NCBI RefSeq assembly: GCF_014332515.1
Contig: NZ_VFSD01000004.1
Coordinates: 62,001 to 126,000 of the forward strand
Source of the DNA: Pontibacter beigongshangensis
Lineage (GTDB): Bacteria > Bacteroidota > Bacteroidia > Cytophagales > Hymenobacteraceae
DNA: 64,000 nt
Direction: 5' to 3'
In this document: positions 1 through 64,000 of the stretch, one piece after another
Layout of the letters: each line of letters begins with the position of its first letter
Numbering within the stretch: position 1 is the stretch's first letter
Notes under the pieces: model-generated
The model's input: the letters and a program-made list of their open reading frames with translations, nothing else
The model's database searches: none
Told to the model about the DNA's origin: nothing
Position numbers and translations under genes: made by a program

Positions 1-149
1 ACCCCCCATGCTTGCTGCATTTGATCTTTAAAACCAGGGAAAATAAAATACGAAAGAACCAACCCCGCTAAAATAACTCCTGTGAGTATCAAGGGCCATT
101 TACTTTGCTTTATATCCTCCTGCTTGTCTTGCGTTTGTTTTTCCGGCAT
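1..149 (-). CDS. N-terminus of a membrane protein (runs off the window start)
   Basis: An open frame begins with ATG at 149 on the minus strand and is still open at base 1. It reads a polar, charged N-terminus of about 17 residues (MPEKQTQDKQED...), then one hydrophobic helix (WPLILTGVILAGLVLSYFIF), then PGFKDQMQQAWG. The start overlaps the last 50 nt of the rhomboid gene in another frame, so the two are probably translated from one transcript. The layout of a short polar tail, a TM helix and a P-x-F motif resembles the start of TVP38/TMEM64 (DedA-like) membrane proteins, but only about 49 residues are visible, so this family guess is weak. A chance open frame is possible, though the composition looks coding. 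Confidence 0.45.
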   Translation of the reverse strand, partial: MPEKQTQDKQEDIKQSKWPLILTGVILAGLVLSYFIFPGFKDQMQQAWG

Positions 150-963
150 ACGTTTTCTGGTTGCGTGTTTGGACATTAGACGCAGGAATCACACCCGGAG
201 TTGCCGCTTCTACCATGCCGGAGGTACGGTTCAGCAGGTACCTGTGATGATACGTGGCGGTAGTGGCCGGAGAAGCTACCTGGTATTTAACATACATGTG
301 GCCTGAACCGGCGGCAAAGGTGGTGCTAAGGTGCAACTGCTGCAGCTGCTGCTGGTCCGGCGTCAGGGGCTCAGGTGCTTCTATGGGTTGTGGCAGATCT
401 GCACCGCTGCCAAAAACAATTGCCGCCAGCAGGCCTGCTACCACTCCACCCAGGTGGCCTTCCCAGGATATGCGCTCCTCTGTCGGGAAAAGCCCGTAGA
501 GGAAGCCGCTGTACAGAAACAAAATAGCCAGAGACACCGCCAGTGCGCTCCTGTCGCGCCGGATCATGCCCAGAAAAAACAGATACCCTACCATGGCATA
601 CACCACTCCGCTGGCGCCTACATGGTACGACTGCCGGCCAATAAACCAGGTCATCAGTCCGCTGCCTGCATAGCACATAGTTATTACCTGCACCGCCACG
701 CGGCTATGCAGAAAAATAATTAAACCGGAAAGCAACACGAGCGGGAAAGAGTTTGATAGCAGGTGCGGGACGCCACTATGTATAAGCGGGCTCATAAACA
801 CACCTATCAGCCCGAAAAACTTGCGTGGCAGCACCCCCAGCCACACCAGCTCGGAGCCGGTCAGGAACTCCATTAGCTTTACAAGCCAGAGCAGCGCCAC
901 AAATAAGGTTCCCGGCAAAAAACTGTAGGCAAACCGGTCGCTTTCCTCCTGCAATTGGCTCAT
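100..963 (-). CDS. Rhomboid family intramembrane serine protease
   Basis: The 287-residue product is a polytopic membrane protein with the rhomboid signature. It has an HLLSN motif (Asn71), the nucleophile motif GASG (Ser118) and a late-helix His in WEGHLGG (His170), which together form the Ser/His catalytic dyad and oxyanion helper. About six TM helices cover residues 15-185. A soluble, Gln/Thr-rich tail of about 100 residues follows and is not part of the protease core. Rhomboids cut single-pass membrane proteins within or near the bilayer; the substrate here is unknown. The ATG start directly precedes the first helix. The 3' end overlaps the start of the next gene by 50 nt, which suggests an operon. 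Confidence 0.93.
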   Translation of the reverse strand: MSQLQEESDRFAYSFLPGTLFVALLWLVKLMEFLTGSELVWLGVLPRKFFGLIGVFMSPLIHSGVPHLLSNSFPLVLLSGLIIFLHSRVAVQVITMCYAGSGLMTWFIGRQSYHVGASGVVYAMVGYLFFLGMIRRDRSALAVSLAILFLYSGFLYGLFPTEERISWEGHLGGVVAGLLAAIVFGSGADLPQPIEAPEPLTPDQQQLQQLHLSTTFAAGSGHMYVKYQVASPATTATYHHRYLLNRTSGMVEAATPGVIPASNVQTRNQKTYAGKTNARQAGGYKAK

Positions 964-1355
964 ATAGGTATATCAGTAGGTGAAAATGGGTGCAATGTCA
1001 AATATATAGTTTAGCCAGAATAAACATGTCTGCAACTGGCAAGGTTTTTCTTTGAGCAGATAATTCCCCCTGAGCAGAAAGACTCGGATATGAGCGTAAA
1101 GCGCCAGGGATTGTTGCCATGAAGCCTGGCCATGCTATATCCCGGCCGCTGAAACAACCTATTTGGTCGGTGTCTGCTTACGTAGTTGCTAATGTATCGA
1201 ATTACCAGCGAAATCAGCTAGAAGAAGACTACTACAACCAGATAAAAGCACTTTAGCTGCTATTCGTTATACATAGCATACCAGTGCCAGCAGGCAAAAA
1301 GAACAAACCCAAAATACTTAAAGCAAGTATGTATTTGTTGCATCAATGATTTTAT
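964..1355. other. Divergent spacer, no gene seen
   Basis: This 392-bp spacer separates the divergently transcribed rhomboid and GH3 genes and must hold both promoters. I see no convincing consensus promoter, RNA gene or dispersed repeat in it. Confidence 0.5.
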
Positions 1356-3200
1356 ATGCTTACCGTAAATTTAAAAACAGGCTTTGGAAAATGGCAGAAT
1401 CTACGGCTTGTTGCTGTTTGCATGACAGCAATAAGTTTGTTTGGTTGCGAGAGTACCGGCGCCAGGCAGAATACGCTGGTGAGAAAAATAGAGCTTATGG
1501 CCGACTTGCCTGCCGAAAAACCAAGAGCAGGCGCCAGAAACCTGCTGGAGGCCCTGGAGCACCCGTCCGGCTGGGTAGACTCCGTTTACAATACCCTTTC
1601 GCTGGAGGAGCGGATAGCCCAGCTTATAATAATAGAGGCCTTCTCTAACCAGGGGCCAAAATACGAGGCGGAAGTACTGCAAGTTATTGAGCAACATAAA
1701 ATCGGAGGACTCATTTTCTTTCAGGGCGGGCCTATCCGTCAGGCCAGGCTCACCAACCGGTACCAGGCAGCCTCTAAAGTGCCGCTCCTGATCTCTATGG
1801 ATGCTGAAACAGGCATAGGCATGCGCCTGGACAGCACCGTGCAGTACCCCTTCCAGATGATGCTGGGCGCTGTGGAAGACAACGGCCTGATATACCGCAT
1901 GGGTGCCGAAATAGCCGTAGAGTTTAAGCGCCTGGGCATGCACGTAAACTTTGCCCCCGTAGCCGACATAAACAATAACCCCGATAACCCCATCATCAGT
2001 TACCGCTCCTTTGGAGAAGACCGGCTGGCTGTAACGGCAAAAAGCCTGGCGTTTATGCGCGGTATGCAGGAAAACGGCATTATCGCCACTGCCAAACATT
2101 TTCCCGGGCATGGCGACACCGACATAGATTCGCACCACGACCTGCCGGTTATCCCCTTTAGCCGCCAACGGCTCGACTCGCTGGAGCTGTACCCGTTTAA
2201 GGAACTGATAGTGAATGGTGTTGGCGGCATAATGGTGGCCCATATGCATATTCCGGATCTCGACCCAACGCACAACCTTCCTTCTACACTCTCGAAACCA
2301 ATCGTAACCGACCTGCTGAAGGAGGAGCTTGGGTTTAAAGGACTCATTTTTACGGATGCGATGGTGATGAAGGGCGTCACCAAGTTTTTTCCGCCCGGAG
2401 AGGCAGAGGCGCGGGCCCTGATGGCCGGCAACGATGTGCTGGAGCGTCTGAACAGCGTGCCCAAAGCCATTCAGGCTATTAAAGAAGCTATTGCCAATGG
2501 CGATATTCTGATGGAGGATATTGAGAAAAGCTGCAAGAAAATGCTGGCCGCCAAGCAGTGGGTGGGCCTGGACAACTACAAACCCATAGAACTGGAGAAC
2601 CTCTACCAGGACCTGAATCCGCCCGAGGCCGATAGCACCAACAGAGCCATAGCGGAAGCCGCCCTTACCCTTCTCAAAAATGAGAAAAAGGTGCTACCCG
2701 TGCGCCAGCGGAAAAACCTGAAGATTGCTACTGTGTCTTTTGGAGCCATCAGGCCGACTGCTTTCCAAAGGGAAATTAAAAAATATGCCGCCACCAAAGA
2801 CTTTGTTATTTCCAGAAAGGCAAATGCCAAAGAGGTGCAAAAGCTGCAGCAGCAACTTCGCTCCTACGACCTGGTGCTGGTGGCACTCTATGGCCCCAGC
2901 ATTCGGCCCAGCAATAACCTGGGCTACTCAAAACATACCACTTCGCTCATACACCACCTGGCCAGCTCAAAAAAAGCCCTGATCACTTTATTCGACAATG
3001 CCTACACCCTTAACCAGTTTGAAGGCATTCAGAAGAGTCGGGGGCTGCTGCTGGCGTACCAACCCCACTTCCATGCCCAGGAAGCAGCAGCTAAGCTCAT
3101 TTTCGGAGGCTTGCCGGTAAGAGGCAAGCTGCCGGTTACAGTAAACGATTTCTTCTCCTATGGCGATGGCATCAGCAAAGACAAGCCGCTGCTCCCTTAG
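1356..3200 (+). CDS. Glycoside hydrolase family 3 lipoprotein (NagZ/BglX-type N-terminal domain)
   Basis: The 614-residue product has a lipoprotein signal ending at ISLFG-C31, so it should be exported and lipidated. A GH3 N-terminal barrel spans about residues 85-400. It carries KHFPGHGDT (247-255) and the DSHH segment, whose Asp258/His260 dyad is the acid/base of the NagZ-like beta-N-acetylhexosaminidase subgroup. The nucleophile Asp334 lies in IFTDAMVMKG. A GH3 C-terminal alpha/beta sandwich follows from about 425 to the end. Many Bacteroidota homologues carry an extra C-terminal beta-lactamase-like domain; this one stops at the GH3 core. Cleavage of beta-linked GlcNAc, for example in peptidoglycan turnover, is the likely role, inferred from the motif. 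The substrate is not proven. Confidence 0.92.
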   Translation: MLTVNLKTGFGKWQNLRLVAVCMTAISLFGCESTGARQNTLVRKIELMADLPAEKPRAGARNLLEALEHPSGWVDSVYNTLSLEERIAQLIIIEAFSNQGPKYEAEVLQVIEQHKIGGLIFFQGGPIRQARLTNRYQAASKVPLLISMDAETGIGMRLDSTVQYPFQMMLGAVEDNGLIYRMGAEIAVEFKRLGMHVNFAPVADINNNPDNPIISYRSFGEDRLAVTAKSLAFMRGMQENGIIATAKHFPGHGDTDIDSHHDLPVIPFSRQRLDSLELYPFKELIVNGVGGIMVAHMHIPDLDPTHNLPSTLSKPIVTDLLKEELGFKGLIFTDAMVMKGVTKFFPPGEAEARALMAGNDVLERLNSVPKAIQAIKEAIANGDILMEDIEKSCKKMLAAKQWVGLDNYKPIELENLYQDLNPPEADSTNRAIAEAALTLLKNEKKVLPVRQRKNLKIATVSFGAIRPTAFQREIKKYAATKDFVISRKANAKEVQKLQQQLRSYDLVLVALYGPSIRPSNNLGYSKHTTSLIHHLASSKKALITLFDNAYTLNQFEGIQKSRGLLLAYQPHFHAQEAAAKLIFGGLPVRGKLPVTVNDFFSYGDGISKDKPLLP

Positions 3201-3368
3201 TCGTGGCCAGGGTTGGTTAGGAACCGGCTGCAGGGAGAAGCTGTGGAGGGCCTTTTTCATTACCATAATTTGGCTGGCAGAGCAGGTGAAGCCTACTGCT
3301 CTGCCAGCTGAACACGCAGGGGTTATACTCGTAAGAAGACCAGATAGCGACAGTAAACAAACGAACCC

Positions 3369-4079
3369 ATGAAAACTTTAGCAACCCCATTCAGATACAT
3401 GGCACTCCTGCTGATCAGCTCCGCCCTTTGGGCCTGCGAAGGCAACAGAACTGCCGAGAACACCCGCGAAAGAGTGCTGGACACAACAGAAACAGAGGAT
3501 ACGGCCACAGTTGTTAAAACAGGAAGAACAGCCGAAGACCAACTCGCCGATTTCCGCGATTGGGTTAGTTCCAAAACCCGTCCGCTCGACTCTGTCGACA
3601 CTACCCGGGGAACTGCCACCAGAGAGGAATTCCGTAAAAGAACAGCCCAGGTCGAAAGTCGGCTCGACAGCCTTTCGGCCCGTTCAAAAACAGAGTATGA
3701 GCAGCTGAAAGGCCGCTACCAGCAGTGGGAGGAGCGCCAGGAACGCCGGCAGCAGACCCCGCTCGATGCCCAAAAGCTCAGCCAATGGCAGGAGCAGTTG
3801 CTGCGCGAATTCCAGGACCTCGATAAAATCACCGATCAGAATGTGCGTGAAGCCTACCTGACCTTTATGGGCGAAGTAAGAGCCAAAAGACAAAACTGGA
3901 CGCAGGACGACTGGGACTATGTAGACCATGTATATGGCCTGCTGAACCAACGCTTGCGCCAGATAGATAACCAGGTAGCAGCAGGCGACAAAGTCAAGAT
4001 CAGAACGCTGCAGGCCGAATTTCTGAGCCTGGAAGCCGCCGCCGATACCCGCAACATGTTGGGAACCATGCGGGACTAA
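3369..4079 (+). CDS. Hypothetical lipoprotein, charged and helical
   Basis: The 236-residue product has a short signal with a lipobox ending at Cys23 (SSALWAC). A Thr/Glu-rich linker (about 30-60) follows, then a strongly charged, Gln/Arg/Glu-rich helical region with coiled-coil character (about 65-165). The C-terminal part is also helical. I do not recognise a catalytic motif. It lies 168 bp downstream of the GH3 gene on the same strand and ends just before a strong hairpin. A role at the periplasmic face of the membrane is all that can be inferred. Confidence 0.8.
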   Translation: MKTLATPFRYMALLLISSALWACEGNRTAENTRERVLDTTETEDTATVVKTGRTAEDQLADFRDWVSSKTRPLDSVDTTRGTATREEFRKRTAQVESRLDSLSARSKTEYEQLKGRYQQWEERQERRQQTPLDAQKLSQWQEQLLREFQDLDKITDQNVREAYLTFMGEVRAKRQNWTQDDWDYVDHVYGLLNQRLRQIDNQVAAGDKVKIRTLQAEFLSLEAAADTRNMLGTMRD

Positions 4080-4084
4080 CACCT

Positions 4085-4121
4085 GCCGGAGCGCCGGCTG
4101 CTCCTTAGCCGGCGCTCCGGC
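4085..4121 (+). terminator. Strong GC-rich hairpin after the lipoprotein gene
   Basis: A perfect 15-bp stem (GCCGGAGCGCCGGCT and its complement) encloses a 7-nt loop, starting 5 nt after the stop codon at 4079. There is no T run, so it may act as an mRNA 3'-end barrier rather than a classical intrinsic terminator. Confidence 0.7.
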
Positions 4122-4185
4122 ACCACCTGCATTCCACGAAATAGGTTCAAATCAACTGGAGCATTAGAAAGCATCTTTGCTCTCA

Positions 4186-4233
4186 AATTATCCTAATCAA
4201 AAATGCCCTCCGGAGATTATTTCTGCTGCTGCT
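4186..4233 (+). repeat. R1 dispersed repeat, copy a
   Basis: This copy reads AATTATCCTAATCAAAA, then CCCTCCGGAG, then a CTGCTGCTGCT tract. It sits between two convergent genes. The CTG end faces the 3' end of the Nudix gene. Confidence 0.75.
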
Positions 4234-4273
4234 AAAGACCCGACACCCAGGATTTGTTGCGAGAGGTGGCCTG

Positions 4274-4801
4274 CTATGCTTGTTTGCCAGCTTTCTGCAG
4301 CTGCATCCAGAGTTGCGCAATAATGGTTTTGGCGTCAGTAGATGGCAACTGCTCAAACTGCGCTGGTGAGTAGCGCACGATCTCGATGTGCTCATGCTCC
4401 CCTTCTTTACCGCCTCCTGCACCTGGCTGATGCGATACTTCGGCATAATACAGCAGCACCCGCTCCGTGCAGCCTCCCGGCGAGGAGTAGAAGGTATAAA
4501 GGTAGTCCAGGCGGTCTACATGGTAGCCTATCTCTTCTTCAATTTCCCGCACAATGCTCACCTCCGGCGCTTCCCCATCATCTACCATGCCGGCCACAAT
4601 TTCCACCATCTCTGATTCCGATCCGATCCGGTACTGCTTTGTGAGCACGTATTGCTGGTCTTCGGTATCAAAAACCAGCGCTGCCACGGCATCGCCTCTA
4701 TCAAACTGCTCCCGGGTAAAGCTGTGCCCCTGCTGCTCCACCGTCAGCTGGTACATTTTAAAAAAGCCGTCGTAAACTACCTCGCGGTTTGTAATTTTCA
4801 T
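4274..4801 (-). CDS. Nudix hydrolase, ADP-ribose pyrophosphatase-like
   Basis: The 175-residue product has a complete Nudix box at residues 71-93 that fits GX5EX7REUXEEXGU exactly (G71, E77, R85-E86, E89-E90, G92). The upstream beta-strands and the NREVVYDGFFKMYQ opening resemble the NudF/TrgB-type ADP-sugar diphosphatases, which hydrolyse ADP-ribose or nucleoside-diphosphate sugars with Mg2+. All Glu ligands are present, so it is probably active. It stands alone on the minus strand, with R1 repeats on both sides. The exact substrate cannot be read from sequence. Confidence 0.88.
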   Translation of the reverse strand: MKITNREVVYDGFFKMYQLTVEQQGHSFTREQFDRGDAVAALVFDTEDQQYVLTKQYRIGSESEMVEIVAGMVDDGEAPEVSIVREIEEEIGYHVDRLDYLYTFYSSPGGCTERVLLYYAEVSHQPGAGGGKEGEHEHIEIVRYSPAQFEQLPSTDAKTIIAQLWMQLQKAGKQA

Positions 4802-4948
4802 TTTTCAGGGTGATTTATATTTCAGGAATCGGGTTAAAAAGGAGAATGCGCCTCGTTCAGGAGTACCTGCCGCGAATGAACCCAAATTACTATATATTGC
4901 CGATTCTCTTCCGCTTTTATGTAAATTTTTCTAATTGTCGAAGATCAC

Positions 4949-4996
4949 AATTATGCAAATGAAATAGCCCCTCCGGAGGCACTGCTGCTGCTGCTC
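4949..4996 (+). repeat. R1 dispersed repeat, copy b
   Basis: The copy has a variant arm (AATTATGCAAATGAAA), then CCCCTCCGGAGG, then five CTG triplets. A short R3-like string (CTAATTGTCGAAG) lies just before it. The CTG end faces the stop of the dehydrogenase gene 33 bp away. Confidence 0.7.
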
Positions 4997-5028
4997 CATA
5001 CCAGCACAGCAAGTTTTGCCACAGATTG

Positions 5029-6051
5029 CTATAACTCATTATTTTTCTGCGCTGCCTCCTCTGTCTTCTTTGTTAAGGGCGACATGGAAAGGGGCGATTC
5101 GCTTTCGTAGCCTTTGGCTCTGCTTTTGCCTATGCCGCCTTCTCCGGGAAGCATGCCATTAACGAGCGCAAAAATATCAGCCATAAGCTCAGGCGAGAAA
5201 TCGTGCAGGAAAGCGCCGATCTTAGCCGGCAAGGTGGTGATAACCTCGGCATCGCCGTGCCGAAGGGCATCCAGAATCTTTTCGGCTGTTGCCTCCGCAC
5301 TCATAGATGTGAACGGGCTTGAATCCATAATTTTGAAGAGCGCATACTCTTTTTTATGCTGTCCCTTTACAAAAGCGTGCCGTGGGCTGCCCGTGCGCAT
5401 GAGGCCAGGCGTGGCTGTGGTAACTGTGATGTTGAATTTATGAAGCTCCGCCCGAAGCCCTTCCGAAAGGCCGACCAGCGCAAACTTTCCAGCACTGTAG
5501 GGCACCAGGTGCGGCACGCTTATTTTGCCCCCAATCGACGACACATTCAGGATTCTGCCTCCTCCCCGCTCCTTCATGCTGTCCACTACAGACAGAATGG
5601 TGTAAAGAGGGCCCCAGAAATGTGTTTTAATAGATTCATCAAAGTCCTGTTCTGTCATTTCGCCAACAGGGCCGGCATGTATAACTCCTGCATTATTGAT
5701 CAGCACGTCTACAGGCCCGAAGCTATCGCGTATGGTGGCGACCATGGCTTCTACCTGTGCCCTGTCGGTCACGTCGCAGGTCACTACCAGTACGTCGGCT
5801 CCTTTTTCGGCCAGCTCCCGGCGGGCATTCTCCAGCTGCTGCTCGTTGCGTGAACATAGCACCAGCCTTGCTCCCTCTGCTGCCAGCTGCCGGGCCATGA
5901 CCAGCCCCAGGCCACGGGCGCCTCCGGTTATCAAAACTACCTTGTTTCTGAAATCGTAGGCCGTGAGTTTACGGTTAAGGGCTCTGAGGGCCACCAATGC
6001 ACCAGCACCCGCCGCCAGCCACCATAACTTTTTTTTCTGTTGCTTGTTCAT
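5029..6051 (-). CDS. Short-chain dehydrogenase/reductase with N-terminal membrane anchor
   Basis: The 340-residue product begins with a basic segment and one hydrophobic helix (about 10-25), then a classical SDR Rossmann domain. Visible motifs are TGGARGLG (42-49) for NAD(P) binding, NNAG (119-122), catalytic Ser near 171-172, and Tyr185-x-x-x-Lys189. It is longer than a minimal SDR (about 250) by the anchor and a C-terminal tail rich in Ser/Lys/Glu. An Arg after the glycine motif hints at NADP preference; this is inference. It probably oxidises or reduces a lipid-like or hydrophobic substrate at the membrane, but the substrate is unknown. Confidence 0.9.
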   Translation of the reverse strand: MNKQQKKKLWWLAAGAGALVALRALNRKLTAYDFRNKVVLITGGARGLGLVMARQLAAEGARLVLCSRNEQQLENARRELAEKGADVLVVTCDVTDRAQVEAMVATIRDSFGPVDVLINNAGVIHAGPVGEMTEQDFDESIKTHFWGPLYTILSVVDSMKERGGGRILNVSSIGGKISVPHLVPYSAGKFALVGLSEGLRAELHKFNITVTTATPGLMRTGSPRHAFVKGQHKKEYALFKIMDSSPFTSMSAEATAEKILDALRHGDAEVITTLPAKIGAFLHDFSPELMADIFALVNGMLPGEGGIGKSRAKGYESESPLSMSPLTKKTEEAAQKNNEL

Positions 6052-6154
6052 TTTCAGATTTGTTTGAGATTACGGCAGGCAAAAAAACGCCCTGCACCTA
6101 CCGATAAAGGTACGAGCAGATGCAGGGAGTAGTTAGCCGCAGCGGGCTTGTTCT

Positions 6155-6925
6155 TTATTTCCCCTGGTTCTTTTTAGAGAAAATATTGTTTTTCAGAAGT
6201 GGAGTGTACAGCAATTTAATGGCAGCAATTCCGTAGTGGTCCTTGTTGCCGGCATTTCCAAGCCGTGGGCCAATGTTGTCGAGGTAGTCGGTGGTGGTAA
6301 TGTGGTACATGAGCTCCGGCGCCACACTAATCTCATCGTTGAAACGGAACCGAAGGCCTCCCCCGAAAGAAAAGACAGGTGCAAAAGCCGGGTAATTCCG
6401 CTCGTTGTCGTAGGTAACCTGCGAATCGTTGAGCCGGCCGTTTGCCGGAAAGGAGGTGGCCGTATAATAGATAAAACCGGCACCGCCCTTTACAAAAGGC
6501 ACGACAAAACGCTTGCGCGAGGAGCGGTAGTTGCCGGAGCCGCTATAACTATCGAGCAGGTTCAGCACCACCATGCCCGACACCTCAATTACCTCCGAGC
6601 TGAAGGCCACGTTCAGGGGCCGGGCCGGGTTTTTCTCTTCTGCCCCCAGCCTGAAATAGTCGAACTCGCCGCTAATGCCCAGGTAAGGACTGATCTTGTA
6701 GAGAGTGCCTACACTCACATTCGGTCCGAAATCGTTGCAGCCCCAGCTCCCGCAAATATCACTTTTAATGGCTGCCAGGCCACCCCCTACTTGTATCACA
6801 AAACCTCGCTCAGGAATATTACTGATGCCACGCTTTTTATAAAAACCGGACTGCCCGTAGGTGCTGAGGGAAAAGCAGCTAAGGACCACTACCTGCAGTA
6901 AAATAAAGTAAAAATTTCTGTTCAT
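6155..6925 (-). CDS. Outer-membrane beta-barrel protein
   Basis: The 256-residue product has a signal peptide ending near TYGQS (residue 25). Alternating hydrophobic/polar strands with glycine turns follow (GFVIQVGGGLAAIK, VFSFGGGLRFRF), as expected of small OmpA-like or porin-family barrels. A conserved-looking pair of cysteines (CGSWGC) lies near the first strands. No enzymatic motif is seen. It lies 103 bp downstream of the SDR start on the same strand, and its own upstream spacer is long, so it is likely monocistronic. Function beyond outer-membrane location is unknown. Confidence 0.8.
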   Translation of the reverse strand: MNRNFYFILLQVVVLSCFSLSTYGQSGFYKKRGISNIPERGFVIQVGGGLAAIKSDICGSWGCNDFGPNVSVGTLYKISPYLGISGEFDYFRLGAEEKNPARPLNVAFSSEVIEVSGMVVLNLLDSYSGSGNYRSSRKRFVVPFVKGGAGFIYYTATSFPANGRLNDSQVTYDNERNYPAFAPVFSFGGGLRFRFNDEISVAPELMYHITTTDYLDNIGPRLGNAGNKDHYGIAAIKLLYTPLLKNNIFSKKNQGK

Positions 6926-7240
6926 ATGCTTAACAGCTTAACACAGCATGAGTTATAGTTCTTATGCTGCTCTGCCATTTTTATAAAGGAAACTATCTGT
7001 TTGCACCTCCCGATCAAAAGAAAAACATCTGTTATGCAAGACCTGAAACTGCGTCGGGAGTTTTGGTATATCTACGATTAATCGCATGCAATAGATGAAA
7101 ACAGATCAGCCATAAAAGCATTATATTCAAAAATTAATATAAATAACTTTCAGATTACTTTAAAACGCACCCGATCTGTGATGAAAGCCTCCACAGTAGG
7201 AAAAAAAAGGGGGGAGAAGGTAAAAGCACAGTTGCAAATT
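6926..7240. other. Spacer between barrel gene and M28 gene
   Basis: This 315-bp AT-rich spacer should hold the barrel gene promoter and the 3' end of the M28 transcript. A plus-strand open frame that starts here lies antisense to the M28 gene and is not credible. No dispersed repeat is seen. Confidence 0.45.
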
Positions 7241-8155
7241 TTACTTTACCGGCTTTTGCTGCGGACTCTCGTGGGCATCCGCAATCCGGATAAAGTCGAT
7301 AACCAGCGCAGCAGCATCGGTATAAAACGCGGGGTCTATGTTTTGGAAGGTATCGGTGGGCTTATGATAATGGGCATGATCCTCTACTCCAAAGTAAATA
7401 TACGGAATCCGGCGCTTATGAAACTGGAAATGGTCCGACTGCTTTGTCCAGTCGTCCCGGCCTTGTTCCGGGCGGTCGTGGCCCAGCACAAGCCTGGCGT
7501 TTGGGAGCGGCTGCACTTGCAGCAGGTAAGGCCTGAGCCAGGGGTGGTGAAAGGTGCCGCTGGCGTAGAGTTCCTTCTTTTGGCTGATGCTCAGCATGTC
7601 GAGGTTAATGTTCAGGACTATGTGCCCCAGCGGCACGGGTGGCGACTTCAGGAAGGCGGCTGCCCCCTGCAGCCCCAGTTCCTCCCCATCGAGGGCAGCA
7701 AAAATAATGGTATGCCGGGGCCTGTGTTGTTGAAAGTGAGCAGCAGCGGCAAGCAGGGCGCCCACCCCGGAGGCATTGTCGTCGGCTCCGTTAAAGATCT
7801 GGCCGTCCTGCTGGCCAATATGGTCATAGTGGGCTGTGATTACAAGTACTTTTGCCGGGTCGCCGGGAATATAACCGATCAGGTTGGCAGCCTGCTCCAC
7901 CACTAGCTTTTGGGTCTGCAGCCGGAAATGTTGCCTGTAGCTGTCTCCGAAAGGCTGCAGCCCTATTTCCCTGAACCGGCGCTCCAGGTACTGTTGTGCC
8001 CTGCCGTTACCAGCCGTGCCACTCTGCCGCCCCTCCATAGAGTCGGCGGCCAGCGTGCGGATGTCGTGCAGCAGTTGGGTTGTGTCTATTATAATTTGCT
8101 GCGCCCCTGCCGGCAGGTGCCACACCAGGAACAACAGTATCAACAGCTTTTTCAT
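7241..8155 (-). CDS. M28 family zinc metallopeptidase, exported
   Basis: I chose the start at 8155 (MKKLLILLFL...) because it begins a clean signal peptide; an upstream in-frame start at 8200 would add 15 residues before it. The 304-residue product has the full co-catalytic zinc set of M28 aminopeptidases: His109 (TAHYDH), Asp125 (GADDNASG), Glu158 base and Glu159 ligand (DGEELG), Asp186 (NINLDM) and His242 (SDHFQF). It should therefore be an active periplasmic or secreted aminopeptidase or related peptidase. There is no C-terminal sorting domain. The substrate is unknown. Confidence 0.92.
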   Translation of the reverse strand: MKKLLILLFLVWHLPAGAQQIIIDTTQLLHDIRTLAADSMEGRQSGTAGNGRAQQYLERRFREIGLQPFGDSYRQHFRLQTQKLVVEQAANLIGYIPGDPAKVLVITAHYDHIGQQDGQIFNGADDNASGVGALLAAAAHFQQHRPRHTIIFAALDGEELGLQGAAAFLKSPPVPLGHIVLNINLDMLSISQKKELYASGTFHHPWLRPYLLQVQPLPNARLVLGHDRPEQGRDDWTKQSDHFQFHKRRIPYIYFGVEDHAHYHKPTDTFQNIDPAFYTDAAALVIDFIRIADAHESPQQKPVK

Positions 8156-8246
8156 AAGAGGGAAGAAATTTGGTGCCGGGAAGCAGACTAGTCCCAGCAA
8201 TACCTGCCAGCTTTACCCGGAAAGAAAAAGCCCGACAAATTATTCT

Positions 8247-8421
8247 ATTGAATTAGGCACTTAGTTAATAGCCTATAGTGCCTTATTTAAAAAATTACCA
8301 AACTACTGGTTTTGAGGACCACCCTCAATGTGCATATTGGTTTAACACTGGCTCTGAAAATTCAATTTAAATGTTTGATATTCAATTACTTAAATATTAT
8401 TAAGCAAGTGCCTAATTCAAT
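8247..8421. repeat. Perfect 16-bp inverted repeats flanking 143 bp
   Basis: ATTGAATTAGGCACTT at 8247-8262 is the exact reverse complement of the sequence at 8406-8421. The left arm follows an R1-like AATTATTCTATT string, and the right arm runs straight into R1 copy c. The inner 143 bp is AT-rich and has no credible gene. It may be a small non-autonomous element or a decayed R1 composite. Confidence 0.55.
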
Positions 8422-8467
8422 TATTCTAATGAAAATGTCCCTCCGGAGCAGCTGCTCCTGCTGCTGC
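8419..8467 (+). repeat. R1 dispersed repeat, copy c
   Basis: AATTATTCTAATGAAAA is followed by CCCTCCGGAG and a CTGCTCCTGCTGCTGCC tract. It lies in the 589-bp gene-free spacer 8156-8744, in tail-to-tail orientation with copy d. Confidence 0.75.
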
Positions 8468-8515
8468 CCTGGTTACTGCCAGTGTGGCCTACAGAAGTAA
8501 CTGCCGGTTCTTCTT

Positions 8516-8564
8516 CAGCACCAGGATGAATACGCTCCGAAGGGGCATTTTGATTGGAATAATT
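8516..8564 (-). repeat. R1 dispersed repeat, copy d
   Basis: This inverted copy reads CTCCGAAGGGG, then TTTTGATTGGAATAATT, with a weak CAG side. The bases after it (ACCGAAACC..GGCAG) are also shared with the degenerate copy at 44530, so the repeated unit is longer here. Confidence 0.65.
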
Positions 8565-8744
8565 GCACCGAAACCTGGCAGGCAATTATTTAAGTAGCAC
8601 GAGTTATCCTGTAAGCATCCACTGAAAACGTTCCTGATTTATTTCCAGCAGCGTTCTTCCTGATTCCCTGCTTTGCCAATCCTGACCCCATCCGACAGAG
8701 GCCTTATTTAAAGCTTTCAACACATCTGGCTACAAAACTAAAAA

Positions 8745-9338
8745 TCAGTCCTTTATATTAATATAAGAAGGAAGTTCCAGGGGGCCTACAGAAGTTTGGA
8801 TGGTAGGCTTTATTTGGAGTGTTATTTTCGGTTTGTTAGCGGCATCAGCCTGCGAGAAGAGCGTGGCCAGCCGCATAAGTTGTGTAATGCTCGTATTTCC
8901 GTTCTCTGCAGTTAAGGTAACAGGAGAGCTTATAGAAATGGTGTTCAGGCCGTTGTGCAACTCCACGGGCTCACTTACCATGCCTTGCACGGTATTCGTG
9001 CCGTTTACCAGCAACTGCCATTTCAGCTGTGTTACCGTCATGGAGCGCTCCTGGCTTCCTTCCGGCAGTTTTACATCCAGGTCTAGTTTAGAGGTGGCTG
9101 CCAGCTTATTCTCCGATACTGCCGAAAACAGGATGGCTGCGTCGCTGAATGAGAAATCTTCCGGGCGCTTTTTGCTCAGCAAATCGATGCCATTCAGCTG
9201 CACCTCATTGATGCCCACCAGGTTATACTTCGCCTCCCTGAATGCATCCACATCTTTTTTCGAATTGCAGGAAAATACCAGGAACACTAGCCCGGCAAAA
9301 ACAAAAAACTGAAAAACTGTCTTTTTTATCATGAACAT
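8745..9338 (-). CDS. LEA-2-like lipoprotein (paralogue 1)
   Basis: The 197-residue product has a lipobox ending at Cys24 (LVFSC) followed by a beta-rich domain. It is clearly related to the product at 11636-12265. Shared features are the NGI(D/N)L motif, the V(E/L)LHxGxNxI segment and a C-terminal QIKPTxxTxxGxxE signature. The strand pattern and the single repeat-like domain resemble LEA type 2 (NDR1/HIN1-like) domains, but this is a fold-level guess. The start lies 10 nt downstream of the head-GIN gene stop, so the two are co-transcribed. An envelope lipoprotein of unknown function is the safe reading. Confidence 0.78.
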   Translation of the reverse strand: MFMIKKTVFQFFVFAGLVFLVFSCNSKKDVDAFREAKYNLVGINEVQLNGIDLLSKKRPEDFSFSDAAILFSAVSENKLAATSKLDLDVKLPEGSQERSMTVTQLKWQLLVNGTNTVQGMVSEPVELHNGLNTISISSPVTLTAENGNTSITQLMRLATLFSQADAANKPKITLQIKPTIQTSVGPLELPSYINIKD

Positions 9339-9348
9339 GTATGTTTAG

Positions 9349-10074
9349 CTATCGCTTTTCTACTTTCCCGGAACCGGTTATCTGGGATGTAACGGTTGGG
9401 GAGCCTTTGTAATAGACTTTTCCGCTGCCACTGATACTGGCTTCCAGCAGGTCTGAAACCGACACTTCCACATCTCCGGAACCGGAAATCTGTATAATGG
9501 CTCTTTCTGTTTCCAGACCGAACGACTGCACCTGGCCCGAACCAGTTACCGAAGCATGCTGCTGCTCTGCCAGCCCGCTCAGCTCTACTCTGCCCGAGCC
9601 GGTAAGCTGCGTTATGGCGCGTTTGGCCGTAAAGTTAGCTTTAATTTTGCCCGATCCGCTCTCCAAAGTCCTAAATTCGTTTGTCTCAAACCTGTCGTGC
9701 AAAACGATTTCTCCAGACCCGTTCATCTCTGCGTAGGTGAAATCCGGAACTGTGATATATACCTCTATCGTTTTGTGGCTCCTGAAACACCTGTTCGTCT
9801 CTACCTCCCACACGCCGTTCAGCACATCGCGGTTCAGGGCATCCAATACGTTGGGCTGCGCTTTTACCACCACCTGCTGCTGCGGGCCGTAACTGACGTA
9901 AACCTTTGAACTGCCATTTACCTTCAAACCATTTAAATCGTTGAGCTGTAAAACGCGGGTCTCTGCGTCTCCTTTCCCTCTGGTACAATCAGCTTCGTCG
10001 CCACAAGCTACCAGCAGCAGCGGCGCCAAAAGCATATAAAATAGGTTTCTGGTTAATAATTTAACGGGTTTCAT
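9349..10074 (-). CDS. Head-GIN (DUF2807) lipoprotein
   Basis: The 241-residue product carries a lipobox ending at Cys24 (LLLVAC) and a right-handed parallel beta-helix-like domain. Seven GSG turns are visible (NGSGE, SGSGK, TGSGR, TGSGQ, SGSGD, SGSGK, TGSGK), spaced about 17-25 residues apart. This matches the head-GIN/DUF2807 family, described as putative auto-transporter adhesin-like in Bacteroidota. It is probably surface- or periplasm-exposed. It is the first gene of a two-gene unit with the LEA-2-like lipoprotein. The biochemical function of the family is not established. Confidence 0.9.
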   Translation of the reverse strand: MKPVKLLTRNLFYMLLAPLLLVACGDEADCTRGKGDAETRVLQLNDLNGLKVNGSSKVYVSYGPQQQVVVKAQPNVLDALNRDVLNGVWEVETNRCFRSHKTIEVYITVPDFTYAEMNGSGEIVLHDRFETNEFRTLESGSGKIKANFTAKRAITQLTGSGRVELSGLAEQQHASVTGSGQVQSFGLETERAIIQISGSGDVEVSVSDLLEASISGSGKVYYKGSPTVTSQITGSGKVEKR

Positions 10075-10320
10075 AGTCTTATGTGAATTAGTGGAAAAAT
10101 CTGCCAGGCGAAGGGCCAGCCCGGTGCAGCACCTCTCTCCTGCTGATCCACCAGTTCCTGCCCTGTAAGTCTATTTTGTTAATGCGATAACCTCCTTAAA
10201 AATAAATATGAATTTGAAAATCAACAACTTAGCTTCCTACATCTAAACAAAAAATAAAACTTATTTTTAGACAAAAACAATACCGATAATAGAAAAAGCG
10301 ACAAGAAATTTCTTGAAATT

Positions 10321-10417
10321 TCCAGTTTGATTTTGAAAAAGGTTTTATGCTAGTAAAGCAGCCAAAAAGCCTCTCTGCCACAATTTCTAATTTTTAATTT
10401 TTGATTTGAAAGGGCTA
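10321..10417 (-). repeat. R5/R3 repeat at the stop of the M48 gene
   Basis: Read on the minus strand it begins at the TAG stop of the M48 gene, continues through the AT-rich AAAAATTAGAAAT arm, and ends in a segment related to copies at 11472 and 49437 (shared AAAGC(A/T)GCCA core). The GCTTCGCC part is diverged here. Confidence 0.6.
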
Positions 10418-11308
10418 GGTCCTTAACTGGCTCAGATACCCTACTTTCTGTCCCCGCTGATTTACCAGCACGCCGTTATCCGTCACAAAAACCTTGTGCA
10501 GATACTCGCTGTCGAGATAATAAGGATAGCTCCTGCTGTTGGTGCGGGCCAGCTTGCCAATTACTTTTGCTCCGCTCTCCGACACGTGCACCAGGTTCAT
10601 GCGTTTAGTCAGGTAAAACTGCTCCCGTGGCGCGGCACTGAAATTTACTTTCCGCAAAACATCCTTATGCTGCAGCACGCCTGCCTGGTTGGCGCTGGCC
10701 ACAGGCTGCGGCTGAGTTGCCCGTGGAGGATCTGCCGCAGCAGGCTCAGTGGCAGCCATCGTCTGATCTCTTTCAAGGCCTTTGCTGCTGGCAATAATCT
10801 GGGTGTCGGCACTACGCCAGCCTTTGCTGATGGCGGCCAGACGATAGCTGCGGCCGGGGTGGGTGGAAGAGTTCCTTTCCTGCGAGAGCACGCTCATGGC
10901 AGCCTGAGCCTCCTCCAGGCTGGCTCCCATTTTGCGCAGCACGAACCCTGAAAATTCGTCCGCCTCCAGTTCATCGGCGTGGTTACTGCCTTTCCCGGTT
11001 AAGGTATGCCCGTTCAGGTGATGCCCTATTTCATGAGCCAGGATGCTTACGCCGGCCCAATCGGTGCGAACGGCATTGTTTATAGCCGACAGGAAGCGCT
11101 CGTTATACAAAATATAGCGCTTGCCGCCATAAACAACCGCTGCGGCATTTTCGATATTAGCGGCACGCACTTCAAATCTCGGTTTAAGGCCGATCACTTC
11201 ATTGATCTCCGCTATGATATCCCGTGGACCGGCTGCGGTGGCCAGAGCAGACAAGTTGGTGACCAGTACTACACCTATAAGCAGTGTCAGTATTCTCAGT
11301 TGTTTCAT
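10415..11308 (-). CDS. M48-like zinc metalloprotease, exported
   Basis: The 297-residue product starts with a signal peptide (about 1-26, ...ALATAAG) and then a gluzincin core with HEIGHH at 92-97. The third ligand is probably Glu113 in ELEADEF (ExxAD). A Pro/Ala/Gln-rich linker (about 185-215) leads to a C-terminal domain of about 80 residues ending in a GQKVGYLSQL motif. Unlike HtpX it has no TM helices after the signal, so it should be periplasmic or secreted. M48-type enzymes of this layout often act in protein quality control; that is inference. Its stop coincides with an R3/R5 repeat. Confidence 0.88.
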   Translation of the reverse strand: MKQLRILTLLIGVVLVTNLSALATAAGPRDIIAEINEVIGLKPRFEVRAANIENAAAVVYGGKRYILYNERFLSAINNAVRTDWAGVSILAHEIGHHLNGHTLTGKGSNHADELEADEFSGFVLRKMGASLEEAQAAMSVLSQERNSSTHPGRSYRLAAISKGWRSADTQIIASSKGLERDQTMAATEPAAADPPRATQPQPVASANQAGVLQHKDVLRKVNFSAAPREQFYLTKRMNLVHVSESGAKVIGKLARTNSRSYPYYLDSEYLHKVFVTDNGVLVNQRGQKVGYLSQLRT

Positions 11309-11471
11309 TTCCGGATTATTTATTTGAGTTCAGCTGCCTTCCCTAACGTGGCGACTCCTGCAGACTGTATAAATAATTAGCAAGTACTTTGCCAGTTTCT
11401 AAGACAAGCGTATTTGCAGAGGAAGATGGCTGGTAGAATGAAGGCTTAAGGAGCTGAATGTTTCCAATACT

Positions 11472-11560
11472 CCTCCAGTTTGATGTTCAGAATGGTTTAC
11501 TGTTTGTAAAGCTGCCAGAAAATATAGCTGCTAAAACTTCTAATTTGGTAAAGCATTAAG
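11472..11560 (-). repeat. R5/R3 repeat copy
   Basis: It contains AAAGCTGCCAGAAAA and then TTCTAATTTGGTAAAGC, aligning over about 85 bp with the copy at 49437-49528. It directly adjoins R1 copy e. Confidence 0.6.
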
Positions 11561-11563
11561 TTC

Positions 11564-11602
11564 AGGAGCAGCTCCGGAGGTGTGTTTTGATTAGAATAAT
11601 TT
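11564..11602 (-). repeat. R1 dispersed repeat, copy e
   Basis: AGGAGCAGCTCCGGAGG is followed by TTTTGATTAGAATAATTT. It lies 33 bp from the stop of the 11636 gene but with its AT arm, not its CAG end, facing it; this is one of the minority-orientation copies. Confidence 0.75.
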
Positions 11603-11635
11603 GATGTGCATCAATTCAGCTAGGGGGCAACCAAA

Positions 11636-12265
11636 CTACCGGGGTTTTGAGACCGAAATGAACTGAGGAGACTCTATGTTTCCCAAGGGTGTTTTTACGG
11701 TAGGCTTTATCTGGAACCCCAGCGATTGGCGTATATCTCCGCCGCTGCTTATCAGGTTGATGACCCGTGACAGCCCTTCATAATTGGGCCTTTCATCGAC
11801 CTCCGTCAGGTGCACCTGCGTATGAAAGGGTATCTTGTTCTGGCCTTCGTGCAGCACCATGGCCTCCTCTATGGTGCCAGTGAGGGCTTCTTCACCATCT
11901 ACCAGAATAAGCCATTTCATGCTGGTAATGGTTAGGCGCTGGTTCCCGGTGGGTTCCCGGAGCGACACATGTAGCACCATGGTGGCACTTAGGTTAAGGG
12001 CATTGGTGGAGACGGCCGCCAGCAGTTCGTCATGCTCCTGCACCGTAAGCCCCTGACCTGCCCTGGCTCTTTCCTGCAGGTTTATACCGTTCAGCAGCAC
12101 CTCCTCGAGTTCTTGCAGCCTGTAGTCTGCCGCTGTAAAAGCTTTGATATCCTGCGCCTGCTGGCAACCGGCCAAACACCACAGCCCCCCCACAAGCAGA
12201 ACCAAAAAACCAAAACGCTGCCGCACAGCAGTTCTGTACCTGAAAGCCGGGGTGGTATAGCTCAT
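11636..12265 (-). CDS. LEA-2-like lipoprotein (paralogue 2)
   Basis: The 209-residue product has a longer N-terminus than its paralogue, with a hydrophobic segment and a lipobox ending at Cys34 (CLAGC). The mature domain aligns with the product at 8745-9338 along its length: AFxxADYxLxxLxEVxLNGI(N/D)L near the start, TxxxW.ILVxG in the middle, and QIKPTVKTPLGNIESP at the end. The pair therefore arose by duplication, with the head-GIN and M48 genes now between them. It is a beta-rich envelope lipoprotein with LEA-2-like appearance and no catalytic motif. The short upstream spacer suggests its own promoter. Confidence 0.78.
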   Translation of the reverse strand: MSYTTPAFRYRTAVRQRFGFLVLLVGGLWCLAGCQQAQDIKAFTAADYRLQELEEVLLNGINLQERARAGQGLTVQEHDELLAAVSTNALNLSATMVLHVSLREPTGNQRLTITSMKWLILVDGEEALTGTIEEAMVLHEGQNKIPFHTQVHLTEVDERPNYEGLSRVINLISSGGDIRQSLGFQIKPTVKTPLGNIESPQFISVSKPR

Positions 12266-12360
12266 TATTCTGGTGCAGCAGCCTGGTTTAGGATTATTCT
12301 ATTGGTTTAAACTGAATACTATTCCTTAATCATAGTGAGTCACTTATAACACGAACAGGC

Positions 12361-13086
12361 TTAACTCACCTGAACCTCTCCTGTTTCCATAAGTCTTTTG
12401 AAGCGGCGGATATCTTCCTGCACCATGTTTTTAAGCATGGGGTTGAGAAGCTTTGCGGCCATGCCTCCCATGGCTCCTGCGGGTGGCCGGTAAGAGATGG
12501 CTACCTGCACAATCGTTTCCTTGCCCGATAGGTCGTCTGAGAACCGGACCTCTCCTGCGTTGTCTATGTCGGCAGCAGGCAGCGATTTCCAGGCGATCAG
12601 CTCGTTTTCTACCTCCTGCACAATGTCAGCATCCCAGGCTATGGTTCCGATGCCTCCCGGAATACGCGCACTCCAGGCAGACCGTTTCGGCCCCAGCTGC
12701 TGCACGCTCTTCAGGTGCTCCATAAATCTGGGCAGGTTTTCCAGCTGCCGCCAGAACTGATAAACCTCCGGCCTGGGCTTGTTGACAGTTATGGTCCGGG
12801 TAATTTCAACAGAGATGTCTTCGTCGGCGGCCGTATCGCGCCCTATAGCCGTATTAACAGGGCAAGAACCGGAGGCACCCCGATAAAGCATGGCACCACC
12901 GGCAGCAGCCAGTATCAGTCCTATGGCATTAGGCTTCCGCAACCCGTAAAAAGTGAGCAGTACGCCACCTATAACCGAGGCGATTCGCTCAGACTTTCCA
13001 ACATTTATATGACTCGATCCAGTAGCAGGAGGAATGATGTGTGCCGTGTTCAGCAACTCTGAGAAATGTTTATTGAAAGTATCCAT
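12361..13086 (-). CDS. SRPBCC-domain protein with N-terminal DUF2892-like membrane segment
   Basis: The 241-residue product has two parts. Residues about 28-75 form a YgaP/DUF2892-like hydrophobic hairpin (RIASVIGGVLLTFYGL..., then GLILAAAGGAMLYRG) with the usual SCPVN motif after it. Residues about 95-238 form an SRPBCC (polyketide cyclase/START-like) domain beginning VEITRTITVNKPRPEVYQFW. This fusion is common in Bacteroidota, where the SRPBCC part is thought to bind a small hydrophobic ligand. The ligand is unknown. It appears monocistronic. Confidence 0.88.
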   Translation of the reverse strand: MDTFNKHFSELLNTAHIIPPATGSSHINVGKSERIASVIGGVLLTFYGLRKPNAIGLILAAAGGAMLYRGASGSCPVNTAIGRDTAADEDISVEITRTITVNKPRPEVYQFWRQLENLPRFMEHLKSVQQLGPKRSAWSARIPGGIGTIAWDADIVQEVENELIAWKSLPAADIDNAGEVRFSDDLSGKETIVQVAISYRPPAGAMGGMAAKLLNPMLKNMVQEDIRRFKRLMETGEVQVS

Positions 13087-13263
13087 GCCTTATCTTTTTT
13101 CATGGATACGAGCCATAGCTGCCTAAGTGTTACCGTTTTACTGTTTTTCTTAAAAATAACCCGGTTTCCCGGATCCTCCCGCCTTTCCTGACATGCTACC
13201 ATTGCCTCCGCCACAACATGATTGACTTTATTTTTTTGCTGACGAGCGAGAAGCCTCAGCAGG

Positions 13264-13316
13264 AAATTATGCTAATGATTTTGCCCCTCCAACACCGCTG
13301 TCTCTCCTGCTCCTGC
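13264..13316 (+). repeat. R1 dispersed repeat, copy g (degenerate)
   Basis: AAATTATGCTAATGATTTTG is followed by CCCCTCC (the palindrome is broken after this) and a CTGTCTCTCCTGCTCCTGCC tract. Confidence 0.5.
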
Positions 13317-13482
13317 CACTGAGTCCCCAGAAATTATACCATCTGGCAGGAAGAAAGTTCCATATGGCATTCGCTCATTAGAGAAAAACCTACAGGAGCC
13401 ACAGGGCAGATGAGGTTGCCAGGTGCACTAAATGACGATTTTCTGTTTGAGCGTTCAGCGAGTGGGGGAAGGGGCCCTCGAC

Positions 13483-13534
13483 AAAAAAATCTTCTTGATT
13501 TTTTTGGTTCTTTTTGTATCAAGACAAAAAGAAC
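13483..13534. repeat. Two adjacent perfect hairpins
   Basis: The first is AAAAAAATC / GATTTTTTT with a 5-nt loop (13483-13505). The second is GTTCTTTTTG / CAAAAAGAAC with an 8-nt loop (13507-13534). Strings of this kind recur in Cytophagales spacers and often create spurious short ORFs. Either could work as a bidirectional terminator. Confidence 0.6.
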
Positions 13535-13741
13535 AAAGACACGGGCAATGAAACAAGCTGCTGCAGCTGTCAAAGCATAAAGGCGACTATGCTAACTTAA
13601 ACGCCTTAGCCAGTAGCCATTGCTTTAGGCTCTCGGCCACATGATCCTTCCTGAATAACAAATTGGGAAATCCATGGTGAACGTATGGAAGCAACTAAAT
13701 ATGATTTGGTATTATATCTATCTCTGCCTTTCTTACAAAAC

Positions 13742-13773
13742 AAGAGCCGCTTCCAGCAACAGAAGCGGCTCTT
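13742..13773 (-). terminator. Intrinsic terminator of tex
   Basis: A perfect 12-bp stem (AAGAGCCGCTTC / GAAGCGGCTCTT) with an 8-nt loop lies 41 bp past the tex stop; on the minus strand a T-rich stretch (TTGTTTTGT) follows. Confidence 0.85.
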
Positions 13774-13814
13774 ATTATCTTTTGAGTCCGGTATAAGAAA
13801 GCTGACTTTGAGGC

Positions 13815-16088
13815 TTACTTGAATTTGCCTTTCAGCATAGCCAGTTTCGCCTGGAAATCGCTCAGCTCTTCTACCTTCTCTTTTTTTGCGCCGCCTTTCG
13901 AGGCTCCGCCTTTTGCATTTCCGCTGCCAGCAGCTGGTCTGGCTGCAGCAGGGTCGCCTTTCATAGACAAGGAGATGCGTTTACGTGGCACGTCCACCTC
14001 CATCACGGTAACTTCTACCTTCTGCCCTACCTTTACCACATCGTGCGGGTTGGTAACAAAGCGGTCTGAAAGGTGGCTCACGTGCACAAGCCCATCCTGG
14101 TGAACACCTACATCCACAAAGGCACCAAAGGCGGTGATGTTCGTAACAATGCCGGGCAGCTTCATGCCTTCGCGCAGGTCTTTTATCTCGTTCACGCCCT
14201 CAGTAAAGTTAAACGCCTCGAACGTCTGGCGAGGGTCGCGGCCAGGTTTTGCCAGTTCGCTCACGATGTCCTGCAGCGTAGGTAAGCCCACGGCTTCCGT
14301 CACATATTTTTTAAGGTCGATCTGCTTCCGCAGCTCTTCCCGCTGCATCAGTTCCTTCACGGTCACGCCAAGGTCTCTGGCCATCTGCTCCACAATCGGG
14401 TAGCTTTCTGGATGAACGGCGGAGGCATCGAGCGGGTTCTCCGCATCGCGGAGGCGAAGGAAACCTGCTGCCTGCTCAAAAGCCTTATCGCCAAGACGTG
14501 GTACTTTTTTCAGCTCTGTTCGGGTGCGGAACGGGCCGTTCTGGTTGCGGTACTCCACAATGTTCTGCGCCAGCGCAGGCCCCAGGCCCGACACATAGGT
14601 CAGCAGTTGCTTGCTGGCCGTATTCACTTCCACGCCCACCGCGTTCACACAGCTCATCACCACATCATCCAGCGAGTGTTTCAATGCCGACTGGTCCACA
14701 TCGTGCTGGTACTGGCCTACGCCTATGGACTTCGGGTCTATTTTCACCAGCTCCGCGAGCGGGTCCATGAGGCGGCGACCAATAGATACGGCACCACGAA
14801 CGGTAATATCCTGGTCCGGGAACTCATTTCGGGCTACTTCGGAGGCAGAGTAAATAGAGGCGCCGCTCTCGTTCACCATCAGCACCTGCACGGTGGCTGG
14901 CAGGCCCAGGCTACGCACGAAGCTCTCTGTTTCGCGGCTGGCCGTACCGTTGCCTATAGCCACAGCCTCCACTTCATATCTGGTGACAAGGTACTTTACG
15001 GCCTGCCCGGCATCGTTTGCCTTCTGCTGGCCTGTATGCGGGTAAATGGTGTCGTTGTGGAGCAGCTTGCCCTGCTTGTCGAGCACCACCAGTTTGCAGC
15101 CGGTCCGGAAGCCGGGATCGAGGGCCAGCACGGTTTTCTGACCAAGCGGCGAAGTGAGCAGCAGCTGGCGCAGGTTGTCGGCAAATACCCGGATGGCTTC
15201 TTCATCGGCTCGTTTTTTCGAGCTGAGGCGAACCTCTGTTTCCATGCTGAGCTTCAGGAGGCGTTTGTAGCAGTCTTTAGCTGCCTGGCGTACCTGCTCC
15301 GAGGCGGCATTGTGGCCTTTCACGAACATGTCCTCCAGTTTTGCCAGGGCCTCTTCCTCCTCTGGCTGGGCGCTCAGCATCAGCACCATTTCGGTTTCGC
15401 CACGGCGCATGGCCAGTATGCGGTGCGAAGGAGCTTTCTCGATCGGCTCCTCCCACTCAAAGTAGTCTTTGTATTTCTGGCCTTCCTCTTCCTTGCCCAT
15501 CATCACGCGGCTCTTAAACACGCCTTTCTTTTCGAACAGCTGGCGCATGGTGGCGCGAGCCTCGGCATTTTCGTTCATCCACTCGGCCATAATGTCGCGT
15601 GCACCGGCCAGTGCCTCTTCCTCATTTTTCACTTCTTTTTCTTCCGAAATGAACTGCGCGGCCTCCGCAGCAACATCAAAAGACTCCTGCTCGAACAGGC
15701 GCTGCGCCAATGGCTCCAGCCCTTTTTCGCGGGCGATGGTGGCACGGGTGCGGCGCTTCGGCTTGTAAGGCAGGTAAATGTCTTCCAGGGCGGTCATGGT
15801 TTCGGCGGCCATCAGTTGCGCCTCCAGCTCCGGCGTCAGTTTCTCCTGCTCTTTAATGGATTTCAGGATACTCTCGCGGCGTTTGTCGAGCTCGCGGAGC
15901 TGCTCCAGGCGATCGCGGATGGCTGCTACGGCTACTTCGTCCAGCGAGCCGGTGGCCTCCTTCCGGTAGCGGGAGATAAATGGTACGGTTGCCCCTTCTT
16001 CCAGCAATTCTGCCGTTGCCTGCACCTGCTTTATCGTCAGGCTCAGCTCTTTGGCCACTTTTAACAAATGGTCTAAATTCGGTTCCAT
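13815..16088 (-). CDS. tex: Tex family RNA-binding transcriptional accessory protein
   Basis: The 757-residue product matches Tex over its whole length. In order: a helical N-terminal domain with the VPFISRYRKEATG motif, a YqgF/RNase H-like domain around 325-455 (LALDPGFRTGCKLVVLD), a helix-hairpin-helix region near 490-560 (GLGPALAQNIVEYR), and a C-terminal S1 RNA-binding domain at about 645-715 (GIVTNITAFGAFVDVGVHQDG). A Lys/Gly/Ala-rich tail ends the protein. Tex binds structured RNA and affects transcription and virulence gene expression in other bacteria; the molecular mechanism is incompletely known. It is monocistronic with a clear terminator. A long antisense open frame on the plus strand is a coding-bias shadow. 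Confidence 0.97.
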   Translation of the reverse strand: MEPNLDHLLKVAKELSLTIKQVQATAELLEEGATVPFISRYRKEATGSLDEVAVAAIRDRLEQLRELDKRRESILKSIKEQEKLTPELEAQLMAAETMTALEDIYLPYKPKRRTRATIAREKGLEPLAQRLFEQESFDVAAEAAQFISEEKEVKNEEEALAGARDIMAEWMNENAEARATMRQLFEKKGVFKSRVMMGKEEEGQKYKDYFEWEEPIEKAPSHRILAMRRGETEMVLMLSAQPEEEEALAKLEDMFVKGHNAASEQVRQAAKDCYKRLLKLSMETEVRLSSKKRADEEAIRVFADNLRQLLLTSPLGQKTVLALDPGFRTGCKLVVLDKQGKLLHNDTIYPHTGQQKANDAGQAVKYLVTRYEVEAVAIGNGTASRETESFVRSLGLPATVQVLMVNESGASIYSASEVARNEFPDQDITVRGAVSIGRRLMDPLAELVKIDPKSIGVGQYQHDVDQSALKHSLDDVVMSCVNAVGVEVNTASKQLLTYVSGLGPALAQNIVEYRNQNGPFRTRTELKKVPRLGDKAFEQAAGFLRLRDAENPLDASAVHPESYPIVEQMARDLGVTVKELMQREELRKQIDLKKYVTEAVGLPTLQDIVSELAKPGRDPRQTFEAFNFTEGVNEIKDLREGMKLPGIVTNITAFGAFVDVGVHQDGLVHVSHLSDRFVTNPHDVVKVGQKVEVTVMEVDVPRKRISLSMKGDPAAARPAAGSGNAKGGASKGGAKKEKVEELSDFQAKLAMLKGKFK

Positions 16089-16525
16089 ATTTTAATTTGA
16101 TAAAAAAACGCTCCTTGTTCTGTTTGCCCGCATCTGCTGACCATGGCCTGACCGGCACGTCCAACAGCCTGGCAATGAACCGATAAAACAGCGGGTAAGC
16201 ACCTTATTTTCGGGCCATGCAGCGCAGACCTGTCTTCCCCTGCTGTTTAGGTGGCCAGCAAACCCTGGTTACTTTGCCAAATTTAGGATTTATTGGCTTA
16301 ACCAAAAATATTGCCCCGGCAGTTTCCGGAAATAATCAAAGCTGCCGGAAGAAGAGTCGGAATTGGAATACAGCAGAAAAGGTGGTTGCCGGCCAGCATT
16401 CGACAAGTTTCTTTTAGTGAAAAGAAGTGCTATAGGCAATAAGGGATAAACCGGCTGAGGGTAAGAAAATGCACTGTCCCTGCCTTTATCTCACCGGGAG
16501 GAGGCAGAAGGGCCTGTCTCAAAAT
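16089..16525. other. Spacer upstream of tex
   Basis: About 437 bp without a credible gene. It should contain the tex promoter near 16089-16150, but I see no convincing -33/-7 pair. No dispersed repeat of the R1-R3 families is seen. Confidence 0.4.
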
Positions 16526-16572
16526 AAAAGAAGCATTGCGAGCTATCGGCTTAAGGTCGCAATGCTTCTTTT
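16526..16572 (-). terminator. Bidirectional intrinsic terminator
   Basis: A perfect 16-bp stem (AAAAGAAGCATTGCGA / complement) with a 15-nt loop lies 43 bp past the stop of the DUF551-like gene. It has an A run on one side and a T run on the other. Confidence 0.85.
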
Positions 16573-16615
16573 ATCATAAAATATACCTGGCGGTCGAATT
16601 TTTGTTTTTCAGTAC

Positions 16616-16840
16616 CTATTTTTCCTCTAGCTCAAGGAATGGCTCCGGAAAGGGTTGCCATGCTTTTACAATAGAAAAATCGTAGGTTTTGGAATTAGGC
16701 AACTGTTCCAGCATAATCCGATTGTCGCCGACATACCAGCAGGAAACCACGGTTGGTTCTCCGTGTTCCTCGATAGTAGCCAATATTCTTTGCCGCATAC
16801 GAGGCAGGCTTTCAGAGCTTTTTATCCACTTTTTCATCAT
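16616..16840 (-). CDS. DUF551-like small protein
   Basis: The product is about 74-75 residues if started at one of the two adjacent ATG codons (16840 or 16837); an upstream GTG at 16870 would add ten residues. The start MKKWIKSSESLP, the central VSCWYVGDNR and the C-terminal VKAWQPFPEPF fit the DUF551 pattern (W-I-x-x-x-x-x-L-P ... W-x-P-L/F-P). These small proteins occur in phages and bacterial genomes; their function is unknown. The clear terminator just downstream supports that this is a real transcription unit. Confidence 0.65.
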   Translation of the reverse strand: MMKKWIKSSESLPRMRQRILATIEEHGEPTVVSCWYVGDNRIMLEQLPNSKTYDFSIVKAWQPFPEPFLELEEK

Positions 16841-16992
16841 AAGTTTCTCGATTTTGATTTTATTATGCACAAATTTGCAACATTCACATCTCTAAGTTTT
16901 TAACGCAGGTTCTTACGTGTTTTACGGATGAAATGCATAAACAAATACGGAATACCAGAATAATTTCGAAAGAGGACAGCGGCTTCAGAAAT

Positions 16993-17038
16993 AAAAAAGG
17001 GTACCACAAGGCAAAATGCCTTTGTAGTACCCTTTTTT
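16993..17038. terminator. Bidirectional hairpin terminator
   Basis: A near-perfect stem (AAAAAAGGGTAC...GTACCCTTTTTT, inner arms ACAAGGCA / TGCCTTTGT) with flanking A and T runs. The nearest gene that would use it is the PepSY-like lipoprotein whose stop is 340 bp away on the minus strand. Confidence 0.8.
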
Positions 17039-17154
17039 ACTTTCCAAATGGTCTTGTGCGCCCGGCGCCGATACCCTGAATCTTAACTGAGAAGAGGCAC
17101 CGGATAGAGCGGCCGCAACAGCCGATAGAATTCTATTGCCAAACAATTATTGCC

Positions 17155-17270
17155 GGCGATTTAACTTCCCGGAGGTCGAACTTGTATGCCATCTGCTACC
17201 AGGCACAAGACACAAAATTTTTTCATTAGGTGAGCAAATCAAATATCGAATGCCGATTTGTTCTGTCATT
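17155..17270 (-). repeat. R2 dispersed repeat, copy 1
   Basis: In reverse orientation it reads through GATTTGTTC, an interrupted GTCTTGTGCC core, the GCAGATGGC(A/C)ATACAAGTTCG-like block and TTCCGGGAAGTTAAA. It aligns over about 115 bp with the copies at 26301 and 61361. Confidence 0.7.
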
Positions 17271-17311
17271 GTCTAGACCATAGCAATGCACGAACAGGTG
17301 TCTCTCGTTCG

Positions 17312-17344
17312 AATTATTCGAATCAAAACGGCCCTCTACAGCCG
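17312..17344 (+). repeat. R1 dispersed repeat, copy h (short)
   Basis: AATTATTCGAATCAAAA is followed by GGCCCTCTACAG. The palindrome is broken and there is no CTG tract. It lies 35 bp past the stop of the PepSY-like gene. Confidence 0.6.
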
Positions 17345-17379
17345 ATACCGGCTCCAATGGGCACAATCGGAATCTAGGC

Positions 17380-17832
17380 TTAATTGTCGATCCTCAGGAA
17401 GTTGCCGTCCAGATCAAACTTTAATTCCTGGCCATTGGTGAGTTTCGCCTCCTGATCTGTTTTGTTCAATTCCCAGCCTCTTATGGCATGCGCGCTGTAG
17501 TTTGCCGTTACATATTGCAGCAAGGCATCTGGCACGACACTATCGGGCAGTTTATCATTCCATTCGATGCTGGTGCAGGCACCCTGTTCTGTAAATTCAA
17601 GCTGAGTGCCATTTTCCAGGTCTACATCAAATGAAACCGAGTCGTCATCCGTGTCTTTTTCTATCTGTGCAATAGCCTGACCAGGAAAGTGAAGGCTAAG
17701 ATAATCTTTGGCTTCTGCCGGAAGTTCGCCTTCGGGCACGATGGTATCTTTGTCGCAGGCTGTAAAAACAGCGAGGGCCATTAAGAATGGCAAAAAACGG
17801 AAGAGAGATTTAAAAGACTTGTTGTTTTTCAT
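17380..17832 (-). CDS. PepSY-like lipoprotein
   Basis: The 150-residue product has a lipobox ending at Cys26 (VFTAC). Two PepSY-like (DUF2874-type) repeats follow, at about 37-88 and 96-150. Each starts with a helix around a P-(A/D)-x-x-x-x-Y(L/V) pattern and continues into paired strands ending in a dG motif (LDGNFLRID). Such periplasmic domains are thought to bind or inhibit partner proteins. It lies 338 bp downstream of the SdiA-type fusion gene on the same strand and shares its N-terminal domain type, which suggests a functional link to the two-component system beyond. Confidence 0.85.
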   Translation of the reverse strand: MKNNKSFKSLFRFLPFLMALAVFTACDKDTIVPEGELPAEAKDYLSLHFPGQAIAQIEKDTDDDSVSFDVDLENGTQLEFTEQGACTSIEWNDKLPDSVVPDALLQYVTANYSAHAIRGWELNKTDQEAKLTNGQELKFDLDGNFLRIDN

Positions 17833-17890
17833 TTAAGTAAATTGTTAAAATTATAAAATTAAATTAACTATAGAGGGGCAGGCTAAGCCA

Positions 17891-17945
17891 GATTATTCTA
17901 ATAAAAATGGCCCTCCTGAGCCCTAAAGTTCCTTCTGCTGCTGCA
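17891..17945 (+). repeat. R1 dispersed repeat, copy i
   Basis: GATTATTCTAATAAAAATGG is followed by CCCTCCTGAG and, after a spacer, CTGCTGCTGCAG. The CTG end faces the stop of the fusion lipoprotein gene, 225 bp away. The rest of the 17833-18170 spacer shows no gene. Confidence 0.75.
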
Positions 17946-18170
17946 GTGGCCTAAGCTACTCGGATGCGTTGGGCAGGTCACTGGAAGAATAGACTTGTTG
18001 ACTCTATTTTCAGGAATCAGACGCAGTAACTAACATTATTCCATCCTCACCAATATGCAGCCAGCCAACAGTCGCTATCCGGAACAGTTCTTCCCGTTTG
18101 CTATTGCCTCTCCAATACTAGTGCCCAAACCTGAAGAAAATCTGAAGATTCAGGTCATAGTCAAAATTAT

Positions 18171-19442
18171 TTACTGAACACCTTTCTTGAATTTTACGAG
18201 CACGCCCTTTCCTTTCTTGCCGCCTTCGCTGGCAATATAAAGGTCGCCCTGCTCACCAAACGTAAGGCCTTCTGGCTGACGCAACAGTTTATCATCCAGC
18301 TTTACCACCTGTTGCACCTTTCCCTGCTCCGAAATGGTGAGCATGTTGCTGTTCGGGCTATCAATTATATAGAGCACACCCGTTTCAGGATCGATTTCTA
18401 ATGAAGACGACTGCAGCACATCGTATTCTGATTCTTTTTCTTTGCTGTTTCGCTGCAGTGCCTCCTGGTTTAGCGCAATTTGTATCACGGGGTTAGGGTC
18501 CAGCTTTTTTGTATCTAAAGAAAAAGCATATATGCCTTTGTTGTTGCCAAGGCTTTCGTCATACCCTTTGCAGGAAATCAGCAACCTGTTCTGGGCCTTA
18601 TCATAGGCGAGTCCTTCTGTATCCTGCGTGGCTGCAAAGTCTGTTGCGTAAGACACAGCCTTTGCTTTTCCAGACCTGAAGGCCGGCACCTCGAACAAGG
18701 TACCATCGCTTCGCAGCACATAGGCCGTGTTTTCTACTATGGCAATTCCTTCGTAGTCTCCGGCTGCTGCGAACGGAATTTTTTGTGTTACCGCTTTCTT
18801 TTGAAGATCATATAGATAAATGGCGCCCTCCTCGTCCTGCACACAGGCCATCAGGTCCGGCTGCACGAGCGCTATGCCGGAAATTTCGCGAAGCTCGGCT
18901 GGCAGCTCCCAGGTTGCCACAGGCTGCCCCAGACGAAGCGCCGGCGTGACGGTTTCCTTTGCCTCAGCGCTGTTTAGTGCCATGGCACCTGCCGTGACGG
19001 CTTCGCCTGCGGGTTCTACCAGTCTCCCGTCCGTATCGAAGAGCAGGGTCAGCTCCTGGTGTTTATCCTTCAGTTCTACCAAATACTGCGTGATCGTGTT
19101 TTGTTGCACCCGAAGTGCCTCCGACACTTTAAAATTGTTGTATTTCGACTGAATGACCTCCAGCGCCAATTGGGGCAGATACTGCTCTTCCATCTCTTCC
19201 AAGTATTTTACCAATTCACCGTCGGCCCTGAATAGTGCCTCTCTTTCACGGCCGCTGATGTCGAACTCTGCCTCGTAGAAGCCGTCTTCCAGGTCCCACT
19301 CCACCTTTGTAATAGAAGGATAGAGTTTAGAGAACTGCAGCTTAACCTCCTCGGGCACTTTTGCTTCATCCTCCAGCAGATCGCAGGAGGTTAGGCTGGC
19401 AGCAGAGGCCAGCAGAACTGTACAGGCAAGTAATTTCCTCAT
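18171..19442 (-). CDS. Lipoprotein: PepSY-like domain fused to SdiA-regulated-type beta-propeller
   Basis: The 423-residue product has a lipobox ending at Cys20 (SLTSC). Residues about 28-150 form PepSY-like repeats (VPEEVKLQFSKLYPSITKVEW, then a second unit ending LLFDTDGRLVEP). Residues about 172-423 form a six-bladed propeller of the SdiA-regulated/YjiK type, with the motifs LREISGIAL, DYEGIAI, DTEGLAYD, SSLEIDP and QPEGLTFGEQGDLYIASEGG. The gene follows the histidine kinase gene by 61 bp in the same direction, so it is likely part of that operon. A periplasmic sensing or adaptor role for the kinase is an inference from order and domains. Confidence 0.88.
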   Translation of the reverse strand: MRKLLACTVLLASAASLTSCDLLEDEAKVPEEVKLQFSKLYPSITKVEWDLEDGFYEAEFDISGREREALFRADGELVKYLEEMEEQYLPQLALEVIQSKYNNFKVSEALRVQQNTITQYLVELKDKHQELTLLFDTDGRLVEPAGEAVTAGAMALNSAEAKETVTPALRLGQPVATWELPAELREISGIALVQPDLMACVQDEEGAIYLYDLQKKAVTQKIPFAAAGDYEGIAIVENTAYVLRSDGTLFEVPAFRSGKAKAVSYATDFAATQDTEGLAYDKAQNRLLISCKGYDESLGNNKGIYAFSLDTKKLDPNPVIQIALNQEALQRNSKEKESEYDVLQSSSLEIDPETGVLYIIDSPNSNMLTISEQGKVQQVVKLDDKLLRQPEGLTFGEQGDLYIASEGGKKGKGVLVKFKKGVQ

Positions 19443-19503
19443 GTGTAGCTTTGTTATGTTGAGGAGGCAAGGTAGGAAGCCAATCTGAAGAAAATCTGAA
19501 GCT

Positions 19504-20787
19504 TTAAGAAACAGGCCGGCTCTGCGTAAAAGTAAGCAGCAAATGGTGTTGCTGGTCAGCGTACGAATAGGTGAGCTTTATCTGGTGCAGATCGCAGATC
19601 TTCTTGACCAGGGCAAGGCCAATACCCAGCGAGCCGGAAACCTGGCTACTGCTTATATAACGCCCTAGCAGTTCTTCAGGAGAGTTGTGTAAGGCGGCAC
19701 CGGTATTGATGATGCGCAACTGGCTTTTTGTTAAATGGATGGAAATGGTGCCCCCTTCGTGGTTATGACGGATGGCGTTTAGCAGCAGGTTCGACACCAG
19801 CACTTCTGCCAGGCCCCGGTTCATGACCCACCAAACGGGCTCCAGTTCTTCAGGCATCTCTATTCGCAGCCCCATCAGCTCTACCATTTCCTGCAACTGC
19901 TCCAGCTGTTCCTGAAGCAGCAGGTGCAACGGCACCTGTTCCTGCTCCTGAAATTCGCGGTTTTCGATTCGGGTAAGCAAAATAAGTGACCTGTTCAGGC
20001 GCGCCAGCCGGCTGACAGATGCAGCCATCTCCTCCAGCATGCGTGCCTGCGGTGGTGTCAGGTTGTCTGACTGCATGAAAAGCTCCAGCTTGTTGCTGAC
20101 AATGGCCAGAGGCGTCTGTATTTCGTGCGATGCGTTTTCGGTAAATTCCTTCAGGTTCAGGTAATCGCTGTATATTTTGTCGGTCATGGCCTGCAGCACG
20201 GTGTTCAGTTCCTGAAACTCGGTGGTACTGGAGTGCTTGAGCTGTAGCGGGCTGTAGCGTGTTAAGCTGTACTGCTTTATCATATGCAGCGTCTCATAAA
20301 AATGGCGCCAGGTAAACTTATTGATAAAATAGTTGACAAAGACCAGCCCGACCAGCAGCATCAGGAAAATCCAGCCCATGGCCATCATCGTGCTTTCGAA
20401 CAGGTCCTGGAAATCAGTTAGAGATTTCAGGATAGTGTACTCATAGGGCTTGTTGTCCTGAAAGGCCGTAAAGGTAAGCCGCCTGAAGGGGATATATTCT
20501 TCGTCGTAGCTACTGAAGATCAGCGTGTCGCCCAGTTCCTCCAGTTTCAGGCTGGAATGCTGCGCCTCCCTTACCAGAATGGCCTCCGAAATGCCGGAGG
20601 TTACGTTAGGCAGGCGATTGTGCTCCCGAATGTACTGGATGATGTTCTCCTTGTCGGTAAACAGCTGGTCGTCTACTTCGTCGTAAATCTCTGTTTGCAG
20701 GTGCTTGTAAAACAGCAAACTCCCCAACAGGAACACGACCACCGACACCAGCAGGTAATACAGGCTTGTTTGGGTTAAGATCCGCAT
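19504..20787 (-). CDS. Sensor histidine kinase
   Basis: The 427-residue product has TM helices at about 8-28 and 135-155 that bracket a periplasmic sensor domain of about 105 residues. A linker leads to a HisKA domain with the phospho-acceptor His221 in ENASHEIQTPLAIV. An HATPase_c domain follows, with the N box LVSNLLLNAIRHNH and G boxes around SLGIGLALVKKICDLH. The start codon shares one base with the stop of the response-regulator gene (TGATG), so translation is coupled. The Gln in HEIQTPL replaces the common Arg (HELRTPL), a variant frequent in Bacteroidota. The stimulus is unknown; the next gene encodes a PepSY/propeller lipoprotein. Confidence 0.95.
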   Translation of the reverse strand: MRILTQTSLYYLLVSVVVFLLGSLLFYKHLQTEIYDEVDDQLFTDKENIIQYIREHNRLPNVTSGISEAILVREAQHSSLKLEELGDTLIFSSYDEEYIPFRRLTFTAFQDNKPYEYTILKSLTDFQDLFESTMMAMGWIFLMLLVGLVFVNYFINKFTWRHFYETLHMIKQYSLTRYSPLQLKHSSTTEFQELNTVLQAMTDKIYSDYLNLKEFTENASHEIQTPLAIVSNKLELFMQSDNLTPPQARMLEEMAASVSRLARLNRSLILLTRIENREFQEQEQVPLHLLLQEQLEQLQEMVELMGLRIEMPEELEPVWWVMNRGLAEVLVSNLLLNAIRHNHEGGTISIHLTKSQLRIINTGAALHNSPEELLGRYISSSQVSGSLGIGLALVKKICDLHQIKLTYSYADQQHHLLLTFTQSRPVS

Positions 20788-21461
20788 CAGCAGCTGAATT
20801 TGTAGCCCAGCCCATACACCGTCTGAATGTAATCTTCTCCGCAGGAGTCGAGCAGTTTACGGCGCAGGTTCTTGATGTGCGTATAGATAAAGTCCAGGGA
20901 GTCCAGGCCATCCATGTGGTCGCCCCACAAATGTTCTGCAATAGAATCTTTGGTGAGCACCCGGTTGCGGTTAGAAAGAAAATATAGCAGCAGGAAATAC
21001 TCTTTTTTAGTTAGGGGCAGCTTTCTGTCATCAACCATCACTTCTGCCGAATCTGTAAATACCTCTAGCCGGCCGGCACGCACTGTTTTCCGGCCGTTGA
21101 AGTTACGGCGCCTGATAACGGATTTGAGCCGTGCGTTCAGTTCAGACAGGTGGAAGGGCTTGGTCAGGTAATCGTCTGCTCCCATCTCCAACCCTGTCAG
21201 CTTATCATCCAGGGCATTTTTTGCAGAGATTATGATTATCCCAGTCTCCGGATTATTCTCCTTCACCAGCTTTACCACCTCCAGCCCATTGCCGCCGGGT
21301 AAGGTAAGGTCCACAATCAGACATTCGTACGTGAAATCTGCCGCCTTTATCCTGGCTTCTCTTAAATCCGTGGCACTTTCACAGATGTAACCCTCCTGCT
21401 GTAAATAGGTCACTACAGATTCTCGCAATGCCTGCTCGTCTTCAACTACCAGAACTTTCAT
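20787..21461 (-). CDS. OmpR/PhoB-type response regulator
   Basis: The 224-residue product has a receiver domain (about 1-115) with acidic pair Glu7-Asp8, phospho-acceptor Asp51 (LIVDLTLPG) and the switch Lys in ISAKNALDDK. A winged-helix DNA-binding domain follows (about 130-224, LTKKEYFLLLYFLSNRNRVL ... YTHIKNLRRKL). It is the first gene of the operon and overlaps the kinase gene by one base. Targets are not visible; the neighbouring lipoprotein genes are natural candidates. Confidence 0.96.
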   Translation of the reverse strand: MKVLVVEDEQALRESVVTYLQQEGYICESATDLREARIKAADFTYECLIVDLTLPGGNGLEVVKLVKENNPETGIIIISAKNALDDKLTGLEMGADDYLTKPFHLSELNARLKSVIRRRNFNGRKTVRAGRLEVFTDSAEVMVDDRKLPLTKKEYFLLLYFLSNRNRVLTKDSIAEHLWGDHMDGLDSLDFIYTHIKNLRRKLLDSCGEDYIQTVYGLGYKFSC

Positions 21462-21540
21462 AAGCTAATTTTAGGTTGCGCGAAAATAATCCTGAATTCT
21501 GAAGCAATTCTGTGCACCGGGGCCGAATTAATCTGGCAAG

Positions 21541-21607
21541 TTTTATTACTGGCAGCTTTAAAGGCATCTGCTATTATTCTGAATTTTGAATTTGGCGAAG
21601 TACTAAG
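21541..21607 (-). repeat. R5/R3 repeat copy (diverged)
   Basis: It shows GGCAGCTTTAAAGGCATCTG and then GAATTTGGCGAAGTACTAAGG, i.e. in the sense of the family TTAGTACTTCGCCAAATTC. No gene ends here, so this may mark a lost gene or an independent insertion. Confidence 0.5.
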
Positions 21608-21759
21608 GCTCCATAAAGTTTAAATCGTGGGGTTTCCTGGAAATTTCTATATAGAAACATAATAGTCTGAAGACTTAAGCACATGTCTATGTCATAAGTG
21701 GCGCTGCGCATAACACATGCGCCAGTTTCGGGAAAGCCCACTACCGATTTTTTTATCCG

Positions 21760-21918
21760 GCACTAAGTACATGGAGGTAAAATCTGTCGTATACGGGCAG
21801 GGCCAGCAGGAGCAGAAGAGGTCTCCGAAGGGCTGTTTTGATTAGAATAATTCCGATAGACAGACTTCTTTCTCTTCTCAAACTGACCTGGCTATAGTGA
21901 TTGGCATGTACTTAGTGC
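21760..21918. mobile_element. MITE-like element: 14-bp terminal inverted repeats around R1
   Basis: GCACTAAGTACATG at 21760-21773 and CATGTACTTAGTGC at 21905-21918 are exact reverse complements. The 159-bp interval has R1 copy j at its centre and no coding capacity. No clear target-site duplication is seen in the flanks. A diverged relative lies at 56426-56549, and the right half is similar to the flank of R1 copy m at 29834. Confidence 0.55.
21804..21852 (-). repeat. R1 dispersed repeat, copy j
   Basis: CAGCAGGAGCAGAAGAGG, CTCCGAAGGG, then TTTTGATTAGAATAATT. It lies inside the inverted-repeat element. Confidence 0.8.
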
Positions 21919-22010
21919 TACCTAAAGCATTACATGTCGGTGTTGGCTTCAAAGCAGCTAGAGTTGCCGGTGAAAACAACTGCAAAAGGAAAAGCCGACA
22001 AAGAATTTAT

Positions 22011-22038
22011 TTTAAATTTTCAATTTGGCGAAGCACTA
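22011..22038 (-). repeat. R3 repeat at the 3' end of the topoisomerase IB gene
   Basis: On the minus strand it reads CTAGTGCTTCGCCAAATTGA. The last codons and the TGA stop of the topoisomerase gene lie inside this repeat, in a frame that skips its TAG. Confidence 0.65.
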
Positions 22039-23129
22039 GCCGCCTTCTTTTCGCGTGCCACCTTCTGCAGCATTTTGAGCACCAGTTCTTCCGTGCCAGA
22101 CAGGTTTTCTGTGGATGGCTTGCCGGCATCGTGCCGCCTGAGATACTGCATCAGCTTGTCTTCCCTGAACAGGTTCACCACTTCCGGATGAATGTAGTAC
22201 TTGGAACAAACCGTGGGCGTATTCCCCAGGCTTCTGGCCACCATCTTCACCGACTCCTTGATGCTTTTCTCCTTCCCAAGCTCCGGGTTCTCGTCCAGCA
22301 CCTGCTCCAGGCACTCCACCATGCGCACGGTGCCGCCCCAGGTCCGGAAATCCTTGGCCGTGAAATCATGTGCTGTGGCCTCCCGCAGGTAAGCGTTCAC
22401 ATCGCCCGACTCCAGCGTTTGCCGCTGTCCGTCTTCGTCGTAATACTGGAAAAGGTCGTAGCCCGGAATATCTTTACACTTTTTCACCAGCCGTGCCAGC
22501 CGCCGGTCCTTTAGGTCTACCTCATGCTCCACCCCTTTCTTGCCCCTGAACGAAAACTTCAGCTGGCTGCCATTGATCTGCACATGCCGGTCGCGGAGCG
22601 TAGTAAGGCCATACGATTTGTTTGATTTGGCGTAGGCACGGTTTCCGATTCTTATCAGGGCATTGTCGAGGAGCGAGAGCACCACCGCCGTTACGCGCCG
22701 CTTGTCCAGTTTTCGGGAGTTTATGTCTGTCTCTATCTGTTGCCGCAGCCTGGGGAGCGATTTTCCGAACTGGATCATGCGCCCGAATTTAGTAAGGCTG
22801 CGGGCCTTCTGCCATTCGGGGTGATACATGTATTGCTTGCGCCCTTTGTCGTCGCGGCCGGTTGCCTGCAGGTGCCCCTTGGAGTGAGGCGATATCCAGA
22901 CATCCGTCCAGGCGGGCGGAATAACGAGTTTGCTTATCCGCTCCAGCGTCTTCTCATCCGAAACACGTTCGCCTTTGGCATCTTCAAAATAAAATCCTTT
23001 GCCTGATTTCCGGCGGGTAATGCCGGGTTTTTCGTCGGAAGTGTATCGTAGGCCCGCCCATGCGGCAGATTTTGCCGGGTCGGTGTGTAATTCGTGCAGT
23101 TCGTTCTTCTTGGCCATCTCCTGAGGCAT
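22020..23129 (-). CDS. DNA topoisomerase IB (viral/poxvirus-like bacterial type)
   Basis: The 369-residue product has the bacterial TopIB layout. An N-terminal beta domain (about 25-105) includes GRKQYMYHPEW. The catalytic domain follows, with Arg residues in RIGNRAYA and TWGGTVRM, and the nucleophile Tyr312 in NTPTVCSKYYIHP. The enzyme relaxes supercoils through a 3'-phosphotyrosyl link. ATG codons at residues 1 and 5 are both possible starts; MAKKN at residue 5 may be the true one. The last five residues (SASPN) and the stop are encoded by an R3 repeat, so the C-terminus was probably altered by it. It stands alone. Confidence 0.95.
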   Translation of the reverse strand: MPQEMAKKNELHELHTDPAKSAAWAGLRYTSDEKPGITRRKSGKGFYFEDAKGERVSDEKTLERISKLVIPPAWTDVWISPHSKGHLQATGRDDKGRKQYMYHPEWQKARSLTKFGRMIQFGKSLPRLRQQIETDINSRKLDKRRVTAVVLSLLDNALIRIGNRAYAKSNKSYGLTTLRDRHVQINGSQLKFSFRGKKGVEHEVDLKDRRLARLVKKCKDIPGYDLFQYYDEDGQRQTLESGDVNAYLREATAHDFTAKDFRTWGGTVRMVECLEQVLDENPELGKEKSIKESVKMVARSLGNTPTVCSKYYIHPEVVNLFREDKLMQYLRRHDAGKPSTENLSGTEELVLKMLQKVAREKKAASASPN

Positions 23130-23230
23130 TATCTATCTTACCTCCTGCACTACATACCTTATTTTATTGCAAAAGTTTCCGGTGGGTTTCCGGGAGGCGC
23201 TGCTGCCAGCTGCATTTTGGCAAACATCCG

Positions 23231-23239
23231 TATCTTTGC
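23231..23239 (+). promoter_or_regulatory. Possible -7 box upstream of the small membrane protein
   Basis: TATCTTTGC fits the Bacteroidota -7 consensus TAnnTTTG and lies 24 bp before the ATG at 23263. I see no matching -33 box. Confidence 0.35.
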
Positions 23240-23262
23240 CCCTGCCAAAACTATTTTACAAC

Positions 23263-23676
23263 ATGCACCACCACCTCTCCTATCTGTATGCTTTTTTTGG
23301 GCTATTCCTGATTGGCTGTGGCCTACTGTCGGTTTTGCTTTTAGGCTGGAAGGCGAAAACAGCCTTGGCTTCGGGTAGCATGTCTGGCTTTATCGCTTTA
23401 ACGGCCGGCCACTTCCTGAACCTCGGCCAGGCCTGGGCACTCTACCTGGGCACAACAGAAGCCGCCATCCTGACCGGAGTTTTTGCCTGGCGGGCGAGTG
23501 CGGCTTTTTTAACCCTCACGGAACTGCTGCAAAAGCAGGATAAGGCGGCCATCCGTCAAAAAAGCGTTGCCTTCCTGATCATTGCGACCATGTTAGTGAT
23601 GGCCCTGCTGGTGCTGGCCTTGTCTGCCACGTTCTTTAAAGATGCCCTTGCTGCTACAGGCCTGGGGGAAGTCTAA
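23263..23676 (+). CDS. Small polytopic membrane protein, unknown
   Basis: With the ATG at 23263 the product is 137 residues and starts MHHHLSYLYAFFGLFLIG, straight into a TM helix. An upstream start at 23167 would add a non-membrane stretch that overlaps the likely promoter. About four hydrophobic helices are visible (5-25, 35-60, 65-85 and 108-130), and a Gln/Lys-rich loop lies near 95-105. I recognise no family. It is divergent from topoisomerase IB across a short spacer and is followed 30 bp later by R1. Confidence 0.65.
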   Translation: MHHHLSYLYAFFGLFLIGCGLLSVLLLGWKAKTALASGSMSGFIALTAGHFLNLGQAWALYLGTTEAAILTGVFAWRASAAFLTLTELLQKQDKAAIRQKSVAFLIIATMLVMALLVLALSATFFKDALAATGLGEV

Positions 23677-23705
23677 AGGCACAGACTCCTTTTCTGCATA
23701 GCAGA

Positions 23706-23754
23706 AGCAGCAGGAGCAGCAGAACCTCCGGAGGGGCTTTTTGATTAGAATAAT
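23706..23754 (-). repeat. R1 dispersed repeat, copy k
   Basis: GCAGCAGGAGCAGCAG, the perfect palindrome CCTCCGGAGG, then TTTTTGATTAGAATAATC. The CAG end faces the stop of the gene just upstream. The remaining spacer to 24069 shows no gene. Confidence 0.85.
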
Positions 23755-24069
23755 CGGGTTGCCGCATGCCATAAAGACGGGGCCACCGCTAAAAACCCGG
23801 CCTTCCCGGGTAGGGTAAGACTGACGAGATACTGCACCTCCATAGCCCCTGAAAAACGTCAGGACCTTTCTTCTTTAACCATAACCATCATTTTTTAAGA
23901 AAACTTAGAACCATAGTGGCCGCTCCGGGTGGCCTAACACAAAGCCTTTTTGTCCGTAAAGGCAGATACATATCAAAAATTAACTTTAGCGGCAACCGGA
24001 AATCCTCCTGGTTACCTGGAGCAATGCCGGACGCTAACCTTTTATATCTTTAAATTTAAGTATCTCTAA

Positions 24070-24894
24070 ATGAACAAATTTTTCTTTACCCCTTCCGGCT
24101 TCGTTTGTTTTCTGGCCTTATTTTTCCTGGCCAGCTGTTCCGACAACGAGGGCGTTATTTTCTCTACCCAGGACGATGTAAACCTGGGAGCTCAGGTAGC
24201 GGCAGAGGTCGACTCCACTTACCGGGCCGAGGGAAAACTGCTCGAGCGCAACAGCGCCAATGCCAAAGCGTACCAGCACCTGGACCGCATCGTGGACCGC
24301 GTCCTCAACTCCGGGCAGGTAAAGTACCGCACCGAGTTTCCGTGGACAGTAAAAATAATCCGTGACGACGAGAACCTTAACGCTTTTGCGGCACCCGGAG
24401 GCTATATTTATGTATTTACCGGCATTATCCGCTACCTCGAAGACGAAGATCACTTTGCTGGCGTGCTGGCCCATGAGATTGCCCATGCCGACAAACGGCA
24501 CAGCGTAAGGCAGCTACAACGCGACTACGGCATTTCGCTGTTACTGTCGGTGGCGCTTGGCAACAATGCCGGTGCCTTGCAGCAGATAGCGGCGCAGCTG
24601 GCCGGCACGCTGGCCGGGCTCAGGTTTAGCCGCGAAGCAGAAACTGAGGCCGACGACACCTCTGTCATTTACCTGGGCGGCACCAACCACTATGCCTGCG
24701 ATGGCGCAGCCGGCTTCTTTATGAAGCTGAACGCAGAGGCGCAGCAAGGCAACCCGCCTGAGTTTCTCAGCACCCACCCAAACCCCGAAAACAGAGTGGA
24801 GAACATACAGCAGCGGGCACGGGAAAACGGCTGCAGCACCACCTCCGCCACCGATTCCGACTTCAACGAACTGAAAAAAAGCCTTAACCTATAA
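24070..24894 (+). CDS. M48 family metalloprotease lipoprotein
   Basis: The 274-residue product has a lipobox ending at Cys23 (FLASC) and an M48 catalytic domain with HEIAH at 135-139. The third zinc ligand is expected in SREAETEADD (about 189-198), and the C-terminal STHPNPENRV motif is typical of the LoiP/BepA-like group. The first part of the mature chain (DDVNLGAQVAAEVDS) also fits that group. These are periplasmic membrane-bound proteases or chaperones for outer-membrane proteins. The gene is followed 47 bp later by the App1-type gene on the same strand, so they are probably co-transcribed through a small hairpin at 24906-24925. Confidence 0.92.
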   Translation: MNKFFFTPSGFVCFLALFFLASCSDNEGVIFSTQDDVNLGAQVAAEVDSTYRAEGKLLERNSANAKAYQHLDRIVDRVLNSGQVKYRTEFPWTVKIIRDDENLNAFAAPGGYIYVFTGIIRYLEDEDHFAGVLAHEIAHADKRHSVRQLQRDYGISLLLSVALGNNAGALQQIAAQLAGTLAGLRFSREAETEADDTSVIYLGGTNHYACDGAAGFFMKLNAEAQQGNPPEFLSTHPNPENRVENIQQRARENGCSTTSATDSDFNELKKSLNL

Positions 24895-24941
24895 CCAGAA
24901 CCGGCAGCCTGCTTTCTGGCAGGCTCGCCACAACCCGGGCT

Positions 24942-26093
24942 ATGAAAAAGATAAAGAAAATTGCCAAGAAGACCGTACTGAAAGCGGAGGAGAAATTTGA
25001 TGTGCTTGCCTTTGAGCTGCGGCGAAAGTTAAATATGTTTGGCCCCCTCCAGATTGTACCGTACCGCAGCTATGGCACCCCCACCCGCTTGTATGTAAAA
25101 GGCCGGGTACTGGTAGACAAGGGCGTTACGCAATCCGACATACAGGACACGACCTGGCAAAACCTCCTCAACATGTACCGCCGTTTTCATAGCGATGAAA
25201 TCCCGAATGCCAGGGTGCAGCTGGAACTGCAGGGCCAGCAGTACGAAGTTACCACCGATGTAGAGGGTTATTTTGTGCTGAACATGGAGCCCAAAACTCC
25301 CTTGCAGCTGGAGGACATCTGGCACCCGATAGAATTAAAGCTGGTGGATTCGCCTTTGGAAATGGAGGAAACTGTTACCGCCACCGCCCAGGTGCTGGTG
25401 CCTCCGCCAGATGCAGAGTATGGTATTATCAGCGACATAGACGACACGATTGTATACACAGGCGCGACAAGCATGCTGAAGACCGGCAGAAACGTGCTGC
25501 TCAACAATGCGCACCGCCGCATCCCGTTCCATGGAGTGTCTTCGTTTTACAAATCGCTGCAGCTGGGGCGCAACGGCAAGCTCAACAACCCCTTTTTCTA
25601 CGTGTCCAGCAGCCCCTGGAACACCTATGACCTGCTGTACCACTTTCTGGAGCTGAACAATATACCAACCGGCCCGCTCCTGCTGCGCGACTTCGGCATA
25701 GACGAATCTAAGTTCCTGAGCTCCGACCACATGAGCCACAAGTACAAAGAAATAGAGAACCTGCTCATCACCTATCCGGAGCTCGAGTTTATTTTAATTG
25801 GCGACAGCGGCCAGAAAGATGCCGAAATTTATAGCGAGGTGGTTCGCAACCATCCGGGCAGAATCCTGGCTATTTATATCCGTGATGTGAACGTGGAGAA
25901 GCACACACGGAAAGTGATATCTATTGCAGATGAGCTCAAGAAAGCAGGAAACGTAGAGATGGTAATTGTTAAAGAAACACTAGAGGCAGCAGAGCACGCC
26001 GCCCAGCATGGTTTTATATTTACGGAGGAACTCCCCGAGATCGCAAAAGAAACCGCTTTGGACGATTCGGGTGATAATGAGGCAGAGGAATAA
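24942..26093 (+). CDS. App1-type phosphatidate phosphatase family protein (DUF2183)
   Basis: The 383-residue product has an N-terminal beta-sandwich-like half (about 35-155) and a HAD-like catalytic half starting at SDIDDTIVYTG (Asp165, Asp167 and Thr169 of DxDxT). Later motifs are FFYVSSSPWNTYD, DHMSHKYKEI and ILIGDSGQKDAEIY. This matches the App1/DUF2183 family; yeast App1 dephosphorylates phosphatidic acid. There is no signal peptide, so it should be cytoplasmic or membrane-peripheral. The C-terminal 40 residues are acidic. The bacterial substrate is not established. Confidence 0.9.
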   Translation: MKKIKKIAKKTVLKAEEKFDVLAFELRRKLNMFGPLQIVPYRSYGTPTRLYVKGRVLVDKGVTQSDIQDTTWQNLLNMYRRFHSDEIPNARVQLELQGQQYEVTTDVEGYFVLNMEPKTPLQLEDIWHPIELKLVDSPLEMEETVTATAQVLVPPPDAEYGIISDIDDTIVYTGATSMLKTGRNVLLNNAHRRIPFHGVSSFYKSLQLGRNGKLNNPFFYVSSSPWNTYDLLYHFLELNNIPTGPLLLRDFGIDESKFLSSDHMSHKYKEIENLLITYPELEFILIGDSGQKDAEIYSEVVRNHPGRILAIYIRDVNVEKHTRKVISIADELKKAGNVEMVIVKETLEAAEHAAQHGFIFTEELPEIAKETALDDSGDNEAEE

Positions 26094-26576
26094 GGATTAG
26101 AACGTGGGTAATCAAAGCAGAGGCCGCTCCTCTTACAGCTTCTTTAGCTGCAAAAAACATCCCGGAATCTGAAGTTGTATTTCTCCACTCCGACAGGCAA
26201 GAAGAAGTGATATGCCCTGAAACGTATGCACTTTTTTCTTAAATTCTGCCGGTTTCGATTCCGGAAAGCGAAGACGTTGGGCATCGTATACGAACAATGA
26301 CAGAACTTATCGGAATTCAGCATTTGATTTGTTCTTATTAAGAAAAAATCTTGAGTCTTTTGTCCTGCGTCTTGTGTCCTGTAGCAGATGGCAATACAAG
26401 TTCGATTTCCGGGAAGTTAAATCGCTTTATATAGCGCTCATCATTTTTAATTAACAGGATTTCAGACAAGCTGTTATTTTTTGTGGTCAATTAGTACCTT
26501 TAAATTTTAGAGCAGCTTTATGGCCGGTACTTTAACCGCCGAAGCCCATAAAGTTGTGACACCCTATTGACGTGCT
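26094..26576. other. Spacer with one R2 copy
   Basis: This 483-bp spacer holds R2 copy 2 and the presumed promoter of the next gene. No gene is seen. Confidence 0.5.
26301..26424 (+). repeat. R2 dispersed repeat, copy 2
   Basis: It reads CAGAACTTATCGGAATTCAG, GATTTGTTCT, GTCCTGCGTCTTGTGTCCTG, GTAGCAGATGGCAATACAAG and ATTTCCGGGAAGTTAAAT. It is nearly identical to the copy at 61361 in the second half. Confidence 0.75.
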
Positions 26577-28103
26577 ATGGGCCGCCCGCTACTGATCCGA
26601 TTCCTGCTCCTGTTTTACCTGGTCCTGTACCTGCTGTTCCCTACGCAAAACTCCTCTTTGGATGCCTACTATTATGGCGCCTGCATCCGGTATGGCAATG
26701 ATTTGTTTCTGCCCCACCACCTGCTCTACAATGCTACCTGCTACCTGCTGCTGCTGCCGCTAAAGCTCCTGGCCCCGCAATTAGACGAACTCACCGTGCT
26801 AAAGATGCTGAACGCCCTTTTCGCGGCGGGCAGCCTTTGGGTGCTGGCAAAACTGCTGCAGCGTCTTCAGTTGCCGGCAGGCACACAGATTGGCTGGATA
26901 ATGCTGGCGGGCTCCTCTTTTGGCGTATGGCGGTTTGCCACAGAGAACGAGGTCTACCTGCTGCCAATCCTGCTTTCTCTGGCAGGCAGCTATGGCTGGG
27001 TGAAGTATGTGCAGCAGCCAAAAAACGCCTACCTGGTTTGGTCTGGTTTGTTCGCAGCCCTAGCCTGCCTGTACCACCAGCTGCATGTGTTCTGGTGGCT
27101 GGGTTTACTGCTTGGCCTTGTTTGGCAATTCAGGAGTTTTAAGGTAGTGCTCCTGTTCGGGCTCCCTGCCCTGCTGGTGCCACTGGTATATGTCCTGGTG
27201 CTGGTTTGGTACCTGGGGCAGGCGCTGCAGGTACAGCGCCTGCTGGCCTTCGTGTTGCACGACTTTTATGCAGGCAGTGCCGGAACCTCCATCGGGGTGC
27301 TCAATTTCGTACTCTCGGGTGTAAGCTTTGTGCGCACTTTTGTGCAGGTACACGGACTGATGCTGTACCTGCCCGGCAGAAGCTGGTGGTGGCTGCTCCC
27401 GGCCTTGGTAACGGTTGGCCTGCTGGTTTGGGCAGTGCTCCGGCAGCCGCTGCAGAAAAGAAAAACAGCCAGTTCCGAAAGCCTGCTGGTAGGGAAGGTA
27501 CATTTGCTGATCCTGCTGCTGCACCTGGGGTTCGCCTGGTTTGCGGTGGGCAATGTGGAGTTTATGGTGATGGTTCCTTTTCTGTTACCGCTGCTGCCCT
27601 GGCTTCCATTTTCCGGCCTGTTCCTGCAAAAAACCGGGGCAGCCTTCCTTATCTGGAATTTCTGGTATGGCATATTTCCTGCCTGGCACTTCCAGCTGTC
27701 TCCCAGCAGCCACCTGGTCGAGATTGTTCACCGGCACCCGGAGAGCTTATTTGTTCTGAACGAGGCCTTGCTCGTCCGTAATGCCTATTATTACCGCTAC
27801 GGCGTAAAGGATGTGCCCCGGGTGCAGAAGTCTCCGTCGCAGTTAGCAGCCAGACCAGCCGGCACAGAAGAACTGGCCCGTACCCTGGAGGAGCGCCTGC
27901 AGGCAGAGCCGGCAAACGGGGTGCTGACCGATTGCATCAGGAAAGCAAACGTCATAAACCGGGCTTCTATCGTATCAGAAGACCGGGATAAAGCCTTTTT
28001 CCGGCCATACCATGCCACGCCTGTCGACTCTTTTCGCACCATTTACGGAACACATTACCTGCACCAGTTAAAGCCGCTCCCGCATGGCCAGGCAGGGCAA
28101 TAA
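26577..28103 (+). CDS. Polytopic membrane protein, GT-C glycosyltransferase-like
   Basis: The 508-residue product has about ten TM helices over residues 5-385, then a soluble C-terminal region. An early loop contains NSSLDAYYYG with an acidic residue, and a later loop has RFATENEVYLLP; both resemble the first and second periplasmic loops of GT-C (PMT/ArnT-like) enzymes that use polyprenyl-phosphate sugars. No classical DD/DE pair is certain. I place it as GT-C-like on topology only. It precedes the ceramidase-like lipoprotein gene on the same strand, with an R1 copy 12 bp after its stop. Confidence 0.75.
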   Translation: MGRPLLIRFLLLFYLVLYLLFPTQNSSLDAYYYGACIRYGNDLFLPHHLLYNATCYLLLLPLKLLAPQLDELTVLKMLNALFAAGSLWVLAKLLQRLQLPAGTQIGWIMLAGSSFGVWRFATENEVYLLPILLSLAGSYGWVKYVQQPKNAYLVWSGLFAALACLYHQLHVFWWLGLLLGLVWQFRSFKVVLLFGLPALLVPLVYVLVLVWYLGQALQVQRLLAFVLHDFYAGSAGTSIGVLNFVLSGVSFVRTFVQVHGLMLYLPGRSWWWLLPALVTVGLLVWAVLRQPLQKRKTASSESLLVGKVHLLILLLHLGFAWFAVGNVEFMVMVPFLLPLLPWLPFSGLFLQKTGAAFLIWNFWYGIFPAWHFQLSPSSHLVEIVHRHPESLFVLNEALLVRNAYYYRYGVKDVPRVQKSPSQLAARPAGTEELARTLEERLQAEPANGVLTDCIRKANVINRASIVSEDRDKAFFRPYHATPVDSFRTIYGTHYLHQLKPLPHGQAGQ

Positions 28104-28114
28104 ACACAGCTCCT

Positions 28115-28159
28115 GAGCAGCAGTAGCGCCTCTGGAGGGGGCTTTTCATTAGAATAATT
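28115..28159 (-). repeat. R1 dispersed repeat, copy l
   Basis: GAGCAGCAGTAGCG, CCTCTGGAGGGG, then TTTTCATTAGAATAATTT. It begins 12 bp after the stop of the membrane protein gene, CAG end first. Confidence 0.8.
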
Positions 28160-28249
28160 TGATAGATGATGGTTGGTTGGTTGTTAAAATCTTAGGGGGC
28201 TGTGGAATAGTTGTTAAGAGTCAGACCTTCGCTCCTATATAGTTTTTTA

Positions 28250-28275
28250 TTTTTTAATTTTGAATTTGTCGAAGC
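28250..28275 (-). repeat. R3 repeat upstream of the ceramidase-like gene
   Basis: On the minus strand it reads GCTTCGACAAATTCAAAATT. It sits just upstream of the chosen start at 28293, so an upstream TTG start at 28260 would be translated from repeat DNA. Confidence 0.5.
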
Positions 28276-28292
28276 CACCACCTTGCGCGCCA

Positions 28293-29666
28293 ATGCCAAA
28301 CATCAGATGTCCGAAAACTGTGCTGCTGCTCTTGTTTGCTTCTATGCTGCTGCCCTCTTGTGTCATTCAGCAGATCGACCACACGCCATATGAGCAAACG
28401 GATTATTTCCGCCAGACGCTAGAGCAGTTGGAAGCACATGCTCCAGTGGTGACCTCCACCGACACCCTGCAGGTAGGCTGGGCCAAAGTGAACATCACCC
28501 CACCCCTCCACACGCCGCTGGCAGGCTATGGCAAAAGGCGTGGCATGAAGTACACTTCCGTGCACGACTCAGCCTATGTGCGCACCTTCTCGTTTGGCAA
28601 CGGGAGCAGCCAGGCCTATTTCGTAGCACTCGATATGCTGATTACGCCCATGGCCGTGTCGGCAGCCCTGGAAAAAGAGTATGCGCGGCTTGGGCTGAAA
28701 CCAGAGCAGGTATATCTTTCGGCCACCCATACGCACACCAGTTTTGGAGGATGGGGCAAAAAGCTGATGGGAAGGATTATGGCTGGTAGGTACAAGGAGC
28801 AGGTCGTGCAGGCTACCGTGCAGCATATTGTGGCCAGCATGGCGCTGGCGCAGGCCGGGCAGCTTCCGGCACGTATCGGCTACGGCCAGGTGCATGCCGC
28901 AGAACTGGTCGGCAACCGGCTAACCGGAGATGCCACAGCCCTGGATACGACCCTGCGGTATCTTAAGTTTGAGCAAAAAGGTGGTGGCACGGCCCTGCTC
29001 TGCAGCTTCTCTGCCCACCCTACCATCCTGCCCTCCAGGCAACCCATTCTCTCGCGCGATTACCCGGGCGCTTTGGTTGACTCTCTGGAGTCGGTAGTGG
29101 ATTTTGCGGCTTTCTCGGCAGGGGCAGTTGCCAGCCACCGGCCCCACACCCTGCATGGCGACAGCTTTGAGAGCACCGCCGCGCTGGGCAACAGCTTAGC
29201 CCGTAAGATTCTGAACAGCCTGCCAAATACCGGCACTTCTTACCATTCCAGGCTTGGCTATGCCAGCGTGCCACTACAACTACCGGAGCCACAGTGGCGC
29301 TCCGGCGACAGGCATCGTTTTGGCCCCGGCCTCTTCCATACTTTCTTTGGCAACTACCCCGCCTACCTGAGCAGCCTGCAGTTGGGTAACGTGGTGCTGC
29401 TGGGGGTGCCGGCAGATTATTCAGGAGAGTTTCTGAAAACACTCACAGCCCAGGCCAAAAGCCAGGGGCAGGAGCTGTTGGTTACCGGGTTTAATGCGGG
29501 TTATATCGGCTATGTAACGCCCGATGAGCATTATGGGCTGAAGAATTACGAAACCCGGGCCATGAACTTCTACGGCCCACAAAGCGGCAGTTACCTGACA
29601 GCCATGCTGCTCCGGCTCCTGCAACGCCACCAACCTGAAGCCGCTGATAATCCGGCCAACCCTTAG
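28293..29666 (+). CDS. Neutral/alkaline ceramidase-like lipoprotein
   Basis: I chose ATG 28293 (MPNIRCPKTVLLLLFASMLLPSC); a TTG at 28260 lies inside an R3 repeat. The 457-residue product has a lipobox ending at Cys23 (MLLPSC). Its domain matches the N-terminal part of neutral/alkaline non-lysosomal ceramidases: VGWAKVNITPP, then LAGYGKRRG, then the SATHTHTSFGG zinc-motif region. The C-terminal domain of full-length ceramidases is missing, as is common for Bacteroidota homologues. It may hydrolyse an amide-linked lipid at the membrane surface. Its TAG stop is the first triplet of an R3 repeat. Confidence 0.88.
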   Translation: MPNIRCPKTVLLLLFASMLLPSCVIQQIDHTPYEQTDYFRQTLEQLEAHAPVVTSTDTLQVGWAKVNITPPLHTPLAGYGKRRGMKYTSVHDSAYVRTFSFGNGSSQAYFVALDMLITPMAVSAALEKEYARLGLKPEQVYLSATHTHTSFGGWGKKLMGRIMAGRYKEQVVQATVQHIVASMALAQAGQLPARIGYGQVHAAELVGNRLTGDATALDTTLRYLKFEQKGGGTALLCSFSAHPTILPSRQPILSRDYPGALVDSLESVVDFAAFSAGAVASHRPHTLHGDSFESTAALGNSLARKILNSLPNTGTSYHSRLGYASVPLQLPEPQWRSGDRHRFGPGLFHTFFGNYPAYLSSLQLGNVVLLGVPADYSGEFLKTLTAQAKSQGQELLVTGFNAGYIGYVTPDEHYGLKNYETRAMNFYGPQSGSYLTAMLLRLLQRHQPEAADNPANP

Positions 29667-29693
29667 TGCTTCGCCAAACTCAAAATTAGAGAT
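29663..29693 (+). repeat. R3 repeat supplying the stop of the ceramidase-like gene
   Basis: TTAGTGCTTCGCCAAACTC is followed by AAAATTAGAGATTC. Its TAG (29664-29666) is the gene's stop codon. Confidence 0.65.
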
Positions 29694-29778
29694 TCTGATA
29701 GCTTTCAAGCCGTAAATCTTTCAAGAAATCCATTTAGGGGAGCAAAAGATATTTAAGCGACATCTGTGTGGGCCGGGT

Positions 29779-29833
29779 CAGCAGCATCAGAAGCAGAGAA
29801 GGGCTCTGGAGGGCTGTTTTGATTAGAATAATT
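29779..29833 (-). repeat. R1 dispersed repeat, copy m
   Basis: CAGCAGCATCAGAAGCAG, CTCTGGAGGG, then TTTTGATTAGAATAATTCC. The next 60-80 bp (GACAGACTTCTTTCGCCTC...) resemble the right half of the element at 21760-21918, so this is an extended copy. Confidence 0.8.
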
Positions 29834-30320
29834 CCGAATGACAGACTTCTTTCGCCTCTTAAACCGACCCGATAGATTTTACTTGGGTGTACGTAGTTGT
29901 CCGGTCCGGTTTTTCCAGGAGCTACACGCCTGCCTTGCTGATTAAAAAATCAGAAAGACGATGGGTTCCTAGAGCCAGTCTGCCACTGTTCCGGCACAGC
30001 CGTCTCCTCCGCTACCCCCTTTCGTCTCTCAGCAGCACAACGGAAGCCTCTTATCAAAGCGCCTATTGCACGTACTGCTCTACAGGTTTCGACCGATCAA
30101 AAATAATTCAGGACTGTTTTGGCCTCAGTATTATATTTAAATCTGTTATATTTCAAGTTCAATAACCAGGCTATTTCCAAAGGTTGCTGCTGAATAAGTC
30201 GGGCTTGCCGGAAAGCACTAGTACCTAACAGGAGCTAACGGATAAAAAAGATGTTACGAGGAGCAGCTGCCTCATCTATTTTTATTAAGCAGCCCATAGA
30301 ACAGCGCGAAAAGATATTAA
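29834..30320. other. Spacer upstream of the second GT-C-like gene
   Basis: After the R1-extended segment, no credible gene is seen. A plus-strand frame at 29887 of 92 codons has no family resemblance and is rejected. Confidence 0.4.
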
Positions 30321-31445
30321 ATGAATAAGGCAACTATCTGGTATTACAGTGCGGTTGGGGTCTCTGCCTTCGTTTACCTGGCCTTGGGGTATTTTATTTC
30401 CTGGCAGGCATATGGGCAGCAACTGATGCTGAGCGCAATCATTTTTGTAGCCTACGTTGCTATAGCGCAGCACAAAACAAATGTCCGGACAGGCATAGGG
30501 GCCGCAATCGGGTTCCGGCTCCTGCTTCTGTTTTCGACCCTCTCTCCTGCTGCCAGTTCTGCCGGCTTTTGGGGGAGCCTCTCCTTCGCAGAAAACAGCA
30601 CGATGCTCCTGCGCATACTCTGGCTTTTATGCGAGGCAGGCACCATGGTGCTCCTGTTACGGCTGATCCGGAAAATGGGGCTTCCGGACAAAAATGTGCT
30701 GCTATATGCACTCAATCCGCTGGTGATACTGGAGCTGACCTTGCACCTACATATAGTTGCCTGGCCCATCTTGTTTTTGACACTTGCGCTTTATTTCCTT
30801 TACTACCACCGGCACGTATTTGCTGGCGCTGCCTTTGGTGTAGGGGTCAGCGTACTGAGTTTGCCACTTCTTTTTATTCCGCTGGTATTCCGCCGGACCG
30901 GCCCTGGCCCTTTTTTGGTATTTCTGGGAGCTTTGGCGGCAGTCCTGCTGCTGCTGTATTATGCCGGCAGTGTGCAGGCAGACATGCAGGAGCTTTTGCT
31001 GCCGGATAAAAGGCTGGATCAAACGTTTAATGCGAGCCTTTACCCCGTATTCAGTTCGCTTATGCCTGGTGCAGGCAAGGTGCTGCCAGGCTATGTTCTT
31101 CCTGTTGTACTGGTCGCCATTTCGGTTGCGCTGGCTGTATTCAGAAAACAGAACTCTGTGCGCAGGCTGGCAGGATACATGGCCACAGTGCTTACCGTGT
31201 ACCTGCTGCTGAGCCCGGCTGTGTACCCCTGGCAGCTCGCCCCCCTGCTGGCCCTGACCTGCTTAAGTCAATTCAGGTTTGCCATTGTCTGGTCTGGCCT
31301 GCTATTTATTGCCTTAAACCCTGGCTTCCGGCAGCATGAAACTGCCTTGTTGCTGCTGGAGTACGCCATTGTTTTTTTGTGGCTGATCGTAGAAATCTAT
31401 TTTTACCGGCAAAGACGCAAGCAGCTTAATATCCAAAAGCAGTAG
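30321..31445 (+). CDS. Polytopic membrane protein, GT87/DUF2029-like
   Basis: The 374-residue product has about ten TM helices. The segment LLYALNPLVILELTLHLHIV (about 128-147) resembles the x-x-LNPLVI-x-E-x-x-x-N-x-H motif of polyprenol-phosphate-mannose-dependent mannosyltransferases (GT87) and related proteins. The catalytic acidic loop after the first helix is not obvious, and the chain is shorter than typical family members (about 400-450). It ends with a basic QRRKQ tail. It follows the ceramidase-like gene by 650 bp. I take the GT-C call as likely but unproven. Confidence 0.72.
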   Translation: MNKATIWYYSAVGVSAFVYLALGYFISWQAYGQQLMLSAIIFVAYVAIAQHKTNVRTGIGAAIGFRLLLLFSTLSPAASSAGFWGSLSFAENSTMLLRILWLLCEAGTMVLLLRLIRKMGLPDKNVLLYALNPLVILELTLHLHIVAWPILFLTLALYFLYYHRHVFAGAAFGVGVSVLSLPLLFIPLVFRRTGPGPFLVFLGALAAVLLLLYYAGSVQADMQELLLPDKRLDQTFNASLYPVFSSLMPGAGKVLPGYVLPVVLVAISVALAVFRKQNSVRRLAGYMATVLTVYLLLSPAVYPWQLAPLLALTCLSQFRFAIVWSGLLFIALNPGFRQHETALLLLEYAIVFLWLIVEIYFYRQRRKQLNIQKQ

Positions 31446-31873
31446 GTTAAAAGCGCCAGAAAATTGCAAATTTTTATTTATTGCTCCTCAGGAAACCGGA
31501 AACTCGGCTTTTTCCCTTCTTTTTTATTCCAAGGTTGTTGAAGGATCTTTAGTGAGAACCTCAGTTCTTAAACCCTCTCCTGTGGAGCATGCTTTTTTTT
31601 CAGCATGTTTTGCATACTTTCTTTAAAGGTTGCGCATCTTATAACTCGGTTTATGAAAGGCACAGCAGTTCAACTTCGTCCGAAAATGCTGCAATAATAG
31701 CTAAAAGGCACTTTCTGCTATAACCAGAGAGGCAGCGGCTACTCTATTCTGCTAAAGCGAATACACCAATATAATGGAAAAGATGCTTAAGAGATTTAAT
31801 AGCCGTATAACTATATTTATACAAAATTAAATAATTGAACCAGCCCCTACTGTGTAAACTTAAAGCTCTTGAA
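31446..31873. other. Spacer upstream of the copper ATPase
   Basis: About 428 bp, AT-rich towards the ATPase gene. No gene or R1-R3 copy is seen. An imperfect GCATGC...GCATG hairpin near 31587-31610 is the only structure noted. It presumably holds a metal-responsive promoter, but I cannot point to the operator. Confidence 0.4.
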
Positions 31874-34462
31874 ATGATACATACTTATAAAATAAAAGGC
31901 ATGACGTGCGATGGCTGCCGGAATAAAGTTGAGGGTGCGCTTAACTCCATAGAGGGAGTAGAGGCAACGGTGACCTTATACCCCATGGAGGCAATTATTG
32001 CCATGGAAAAACATGTGTCCACCGAAGAATTGCAGAAAGCCTTATTTACTGCCGGAAATTATACGATTGAAATGTGCCCTTCTCCGGCGCACCAGGCTCC
32101 TGTCCATCAGCATCAGCATCAGCACCATAATACCCATCAGCAGCAGCCACATGAGCAGCAGCATCCCCCAACAGCGGCCAAAAATCCTGTGGCCAAAAGT
32201 GGTGGCAAGTATTATTGCCCTATGCACTGCGAGGGCGATAAACTCTATGCTAAACCGGGGAACTGTCCGGTGTGCGGCATGAACCTGGAAAAGATTCCTG
32301 AGCTTCCACAGGCAGCCTCCCAATACACCTGCCCCATGCATCCGGAAATCGTGCAGGATGGACCCGGCCCCTGCCCTATCTGCGGCATGGATCTAGTGCC
32401 CATAACCCCAACCGAGGAGGAGGACAGCACCTATAAAGGATTGCTGAAAAAATTTAAAGTGGCCGTTCTTTTCACAGTTCCCATATTTATAATTTCAATG
32501 GGCGAGATGATACCCGGCAATCCAATTGGCCGGATTCTGCCCCCCTCGGTTAGTAACTGGCTGCAGTTCCTGTTTTCACTGCCAGTTATTTTCTATGCTA
32601 CCTGGATGTTCTTCGAGCGGGCCTGGGTGTCCATCCGTACCCTTAATTTAAATATGTTTACCCTGATAGGCATTGGCGCAGGAGCGGCCTTTGTATTCAG
32701 TATCGTAGCCCTCTTGTTTCCTGAAGTTTTTCCGGCCCAGTTCAAAGGACCGGACGGGTACGTGCATCTTTATTTTGAAGCGGCAACCGTGATTCTCACG
32801 CTGGTGCTATTGGGACAACTATTAGAAGCAAGAGCCCACAGCCAGACCAGCGGTGCCGTAAAAGCGCTTTTAAAATTATCCCCTACAGATGCCGTTCTGC
32901 TCGTGAACGGCGAAGATAAAATAATCTCGATAAATGACATAAAAAAGGGCGACTTGCTGCGGGTGAAGCCAGGAGAAAAAATCCCGGTAGATGGAAAGAT
33001 AACAGAAGGAAGCAGCAGCGTGGATGAGGCCATGATTACCGGTGAGCCTATTCCGGTAAATAAAAAAGAAGGCGACAAAGTCAGCTCCGGCACCATAAAT
33101 GGTACCCGCTCTTTTATCATGGAGGCTGAGAAAGTAGGCGCTGACACCCTGCTCTCGCAGATAATACAGATGGTTAACAATGCCAGCCGCTCCCGGGCAC
33201 CCATCCAGAACCTGGCAGACAGGATATCCAAATATTTTGTTCCTGTTGTGATCGTTGTCGCAGTAATTACTTTTACTGTTTGGGCTGCCTGGGGCCCTGA
33301 GCCCGCTTATGTTTTTGCCTTTGTGAACGCCCTGGCAGTATTGATTATCGCCTGCCCGTGTGCTCTCGGGCTGGCTACCCCTATGTCGGTAATGGTAGGC
33401 GTGGGCAAGGGTGCCGAAAGCGGGGTGCTCATAAAAAATGCCGAAGCGCTGGAGAAGATGGATAAAATTGATGTGCTGATTACTGATAAAACGGGTACGA
33501 TTACGGAGGGCAGGCCATCGGTAGAAAAAGTAGTTGGCTTGAATGATAACGACAACACAGCAGTACTAAGATTCAGCGCTTCGGTTAATCAGCACAGCGA
33601 ACACCCCTTGGCGGAAGCAGTTGTAAAGGCCGCTAAAGAAAAACGCATGGCGCTCGGTACCTTAGAGAATTTTTCGTCTGTGACCGGCATGGGCGTGACT
33701 GGCCTGGTGGATGGACAAAAGGTTGCCCTCGGCAACATAAAGCTAATGGAGCAGGAGCAGGCAACGGTTTCGCCGCAAATGGAGGCGGAGGTCGTCCAAG
33801 AGCAACTGGCGGGTAAAACAATTTCTTATTTGGCAGTAGACGGAGAAGTGAAGGGCTATGTGGCGATAAGTGATGCCATAAAAGCCACCAGTAAAAATGC
33901 CATTCAGTATTTAATGGATAAGGGTGTGGAAGTTATCATGCTCACCGGCGACAATGGCAACACGGCGAAAGCCGTAGCCGATGAATTGCACTTGAGCAGC
34001 TTTAAAGCAGAGGTATTGCCGGCCGATAAACTAGCCGAAATAAAACAACTGCAGGCACAGGGAAAAATAGTGGCGATGGCAGGGGATGGCATTAACGATG
34101 CCCCTGCTCTTGCCCAGGCAGACATTGGAATTGCCATGGGAACCGGCACCGACGTAGCCATAGAAAGTGCCACCATTACCTTGCTAAGAGGCGATCTGCA
34201 GGGCATCGTAAAAGCGAAAGAACTAAGTCATGCGGTTATGCGCAATATCAGGCAAAACCTCTTTTTTGCCTTTATCTATAATGTACTGGGCATACCCATT
34301 GCAGCGGGGGTCTTATATCCTGCCTTCGGCCTGCTGCTCTCACCCATGATTGCGGCAGCCGCCATGAGCTTTAGCTCCGTATCGGTAATCGTGAACTCTT
34401 TGCGCCTCCGAAACTTAACCCTAACACAATCCCGAACCAGCCTGCATCAAAGCAAAATTTAG
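31874..34462 (+). CDS. copA: Copper-type P1B ATPase with three N-terminal metal-binding modules
   Basis: I chose ATG 31874 ([15 protein letters not shown]); an upstream start at 31835 would add 13 residues with no family support. The 862-residue product has an HMA domain with Cys12-x-x-Cys15, and a His/Gln-rich linker (about 75-100). Two heavy-metal-binding repeats of the YCPMH...PGxCPxCGM type follow, from Cys115 and Cys153. The transport core has TGEP, the membrane metal motif CPC (494-496), phosphorylation site Asp538 in [15 protein letters not shown] and GDGINDAP. This is a Cu(I)-exporting ATPase in most relatives. No metal regulator is adjacent. The stop is embedded in an R5/R3 repeat. 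Confidence 0.95.
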
Positions 34463-34514
34463 AAAAGATGGCAGAAAGGCTTTCTGGCAGCTTTACAAAT
34501 ATCAAACCTTCCTG
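34449..34514 (+). repeat. R5/R3 repeat at the stop of the copper ATPase gene
   Basis: It reads AAAGCAAAATTTAG, a self-complementary GCAGAAAGGCTTTCTG, then GGCAGCTTTACAAATATC. The TAG in AAATTTAGAAAA is the gene's stop codon (34460-34462). Confidence 0.6.
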
Positions 34515-34655
34515 AAAAATTAAGCAGGAAGCGTGCCCCTTTAAAAATAGCATTGCCTGTATACGGGTAGCAATGTCCTCTCCAAATGCAGGTTTTTCAC
34601 CTGCCGGAACTTTCCAGAATAATAGAAAAAGAATGTTTGATAGTATAGCCAAATA

Positions 34656-34775
34656 TAGAACATATCAGGGTTCAACACAGGATTTGTTCTCAGTATGAAA
34701 AGATCTTGCGTCTTAAGTCCTGCGTCTTTAGTCCTGTACCAGATGGCCATACAAGTTCTATTTCCGGGATTTAAG
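34656..34775 (+). repeat. R2 dispersed repeat, copy 3
   Basis: It contains GATTTGTTCTCAGTATGAAA, TCTTGCGTCTTAAGTCCTGC and AGATGGCCATACAAGTTC, ending TTTCCGGGATTTAAG. It lies in the 346-bp spacer between the convergent ATPase and DUF2461 genes. Confidence 0.75.
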
Positions 34776-34808
34776 CCGGCGTCTGTAACAGGTATGGGCG
34801 TATAGGTA

Positions 34809-35489
34809 TTATTCTTCAGTTTCCTGGAGTGGTTGGCGCAGGAAATCGTTCAGCGGCTTCACTGTTCTGAATGCATCCAGCACGATATCCATAAAATTGG
34901 GGCCCAGCACTTCGTAGTCGGGTAAAGGTCTTACTGCATTCCAGCTTTTAAAGCGCAGGTAAGCAATGGCCGGGTTGTCTTTTTCGTAGCCTTTGGGGCT
35001 AGTCTTGAGCTGCTCCCCCGAGATTTCCGGAAAATGCTTTTTAAAGGCGGCACTTTCTACTATTCCTTTAAAGGTGTCGAGGTTATAATCGATTTCCTGT
35101 CTTACGGCTTTCAGGTCGGCGGCAGGGGGCATCCAAAGACCACCGGCCACAAAAGATTGATTGTTACCGGCCAGGTGCAGGTAGTAGCCCGGAAGAGTAG
35201 ACTTGCGGCCACCCTCTGCCAGGTAGGCCCCAAAATGATCTTTATAAGGGCGCTTGTCATGCGAGAACCTGACATCGCGGTAGATCCGGAATACCAGGTC
35301 TTTTCCCTGCTGCCCGTACGCAATCGGCTCGAAGGCCTGCATGCGGGTCAGGAGCTCGTCCAGAAACTGTATATAATTTTTCCGGGCGGCATCATAGGCA
35401 GGCTTGTGCGCTGCAAACCATTCACGGGTATTGTGCTCCGCCAGCTCATTAATAAATTGCAAGGTTTCTTTTTCTATTGCTGCTGCCAT
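34809..35489 (-). CDS. DUF2461 family protein
   Basis: I chose the ATG at 35489 (MAAAIEKETLQFINELAEHNTREWF), which is where the family homology begins; the open frame extends 34 codons further upstream without recognisable sequence. The 226-residue product shows the DUF2461/TIGR02453 pattern: NTREWFAAHKPAYD at the start, RIYRDVRFSHDKRPYKDHFGA in the middle, and LPGYYLHL. The function of the family is unknown. It is a single gene in convergent orientation to the copper ATPase. Confidence 0.9.
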   Translation of the reverse strand: MAAAIEKETLQFINELAEHNTREWFAAHKPAYDAARKNYIQFLDELLTRMQAFEPIAYGQQGKDLVFRIYRDVRFSHDKRPYKDHFGAYLAEGGRKSTLPGYYLHLAGNNQSFVAGGLWMPPAADLKAVRQEIDYNLDTFKGIVESAAFKKHFPEISGEQLKTSPKGYEKDNPAIAYLRFKSWNAVRPLPDYEVLGPNFMDIVLDAFRTVKPLNDFLRQPLQETEE

Positions 35490-35771
35490 ATTTTGTTTGG
35501 TTTCCTGAGTATCTACTGCTGTAATTAAAATTTGGATATCACTTTTCCAGAAGAAGTTCTTCAGACACCGCCGGAACTTGCAGCCTGCCAAACCACTCTC
35601 CTTCTACTAATCCATCATCTATAGACTGGGACCTCACTTTTCGGAACCAAAAATGGCTCCACCTTGAGACAAACAAAGCACGACACACGAATCACAACAT
35701 TTTATTCTTTGTTTAAAGGGAGAAATAAATTCCGATAAGTGATTTTGCTGTCTGTAAGCATGTAAAAAGGT

Positions 35772-35820
35772 AATTATTCTAATGAAAACAGCCCTCCGCA
35801 GTCGCTGCAGCTGCTGCTGC
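35772..35820 (+). repeat. R1 dispersed repeat, copy n
   Basis: TAATTATTCTAATGAAAA, CCCTCCGCAG, then CTGCAGCTGCTGCTGC. The CTG end is 15 bp from the YdcF stop codon. A perfect 14-bp palindrome (TATTGTTAACAATA, 35831-35844) follows and overlaps that stop. Confidence 0.8.
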
Positions 35821-35835
35821 ACATTGTTTTTATTG

Positions 35836-36603
35836 TTAACAATAGCCCATGATTTTGTAGATGACGTACCCGGCTACTTCGTGGATGAGCAGGTGCCAGT
35901 CAGAGAACGCCTGAATGCTGGGGATCAGCACTTCGTCCGGGGTGAATCTTCTGTCGCTGGCGTAAAAATCGGCACTAAAAGAGGTGGTGTTCAGCCCGGC
36001 CTTCTCAAAACAGCCTGCCGACCGCCGCATATGAAAGGCAGAAGTTACCAGCAGCAGCGTGTCCAGCTCCGGGTGTTTTTGCAGCAGCTCGGCCGTGTTG
36101 GCAGCATTCTCGCGGGTATTGCGGCTCTGAGTTTCCAACAGGATGTTATGGGCAGGAACCCCGGCCAGGAGCAACACCTGCCGGAGCTGTTCTGCTTCCG
36201 TTACGCCTCCTGTGCCCAGTATGGTCGCGGTGCCGCCCGTCACTATAAATTTGTCGACTTTCCCTAGCCTGTAGAGGTGCAGGGGGTGCAGAAAACGGTC
36301 GGCCCCTCGCCTGGTGTGCACCCGGTCTGCCACATGCTCCGTGCCACCGGTAATGCCTCCCAGTATAATAGCCGCATCGTACTTCTCTACCTCTTTTATG
36401 GGCATGGCCTCCACTTCCCAGGCGCGCCAGGCTTCGTTGGACAGAAACGGGTTCGAGAACAGCAACAGGAGCGCCAGCGCCGACAGCAGGCAAGTTTTCT
36501 GCCACCTCAGCGATTTCAGAAAAACGGCCAGCAGCAAAAGTGCCAGTACCCACAAAAAGGGCATCAGAAAAAAATGCAGAAGTTTTGAAAGCAGAAAAAA
36601 CAT
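35836..36603 (-). CDS. YdcF/ElyC family (DUF218) membrane protein
   Basis: The 255-residue product has two N-terminal TM helices (about 8-28 and 37-54) and a DUF218 domain. Its motifs are AAIILGGITG (78-87), FIVTGGTA, the SRNTRENAANT element and TSAFHMRRSAGCFEKAG. ElyC of E. coli belongs to this group and affects peptidoglycan assembly and lipid-carrier use; SanA and YdcF are other members. The exact reaction is not settled. It is likely monocistronic, with R1 copies both upstream and downstream. Confidence 0.9.
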   Translation of the reverse strand: MFFLLSKLLHFFLMPFLWVLALLLLAVFLKSLRWQKTCLLSALALLLLFSNPFLSNEAWRAWEVEAMPIKEVEKYDAAIILGGITGGTEHVADRVHTRRGADRFLHPLHLYRLGKVDKFIVTGGTATILGTGGVTEAEQLRQVLLLAGVPAHNILLETQSRNTRENAANTAELLQKHPELDTLLLVTSAFHMRRSAGCFEKAGLNTTSFSADFYASDRRFTPDEVLIPSIQAFSDWHLLIHEVAGYVIYKIMGYC

Positions 36604-36810
36604 GCAACGTGGTTCAGAGTAGGCGCCATGGAGGAGTTACCATTACCTCCTCCCTTTATACCTGAAGCCGGGAAGCCTGCCCGGAGGTGTAACCGTAAAG
36701 CCCTTGACCGTGGCAAGTTAGCCAGCTACGCTTATAAAAACCAATAATTATTATGAGCAGCTGAAGGGGCAGGCTATCATTTAGTTGTCATATTAGGCCA
36801 GGCCGGGGCC

Positions 36811-36861
36811 AAATTATTCTAATAAAAAAGGCCCTCCGGAGACTTTTTTTCTGCTGCAGCA
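36811..36861 (+). repeat. R1 dispersed repeat, copy o
   Basis: AAATTATTCTAATAAAA, CCCTCCGGAG, a T-rich gap, then CTGCTGCAGCA. The CTG end faces the DUF2905 gene stop 36 bp away. Confidence 0.8.
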
Positions 36862-36897
36862 TTAGGGCCACAGGTTTGATCAGAACAGCTTCACCTC

Positions 36898-37119
36898 TTA
36901 AAAAATCCGCCTGATAACCCACAGCAGCAGCGATAACAAGACACTGATCAGAATCATGCTCGTGATCGGGGCGAAAAAGCGGAAATTCTTGCGCTCCACC
37001 CTGATGTCGCCTGGCAATTGCCCAAACCAGCTGAACTTATCGCCGGCCAGCCACACGACCAGCCCGATTACGATAATTATAACTCCAATAAGGACTATTG
37101 CTTTTCCTGTTGAAGGCAT
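36898..37119 (-). CDS. DUF2905 small membrane protein
   Basis: The 73-residue product has two TM helices (about 5-25 and 49-70) separated by the DUF2905 signature DKFSWFGQLPGDIRVERKNF. The function of this family is unknown. It is the last gene of a three-gene run (phosphoesterase, barrel protein, DUF2905) with gaps of 11 and 18 nt, so it is probably co-transcribed. Confidence 0.93.
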   Translation of the reverse strand: MPSTGKAIVLIGVIIIVIGLVVWLAGDKFSWFGQLPGDIRVERKNFRFFAPITSMILISVLLSLLLWVIRRIF

Positions 37120-37137
37120 ACTGTGCGCTGTTTAATG

Positions 37138-37752
37138 TTAAAAACTCACCCGAACCCCAACCGACAGATTCAGGATGTCCCAGGGCCGAAGCCCTTTTTC
37201 TTTAATAAGCGAGGTCAGCACCAGGTCGTATGTCCCTAGCTCGCTATACAAGCACAATTCTTTTATTAGCTTTGTCTGGTCCTTAAGTCTGAAATTGAAA
37301 GAGGATCCGGCATACCCCAGAATCCGCAGCCTTGTGGACCACCAGTAATACCCTTTTGGGTACTTCTCGTGCCACGCCAAGCTGTACTGATCTCCGAAGT
37401 GGTAGCTCAGGCCGATTCCTGCCCGCAAAGGGGTTATGCTGTGCCCCGACTTCAGGCCGATCCGGAATGGCTGGTACAGCGGTTTCAGGGTTATCAGGTA
37501 CTGGTTGCGTTCAGCCTGGAACCTGGGCAAAAACCCGAATAGCAACTCTGCCGCCACCCGCCTGGTATGGGTTGTGTAGTGAGGGCCCATGGCGAACATG
37601 CCCATGTTGCCTGCATGCTGCAACACGGCACCATCTGGCACATACCACGCCGACTTAAAACCCTCGCGGCTGTAATCTACCTCCTCCTGCGCTATGGCAC
37701 CAGGTGCCAGGCAAAGCAGGCAAAAGCAAATTAAAAGAAGACTCTGATACAT
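37138..37752 (-). CDS. Exported, probable outer-membrane beta-barrel protein
   Basis: The 204-residue product has a clear signal peptide ending at PGAIA-Q (about residue 21). The mature chain has alternating strands with aromatic girdle-like residues (YLITLKPLYQPFRIGLK, GIGLSYHFG, LNLSVGVRVSF). It ends in a Phe, as many outer-membrane barrels recognised by the BAM machinery do. No family name can be given. It lies between the phosphoesterase and DUF2905 genes in one transcription unit. Confidence 0.75.
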   Translation of the reverse strand: MYQSLLLICFCLLCLAPGAIAQEEVDYSREGFKSAWYVPDGAVLQHAGNMGMFAMGPHYTTHTRRVAAELLFGFLPRFQAERNQYLITLKPLYQPFRIGLKSGHSITPLRAGIGLSYHFGDQYSLAWHEKYPKGYYWWSTRLRILGYAGSSFNFRLKDQTKLIKELCLYSELGTYDLVLTSLIKEKGLRPWDILNLSVGVRVSF

Positions 37753-37763
37753 GAAATCGGTGC

Positions 37764-38582
37764 TTAAAAGTGGATGCGCTCCAACTGGTATTTATCCCCT
37801 ACGATCTGCATCACCATATACTCCCGGTTATCGGTGGAGGCTACATTCAGGTGGTTTATCCCTTCTTCCTCCAGCTTATAATAATCATAGGAATGCGTAT
37901 GCCCGTGTATCGATAGGCTGACGTTGTACTTTTTCAGAAGATGCTGGTAACGCTCCTTGTTATGTGCTCCAAACTCTGGGCTGTTGGGCGGAATGTGAGA
38001 TACTACAAACACATTGGTATAAGACTCCCGATCCTGCAGTTGCTCTTCCAGCCAGTTCAGGTCTGGGGCCTGCTGATCGAACTCCAGGTAATTGGTGTTC
38101 AGAAAAATAAATTTATTGCCAGCCACCGAAAAGGTGAAATCAAACTCTCCGAACATCGCTTTGTACACCTGCTGCCCGTTGCCAACGGCGTCGTGATTGC
38201 CGATTACGGCCACATACGGCACAGCCAGGCGTTTTAAGCTGCGGTGCACCCAACCGAACTCCTTCAGGAGGCCATAGTCTGTAATGTCGCCTCCGTGCAA
38301 TACAAAGGCAACATCGTGGCGGCGGTTCAGGTGGTTTACCATGTCATCGTTATCAGCATAAAAGCCCTGCGTGTCGGCTGTAAGGGCAACTCGGAGGGTG
38401 TCGGCTGGTGAAATCTTTAAATTTTGAATGCGGGCGATGTGCTGCTCGTTTATTTTCCGGTCTTCGGGTTGCAGCCTTACCTCATAGGGGCTATACTCGA
38501 ACATGTCGCAGGAAGTAAATAATAACAGGAAGAAGGCCACCATTACAGCTGAGGGCTTACCACAGCAGTATTTCATTTTCAT
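37764..38582 (-). CDS. Calcineurin-like metallophosphoesterase lipoprotein
   Basis: The 272-residue product has a lipobox ending at Cys25 (LLFTSC) and a metallophosphoesterase domain: Asp70 (ADTQ), Asp99 (GGDITD), Asn129-His130-Asp131 (GNHD), His196 (VSHIPP) and His228/His230 (GHTH). The first motif is D-x-Q rather than the usual D-x-H, which may change metal use. It should act in the periplasm on phosphomono- or diesters. It is the first gene of the three-gene unit. Confidence 0.93.
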   Translation of the reverse strand: MKMKYCCGKPSAVMVAFFLLLFTSCDMFEYSPYEVRLQPEDRKINEQHIARIQNLKISPADTLRVALTADTQGFYADNDDMVNHLNRRHDVAFVLHGGDITDYGLLKEFGWVHRSLKRLAVPYVAVIGNHDAVGNGQQVYKAMFGEFDFTFSVAGNKFIFLNTNYLEFDQQAPDLNWLEEQLQDRESYTNVFVVSHIPPNSPEFGAHNKERYQHLLKKYNVSLSIHGHTHSYDYYKLEEEGINHLNVASTDNREYMVMQIVGDKYQLERIHF

Positions 38583-38721
38583 AGTTTTAAACCGGTTCAG
38601 ATATTGGTATATTTAGAATATACCAATAATACAAATACTAAGTTTCAAAACTGCTTCAATTCCCCTTGAATAATTATATAAGTCCAAATTTTGGATTTTT
38701 AGAAACCAGTCTTTGGCAGGC

Positions 38722-39594
38722 TTACATAATTTTGTAATTCCTGTATTCCCAAAGTCTGTAGCCGGTAACCTTCTCAACCAATATTCTTATGCGGTCTTTA
38801 AAGGAGAATGATTTTCTGCTCACATCATAATCAAACTTCCAGTTTTTGTTCTGTATTCTCTGGTGCATCACAGCAGGATGAGTCCCGGAAAAAACACCTA
38901 AGGCATCAATTCCGGAATAATCAAATTCTTCTGCTTTTGCCACGTTCTTCTCCACCCATTCATCAGGATGCCAGAGTTTTTGGAAAGATTCCTGCTTGTG
39001 CTGCATTGCCCGTGGGTCCCGAACCCACCCATAATGATAAATACTTGCCCTGATCGGCTTTACCTGCAGTTTTTTACCATTGTCTTTTCTAAAGCCTTGT
39101 GCATCGCGGTAGGAATAAATATTCTTCTTGTTCCGAATAATTCTTATTTCTTTCCGATACCAGCTGGATGACTCCCCTACGTAGTCATAGGACCCATAGA
39201 AATGTTTATAATTAAAAAGAAGCCCGTCTACGCGTAGATCGTTCTTATAGGCAAACATGGCATCTCTGATCACCTCTACATCATCTTCGTGCAAAACCTC
39301 ATCGCCCTGAATGTAAAAAGCCCAGTCTGAGTCTGGTGAAATGGCAGCAAATGCTTTATCTGTTTCCACCGCCAGCACGCGTCCACCTTCCCGTAAAGAA
39401 TCATCCCAGACTGTTTCAATTATCCGGATTTTATCGGATTTGATATTTTGGATGAGGCGCAACGTTTCATCTTCAGAATTTCCTACCGCCACAACCACCT
39501 CATCGCATAGGGGCAGTATCGATTGTATTGCTTCCACGATGGGGTAGTCGAACTTCAATGCATTTCGCACAAAAGTAAATCCGCTGACTTTCAT
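38722..39594 (-). CDS. Glycosyltransferase family 2-like protein
   Basis: The 290-residue product starts MKVSGFTFVRNALKFDYP, typical of a GT-A fold of family 2. It includes DEVVVAVGNSEDETLRLI and the IQGDEVLHEDD segment, which stands at the DxD metal/nucleotide position. It has no TM helix and no signal, so it is cytoplasmic. The Lys/Asp/Tyr-rich composition and the AT-richer codon use compared with neighbours are noticeable. Sugar donor and acceptor are unknown; no other glycan gene is adjacent. Confidence 0.87.
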   Translation of the reverse strand: MKVSGFTFVRNALKFDYPIVEAIQSILPLCDEVVVAVGNSEDETLRLIQNIKSDKIRIIETVWDDSLREGGRVLAVETDKAFAAISPDSDWAFYIQGDEVLHEDDVEVIRDAMFAYKNDLRVDGLLFNYKHFYGSYDYVGESSSWYRKEIRIIRNKKNIYSYRDAQGFRKDNGKKLQVKPIRASIYHYGWVRDPRAMQHKQESFQKLWHPDEWVEKNVAKAEEFDYSGIDALGVFSGTHPAVMHQRIQNKNWKFDYDVSRKSFSFKDRIRILVEKVTGYRLWEYRNYKIM

Positions 39595-39724
39595 GGCATT
39601 ATAAGTATATTGGTTTTTAACAAGCCGACAAAGGTAGACCCGTTTACGGGAATTTTCTAATCTTTAGCAATTCCTACTCCTCTGGCCCTGCCTGGCCCGC
39701 CTCGGAAATGAGCAGAGAATAAAG

Positions 39725-39732
39725 TAAATTTG
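39725..39732 (+). promoter_or_regulatory. Possible -7 box of topB
   Basis: TAAATTTG matches TAnnTTTG and lies 31 bp before the TTG start at 39763. It overlaps the earlier in-frame TTG at 39730, which argues against that start. No -33 match is seen. Confidence 0.4.
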
Positions 39733-39762
39733 AATGTTCTAACATGTCTAAAACCCGGAACT

Positions 39763-42228
39763 TTGAAAGTTTGTATCGCTGAGAAACCAAGTGTAGCCCG
39801 AGAGATTGCCAACGTGATTGGTGCCAAAACCAGGAAAGACGGCTATTTTGAAGGCAACGGCTACCAGGTTACCTGGACCTTCGGGCATTTCTGCCAGTTG
39901 CGCGAACCAGACGACTACCGACCCGAATGGAAACGCTGGAGCCTGTACGACCTGCCCATGCTGCCGGAGCGCTACGGCATCAAGCTCATGAAGGACAAAG
40001 GCATCGAGCAGCAGTTCAAGGTAATTCAGAAACTGCTCGACCAGGCCGAGGAGGTAATAAACTGCGGGGATGCGGGCCAGGAAGGAGAAGTGATACAGCG
40101 CTGGGTGCTGACAGAGGCCAAATTCCGTAGACCTTTCAAACGGCTCTGGATATCGTCGCTGACCGAGGATGCCATCCGGGAAGGCTTTGCCAAGCTCCGC
40201 GAGGGCTCTGAGTTTGACCTGCTCTACCAGGCCGGCAAAAGCAGGGCCATCGGCGACTGGCTCTTGGGCCTGAACGCCACGCGCCTCTTTACGCTGAAAT
40301 ATGCGCAGGGCAGGCAGACGCTCTCCATCGGGCGGGTGCAGACCCCAACCCTGGCCATGATCGTGAACCGCCATCACGAGATTCAGAACTTTGTGCCGCA
40401 GCCCTACTGGGAACTGAAGACCATTTACCGCGACACCACTTTCTCCAGCACCAACGGCCGTTTTCAGAAAGAAGAAGAGGCGCAGCAGATACTGGCTGCC
40501 ATTCAGGAGGCGGAACTGACCATTACCGATGTCGAGATAAAAAAAGGCACCGAGAGCCCGCCCAAACTTTTCGACCTGACATCGCTGCAGATCGAGTGCA
40601 ACAACAAAATCGGACTGTCGGCCGACGAGACACTGAAGACGGTGCAAAGCCTGTACGAGAAAAAAGTAGTGTCGTACCCGCGCGTTGACACGGTTTTCCT
40701 ACCCGACGATATTTACCCAAAGATTCCGGGCATCCTGCAAGGCCTGTCTAACTACCAAAGCGAAGTGGCTCCCTTGCTGGCCGCCAAAATCAGGAAATCA
40801 AAGAAAGTATTCAACAACAACAAAGTAACCGACCACCACGCCATCATACCAACCGGTGCGGCGGCAGGTAACCTCTACGACCGCGAGGCAAACGTGTATG
40901 ACATTATTACGCGCCGGTTTATTGCCGCTTTCTACCCCGATTGTATTGTGAGCAATACCACGGTGCTGGCAGAGTCGGCCGGCTATGCATTTCGGGTGAA
41001 GGGGAAACAGATACTGGAGCCAGGCTGGCGCGTGATTTACGGAGCCGACGACCCGACCAAGGCGGAGCCAGCCGCCAAAGAGGGCGAGGCAAAAGACGAG
41101 GAAGAGACAGCCGGTGTGCTGCCACACTTCGAGAAAGGAGAACACGGTCCCCACGCCCCGCTGCTCGACAAGAAGATGACGAACCCGCCGAAAGAATATA
41201 CCGAGGCCACCCTGCTGCGCGCCATGGAAACAGCCGGCCGCCAGGTGGAGGACGATGAACTGAAAGAGGCACTGAAGGAGAACGGCATTGGCCGCCCCTC
41301 CACCCGCGCCGCCATAATTGAAACGCTGTTTAAGCGCCAGTACATCCGCAAAGACAAAAAGAAAATTGTGCCGACCCAGATGGGCATCGACCTGATTGGT
41401 GTGATCCCGAACCAGACACTGAAGTCGGCGGAAATGACGGGGCAATGGGAGCGCAAGCTTCGGCAGATTGAGAGTGGCACCTTTGCCTCCGATGCCTTTT
41501 TGCAGGAGCTGCAGCAGTTTGTAGTGGCGCTGGTGCAGGAAGTAAAATACGACAAGGCCACCGTAACACTGGAGCCCCAGGAACAAGCCGCCCCGTCAGC
41601 AAAAGCAGGCAAGGCGGCAGAAGGCAAAAAAGAGGCGAAACCGAAAGCCGCGAAAACAACAGCTGCTGCTGCTACCGCAGGACTTGGCTCCTGCCCTGCC
41701 TGCCAGCAAGGGCACATCGTAAAAGGCTCCAAAGCCTACGGCTGCATCAGGTTCAGGGAAGGCTGCCGGTTCCTGATCCCCATAGCGCATTTCGGAAAGC
41801 AACTCACCGATAAGCAGGTTTCCAGCTTGCTGGCAAAAGGAAAGTCCGGCCTGATAAAAGGGTTTAAAAGAGAAAGCGGCGAACGGTTTAATGCGAACCT
41901 GGTACTAAACAGCTCACAGCAAATAGAGGTGGAAAAAGTGGAGGCAACAGAGGCGCCGGATCCGTTTGCGCAGTGCCCGCGCTGCAAACAAGGGCGCCTG
42001 CTGAAAGGCAAAGCCGCTTATGGCTGCAGCCGTTTCAGGGAAGGCTGCCACTTTACAGTACCGTTCGAGATGGGTGGCAAACAGCTGACGGAGAAGCAAA
42101 TTGGAATGCTCCTGTTAAAAGGAAAAACCGGGGTCATAAAAGGCTTCACTTCTGCCAAAACCGGCGAACCGTTCGATGCCGCCCTCACCCTAAACGAAAA
42201 CGGACAGGTGGTATACCAGTTCGGATAA
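39763..42228 (+). CDS. topB: DNA topoisomerase III (type IA)
   Basis: I start at TTG 39763, giving MKVCIAEKPSVAREIA, the usual beginning of the TOPRIM domain. The 821-residue product has the acidic CGDAGQEGE motif (Asp103), the IGRVQTPTLAMIV segment, and the catalytic Tyr305 in VSYPRVDT (the common form is YPRTDS). After the core, two zinc-finger-like repeats follow near the C-terminus: CPACQQGHIVKGSKAYGC and CPRCKQGRLLKGKAAYGC. Lys/Ala-rich linker sequence lies before them. The enzyme decatenates and relaxes negatively supercoiled DNA. The two near-identical C-terminal units point to an internal duplication. Confidence 0.96.
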   Translation: MKVCIAEKPSVAREIANVIGAKTRKDGYFEGNGYQVTWTFGHFCQLREPDDYRPEWKRWSLYDLPMLPERYGIKLMKDKGIEQQFKVIQKLLDQAEEVINCGDAGQEGEVIQRWVLTEAKFRRPFKRLWISSLTEDAIREGFAKLREGSEFDLLYQAGKSRAIGDWLLGLNATRLFTLKYAQGRQTLSIGRVQTPTLAMIVNRHHEIQNFVPQPYWELKTIYRDTTFSSTNGRFQKEEEAQQILAAIQEAELTITDVEIKKGTESPPKLFDLTSLQIECNNKIGLSADETLKTVQSLYEKKVVSYPRVDTVFLPDDIYPKIPGILQGLSNYQSEVAPLLAAKIRKSKKVFNNNKVTDHHAIIPTGAAAGNLYDREANVYDIITRRFIAAFYPDCIVSNTTVLAESAGYAFRVKGKQILEPGWRVIYGADDPTKAEPAAKEGEAKDEEETAGVLPHFEKGEHGPHAPLLDKKMTNPPKEYTEATLLRAMETAGRQVEDDELKEALKENGIGRPSTRAAIIETLFKRQYIRKDKKKIVPTQMGIDLIGVIPNQTLKSAEMTGQWERKLRQIESGTFASDAFLQELQQFVVALVQEVKYDKATVTLEPQEQAAPSAKAGKAAEGKKEAKPKAAKTTAAAATAGLGSCPACQQGHIVKGSKAYGCIRFREGCRFLIPIAHFGKQLTDKQVSSLLAKGKSGLIKGFKRESGERFNANLVLNSSQQIEVEKVEATEAPDPFAQCPRCKQGRLLKGKAAYGCSRFREGCHFTVPFEMGGKQLTEKQIGMLLLKGKTGVIKGFTSAKTGEPFDAALTLNENGQVVYQFG

Positions 42229-42259
42229 GCATATCTTAACTTTGGCTATTGCTGGCCTG

Positions 42260-42306
42260 AATTATGCTAATCAAAATGCCCCTCCAGAGGATTCTGCTGC
42301 TGTTCA
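42260..42306 (+). repeat. R1 dispersed repeat, copy p
   Basis: AATTATGCTAATCAAAATG, CCCCTCCAGAGG, then CTGCTGCTGTTCAG. It is followed directly by a hairpin. Confidence 0.75.
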
Positions 42307-42344
42307 GTAAGCCAGGGTATCACCAATTTGTTACCCTGGCTTAC
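42307..42344. terminator. Hairpin between convergent topB and lipoprotein genes
   Basis: A perfect 13-bp stem (GTAAGCCAGGGTA / TACCCTGGCTTAC) with a 12-nt loop lies between two convergent stop codons. There is no strong T run, but the position fits a shared transcription barrier. Confidence 0.65.
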
Positions 42345-42397
42345 AGGAAACATAAGAGTACCTCATGCCGCCCTATCAAGCAGAGAGCGATAGGGGC

Positions 42398-42802
42398 TTA
42401 CTTATCTTTCATATTGAAGCTAACTTCCTTGGTGAAGATATTAGTCCTTGAATCTGTGGCAGTGACCTCCAGCAGGTAAGTGCCGGGCACAAAGGATGGC
42501 TGGTGAATCAGCGTGTCGAGCTCCAGCACTTTTACATCGGGAGTTTTAACGATGTTGACAAGGGCCGGCTCACCATTGCTCCCCTTTACCACAATTGTGA
42601 GGCTCTTAATCTGGTCTTTGTCCACTACCGTTAATTTCACCGGAAATCCATGCTCTACCAGGTAACTGCGGTTGGCTGTAGGCGAGGCAATTCTGATATC
42701 AGGCTTAGAGCCATCTGGCAAGGAACTGTCTTCAAAAATATCCTCACAGGAAGATAACATCAGAATGGCAGCAAGAGAGGCCATTAAGGTATTCAATTTC
42801 AT
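42398..42802 (-). CDS. Small lipoprotein with Ig-like fold
   Basis: The 134-residue product has a lipobox ending at Cys19 (LMLSSC), then an acidic linker and one beta-sandwich domain. PDIRIASPTANRSYLVEHG and FVPGTYLLEVTATDSRTN are typical of bacterial Ig/cadherin-like extracellular domains. There is no catalytic motif. It may be a surface-exposed or periplasmic adhesion or binding module. It is monocistronic. Confidence 0.78.
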   Translation of the reverse strand: MKLNTLMASLAAILMLSSCEDIFEDSSLPDGSKPDIRIASPTANRSYLVEHGFPVKLTVVDKDQIKSLTIVVKGSNGEPALVNIVKTPDVKVLELDTLIHQPSFVPGTYLLEVTATDSRTNIFTKEVSFNMKDK

Positions 42803-43332
42803 AAAGGTTGGCTAAAAGGTATTGATATAAAACTATAATTCGTCAGATTGCTGACGCTACTTTGGCTAAACAGCATCGGGTGTAAAGAAGGAACACCAAA
42901 AGCTGGCAGGCAACTTCTTCTATTCTGAGGCATCGCGGCCTGTGTTTGTTGATGTCTAAACATTCACTGTCCGCAATTCATTCCAAAAAACACATAAAAT
43001 GCGGAGCCGGTTCGATGGCCCTGCGCGCCAGTAGTTCAGCGGGGATTAGAATATCTTAGAAAAAGGTCCGGCAGGCGCCCTGAACAAAAAAATCCATTTC
43101 TGCCAGACCAAGCGGTGGCAGCCCTGCTTTTACTTTTCACCTTAGCATATTTATTATTTAACCTCCTGTTTTACAACTAGCTGCAAAATATAACTACTGA
43201 CTTTGAGGCTGGAGACAAAGGTATCTGATTGCCTGTACAAAACAAGGAACAGGGGCACCTAATTTAACCTGGTACAAGCCTTCCGGAAAATGGCATCGCG
43301 CTGTAATTTAATAACTTTAAGATGTTTACACC
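42803..43332. other. Divergent spacer upstream of the SWFGD gene
   Basis: No gene or dispersed repeat is seen in these 530 bp. TAACTTTA near 43312 could be a -7 box; if so, the transcript leader of the next gene would carry the two overlapping hairpins at 43333-43375. Confidence 0.4.
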
Positions 43333-43375
43333 GTAAAAAAAACTTGTCGTTGAAAGGTTTTTTTTACGACAAGTT
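43333..43375 (+). promoter_or_regulatory. Two overlapping, mutually exclusive stem-loops in the leader
   Basis: GTAAAAAAAAC (43333-43343) pairs perfectly with GTTTTTTTTAC (43357-43367). AACTTGTCGT (43341-43350) pairs perfectly with ACGACAAGTT (43366-43375). The arms overlap, so only one stem can form at a time. The region ends 32 bp before the ATG. It could be an attenuator or switch, or the second palindrome could be a DNA operator. Confidence 0.5.
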
Positions 43376-43407
43376 ATTATTGATTTTTTAAACCTAAACA
43401 AATACCT

Positions 43408-44376
43408 ATGAGAAGCTATGAAGATTCGGGTTATAACCCGTACAATGAAAACACTCGTTCACAAAGCAGAGGATCAGCCAGAAACTATTATTCTGATGAG
43501 TTTGACCTGACTAACGGCCGAATTCGTAATGCCTATAGAAGCTCTGCTGACAGAAGCGGATCGGGGGAAATGGGATCTGGCCGTGACCACCATGCCTCGT
43601 CTGGCTATGGCGGCACCTCTACATACGGCAATTCGCCTGGCAGCTACGATCAAAGCTCCAGATCCGGTTCCTCTAGCTATGGAGGTTCCAATTATGGCTC
43701 CGGGTATGGTTCAGGCAGCAGCCAGCGCTCTCAGGGGTCACGCAACAGCGACAACTGGAGCTCTAATCGCTATGACCAGAACCGCGACAGCAACCGCAGC
43801 AGTTGGGATCGTGCCGGCGACAGTATAGAGAACTCCTGGGAAAGAACCAAGAACAAAGCGTCTAACGCCTGGGATAGGCTGACCGACGACGACGACAATA
43901 ACTATAACAGAAGCTCATATAACCGCACCTCCGGCTCTTATGGCACTGGCTCCTCCTACGGCAACAGGTATGGCACCGGTTCATCATCCGGATATGACCG
44001 TAACTACGGAACCAGCAATTATGGCTCCGGCAGCAGCTATGGCACTGGCAGCAGCTACGGTTCTGGCAGCAGGCATTTAGGCGACAGCAACAGAAGCTGG
44101 GACAGAAGCAGAAGCAGCGATGACTGGGATAGAAACAGACATCATGACGACGACAGAGGATTCTTTGACCGGGCAGGTGATGAAGTTAGATCTTGGTTCG
44201 GAGACGAAGAAGCAGAAAGAAGAAGAAGAATGGATGAAATGCGCGATCGTGAGCAGGACCGCGACTGGGATAATGACTCCCGCTCCTACCGGTCAGGCAG
44301 ATCGACCACTAGCAACACCTATAGCGGACCTCCCTACTCTTACGGCTCTTCTTCCCGCAGAGACTATGAGTGGTAG
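43408..44376 (+). CDS. Low-complexity Ser/Gly/Tyr/Asp-rich protein with C-terminal SWFGD motif
   Basis: The 322-residue product is mostly disordered-looking: many SYG, GSSYG and NRSS repeats, rich in Ser, Gly, Tyr, Arg and Asp, with few hydrophobics. Near the middle WDRAGDSIENSWERTKNKAS forms a short amphipathic unit. Near the C-terminus DRGFFDRAGDEVRSWFGDEEAERRRRMDE matches the SWFGD motif of stress-associated, BON-domain-linked proteins in other bacteria. There is no signal peptide. Function is unknown; a desiccation or stress role, or phase-separating behaviour, is speculation from composition. It has its own strong terminator and an unusual leader. Confidence 0.85.
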   Translation: MRSYEDSGYNPYNENTRSQSRGSARNYYSDEFDLTNGRIRNAYRSSADRSGSGEMGSGRDHHASSGYGGTSTYGNSPGSYDQSSRSGSSSYGGSNYGSGYGSGSSQRSQGSRNSDNWSSNRYDQNRDSNRSSWDRAGDSIENSWERTKNKASNAWDRLTDDDDNNYNRSSYNRTSGSYGTGSSYGNRYGTGSSSGYDRNYGTSNYGSGSSYGTGSSYGSGSRHLGDSNRSWDRSRSSDDWDRNRHHDDDRGFFDRAGDEVRSWFGDEEAERRRRMDEMRDREQDRDWDNDSRSYRSGRSTTSNTYSGPPYSYGSSSRRDYEW

Positions 44377-44452
44377 GCTCCAACCAGATAAGACCTCTGA
44401 AAACCTGTTTAAATAAAATGCAGGCACATCAGAGAGATTATTTCTAGTTATT

Positions 44453-44486
44453 AAAAAGGCCGGCTGCAATGGCAGCCGGCCTTTTT
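44453..44486 (+). terminator. Intrinsic terminator of the SWFGD gene
   Basis: A perfect 15-bp stem (AAAAAGGCCGGCTGC / complement) with a 4-nt loop ends in a T run, 77 bp after the stop codon. Confidence 0.9.
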
Positions 44487-44529
44487 GTATGCGCCATTGC
44501 CACTTGCAGGTTTAACTGCCTGTTCTTTA

Positions 44530-44575
44530 GCAGCAGGAGTTCTCGCTCAATGGGCATCCTGATCTGAAAAATTGC
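44530..44575 (-). repeat. R1-related repeat, degenerate
   Basis: AGCAGCAGGAG and then GGGCATCCTGATCTGAAAAAT. The bases that follow (TTGCCCCGAAACCAGCCCGGCAG) match the flank of R1 copy d, which shows common origin. Confidence 0.45.
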
Positions 44576-44640
44576 CCCGAAACCAGCCCGGCAGTTTCTT
44601 AGTCAAGAAAAATATCAACCAATTGAAACACCTCACCTAT

Positions 44641-44694
44641 CAACAGCGGTAGCCTGTTATAGCTCCGGAGGCCAGTTTTTATTCAAATAATTTG
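44641..44694 (-). repeat. R1 dispersed repeat, copy q (degenerate)
   Basis: CAACAGCGGTAG, then CTCCGGAGG, then TTTTTATTCAAATAATTTG. It lies in the 431-bp spacer between the convergent SWFGD and carbonic anhydrase genes. Confidence 0.55.
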
Positions 44695-44732
44695 CTCCTA
44701 ATTTTTAGGAGAACTCCGCACCCGCCAAAAAG

Positions 44733-44764
44733 AAGGTCCTTGCTGCTATTGCCGCAAGGACCTT
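44733..44764 (-). terminator. Terminator of the carbonic anhydrase operon
   Basis: An 11-bp stem (AAGGTCCTTGC / GCAAGGACCTT) with a 10-nt loop lies 43 bp past the carbonic anhydrase stop, flanked by further partly paired A/T-rich sequence. Confidence 0.8.
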
Positions 44765-44807
44765 TCTTCAGGTGGCTTAAAAATTTGTCTTAAAAGAGCA
44801 GGACAGG

Positions 44808-45452
44808 CTAAGCGGTTTTTACACCTGTGGCCTCACAGATGTTGTAAATACGATCAAAACCCTTAAATGCGTCGACCTTCACACCCAGATCTTTCAGATA
44901 CCCTTCCCTCAGGTCGTATACCAAACCGTATAGCCGTGGCGGATCTTCCGATTGAAGCGCATTCTGAATAATAGAGGTTTTGGATAAATTATGGACCTGC
45001 TCAATCACGTTCAGCTCAACAAGCCGGCGGTGACGCGCCGTCTCATCAGAAATGTCCATTATTTCGGCTTCATGCAACCTCATCACATCTTTGATGTTAC
45101 GGAGCCAGTTGTCGATAAGGCCGAATTGCTTGTTGCTGGCGGCAGCCGCCACCCCGCCACAGCCATAATGGCCGCAAACTATTATTACTTTAACTTTCAG
45201 AACCTCTACGGCATATTGTAATACAGAGAGCATGTTCACATCTGTATGCACCACCATATTGGCTATGTTGCGGTGCACGAACATCTCGCCAGGGCCGGTC
45301 CCAGAAATTTCGTTTGCCGGCACACGGCTATCAGAGCAGCCGATAAATAAATACCGGGGTTCCTGCCCTTTAAAAAGCTTGTTGAAATACTCCGGGTCTT
45401 CCTTTCGCTTGGTCGCAACCCACTCTTTGTTATTCTTGAGAATTCTCTCCAT
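44808..45452 (-). CDS. Beta-class carbonic anhydrase
   Basis: The 214-residue product has the beta-carbonic anhydrase zinc set: Cys39, Asp41 and Arg43 (CSDSRVP), then His95 and Cys98 (CGHYGCGG). It interconverts CO2 and bicarbonate in the cytoplasm; there is no signal peptide. The gene starts 32 bp after the SulP transporter gene on the same strand. The pair suggests uptake of bicarbonate by SulP coupled to its interconversion with CO2. Length and motifs are normal for the family. Confidence 0.96.
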   Translation of the reverse strand: MERILKNNKEWVATKRKEDPEYFNKLFKGQEPRYLFIGCSDSRVPANEISGTGPGEMFVHRNIANMVVHTDVNMLSVLQYAVEVLKVKVIIVCGHYGCGGVAAAASNKQFGLIDNWLRNIKDVMRLHEAEIMDISDETARHRRLVELNVIEQVHNLSKTSIIQNALQSEDPPRLYGLVYDLREGYLKDLGVKVDAFKGFDRIYNICEATGVKTA

Positions 45453-45484
45453 AATGGCTTTATATTCGATTAGAATTTAGTTTA

Positions 45485-47056
45485 CTAATGCATATGCGTA
45501 ACAGGCACTTCATCTACATGAATAACTTCCACAAAAATGTTACGCTCTTTCGCTGACTCTTTGAAGTTCTGGATTGCCTCCAGCACGTCGTAATCTATGT
45601 ACTCAGAATTGCCACCGTCAATAATCACATGGCTGTTATTTGGCAGCCGCTCCAGGGTGAGCACGATACTGGCCTTGTTCAGAAATGACACGTGCTCGCT
45701 AAGCTTAATCCGGATGATATCCTTGTCCTTATGCGCTTCTTTGTGGAAGAAGTATGGAGAGATATAGTTTGCTTTCAGAATGAAGAATATGCCAACAGAA
45801 AGGCCGATACAAATCCCAACCAGTAGGTCTGTGAAAAGTATAGCCAGAACTGTTACAATAAAAGGAATGAACTGCTCGTGGCCCAACTTAAACTGTGTCC
45901 TGTACAGGATAGGCTTAGTAAGCTTAAAGCCTACAACCAGGAGCACTGCTGCCAGGGCCGACAGCGGGATCAGGTTCATAAACTGGGCTAAGATCAGTAC
46001 CGACAAGGCCAGGAACAAACCATGCACAAAAGCCGACACCTTGGTCTGTGCCCCGGCCGAAACGTTGGTAGAACCGCGTACGATAACAGCTGTCATTGGC
46101 AGGCCGCCCAGGAGCCCTGCCACAATATTGCCGACACCCTGTGCTTTCAGTTCACGGTTGTTAGGCGTACGCCGCTTGTGCGGGTCAAGCTTGTCGATAG
46201 CCTCCACGCTGAGCAGGGTTTCGAGGCTGGCCACAATGGCAATGGTAAAGGCCACTATATATAAAGACGGGTTGGCAAGCTGATCGAAGCTCATAAACGT
46301 AAGCTCATTTACCAGGCCGTTAAAACCATCTATAACAGGCAGGTTTACCAGATGCGATGCCGAAACAGCCAGCTCCGGGAAGTAACTGATAAAAAGTAAA
46401 TTAACAAGGATGGAGGCTACAACGGCTAAAAGAGCCCCCGGTACAAAACTCAGAATTTTATGGCTTTTAATTTTTGGATTATCCCAAAGCAGGATGATCA
46501 TCAGCGAGATAAAACCTATCAGCAGCGCCCCCACCTGGATGGTGGAGAAAGCATAGCTTATGCCTGAAAAAGTGTTGCGGCCATCTGGCTGAAGAAAATT
46601 CATTTCGCCGAAAAAGTCTTCGTCAGCTCCCATAAAGTGAGGGATCTGCTTCAGGATCAGGATAAGACCAATGGCGGCTAGCATCCCTTTGATAACAGAA
46701 GAAGGGAAATAAAGTCCGATAACGCCGGCTTTGATAAAGCCGAGCACCAACTGCAGCACACCGGCCAGGACCACGGCCATCAGAAAAGCCTCGTAGGAGC
46801 CTAACGTGGCAATGCCGTTGAGCACAATGACAGTTAAGCCAGCCGCCGGCCCACTTACGCTAAGCTGTGAACCGCTGAGCCAGGATACCAGCACCCCTCC
46901 CACTATACCCGTCACTATACCCGCAAACAATGGGGCTCCTGAGGCCAGAGATATTCCCAGACAAAGCGGCAGGGCTACAAAAAAGACGACAAGCCCGGCA
47001 GGAATATCCTTTGCAAGATGTGCCAGGTAATTGGGTTTGTTTGGTTGATCTCTCAT
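45485..47056 (-). CDS. SulP family anion (probably bicarbonate) transporter
   Basis: The 523-residue product has 12-14 TM helices of the SLC26/SulP type. It starts at DIPAGLVVFFVALPLCLGIS with the usual SASGAPLFAGIVTGIVGG region, and contains QGVGNIVAGLLGGLPMTAVIVRGSTNV. A short cytoplasmic STAS-like domain (about 435-523, HVIIDGGNSEYIDYDVLEAI) ends the chain. SulP members carry sulfate, bicarbonate or other anions. The carbonic anhydrase directly downstream favours bicarbonate. It is 135 bp downstream of a histidine kinase gene. Confidence 0.95.
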   Translation of the reverse strand: MRDQPNKPNYLAHLAKDIPAGLVVFFVALPLCLGISLASGAPLFAGIVTGIVGGVLVSWLSGSQLSVSGPAAGLTVIVLNGIATLGSYEAFLMAVVLAGVLQLVLGFIKAGVIGLYFPSSVIKGMLAAIGLILILKQIPHFMGADEDFFGEMNFLQPDGRNTFSGISYAFSTIQVGALLIGFISLMIILLWDNPKIKSHKILSFVPGALLAVVASILVNLLFISYFPELAVSASHLVNLPVIDGFNGLVNELTFMSFDQLANPSLYIVAFTIAIVASLETLLSVEAIDKLDPHKRRTPNNRELKAQGVGNIVAGLLGGLPMTAVIVRGSTNVSAGAQTKVSAFVHGLFLALSVLILAQFMNLIPLSALAAVLLVVGFKLTKPILYRTQFKLGHEQFIPFIVTVLAILFTDLLVGICIGLSVGIFFILKANYISPYFFHKEAHKDKDIIRIKLSEHVSFLNKASIVLTLERLPNNSHVIIDGGNSEYIDYDVLEAIQNFKESAKERNIFVEVIHVDEVPVTHMH

Positions 47057-47191
47057 GAATTAATTAGATAAGCTAAATTTTTTATCAATTTTCTACTATT
47101 AAAAAAACAATAGAGTCTGATTTTCTATTTAGCCAAAAGTAATTCTGACAGATTAAACCGAAATTAAAAGGAGATTAAAATGAAATTAAAT

Positions 47192-48589
47192 TCACAATTT
47201 GTCCTTATCCGGAATAAAGGCGTAGGCCTGTGGGAGAGATAGGGTCACCTCAGTGCCCTGGTTTATTCTGGAGGAAACGGTAATATTGCCTGCATGCAGT
47301 TTCAGAATCCGTTCTGTAAGCGGCAGCCCAATACCATGCCCTATAATATTTCGCACGTTGCCTGCCCTGAAAAAAGGTACAAAAACATTCCGCAAGTCTG
47401 CCTCGGCAATTCCAAGCCCTTTGTCCTTCACCTTCAGCAACACGTCGCGTTTGGTAACAGAGATGAGTACTTCAATCGGATGCCCTTCAGGAGAGAACTT
47501 CACGGCATTCTCCAGCACATTTAAAATGGCGATCAGCAGGAGCGCCTCATTTCCTTTTACAACCAGGCGGTCTTCCTCATCAGGAAAATTATTGAAGTTG
47601 ATATCGAACTTTGCGCGCGAATTGCGTTTCAGGGCCTGGTCGTGGGCCTGCCACACCAGTTCGTCGAAGCGCAGAAATGATTTCTTGATCTTGGAAGAAT
47701 CTATACTGGCCTGGGCAATCTGCAGCAGCCCGTTCGACAGCTCGGTCAGCAGGCGTGCATCTTCCAGGATTGAATGCAGTACCCGCTTATACTCCTCTTT
47801 GTCACGGTCGCTCATCAGGGCTACCTCCAGCTCGCCGATCATAGTGGTTAGGGGGGTCCGGAGCTCATGCGAGGCATTAGACACAAACGTACGCTGCATT
47901 TCGAAAGCCCGCTCCAGCCTGTTCAGCATATTGTTAAAGGTCTGGGCCAGTTGCGACACTTCATCTCTGCCATCGGCATTGGTTAAGCGGGTATTCAGCT
48001 CCGAGACGCTGATCTTCTCCACTTCGCTCACCACTTTGGTAATTGGCCGGAGCGCCTCTTTTGCAAATGCCCAGCCGGCCAGCAGCACCACTACCAGGGA
48101 GCCAAACCACCCTCCTATCAGTATATACTTGAGGTACTGCATCTTTACCAGGTTATAGGCATCTACAGACGAGGCCAGTACAATAAAGTCGCCTTCATTG
48201 TCGGCAAAGGTAATGCCCACCAGCTGCCGTGCCCCCTGCTCGTAGTTGTGCCGGCCATTGACCCTGATTTTTTCCAGGATCTGCGGGCTAACTTCTAGCT
48301 GTTCTTCGCCATCGGCAAAAACCAGTTCGCCGTTCATTTTGAAAACCCTCACCACCTCATAAGGCAGCTCCTGGTAATACCTGATCTGGTTCCTGCGCTG
48401 GGTCTTCTGGTCCACTTCATCGGCATCCAGCACATAATTGGCTATAATATGGGCACGTCGCTCTATCCGCTCATAAAAATCGTCTTTCCGGTACAGCGAG
48501 TTAAAGTAGTAAATAACCAGAGAGAACAGCAGCAGTATAAAAGCAAATATGGCCGAAAACTGCAGCGTTAGTTTGGTTCTGATCTTCAT
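47192..48589 (-). CDS. Sensor histidine kinase with HAMP domain
   Basis: The 465-residue product has two TM helices (about 10-30 and 153-175) around a periplasmic domain of about 120 residues. It continues with a HAMP linker (about 177-230), HisKA with His241 (VSNASHELRTPL), and HATPase_c with LNVLENAVKFSPEG, DKGLGIAEADL and GIGLPLTERIL. It overlaps the response-regulator gene by 4 nt (ATGA), so translation is coupled. It is similar to the CusS/heavy-metal sensor type by layout, but no metal motif is clear. The SulP and carbonic anhydrase genes follow. Confidence 0.95.
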   Translation of the reverse strand: MKIRTKLTLQFSAIFAFILLLFSLVIYYFNSLYRKDDFYERIERRAHIIANYVLDADEVDQKTQRRNQIRYYQELPYEVVRVFKMNGELVFADGEEQLEVSPQILEKIRVNGRHNYEQGARQLVGITFADNEGDFIVLASSVDAYNLVKMQYLKYILIGGWFGSLVVVLLAGWAFAKEALRPITKVVSEVEKISVSELNTRLTNADGRDEVSQLAQTFNNMLNRLERAFEMQRTFVSNASHELRTPLTTMIGELEVALMSDRDKEEYKRVLHSILEDARLLTELSNGLLQIAQASIDSSKIKKSFLRFDELVWQAHDQALKRNSRAKFDINFNNFPDEEDRLVVKGNEALLLIAILNVLENAVKFSPEGHPIEVLISVTKRDVLLKVKDKGLGIAEADLRNVFVPFFRAGNVRNIIGHGIGLPLTERILKLHAGNITVSSRINQGTEVTLSLPQAYAFIPDKDKL

Positions 48590-49269
48590 GCTGCACTCTC
48601 ATCTTTTAGCACGTACCCCATCCCCACCATGGTATGAATAAGCTTGTTGGAGAAATTCTTGTCAATCTTCTTGCGCAGAAAATTAATGTACACATCTATC
48701 ACGTTGCTGCCGGTATCGAAGGAGGTCTCCCATACGTTCTCCACTATATCGACCCTCGACACCACCCTGCCCTTGTTGCGCAGCAGGTAGTATAGCAGCG
48801 AAAACTCACGGGCCGTAAGCGTTATCTGCTGCCCGGACCGGGTCACGGTCTTTTTTACCATGTCCATTTCCAGGTCGCCTACCAGCAGCTTTTCGGCGGG
48901 TGCCACGTCGCTGGAGCGCCTGTTCAGGGCCCTGATGCGTGCCAGCAGCTCCTTAAACTCAAAAGGCTTGGTCAGGTAATCGTCAGCGCCTGCATCGAGC
49001 CCCACAATTTTGTCATCGGTCGTGCCCAGCGCCGTCAGCATCAGGATCGAGACGATGTTATTCTGTTTCCGGATCTGGCGGCAAATATCCAGGCCACTCA
49101 CATTGGGCAGTATCAAGTCCAGGATCACCAGGTCATATTCGTGCTGCAGGGCCAGCTTCACCCCAAAAAATCCATCATAGGCCAGGTCTACTTCATAAGC
49201 TTGCTCTTCGAGCCCTTTCTTAATAAATGATGCCACTTTGGGTTCGTCCTCTATCAGCAGTATTTTCAT
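48586..49269 (-). CDS. OmpR/PhoB-type response regulator
   Basis: The 227-residue product has a receiver domain with Glu7-Asp8, phospho-acceptor Asp51 (LVILDLILPN) and the Lys in TKPFEFKELLARIRAL. A winged-helix DNA-binding domain follows (LTAREFSLLYYLLRNKGRVV ... VYINFLRKKIDK). It is the first gene of a run of four (regulator, kinase, SulP, carbonic anhydrase). Control of the transporter genes is plausible from position. Confidence 0.96.
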   Translation of the reverse strand: MKILLIEDEPKVASFIKKGLEEQAYEVDLAYDGFFGVKLALQHEYDLVILDLILPNVSGLDICRQIRKQNNIVSILMLTALGTTDDKIVGLDAGADDYLTKPFEFKELLARIRALNRRSSDVAPAEKLLVGDLEMDMVKKTVTRSGQQITLTAREFSLLYYLLRNKGRVVSRVDIVENVWETSFDTGSNVIDVYINFLRKKIDKNFSNKLIHTMVGMGYVLKDESAA

Positions 49270-49436
49270 GTAGGTGGGTTGACGTATATTTCTGAAAAAT
49301 AATTTACTTCTTTATTAGAATGCAGGTACCTGACTAGGAAACCGAAACAGGGAAACCGGTCGGCCCGAGATGGCCTGAGAACCGAACACTTTTCTGCCTA
49401 TTTCTAAAATGCCGAAGGCTTTCCTTCCCCAGGTGC

Positions 49437-49528
49437 TCCTCCAACCTGATTTTTAGAAAGGTGGAGTGCTTTTGAAGCTGCCAGAAAGCAAATCTGCCAG
49501 CCTTTCTAATTTGGCGAAGCTCTAATCC
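49437..49528 (-). repeat. R5/R3 repeat copy
   Basis: It carries CTCCAACCTGATTTTTAGAA, GAAGCTGCCAGAAAGC and TTCTAATTTGGCGAAGCTC, aligning with the copy at 11472 over about 85 bp. No gene ends here now. Confidence 0.65.
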
Positions 49529-49693
49529 AATACAGTCGCAAAACGAAAATTGTTTGTAAAAAGACATGCGAATACCTGACCTTCGGTGAAAATAAGTTAT
49601 TTGAAATTCCGGAAGCGGGGCCAAATAATATGCCGGAAAGTGACGATGCTGGCTTTTTTGTATTAAAAAATGCCTCTGGCCGCTCGCTACACC

Positions 49694-49737
49694 GATTATT
49701 CTAATCAAAACACCCCTCCGGAGCATGCTGCTGCACT
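49694..49737 (+). repeat. R1 dispersed repeat, copy r
   Basis: GATTATTCTAATCAAAACA, CCCCTCCGGAG, then CATGCTGCTGCAC. Confidence 0.8.
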
Positions 49738-50075
49738 CGATCCATTCTTTTAGCGGTACTGCCTCACCTGTGGCCTAACGCGCAACAGCGCAAAATTGAA
49801 GATTTAACCCGCTTTGGCCAAAAATAAGTTTCATCCTTTGTAGGATCTGTTACAGGTGCTTCCCATATCTTCCGAAATCCCGCACCCGTGCTTACAGCGG
49901 TATTACCGTGAGCGACGCAATAGCTTGTAGCTTAAAAAGGAAAGCAGCCGGGATGAGCGTTTGGACATGCTGCACCCGCCCGGTGATGCCGGGGCGGCAG
50001 TACTGGAGGGAGTTATGAACTTGTCTGCCCGGCCTGCCGGCGAATACCCCTGCTCCTCTGCACCGGCATTATAGC

Positions 50076-50194
50076 CGGCGACTTTATCCCGGAAATCGAA
50101 TTTGTAAGGCCACTTACTACAGGACACAGGACATTAGACCCAAGATTTTTTCATAATCTGAACTAATCAAATGTTGCGTTCCGATAAGTTTTGT
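50076..50194 (-). repeat. R2 dispersed repeat, copy 4
   Basis: Reverse orientation: CTTTATCCCGGAAATCGAA, then GGACACAGGACATTAGACCC, then TCCGATAAGTTTTGTCAC. It aligns over about 120 bp with copy 2, with several changes. Confidence 0.7.
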
Positions 50195-50502
50195 CACGGC
50201 CTATATATGCGAAAAGGCCTTCAGACTGAGGCAAAACCTTAAAATCCTGCCGCCAGGAACGCTGCGGCAAATGATCTTGGCAAGGTGGAACGAGCCGCTG
50301 TAAAAGCTGCGACAGGCGAAGCCGGAGAATGACCCGCGCCTCTGGACTTTAAGCCGGAAGCAAGCAGACGCTTATGCCGCAAGACCTGCCTCAGCAGGAA
50401 ACCGACCATGTGAAGCAGCAAATGCCAGCGGCCATGTAGCAGGGGCAAATGCACTAGTCCCCGCGCAGTTATACTGCCTGACCGGATGCTATGGCTTACC
50501 TG

Positions 50503-50862
50503 TCAGTTTTGATTAAGGGAAACAGCCTGCCGGATAAGCTCTTCAAAATAATCCGGATCGATATCGTCGGGAGATCTTAAAATGATATGCGGGAAACCTC
50601 CGTTTCTGCTCACCAGGCGTTTAGCCGGGTCAGCGAGTTCTGCCCCTCTGAAAAAACCCAGGTGCAGGCAGTTGCGTGAAGAGGCAAAATAGCAGACAGG
50701 CCCGTAAAAAAAATAACAGGGGTTGTCCCAGCGGAAGGTTTCCTCTAAGTGAGGCACAGCGGATTGAATGATACGTCGTACTTCGATTGCCAGTGTTTGC
50801 TTTTCGGGCTGCAGCGAGTCCAGGTAATGATCTACCTGGTTTGGTGTGGTCTTGGTCCTCAT
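50503..50862 (-). CDS. DUF1801 family protein
   Basis: The 119-residue product matches DUF1801 (YdhG-like). It has VDHYLDSLQPEKQTLAIEVRR at the start, VPHLEETFRWDNPCYFF (the usual E-x-x-x-W-x-x-P motif), and a C-terminal LRSPDDIDPDYFEELIRQA. These small cytoplasmic proteins are widespread and uncharacterised, with an iron-chaperone-like fold in some relatives. It is monocistronic. Confidence 0.88.
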   Translation of the reverse strand: MRTKTTPNQVDHYLDSLQPEKQTLAIEVRRIIQSAVPHLEETFRWDNPCYFFYGPVCYFASSRNCLHLGFFRGAELADPAKRLVSRNGGFPHIILRSPDDIDPDYFEELIRQAVSLNQN

Positions 50863-51309
50863 AAACTGTTTTGCTTAGCAAAAAAGAGTTAAAATAATTC
50901 TCTAAATATAATTATTTGCTAATATTTAACAAACATACGCTCCCTTTTCTTGCTGCCGGAAAGCTAAATAAAATTCTCACCGGTGTGGTAACAGGCAACA
51001 AACCTGGCACTTGCAAAACATCTCTTAATTTTACTACCGGCAAGAAGAACGAAGGTTGCCACTCCTTAAAGCCTGCCAGCAGGAGCAGGAGCAGGAGAAG
51101 CAGCAGGACGAGGTACCCGAAGGGCCCTTTTGATTAGAATAATTGCTTTTTAGTCGCCCTGGAAGATAGGAAAAAGCCGCACCTGCTGAACAGAAAGCCA
51201 ACAGGCCATTAACCGCAAAAAAAATAAGGAGGAAGTTTTTCAGGTGAAAGCGACAGGAGAACAGACTAAAGGCAGGCATTAAGAGAAACAGGGAGAACCC
51301 GCTGCAGCG
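50863..51309. other. Spacer with R1 copy s
   Basis: A 447-bp spacer holding one long R1 copy. No gene is seen; open frames on either strand have no family resemblance. Confidence 0.45.
51077..51145 (-). repeat. R1 dispersed repeat, copy s (longest CAG tract)
   Basis: An extended CAG/GAG-rich tract of about 30 bases (51077-51108), then CCCGAAGGG, then TTTTGATTAGAATAATTG. The tract is about twice the usual length, as expected if it is length-variable. Confidence 0.8.
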
Positions 51310-51951
51310 TCAGGCGCGTCTCTCCAGGTGCTGCATTAGTTTATCTTCCAGCACATCCAGTTCACAAAAACCTTTTACCAGCAGTTCCGGCCCTTGCGGC
51401 CCATCCAGGAAAACGCTCGGGAAGTTGGAGGCCCCTATGCGCTCCACATACTGAAACTCCTGCTCCAGTTGCTCCATGATGGCCTCCGACTCAAATAAGG
51501 TATAAAACAGATTTTCAGAAATACCGAAAAGCCGCATCACTTTGGCCAGGTTGTAGGGCTTGGTAAGGTCGAGCCCGTCGGCATAAAAAGCAGAATGCAT
51601 GGCTCTGAGCACTTCCAGAGTGAGCACGGGCCGGAGAAGTCTTGCCGACAGAAGCGCCCTGCAGGCAGGCTCCGTGTTGTAGACATAATGCTTTTGAAGA
51701 AAGAACCTGAAATCGAAGGGAAGAGGTGCGCGCTGCTGTACCCGGTGCCAGCTCACGGCCAGCCGCTCTTTTTCTTCTGGCTGTAGAGGCTCCGTGGCAT
51801 AGGCCTGCAAATCGCCGATAAGCACTTTCACCTGCAGCCGGTTATGCCACAGCGCCTTGAGCCGCCGCATAACCGGCGTAAAACCGTAGCACCAGGCACA
51901 CATGGGGTTGGTAACGTAAAGGAGCGTTGGCGATTGGGGAGCTGTCATCAT
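51310..51951 (-). CDS. DsbA-family thiol oxidoreductase (cytoplasmic, FrnE-like)
   Basis: I chose ATG 51951 (MMTAPQSPTLLYVTNPMCAWC); the upstream 13 codons to 51990 look non-coding. The 213-residue product has a thioredoxin-fold active site Cys18-Ala-Trp-Cys21, a helical insertion, and a cis-Pro loop at SNFPSVFLDG. There is no signal peptide, so it is of the cytoplasmic DsbA/FrnE-like type seen in Bacteroidota. Such proteins act as disulfide reductases/isomerases or in stress response. The substrate is unknown. Confidence 0.88.
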   Translation of the reverse strand: MMTAPQSPTLLYVTNPMCAWCYGFTPVMRRLKALWHNRLQVKVLIGDLQAYATEPLQPEEKERLAVSWHRVQQRAPLPFDFRFFLQKHYVYNTEPACRALLSARLLRPVLTLEVLRAMHSAFYADGLDLTKPYNLAKVMRLFGISENLFYTLFESEAIMEQLEQEFQYVERIGASNFPSVFLDGPQGPELLVKGFCELDVLEDKLMQHLERRA

Positions 51952-52827
51952 TCGGTTGTCTTTTGTTCTGTATATGTATCGTACGGGCAAGCCTTTAGGT
52001 TGGCTGAAAGATCAGAGCAGCCAACCTGGCCCCATTTACTGGCATGCGGCTGCTACAGACCCCGGCCTGCCGGACAAGTTAACTCACTTGCAGGTGGCTT
52101 GCTCTGTAGAACATACTTTGCCGGAGGCATGGTGCTTCATAAACCACGCGGCCAGGTGTCCTTCCTTTTGAGCTACTACATACTTACAGTTCCTTAATAT
52201 ACAATCTTTTGCCTATCCATATCTAATATGATACTTTAAAGCATTTCCTGCTAAGTCTACAGGAACCTTACTATAAAGAATTGCTTCCATCAGTGTTTTT
52301 TTAAGCAATACAAATAGGCCCAGGCGCCGCCTCCTACATTCCGAAAAGCTTCAGAGAAACCGGGCATAGCCGCAAATCGCTATATAGCGTATACAAGAAG
52401 TAACAGAAGAAGTGGTTAGCAGCTTCTCAGAAGCCTTAACATCCTCCCGTGATCTTTTTTCCTGTGGCAGGATCTTTCGTGGGCTCTTGACAAACGACTG
52501 GAGGAAGAGAATATTCAATTTTTAATCAGGCGGTTTTAACCCAGGCATGACCTGTTGCACAACCGAACATAAATACCATGCTAAAGGGTCGGCACCGACC
52601 AATAAAGCCAGCAAACAGGGAACAGATTCAGTAACAGGAAATTAAGCTTCGGAAAAGAACCTTTCAAAGAGCTAGGCGACCAAGGGCTGCACGAACGGTA
52701 GTTATTAATATATAAATCAAAGATTTACTGATAAAATTTCTGAATAATCAACAGAAGTATTTGAAAAATTTGAGTTTACGCATATTTTTTTCAATATAGC
52801 AGAAGCAAACAATACAAAGCCTATATA
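51952..52827. other. Spacer upstream of the arabinose regulator
   Basis: An 876-bp spacer between divergent genes. A 71-codon plus-strand frame (51956-52171) and its longer version have no family resemblance and are not called. The last 150 bp before 52828 are very AT-rich, as expected of a regulated promoter. No R1-R3 copy is seen. Confidence 0.45.
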
Positions 52828-53553
52828 ATGATTAAATATTCTGGCCAGACCCGCATACTGGTAGCTGTTGACTGCATAATTTTTGGCTTCGATGGGGAGA
52901 ACTACAAACTACTCCTGGTGCAGCGCGGCTTTGCTCCCGAACGCGCCAAATGGAGCCTGATGGGAGGGTTTATTCGTCCGGATGAAACGCTGGAGCAGGC
53001 TGCCAACCGAATTCTGAAACAACTCACCGGTCTGGAGAATGTGTACATGGAGCAGTTGCAGGCCTTTAGCAGTCCTGACCGCGACCCGGTTGAAAGAACA
53101 ATAGCCGTGGCTTTTGTAGCACTCATTGACATTCATAAGTATGAGAAGCAGCTAAGCAAAGAATACCATGCCGAGTGGTTTCCACTCAAAGAGATGCCAC
53201 ACCTTATCTTCGACCATGAGAAGATGGTGGAATTGGCCAAGAACAGCCTTCGCTATAAGGCAGCCTTCCATCCTATCCTGTTCGAACTGCTGCCAGAGAA
53301 ATTCACCATCCCGCAGTTGCAGGCACTCTATGAAGGCCTCTACGATACCACCCTCGACAAACGGAACTTCAGCCGCAAACTTTTGTCGACAGGCCTGCTC
53401 ATAAAACAAGCCGACAAAGACAAAGAAAGCTCAAAAAAAGGCGCCTTCTACTATAAGCTGGACCAGAACAGGTATTTGGATGATTTTCAGGCATTTCTAA
53501 ACTTCATCCCAAAGCCAGACAAGTTTCTGATCAACGAAACTACGCTTAACTGA
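52828..53553 (+). CDS. araR: Nudix-related transcriptional regulator of arabinose genes (AraR type)
   Basis: The 241-residue product has a Nudix-fold N-terminal domain (about 10-145) and a winged-helix C-terminal domain (about 155-230, FTIPQLQALYEGLYDTTLDKRN). The Nudix box (from Gly47) has lost its catalytic residues: the REUXEE part reads RILKQL, so only one Glu of the set remains. It is therefore a ligand sensor, not a hydrolase. Nudix-type AraR regulators are known in Bacteroides, where they repress arabinose genes and respond to L-arabinose. The adjacent ara genes support the call. Operators are not certain. Confidence 0.88.
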   Translation: MIKYSGQTRILVAVDCIIFGFDGENYKLLLVQRGFAPERAKWSLMGGFIRPDETLEQAANRILKQLTGLENVYMEQLQAFSSPDRDPVERTIAVAFVALIDIHKYEKQLSKEYHAEWFPLKEMPHLIFDHEKMVELAKNSLRYKAAFHPILFELLPEKFTIPQLQALYEGLYDTTLDKRNFSRKLLSTGLLIKQADKDKESSKKGAFYYKLDQNRYLDDFQAFLNFIPKPDKFLINETTLN

Positions 53554-53593
53554 CCAGAATTAGTTAGATAAAGCTTTTATTTAATATTTATAA

Positions 53594-53608
53594 GTGTTAT
53601 TTTGACAC
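53594..53608 (+). promoter_or_regulatory. Inverted repeat upstream of araB (possible operator)
   Basis: GTGTTATTTTGACAC has complementary ends (GTGT/ACAC) and lies 20 bp before the araB start in AT-rich DNA. A weaker TTGT...ACAA symmetry is found 9 bp before araA (58745-58765). Binding by AraR is a guess. Confidence 0.3.
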
Positions 53609-53627
53609 AAAATTAAATTTTATAGCC

Positions 53628-55352
53628 TTGAATAAAGAATCATATGTTATCGGAGTAGATTACGGCTCAGATTCTGTGCGCTCCGTACTGGTAAACGCTG
53701 CCAGCGGCCAGGAGATTTCTTCTTCAGTATACTACTATCCCCGCTGGAAAGCAGGCGATTTTTGTGAGCCTGCCGAAAACCAGTTCCGTCAGCATCCGCT
53801 GGATTATATGGAAGGCCTCGAGCACACCATAACAGATTGCTTGGCCAAAGCCGGAGACCCCGCCATCGCCCAGGCGGTAAAAGGCATTTCTGTCGACACG
53901 ACTGGCTCCACCCCTGTAGCCGTAGATAAAGCCGGCACGCCGCTGGCGCTGCTCCCAGGCTTCGAGAATAATCCAAACGCTATGTTCGTGCTCTGGAAAG
54001 ATCATACCGGCGTGCACGAGGCCGCAGAAATTAACCAGCACGCCACTAAGTTCGACACCAACTACCTGCAGTTCGTGGGCGGCATCTACTCCTCGGAGTG
54101 GTTCTGGTCGAAGCTGCTGCACGTGCTGCGGGTTGATGAGCAGGTACGCCAGAAAGCCTACTCCTGGGTAGAGCACTGCGACTGGATTCCGTTCCTGCTG
54201 ACAGGTGGAACAGACGTATCGCAGATGAAGCGCAGCGTTTGCGCTGCCGGGCATAAAGCCCTGTGGGCAGCCGAATTCGGCGGTTTACCTCCTGAAGAAT
54301 TCTTTGCCACACTCGATCCACTCCTGAAAGGCTTCAGAGAAAGACTTTTTGAAGACACCTATTCTTCTGACGTAGCGGCAGGCACCCTGAGCCCCGAATG
54401 GGCAGAGCGCCTTGGCCTTACAACAGAGGTAGTGGTAGGCGTTGGTGCCTTTGATGCCCACATGGGGGCAGTTGGTGGTCAGATAGAACCTTACTATGTG
54501 AGCAAGGTAATGGGCACCTCCACCTGCGACATGGTAGTAGCGCCGTTGCAGGATATGGAAGGCACCCTGGTTAATGGCATCTGCGGGCAGGTAACAGGAT
54601 CTGTGATACCTGGCATGCTGGGCCTGGAAGCCGGCCAATCCGCCTTCGGCGATACGTATGCCTGGTTTAAGCGGCTGGTCATGTGGCCGCTGCAAAATCT
54701 GCTAACCGACTCCAACGTAGTGGATGCGGAAACAGCCAGGGCCCTGGTAGATGAAATATCAGACAAAGTGTTACCAACCCTGAGCGACCAGGCAGCCGCC
54801 TTACCGCTAACCGAGAACAGCGAGTTTGCCCTCGACTGGTTTAACGGCAGGCGCACGCCAGATGCGAACCAGATGCTGAAAGGCGCCATTGCCGGTCTTG
54901 GTTTAGGCAGCGATGCGCCCCGCGTGTTCAGGGCGCTGGTGGAGGCAACCTGTTTTGGAGCCAAAAAAATTGTGGATCGCTTTATTGAGCAGGGGGTTCC
55001 TGTGAAAGGTCTGATTGGTTTGGGTGGCGTGGCCCGCAAGTCGCCCTTTATCATGCAGATGATGGCTGATGTCATCAACATGCCGATCCGGATACACCGT
55101 TCGGAGCAGACCTGCGCAATAGGAGCCGCCATGTTTGCCGCCACGGTGGCAGGCATCTACGCCAGCGTTGAAGACGCCATGGATGCGATGGGCCAGGGTT
55201 TTGATGCAGAGTATACCCCTGATGCCGCCCGTGCCGCCATTTATGCCAAACGATTCCGCAAATTCACGGAGCTCGGAAATGCCATAGAGCAGCAAACCAT
55301 CAACTCAAAACCAGAAGAGGTTTCAGATACGCAAGAAGAGGCTGTAAGATAA
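53628..55352 (+). CDS. araB: Ribulokinase
   Basis: The 574-residue product is a FGGY-family kinase. It opens with the phosphate-binding GVDYGSDSVRSVLV, includes the GISVDTTGSTPVAVD segment, and has a C-terminal ATPase half with GLIGLGGVARKSPFIMQMMADV. Length and order fit bacterial ribulokinase, which phosphorylates L-ribulose with ATP. The only in-frame initiator near the homology start is TTG 53628. It is followed after 8 bp by araD. A Glu/Gln-rich tail of about 20 residues ends the chain. Confidence 0.96.
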   Translation: MNKESYVIGVDYGSDSVRSVLVNAASGQEISSSVYYYPRWKAGDFCEPAENQFRQHPLDYMEGLEHTITDCLAKAGDPAIAQAVKGISVDTTGSTPVAVDKAGTPLALLPGFENNPNAMFVLWKDHTGVHEAAEINQHATKFDTNYLQFVGGIYSSEWFWSKLLHVLRVDEQVRQKAYSWVEHCDWIPFLLTGGTDVSQMKRSVCAAGHKALWAAEFGGLPPEEFFATLDPLLKGFRERLFEDTYSSDVAAGTLSPEWAERLGLTTEVVVGVGAFDAHMGAVGGQIEPYYVSKVMGTSTCDMVVAPLQDMEGTLVNGICGQVTGSVIPGMLGLEAGQSAFGDTYAWFKRLVMWPLQNLLTDSNVVDAETARALVDEISDKVLPTLSDQAAALPLTENSEFALDWFNGRRTPDANQMLKGAIAGLGLGSDAPRVFRALVEATCFGAKKIVDRFIEQGVPVKGLIGLGGVARKSPFIMQMMADVINMPIRIHRSEQTCAIGAAMFAATVAGIYASVEDAMDAMGQGFDAEYTPDAARAAIYAKRFRKFTELGNAIEQQTINSKPEEVSDTQEEAVR

Positions 55353-55360
55353 TTAAACCA

Positions 55361-56059
55361 ATGGATAAATATCAGGATATTAAAGAAGCTGCCTACCAGG
55401 CCAATATGCAGCTGCCCAAACTGGGTCTGGTGCTTTTTACGTTCGGCAACGTGAGTGCCGCCAACCGCGATCTGGGGGTTTTTGCCATTAAGCCAAGCGG
55501 CGTTCCCTACGAAGACTTGTCGCCAGAGAAAATGGTGATTGTGGACTTCGACGGCGTTACCGTAGAAGGAAGCCTCAGGCCATCTTCTGACACCAAAACC
55601 CATGCCGTGCTGTACAAGCACTGGGAGAAAATCGGCGGCATTGTGCACACGCACTCTACCTATGCCACCGCCTGGGCACAGGCCCAGCGCGACATTCCGA
55701 TTTACGGAACCACCCACGCGGACCATAACACCTTCGACATACCCTGTGCGCCGCCCATGAACGACGAGATGATTCAGGGAGACTATGAGTACCAAACCGG
55801 TTTCCAGATCATGAACGCCCTGGAAGCAAAAGGCATGAGCTACGAGGAGATGGAGATGGTGCTGGTAGGAAACCACGCCCCCTTTACCTGGGGCAAAACA
55901 CCAGAAAAGGCCGTATACAACAGTGCGGTGGTGGAGGAAGTAGCCCGTATGGCTTACCTGACAGAGCAGATCCGGCCAAGCGTACCCCGCCTGCAGGATT
56001 CCCTTATCCGGAAGCACTACGAGCGCAAACACGGCCCCGACTCCTATTATGGCCAGTAA
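55361..56059 (+). CDS. araD: L-ribulose-5-phosphate 4-epimerase
   Basis: The 232-residue product is a class II aldolase/epimerase. The zinc ligands are His96 and His98 (IVHTHST) and His172 (LVGNHAPF), which match E. coli AraD positions closely. Other motifs are the GNVSAANRDLG substrate loop and the C-terminal RKHGPDSYYGQ, also typical of AraD. It converts L-ribulose 5-phosphate to D-xylulose 5-phosphate. It lies 8 bp after araB, so they share one transcript. Confidence 0.97.
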   Translation: MDKYQDIKEAAYQANMQLPKLGLVLFTFGNVSAANRDLGVFAIKPSGVPYEDLSPEKMVIVDFDGVTVEGSLRPSSDTKTHAVLYKHWEKIGGIVHTHSTYATAWAQAQRDIPIYGTTHADHNTFDIPCAPPMNDEMIQGDYEYQTGFQIMNALEAKGMSYEEMEMVLVGNHAPFTWGKTPEKAVYNSAVVEEVARMAYLTEQIRPSVPRLQDSLIRKHYERKHGPDSYYGQ

Positions 56060-56327
56060 TCCGTGACTTCCACGCTGGCAATTTCTTAAAAATTTAGAAC
56101 AGACCTGCTGTTTCAGTTTAATCCCTGGCGCGGCAGGTTTGCTTTTTAACTGTCTGCCCCATAGATAAATTACCTGAATGAAATGGCGCTCCCTAAATGC
56201 TATCTCACGTCTTTTACTGCTGCTTAGTTGCGGAAAGGGTTATATTAAAGTACTGGTTTAAGTCATCGCAGCCTAAAAGCTGCTAATTTGATGCTTACCT
56301 GGAGGTATATATTCACTGCCTGGCTAC

Positions 56328-56366
56328 AAATTATTAGAATGAAAATGACCTTCAGGAGGCGCATAT
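56328..56366 (+). repeat. R1 dispersed repeat, copy t (degenerate)
   Basis: AAATTATTAGAATGAAAATG, CCTTCAGGAGG, with no CTG tract. Confidence 0.55.
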
Positions 56367-56425
56367 GGCTTCACCCCATCCCTTCGATTCTGCCACCATT
56401 ACCAGACTGGTACCGGCGGCCCGTC

Positions 56426-56549
56426 TAAGTACATGCAAGTAAATTTTGTCGAATAGAAGCGTAATTATTCCAATGAAATAGGCCCTCCAGAGTCTTTTAA
56501 CCCTTATCCCCTGGTCCTTTATCTGTCAGAAAATAGTTGAATGTACTTA
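56426..56549. mobile_element. Diverged R1-bearing inverted-repeat element
   Basis: TAAGTACAT (56426-56434) and ATGTACTTA (56541-56549) are exact complements and match the core of the 14-bp ends of the element at 21760-21918. R1 copy u lies inside. TCTGTC near one end is also shared. It looks like an older relative of that element. Confidence 0.4.
56462..56495 (+). repeat. R1 dispersed repeat, copy u (short)
   Basis: TAATTATTCCAATGAAATAG, then GGCCCTCCAGAG. The CTG tract is missing. Confidence 0.6.
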
Positions 56550-56815
56550 ATAAAAGTATCAAATAGTACCTGTCCCTTTCCATTTTTAAACCACCATTGC
56601 CAATTCATTATATTAACACCTTAGCAGCTTCCTACTTTATGTAAGGTGGCCGAAAACAGAACAAACAGACGTATTTTCATCTATTTAAAAAAAACAGCGC
56701 ACTATTTCACTGTCATGTGATTGGCGTAAAAGAAAATTCCTATATTTAAATCAAATTCTAAAAACTGTTTAAACATCGCTAATTCACACATCTTTACACA
56801 ACACAAAACCGACAA

Positions 56816-58690
56816 ATGAATTCTGGATTCTCAACACTGGATTACATCGTCTTTATTCTCTATGCCTGCGTCATCATCTTTATGGGACTCTGGGTATCAA
56901 GATCGAAAAAAGGGGTGGAAAAGACGGCACAGGAATACTTCCTGGCAGACAAATCGCTCACCTGGTGGGCCGTTGGCGCGTCGCTTATAGCCGCTAACAT
57001 CTCGGCAGAACACTTTATTGGAACCTCCGGCTCCGGCTTTGCCATTGGTCTGGCCATCTCGGCCTACGAGTGGATGGCGGCGCTGGCTCTTATTATCGTA
57101 GCCAAATATTTCCTTCCTGTTTTTATTGACAAGGGCATTTATACCATGCCTCAGTTCCTGAACGAGCGCTTTAACCGTGGTGTGAGTACCGCTTTTGCCG
57201 TGTTCTGGCTGCTGGTATACGTGTTCGTGAACCTGACCTCTGTGAGCTACCTGGGTGCCCTGGCCCTGGAGCAGATCATGGGCGTTCCGCTCGTGTATGG
57301 CATTATCGGCCTGCTGTTATTCTCAGCCATCTACTCTATTTATGGTGGTTTGGAAGCTGTGGCCTGGACCGACGTAATTCAGGTGTTCTTTATGGTAGGC
57401 GGCGGTCTGGTAACCACTTTCCTGGCCCTGCAGGCCGTAGGCGAAGGCGAGGGTATTTTTGCCGGCCTGTCCAACATCTACGAAAAAGGCAGAGACCACT
57501 TCTCCATGATCATCCCTGAAGGCCACCTGATGATACCGGACGGCTCCGGCGGCCAGAAAGATGCCTTTATCGACTTGCCGGGTATTGCCGTAATTGCGGG
57601 TGCCATGTGGGCCACCAACCTGGGCTACTGGGGTTTTAACCAGTATATCATTCAGAAAGGTCTGGCTGCCAAAAGCATTAACGAAGCTAAAAGAGGCCTT
57701 TTGTTTGCCGGTTACCTGAAACTCCTCATGCCGATCATCGTGGTAATTCCTGGCATCACAGCGTATGTGCTGATCAACGGGCACACCCCCGAAGAGCTGG
57801 CAGCTATATTAGGTAAGCCAATAGAAGCGGTGGGCACCATTGCCAAGTCTGACCAGGCGTACCCCTGGCTGCTGAAAAACTTTGTGCCGGAAGGCGTACG
57901 AGGGCTGGCTTTTGCGGCTCTTGCGGCGGCCATTGTTTCCTCGCTGGCTTCGATGGTGAACAGTACCTCCACCATCTTCACCATGGACATTTTCAAGCCT
58001 TATTTCAGCCCGAACGCCAGCAACAAAGTGCTGGTGCGCGTTGGCCGTATAGTAGCTATTGTGGCGCTTTCTATTGCCGCTTTAGTTGCTCCGCAGCTCG
58101 CTTCCCTCGACCAGGTGTTCCAGTACATTCAGGAGTATACCGGCTATATTTATCCGGGTGTGGTTGCCGTGTTCGGTATGGGCCTTTTCTGGAAACAGAT
58201 CACCCCGAATGCCGCTCTCTGGACGGCCATAGCTACTATTCCGGCTGGTATTATCTTCAAAATAATCAGTCCTGATATGCCTTTCCTGCTCCGTATGGGC
58301 TATGTGTTCATCATTCTGTGCGTTATAGCCTGTACTATCAGCATGCTGGAGACGGGTGCTAAAGTTAAGATGGCGCTTCCTGATGAAAAACGACAGCGTC
58401 AGCTTACATCGTATTCGTACGTGTTCTTCGCCCTTGGCCTGGTAGCCCTGGTGCTGACCATTATTTTTGCGCAGGAATACAGCCACCTGGCCATCGAAGC
58501 CGGTTACTTTATGGCTGCCATGCTTATCATGATCGGGATTATTCTCTACACCAACGCACGGGTTGAACTGGCCGATAAGCGCGCCATTGTATCTGACCCT
58601 ACCTTGTTTAATACGGGCACACCGTTTAACCTGGGAGCTATTGGAATTGTAGTTATCCTCTTCCTGATTTATTACTTCCTCTGGCATTAA
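56816..58690 (+). CDS. SSS-family sodium/sugar symporter (probable arabinose uptake)
   Basis: The 624-residue product is a sodium:solute symporter of the SGLT-like group with about 14-15 TM helices. Typical segments are WWAVGASLIAANISAEHFIGTSGSG (the SSS core with the sodium site region), SAIYSIYGGLEAVAWTDVIQ, and GYWGFNQYIIQKGLAAKS. It lies between araD and araA, so L-arabinose is the likely substrate. Length and motifs are those of vSGLT-type sugar carriers rather than the proline branch. A terminator-like hairpin follows two bases past the stop codon. Confidence 0.93.
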   Translation: MNSGFSTLDYIVFILYACVIIFMGLWVSRSKKGVEKTAQEYFLADKSLTWWAVGASLIAANISAEHFIGTSGSGFAIGLAISAYEWMAALALIIVAKYFLPVFIDKGIYTMPQFLNERFNRGVSTAFAVFWLLVYVFVNLTSVSYLGALALEQIMGVPLVYGIIGLLLFSAIYSIYGGLEAVAWTDVIQVFFMVGGGLVTTFLALQAVGEGEGIFAGLSNIYEKGRDHFSMIIPEGHLMIPDGSGGQKDAFIDLPGIAVIAGAMWATNLGYWGFNQYIIQKGLAAKSINEAKRGLLFAGYLKLLMPIIVVIPGITAYVLINGHTPEELAAILGKPIEAVGTIAKSDQAYPWLLKNFVPEGVRGLAFAALAAAIVSSLASMVNSTSTIFTMDIFKPYFSPNASNKVLVRVGRIVAIVALSIAALVAPQLASLDQVFQYIQEYTGYIYPGVVAVFGMGLFWKQITPNAALWTAIATIPAGIIFKIISPDMPFLLRMGYVFIILCVIACTISMLETGAKVKMALPDEKRQRQLTSYSYVFFALGLVALVLTIIFAQEYSHLAIEAGYFMAAMLIMIGIILYTNARVELADKRAIVSDPTLFNTGTPFNLGAIGIVVILFLIYYFLWH

Positions 58691-58692
58691 TT

Positions 58693-58733
58693 AAAAAGGT
58701 GTTTACTAATGTAAAGTTGGTAAACACCTTTTT
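58693..58733 (+). terminator. Terminator/attenuator between symporter gene and araA
   Basis: A perfect 14-bp stem (AAAAAGGTGTTTAC / GTAAACACCTTTTT) with a 13-nt loop ends in a T run. It is a complete intrinsic terminator inside the ara cluster, so araA is either read through at low level or has its own promoter in the 40 bp that remain. Confidence 0.85.
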
Positions 58734-58773
58734 TTAGCCTTTATTTGTTATTGTATAATAGACAATTATTATC

Positions 58774-60273
58774 ATGATAGATTTAAAACAATTTGAGGTC
58801 TGGTTCGTTACAGGCAGCCAGGATCTTTATGGCGAAGAAACGCTGAAGCAGGTAGACGAGCATTCAAAGCAGATTGCCGAAGGTCTGAGCCAGTCGGCCA
58901 CGGTACCGGTTCGGGTGGTTTTTAAGCCGGTAGTTAAAAGCACAGAGGAGATTTTCCGTATTTGCCAGCAAGCCAACGTAGCCGAAAACTGCGTGGGTGT
59001 TATTGCCTGGATGCACACCTTCTCCCCTGCCAAAATGTGGATCAACGGCCTGAAAGTATTGCAGAAGCCGTTGCTGCACCTGCATACGCAGTTCAACCGC
59101 GATATTCCGTGGAGCACCATCGACATGGACTTTATGAACCTGACGCAAAGCGCCCACGGCGACCGTGAGTTCGGGTTTATGGTGTCGCGCATGCGCATAA
59201 ACCGCAAAGTAGTGGTAGGCCACTGGCAGGAAGACGAGGTGCAGAAAGAGATCGGCAACTGGAGCCGTGTGGCCTGCGGCTGGTACGACTGGCAGGGAGC
59301 CAAATTCGTGCGCTTCGGCGACAACATGCGCTTTGTAGCCGTTACCGATGGCGACAAAGTGGAGGCTGAGCTGAAGTTCGGCTTTGCCGTAAACACCCAC
59401 GGCATCGGCGATTTGGTACAGGTAATCAATAAAGTAAGCGAAGAGGCTATAGATGCTTTAGTAGCTGAATACGAAGAAAAGTACACTATTGCAGAGCCGT
59501 TGAAAGAAGGTGGCGCCCAGCGTGCCTCTCTCCGTGAGGCTGCTAAAATAGAGATCGGCATGCGCACCTTCCTGCTGGACGGTGGCTACAAAGGCTTCTC
59601 CGACACCTTCGAGGACCTGCATGGCATGCCGCAATTACCCGGTATTGCCGTACAGCGCCTCATGAACGAAGGCTACGGTTTTGCCGGCGAAGGCGACTGG
59701 AAAACTGCTGCCCTGGTGCGAGCCATGAAAGTGATGGGAAGCGGCCTGGAAGGTGGCAACGCCTTTATGGAAGACTATACCTACCACTTCGAGCCAGGAA
59801 ACTCTCTGGTATTGGGTTCCCACATGCTGGAAGTTGACGAGTGCCTGGCAGCCGACAAGCCTTCCTGTGAAATTCACCCGTTGGGCATAGGCGGCAAAGC
59901 CGATCCGGTTCGGTTGGTGTTCAATGCCAAAGGAGGCCCTGCGCTGAACGCCTCTATTGTGGATATGGGCAACCGTTTCCGCCTGATCGTGAACGAAGTA
60001 GAGGCTGTTGATCCGCAGCAGGACCTGCCAAAGCTGCCAGTAGCCCGCGTGCTCTGGAAACCGCTGCCTGACATGAAGACTGGCGCCGCTGCCTGGATTC
60101 TGGCCGGAGGTGCCCACCATACCTGCTACAGCCAGAACATCACGGCGGAGCAATTGGAAGACTTCGCTGAGATGGCCGGTATTGAGTGTGTGATCATAGG
60201 CAAAGACACCAAACTGAGCCAGCTGAAAAATGAGCTGCGCTGGAGCGAGGCTTACTTTCAATTGTACCGCTAG
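58774..60273 (+). CDS. araA: L-arabinose isomerase
   Basis: The 499-residue product aligns with AraA over its full length. The metal ligands Glu306, Glu333 and His350 fall at the E. coli positions, with the last His at about 449 (GGAHHT). The N-terminal [17 protein letters not shown] is the family start. It converts L-arabinose to L-ribulose with Mn2+, the first step of the pathway. The TAG stop is the first triplet of an R3 repeat. A strong terminator follows. Confidence 0.98.
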
Positions 60274-60300
60274 TGGCTGCGCCAAATTAAAAATTAGAAA
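60270..60300 (+). repeat. R3 repeat supplying the stop of araA
   Basis: CTAGTGGCTGCGCCAAATT is followed by AAAAATTAGAAAT. Its TAG (60271-60273) is the araA stop codon. Confidence 0.65.
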
Positions 60301-60339
60301 TGATGGTCAGGGTATTCTCTGCTCCAGCATAAACGAAAG

Positions 60340-60369
60340 AAAGAGCGGGCTCACACCCGCTCTTTTTTT
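60340..60369 (+). terminator. Intrinsic terminator of araA
   Basis: A 10-bp stem (AAAGAGCGGG / CCCGCTCTTT) with a 6-nt loop is followed by seven T. The R3 repeat lies between it and the stop codon. Confidence 0.9.
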
Positions 60370-60419
60370 CGTTTATAACTTGTGCCAACAGCACAATAAC
60401 AGCAACAGACTCCAGCGCC

Positions 60420-60468
60420 AATTATTCTAATCAAAAAGGTCCTCCGGAGGCTCTGCTGCTGCTGCTCC
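60420..60468 (+). repeat. R1 dispersed repeat, copy v
   Basis: AATTATTCTAATCAAAAAGG, CCTCCGGAGG (perfect), then four CTG triplets. The CTG end is 2 bp from the stop codon of the HAD gene. This is one of the most complete copies. Confidence 0.85.
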
Positions 60469-60470
60469 AT

Positions 60471-61133
60471 TTAGAAAAGTTCTTTTACCGAAGGGTCGTT
60501 GTAATCGGTAATAAAAAAGAGAATGTTGTCGTAGCTGCTGAATTCATCTTTCTCGTGGGTGGTGGTGAGCACCACGCATGGCATGCCTGCGTTTCTGGCA
60601 GCCTCCACTCCTTTTGGGGCATCTTCCAGCACAATGCAGTCGGCTGGGTCCACTCCAAGCAGCTGCGCCGCTTTCACAAAGGTTTCCGGGTCCGGCTTGC
60701 TCTCGTTTACATCGTCGGCACTGACTACGGCATCAAAAAAATGGCGGATGTTAAGGTTGTCGAGCACGAAATCGATGTTAAAGGGGATGGCGGCAGATCC
60801 TACGGCCATTTTAATGCCCTTTTCATAGGCCTGCTCCAGCACCGCATCGAGGCCATTTATTAGCTTCAGGTGCTCAAAGTAGGCTTTCTGGTACCTCCGC
60901 TCCTTCTCAAAAGAAATTTCGGTTACCCTGTCTTCCGGGAAGTGCTCTTTCCCGAAGATCCTGGCCAGCACTTCGCTGTTCTTGCCATACATGTGGCCCT
61001 TTACTTCGTCATAACTCAGCTCCGCTCCCAGGTCCTCTGTCAGTATCTGGTGCCAGGCTTGCGTATGGAATTGCATATCGTCAATCATCGTTCCGTTCAA
61101 ATCGAACAGGAGTGCTTTTGGTGCTATTTTCAT
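60471..61133 (-). CDS. HAD hydrolase, beta-phosphoglucomutase-like
   Basis: The 220-residue product is a HAD-superfamily protein with a helical cap. The motifs are Asp11 nucleophile in FDLNGTMID, Ser113 (VGSAAIP), Lys146 (SKPDPETF) and Glu170-Asp171 (VLEDAPKG). At the +2 position, where phosphatases and mutases carry the acid/base Asp, there is Asn13. This is also seen in other Bacteroidota members and may change catalysis. It lies beside the arabinose locus in the convergent direction and is probably unrelated to it. Confidence 0.88.
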   Translation of the reverse strand: MKIAPKALLFDLNGTMIDDMQFHTQAWHQILTEDLGAELSYDEVKGHMYGKNSEVLARIFGKEHFPEDRVTEISFEKERRYQKAYFEHLKLINGLDAVLEQAYEKGIKMAVGSAAIPFNIDFVLDNLNIRHFFDAVVSADDVNESKPDPETFVKAAQLLGVDPADCIVLEDAPKGVEAARNAGMPCVVLTTTHEKDEFSSYDNILFFITDYNDPSVKELF

Positions 61134-61252
61134 TGTTACTAAAACTGGTTTGTGGCAATCTAAAACATCTTTCTGAAATTTTCAGGAAAAGGTTGTACAA
61201 ACTGGCCGCAAAAAGCAGGCCCGATTAAAAGCCCGTCCCTGAATCCGGTGAA

Positions 61253-61304
61253 CAGCAGCAGGAGCAGCAGCATCCTGGGGAAGGGCAAAATCATTGGAAT
61301 AATT
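61253..61304 (-). repeat. R1 dispersed repeat, copy w
   Basis: CAGCAGCAGGAGCAGCAGCA, TCCTGGGGAAGGG, then AATCATTGGAATAATTTG. The palindrome is degraded. Confidence 0.75.
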
Positions 61305-61360
61305 TGATTGTTAGTTGCTGATTGCTGAATTGTTATATTGCTGATTTTATAGACAGCAAC

Positions 61361-61484
61361 AGAACTTAACGGGATTCAACATGTGATTTGTTCTCATTGT
61401 GAAAAAATCTTATGCCTTATGTCCTGCGTCTTGTGTCCTGTAGCAGATGGCCATACAAGTTCGATTTCCGGGAAGTTAAGTCAC
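61361..61484 (+). repeat. R2 dispersed repeat, copy 5
   Basis: AGAACTTAACGGGATTCAAC, GATTTGTTCTCATTGTG, GTCCTGCGTCTTGTGTCCTG, GTAGCAGATGGCCATACAAG and TTTCCGGGAAGTTAAG. It is nearly identical to copy 2 in the second half. Confidence 0.75.
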
Positions 61485-61530
61485 TTTCTATAATCCTTGG
61501 GTGAAGGGGCTTGTTTAATGATTCCGGCAT

Positions 61531-61577
61531 CAGGAGCAGCAATACCCTTTGGAGGGCCCATTTCATTAGAATAATTC
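61531..61577 (-). repeat. R1 dispersed repeat, copy x
   Basis: CAGGAGCAGCAATAC, CCTTTGGAGGG, then TTTCATTAGAATAATTC. Confidence 0.75.
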
Positions 61578-61795
61578 GGACTGGGTCAAGCCAGGGATAA
61601 GCAGCCGGTAAAAAATCCGAAATTACTATAAATGTGTCTTCGCATCCTTTTTAGAAGGAGGATTATCCTATATTTGTTTAGACGGGAACAGAGCAGAAAG
61701 CTGCTGAATTTACTTCCGAATATCTTAATCAAATAAACTGCAAAAAGATCATCAGAAGTAAAGCTGCTTCTGCCACAACATTTAAATGCGCCAAT

Positions 61796-63253
61796 TTGAA
61801 AAAGCTGGAGAAACGGGATTACGATGCCATAGTAGTCGGTTCGGGACCAAACGGACTGGGAGCCGCCATTACGCTGCAACAGGCCGGTTTGTCGGTGTTG
61901 CTGATCGAGGGGAAAGATACCATCGGCGGCGGTCTGCGGTCGGCGGAGCTTACCTTGCCTGGCTTTGTGCACGATATCTGCTCGGCCATTCACCCGCTGG
62001 CCGCCGAGTCGCCTTTGTTTAAAGCGCTGCCACTGCACGAGCACGGCCTGGAGTATATCTCTCCTCCCATCTCCGCAGCCCACCCATTCGACAACGGTAC
62101 TGCTGCGGTGCTAAAAAAATCAATGGCCGAAACGGCCCGGCTGCTGGGAGCCGATGAGCAGGCCTACCTGCAGCTGATAAAGCCGCTCGTTTCCGACTGG
62201 CCAAACATTGCGCACGCCACCCTCGGCCCGCTTACTATTCCCGGCCACCCCATTGCCATGGCCCGTTTTGGCCTCAATGCCCTTACCTCGGCAGAGCTGC
62301 TAGCAAAAATCCGTTTCAAGACGATGGAGGCGCGCGGACTCTGGGCAGGCATGGCGGCCCACTCTATCCAGCCGCTCAGCAACATAGCCACTTCTGCCAT
62401 TGGCCTGGTGCTGTTGGCCATGGGGCACCTGCGGGGTTGGCCTGTACCAAAAGGTGGCTCACAAAGTATTGCCAAAGCGCTGGCCTCTTATTTTGTGTCG
62501 CTGGGCGGGAAGATAGAGACCGGCCTGTATGTGCACTCACTCCAGCAGCTGCCCTCATCGCATGCCGTGTTGCTGGATGTAACACCCAAACAGCTGCTAA
62601 CCATTGCCGGGCACCAGTTCTCCTCGCTCTATAAATGGCAACTGCAAAAATACCGCTATGGCATGGGCGTGTTTAAAATAGACTGGGCCCTGGATGGGCC
62701 AGTTCCTTTTACAGCACCGCAATGCCTAGAGGCCGGCACCATCCACCTGGGCAACACCTTAGAAGAAATTGCAGCCTCCGAGAAAATTACCTCTGTGGGC
62801 ATGCATCCGGAGCGGCCCTTCGTGCTGATGGCGCAGCAGAGCCTCTTCGACCCATCACGCGCCCCTGAAGGAAAGCACACTGCCTGGGCCTACTGCCATG
62901 TGCCCAACGGCTCTACCACTGACATGACCCAGGCCATAGAGAAACAGGTGGAGCGCTTTGCACCCGGCTTCCGCGACCGCATTCTGGCGCGCCACACCAT
63001 GAACACGCTACAAATGGAAACCTACAACCCTAACTACATCGGCGGCGACATTAACGGGGGCATCATCGATATTGGGCAGCTGTTTACACGACCAGCCCTG
63101 CGCCCCTCGCCTTACCGCACCTCCGCCAAGGGTATTTATATCTGCTCTTCCTCTACCCCTCCGGGCGGTGGCGTGCACGGCATGTGTGGTTACCATGCAG
63201 CCAGCCGCGCCCTCCGAGACATCTTCGATCTGAAGCCACTGGCACTGAAGTAA
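61796..63253 (+). CDS. FAD-dependent oxidoreductase, phytoene desaturase/PYROXD2-like
   Basis: The 485-residue product starts (TTG codon) with MKKLEKRDYDAIVVGSGPNG. The dinucleotide-binding motif GSGPNG at 15-20 is followed by an acidic residue at the end of the second strand (LLIEGKD), typical for FAD binding. GGGLRSAELTLPGFVHDICSA and the C-terminal SSSTPPGGGVHGMCGYHAA are the family signatures. The PYROXD2/CrtI-like group includes carotenoid desaturases and isomerases and uncharacterised oxidoreductases; no carotenoid genes are adjacent. The reaction is therefore open. Confidence 0.9.
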   Translation: MKKLEKRDYDAIVVGSGPNGLGAAITLQQAGLSVLLIEGKDTIGGGLRSAELTLPGFVHDICSAIHPLAAESPLFKALPLHEHGLEYISPPISAAHPFDNGTAAVLKKSMAETARLLGADEQAYLQLIKPLVSDWPNIAHATLGPLTIPGHPIAMARFGLNALTSAELLAKIRFKTMEARGLWAGMAAHSIQPLSNIATSAIGLVLLAMGHLRGWPVPKGGSQSIAKALASYFVSLGGKIETGLYVHSLQQLPSSHAVLLDVTPKQLLTIAGHQFSSLYKWQLQKYRYGMGVFKIDWALDGPVPFTAPQCLEAGTIHLGNTLEEIAASEKITSVGMHPERPFVLMAQQSLFDPSRAPEGKHTAWAYCHVPNGSTTDMTQAIEKQVERFAPGFRDRILARHTMNTLQMETYNPNYIGGDINGGIIDIGQLFTRPALRPSPYRTSAKGIYICSSSTPPGGGVHGMCGYHAASRALRDIFDLKPLALK

Positions 63254-63277
63254 CCTTTAATTAACATAACATTTGCA

Positions 63278-63826
63278 ATGGCGATAACTCCTGAACTTAA
63301 AAAAGCAGTCAGTGCACTGCCTCATGCCGAAAAAGACAAACTGCTTTTCCGCCTGCTTAAGCTCAACCCCGACCTGGTGGAGCGGCTGCAGTTCGAGCTG
63401 GTGGAACAGGGCGACTCCTTGCAGCAGCGCCGCGACGAGGTTGAAAAGTATATTGACGTTATGGTAAGGCAGCAACCTTATTCGCCTGGCTACCTGATGA
63501 TGGACCTGCGCTCTGCCAATGCCGAGATTACCCGCCACGTAAAGTACACCAAAGACAAAGAAGGCGAGATCCAGCTCACCCTGCACATGCTGCGCCACTG
63601 CCTGGAGCTCCACACCGATTTTATTGTAGCCAACCTCTACCGCGCCGATACCCTCCAAACCTACCTGGTGAAGCGCCTGCAGGTAGTACTGCAGAAACTG
63701 GGCAAACTGCACGAGGATTTATATGTGGAATATGAGGCCGATGTTAACTACGTGCTTGGAAAGCTACACGAGAAAATAGCGCCCAGACTGGCAGCACAGC
63801 ATCTGCCGAAAAGCTGGCCGTCGTAA
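63278..63826 (+). CDS. Unknown helical protein
   Basis: The 182-residue product is almost all helical and charged, with no signal peptide or TM helix. It starts MAITPELKKAVSALPHAEKDKLLFRLLKL, with repeated Leu heptads, and contains HMLRHCLELHTDF. I recognise no family. The gene follows the oxidoreductase by 24 bp on the same strand, so they are likely co-transcribed. Beyond its stop the same frame stays open for another 32 codons. Confidence 0.8.
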   Translation: MAITPELKKAVSALPHAEKDKLLFRLLKLNPDLVERLQFELVEQGDSLQQRRDEVEKYIDVMVRQQPYSPGYLMMDLRSANAEITRHVKYTKDKEGEIQLTLHMLRHCLELHTDFIVANLYRADTLQTYLVKRLQVVLQKLGKLHEDLYVEYEADVNYVLGKLHEKIAPRLAAQHLPKSWPS

Positions 63827-63925
63827 TTTTTTCAAATTCTGGACGAAAGCCATTTTTATTATGCTTATATTGAGGATGCCAATGTCAACGGTGTCAAGCT
63901 AAAGAAACTGGAAAAACCGAAGTAA
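63827..63925 (+). other. Coding-like stretch directly after the stop, in the same frame
   Basis: After the TAA at 63824-63826 the same frame reads FFQILDESHFYYAYIEDANV and then NGVKLKKLEKPK to a stop at 63923. It has no start codon of its own. It could be a gene remnant or a former C-terminal extension, or chance. Confidence 0.3.
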
Positions 63926-63932
63926 ATCAGGT

Positions 63933-64000
63933 ATGGAGGGTAAGCATCAGCCACTAATATGTCACGTAGCAGGTGCGGATCAGTTGGGGATCATTGTCAG
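63933..64000 (+). CDS. Possible start of a gene running off the window end
   Basis: An ATG at 63933, 7 bp after the preceding stop and behind an AGG-containing leader, opens a frame that stays open to the last base: MEGKHQPLICHVAGADQLGI and beyond. Only 22 codons are visible, so no family can be given. Confidence 0.25.
   Translation, partial: MEGKHQPLICHVAGADQLGIIV

Follow-up and report, generated by a model that had tools for sequence, protein, structure and literature searches.

A probable IS630-type MITE in Pontibacter beigongshangensis with the R1 motif as its likely cargo

Background

The window analysed here is a 64,000-nt stretch of one contig of the Pontibacter beigongshangensis genome (G000, a draft of 5.75 Mb in 75 contigs). 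The motif R1 occurs at 22 places in the window, e.g., at 23716-23754, 35772-35807, and 60420-60459. One R1 copy lies within a 159-bp interval bounded by inverted repeats. Is this interval a mobile element, and if so, is R1 the core with which the element multiplied, or a passenger that has a history of its own? An earlier sequence-only reading of the same DNA favored the former: R1 would have spread as the core of a MITE-like carrier, and most copies would now be reduced to that core. Here we examine the borders of the interval, its relatives within and outside the genome, the orthologous loci of Pontibacter qinzhouensis, and the distribution of R1 inside and outside the element.

Results

Borders of the focal element

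The interval separates the minus-strand genes 20787-21461 and 22020-23129. From 21897, a plus-strand ORF of 205 aa enters the latter gene in antisense; it looks spurious. The interval can be treated as non-coding, with R1 inside it, as was proposed (Table 1). The 14-bp terminal inverted repeats are indeed perfect, at 21760-21773 on the plus strand and at 21905-21918 on the minus strand, and these are the only exact matches of the 14-bp end in the window. With up to three mismatches, the window contains six matches versus 4.33 expected; therefore the window alone is no proof of a family.

The ends of the focal element were aligned alongside 33 other ends. The sequence CTAAGTACA is conserved at each letter in 32-34 of 34 ends (17 elements from seven genomes, which are chosen elements found with a pattern like CTAAGTACA), and GCAC falls beyond the conserved boundary in most copies. 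From such comparison, the “perfect 14 bp” is best read as three parts: GCAC would be half of the target, TA a target duplication, and AGTACATG the true end. Only the latter 8 bp would then be the perfect transposon end in the focal copy, and its border would be GCAC-TA-AGTACATG...CATGTACT-TA-GTGC. This border is read from IS630-type ends, so the element would span 21766-21912, and a site without it is expected to read GCACTAGTGC. The predicted empty site includes CTAG, and IS630 reportedly prefers TA within CTAG, to go by the title of one paper. The focal copy matches the element profile, which was built from 18 copies including this one, at 21761-21916 (E 3.4e-47).

Direct repeats were sought at the borders of 32 two-ended elements, and none was detected besides TA (best z 2.5 among 539 combinations). 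The target duplication is read as TA, inside what at first passed for the end. Of the 32 elements, 18 have an unaltered TA at either border and 16 an exact CTA/TAG, both counts being obtained with a search pattern that itself held CTA. The available text of PMC2170065 describes IS630 elements as inserting at TA and duplicating it.

Table 1. Features of the focal element and of two related copies in the window
Feature	Position	Strand	Basis
MITE, class A, 147 bp without TA duplications	21766..21912	+ (R1 orientation taken as +)	profile match and end alignment
TA, read as left copy of target duplication	21764..21765	.	C-TA-AG boundary compared with IS630-type ends
TA, read as right copy of target duplication	21913..21914	.	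comparison with IS630-type ends
GCAC, left half of putative palindromic target GCAC-TA-GTGC	21760..21763	.	sequence
GTGC, right half of putative target	21915..21918	.	sequence
R1 core inside MITE	21812..21853	+	profile match, E 3.1e-15
MITE, class B (copy u), C-TA / TA-A borders	56425..56550	.	end mismatches 0 and 5; profile match 56549-56424
R1 in copy u	56463-56497	minus	R1 profile match
Degraded class A MITE (copy m)	29751..29897	+	profile match, E 1.9e-36, profile positions 12-163
R1 in copy m	29793-29834		inside degraded class A MITE			

The element family within the genome

A 201-base query matched at least 52 pieces of the genome (best 40 of 699 candidates). The end pattern CTAAGTACATGCAAGTAAA, with up to three mismatches, has 47 matches genome-wide versus none for the reversed control. 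In a profile search of the fetched DNA, the copies fall into a class A of about 160 bp and a class B of about 126 bp. A carrier of this kind had been expected to recur in the genome with both of its ends, and it does: we recovered 21 two-ended copies here, as well as 11 in P. qinzhouensis (12 rows, one of which repeats another). The features seen are those of a MITE, i.e., a short, non-coding sequence with inverted terminal repeats and many copies.

Two relatives in the window had been pointed out before. The one around copy u of R1 is a member of the family, of the shorter class B and 126 bp long rather than the 124 bp claimed. The flank of copy m was said to match one half of the element; the match is real and exceeds that half, and the copy is a degraded class A element with a worn left end. 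At eleven loci with unpaired ends no transposase was recognized by eye. At L181:699-1589 (contig C74 of this genome), an ORF that looks by eye like an IS3-type transposase adjoins two MITE copies.

Several other repeats lie close to the element. At locus L024, on contig C11 of this genome, an IS630-like element of about 1.2 kb (L024:1579-2800) with other ends, GTGCTGCTCCAATT and AATTTGGAGAAGCAC, splits a class A element, whose sequence resumes beyond it. The inserted element has TA on both sides and contains an IS630-type transposase ORF that scores over the cut-off (129.2 versus 100). On visual inspection, the ends of this insertion look like the D6/D12 repeat found in the window. The D6/D12 repeat may be a MITE of this IS630-like element, and such kinship may explain why GCAC or GTGC frequently abuts class A ends. 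Repeats of the D6/D11/D12 family, with AATTTGGCGAAGCAC-type ends, are found in the window at 10317-10406, 11470-11559, and 49436-49525; ends of this family also lie near 21588-21605 and 22020-22038 and often abut class A ends. TA follows four of six distinct ends checked. Two class A copies are bordered on their right by some 100 bp (window 21917-22038 and L187) that look similar by eye (GTGCYACCTAA...GCAGCTAGAGTTGCCGGTGAAAAC...) and appear to be a further repeat adjoining the MITE. A 134-bp repeat family, D3, occurs at 26300-26433, 34655-34788, and 61359-61492, and the stretch around the first of these copies has several matches in P. qinzhouensis.

Relatives in other genomes and the transposase family

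We searched 204 genomes of the family for the ends with up to two mismatches. There are 30 matches in this genome, 17 in P. qinzhouensis GY10130 (G199), two in G049, which belongs to another genus, and one in each of eight others; the control gave six matches in all. Single end matches in other genomes were taken as background, as were weak element matches in G003, G004, G012, and G014 (E 0.004-0.008). Exact matches were seen in viral contigs (5 and 3 stretches), and the plasmids searched contain no match.

The two copies with these ends in G049 are without R1 and are 82% alike over 129 bp. One of them includes ten letters of R1 (GATTAGAATA), but 105 of 300 shuffles do as well as its best match to R1, and therefore the copy was counted as R1-free. 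Copies of 115-116 bp with the same ends and without R1 are present in G268 and G280. R1-free elements with these ends were thus found in three genomes outside the genus (six elements tested). A G049 copy used as a query against the 204 family genomes did not retrieve this genome among the best four candidates per genome.

A degenerate end pattern was run on 390 genomes of the order and matched in 15. G477 has one inverted end pair, spaced 1,120 bp, and G397 has two, spaced 1,120 and 1,136 bp. A DDE_3 ORF and, in another frame, an HTH ORF lie inside all three, so the transposase in both genomes is split across two ORFs. In one G397 copy, the sole one tested with NCBIfam, the transposase is assigned to IS630: the DDE ORF scores 108.3 versus a cut-off of 100, and the HTH ORF is below the IS630 cut-off (84.6). 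An end pair of 1,134 bp in G268 has no ORF of 100 aa inside. Ends of about 26 bp are common to the MITE and to 1,120-1,136-bp elements with an IS630 transposase in two other genomes of the order. A transposase with matching ends, for which a search had been suggested, is found in G397 and G477 but not, by the end-pair search, in this genome, where no two of the 47 end matches (up to three mismatches, 75-contig draft) form a pair at IS length.

Literature searches on Pontibacter with IS630, on P. qinzhouensis, and on Hymenobacter with MITEs found no paper, subscription journals being thinly covered; broader literature listings had no Pontibacter paper among the matches listed.

Presence and absence in Pontibacter qinzhouensis

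Locus pairs of the two species came from chance overlap of fetched loci and from a joined-flank query. The query included 14 pieces, of which 11 matched and three had no match; one of the 11 is an IS-like ORF and was left out. Among the 16 resulting locus pairs, ten have anchors on both sides and six on one side. No element end with up to four mismatches was found in the six one-anchor loci of P. qinzhouensis. A strict count over 26 two-anchor gaps gives nine gaps with the element here, and P. qinzhouensis has the element at 0 of these nine. A tenth gap (L010/L260 versus L161) is occupied in both species, by elements that differ in class and in the orientation of R1; the copy of this genome has a worn end and falls outside the strict count. 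A lone end-like match with five mismatches is present in the P. qinzhouensis gap L240.

Comparison of related strains for an empty site had been suggested; the comparison made here is with a sister species. The element is missing from all nine gaps, but the DNA around the elements has diverged in the five gaps that were aligned, so the empty sites are not base-exact. At the focal site, the two flanking genes are on different contigs in P. qinzhouensis, and hence there is no ortholog to compare.

R1 inside and outside the element

R1 is present in all 32 two-ended copies of the two species. A text search left two class D rows unmarked; R1 was confirmed by score in one of them, with which the second row agrees in its R1 letters. 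The R1 of L184 (class B) is weak, differs in seven of 30 letters, and was missed by the profile. Since the queries that yielded many of the loci contained R1 themselves, we recounted from the end pattern alone: R1 (up to 10 mismatches of 30) lies within 135 nt inward at 41 of 47 ends, and in 56 of 1,000 pieces drawn at random from the window. As judged by eye, the R1 module in class A and class C elements is that of the species in which they reside, unlike the module in class B.

R1 is also abundant in its own right. With up to three mismatches, its pattern matches 1,116 times in this genome but not at all in a sample of 40 congeners that excludes P. qinzhouensis. At the stringency applied, the R1 form of this genome has no match in a genome collection that may leave out this genome or close kin, and the P. 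qinzhouensis form occurs there in 44 stretches, all of them P. qinzhouensis. At least 189 distinct R1 copies of another dialect were found in the part of the P. qinzhouensis genome that was examined. The module upstream of R1 is GCAGCAGGAGCAG here and mostly TACCCTTGGCA in P. qinzhouensis, where the GCAGCAGGAGCAG type is in the minority.

According to rough gene models, 14 of the 19 single R1 copies in the window follow a co-oriented gene, and nine of 19 are within 50 bp of the end of that gene. A terminator scan of 21400-37400 gave 29 sites versus 21.0 ± 5.2 in shuffles and flagged two R1 copies (28128 and 29802); a terminator role of R1 is therefore unproven.

In 26 orthologous gaps, a non-random sample taken in the window and around element loci, single R1 is present in both species in 11 cases, only here in four, only in P. 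qinzhouensis in three, and in neither species in eight (Fisher p 0.045). All 11 shared gaps agree between the species in at least one orientation, including all seven gaps where each species has one copy. These orthologous copies sit at the same gene ends without transposon ends. Single R1 copies match the element profile only at about positions 44-102. Therefore single R1 copies do not look like worn-down elements, and R1 is most simply regarded as cargo of the MITE.

Discussion

We consider it highly probable (about 0.9) that the focal element is a MITE of the IS630/Tc1-mariner family, that R1 is its cargo, and that single R1 copies are separate from it rather than its worn-down remains. The “MITE-like carrier” of the sequence-only reading thus stands: the element has IS630-type ends and a putative TA boundary, transposase elements with the same ends exist elsewhere, and the element is missing from orthologous gaps of the sister species. 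An IS630-type transposase acting in trans would bind the terminal repeats of about 26 bp, excise the element, and insert it into a CTAG-like site, where the central TA would be duplicated. Judging by the distributions, the MITE may have captured R1 before the two species separated. The local R1 dialect in both class A and class C is not explained by one ancient capture. A tentative and rather doubtful suggestion is that R1 is a species-dialect motif near gene 3′ ends rather than a transposon and that the cargo is renewed with the motif of the host. A MITE that carries R1 of the local dialect would resemble a normal gene end on landing, and its cargo would therefore be useful to it.

The second half of the earlier proposal is not supported. 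If R1 had multiplied as the element core, single copies would be elements that lost their ends. The presence of R1 in every two-ended copy of two species would agree with such a history, as would, by eye, the species-specific dialect of class A and class C copies. However, over 1,100 R1 matches stand against 47 ends, single R1 occupies 11 of 26 orthologous gaps in both species without element ends and with a common orientation, the resemblance of single copies to the element stops at the limits of the central profile segment, and elements with the same ends but without R1 exist in three genomes outside the genus. We regard this history as very unlikely; the MITE fails to explain how R1 became so common. 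Inverted ends could also form the stem of a structured RNA or regulatory hairpin, and the single sequence does outfold its shuffles (z -3.78 as RNA and -2.34 as DNA). Against this, the consensus of 16 class A copies has 15 pairs with one compensatory change and a covariation term of -0.09, Rfam models give no match to 21500-22200 even at E values as high as 1, and the R1 palindrome shows no pair excess in either species, which makes a structured RNA highly improbable. It is extremely improbable that the ends and R1 constitute a system of the REP/REPIN kind whose mover is a RAYT, i.e., a Y1 transposase. The genome has six Y1_Tnp genes, and R1 is abundant and intergenic, as such a system would have it, but R1 near the six Y1_Tnp loci (L060-L065 of G000) is not above its general density, and the ends match IS630 elements instead. 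No Y1 gene bounded by these ends was seen at the six loci.

What was a puzzling inverted repeat can now be described as a mobile element, for which both the probable transposase family and the sequence of the empty site can be named. Two histories are separated: that of the MITE, gained or lost since the species split, and that of R1, older and far more abundant near gene ends. From the MITE it is evident that a transposon can take R1 along as cargo, and its insertions are sites where the effect of R1 can be tested. An IS630-type MITE is itself a known kind of element; the R1 passenger is the interesting part.

Three known systems can be compared on the basis of the available text of the respective sources. 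The SPRITE repeats of Streptococcus pneumoniae are described as terminator-like and as clustering with RUP (PMC10969869). An abundant intergenic repeat is found together with an IS630-type MITE in both cases. R1, in contrast, is inside the MITE in every two-ended copy, and the terminator-like nature of SPRITE has no proven counterpart in it. The closest precedent is RUP of S. pneumoniae, a 107-bp MITE attributed to IS630-Spn1, for which, according to PMC2229807, no functional motif is reported. As far as RUP is described there, it shares with our element the short intergenic form, IS630-family-like ends, and, by our reading of the borders, insertion at TA. Unlike the RUP host, which has the matching IS, P. 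beigongshangensis has a MITE whose matching IS was found only in other genera; moreover, the copies here are about 126 and 160 bp long rather than 107 bp and have R1 in the middle. The Correia, or NEMIS, elements of Neisseria are TA-ended MITEs of about 105-107 and 155 bp, and the long form carries an IHF site (PMC2229807). Two sizes, an internal motif in a MITE, and, by our reading of the borders, TA ends are common to the Neisseria elements, as outlined there, and to ours. The difference is that our elements have as internal motif R1, an abundant repeat of the genome itself, and that both size classes carry it.
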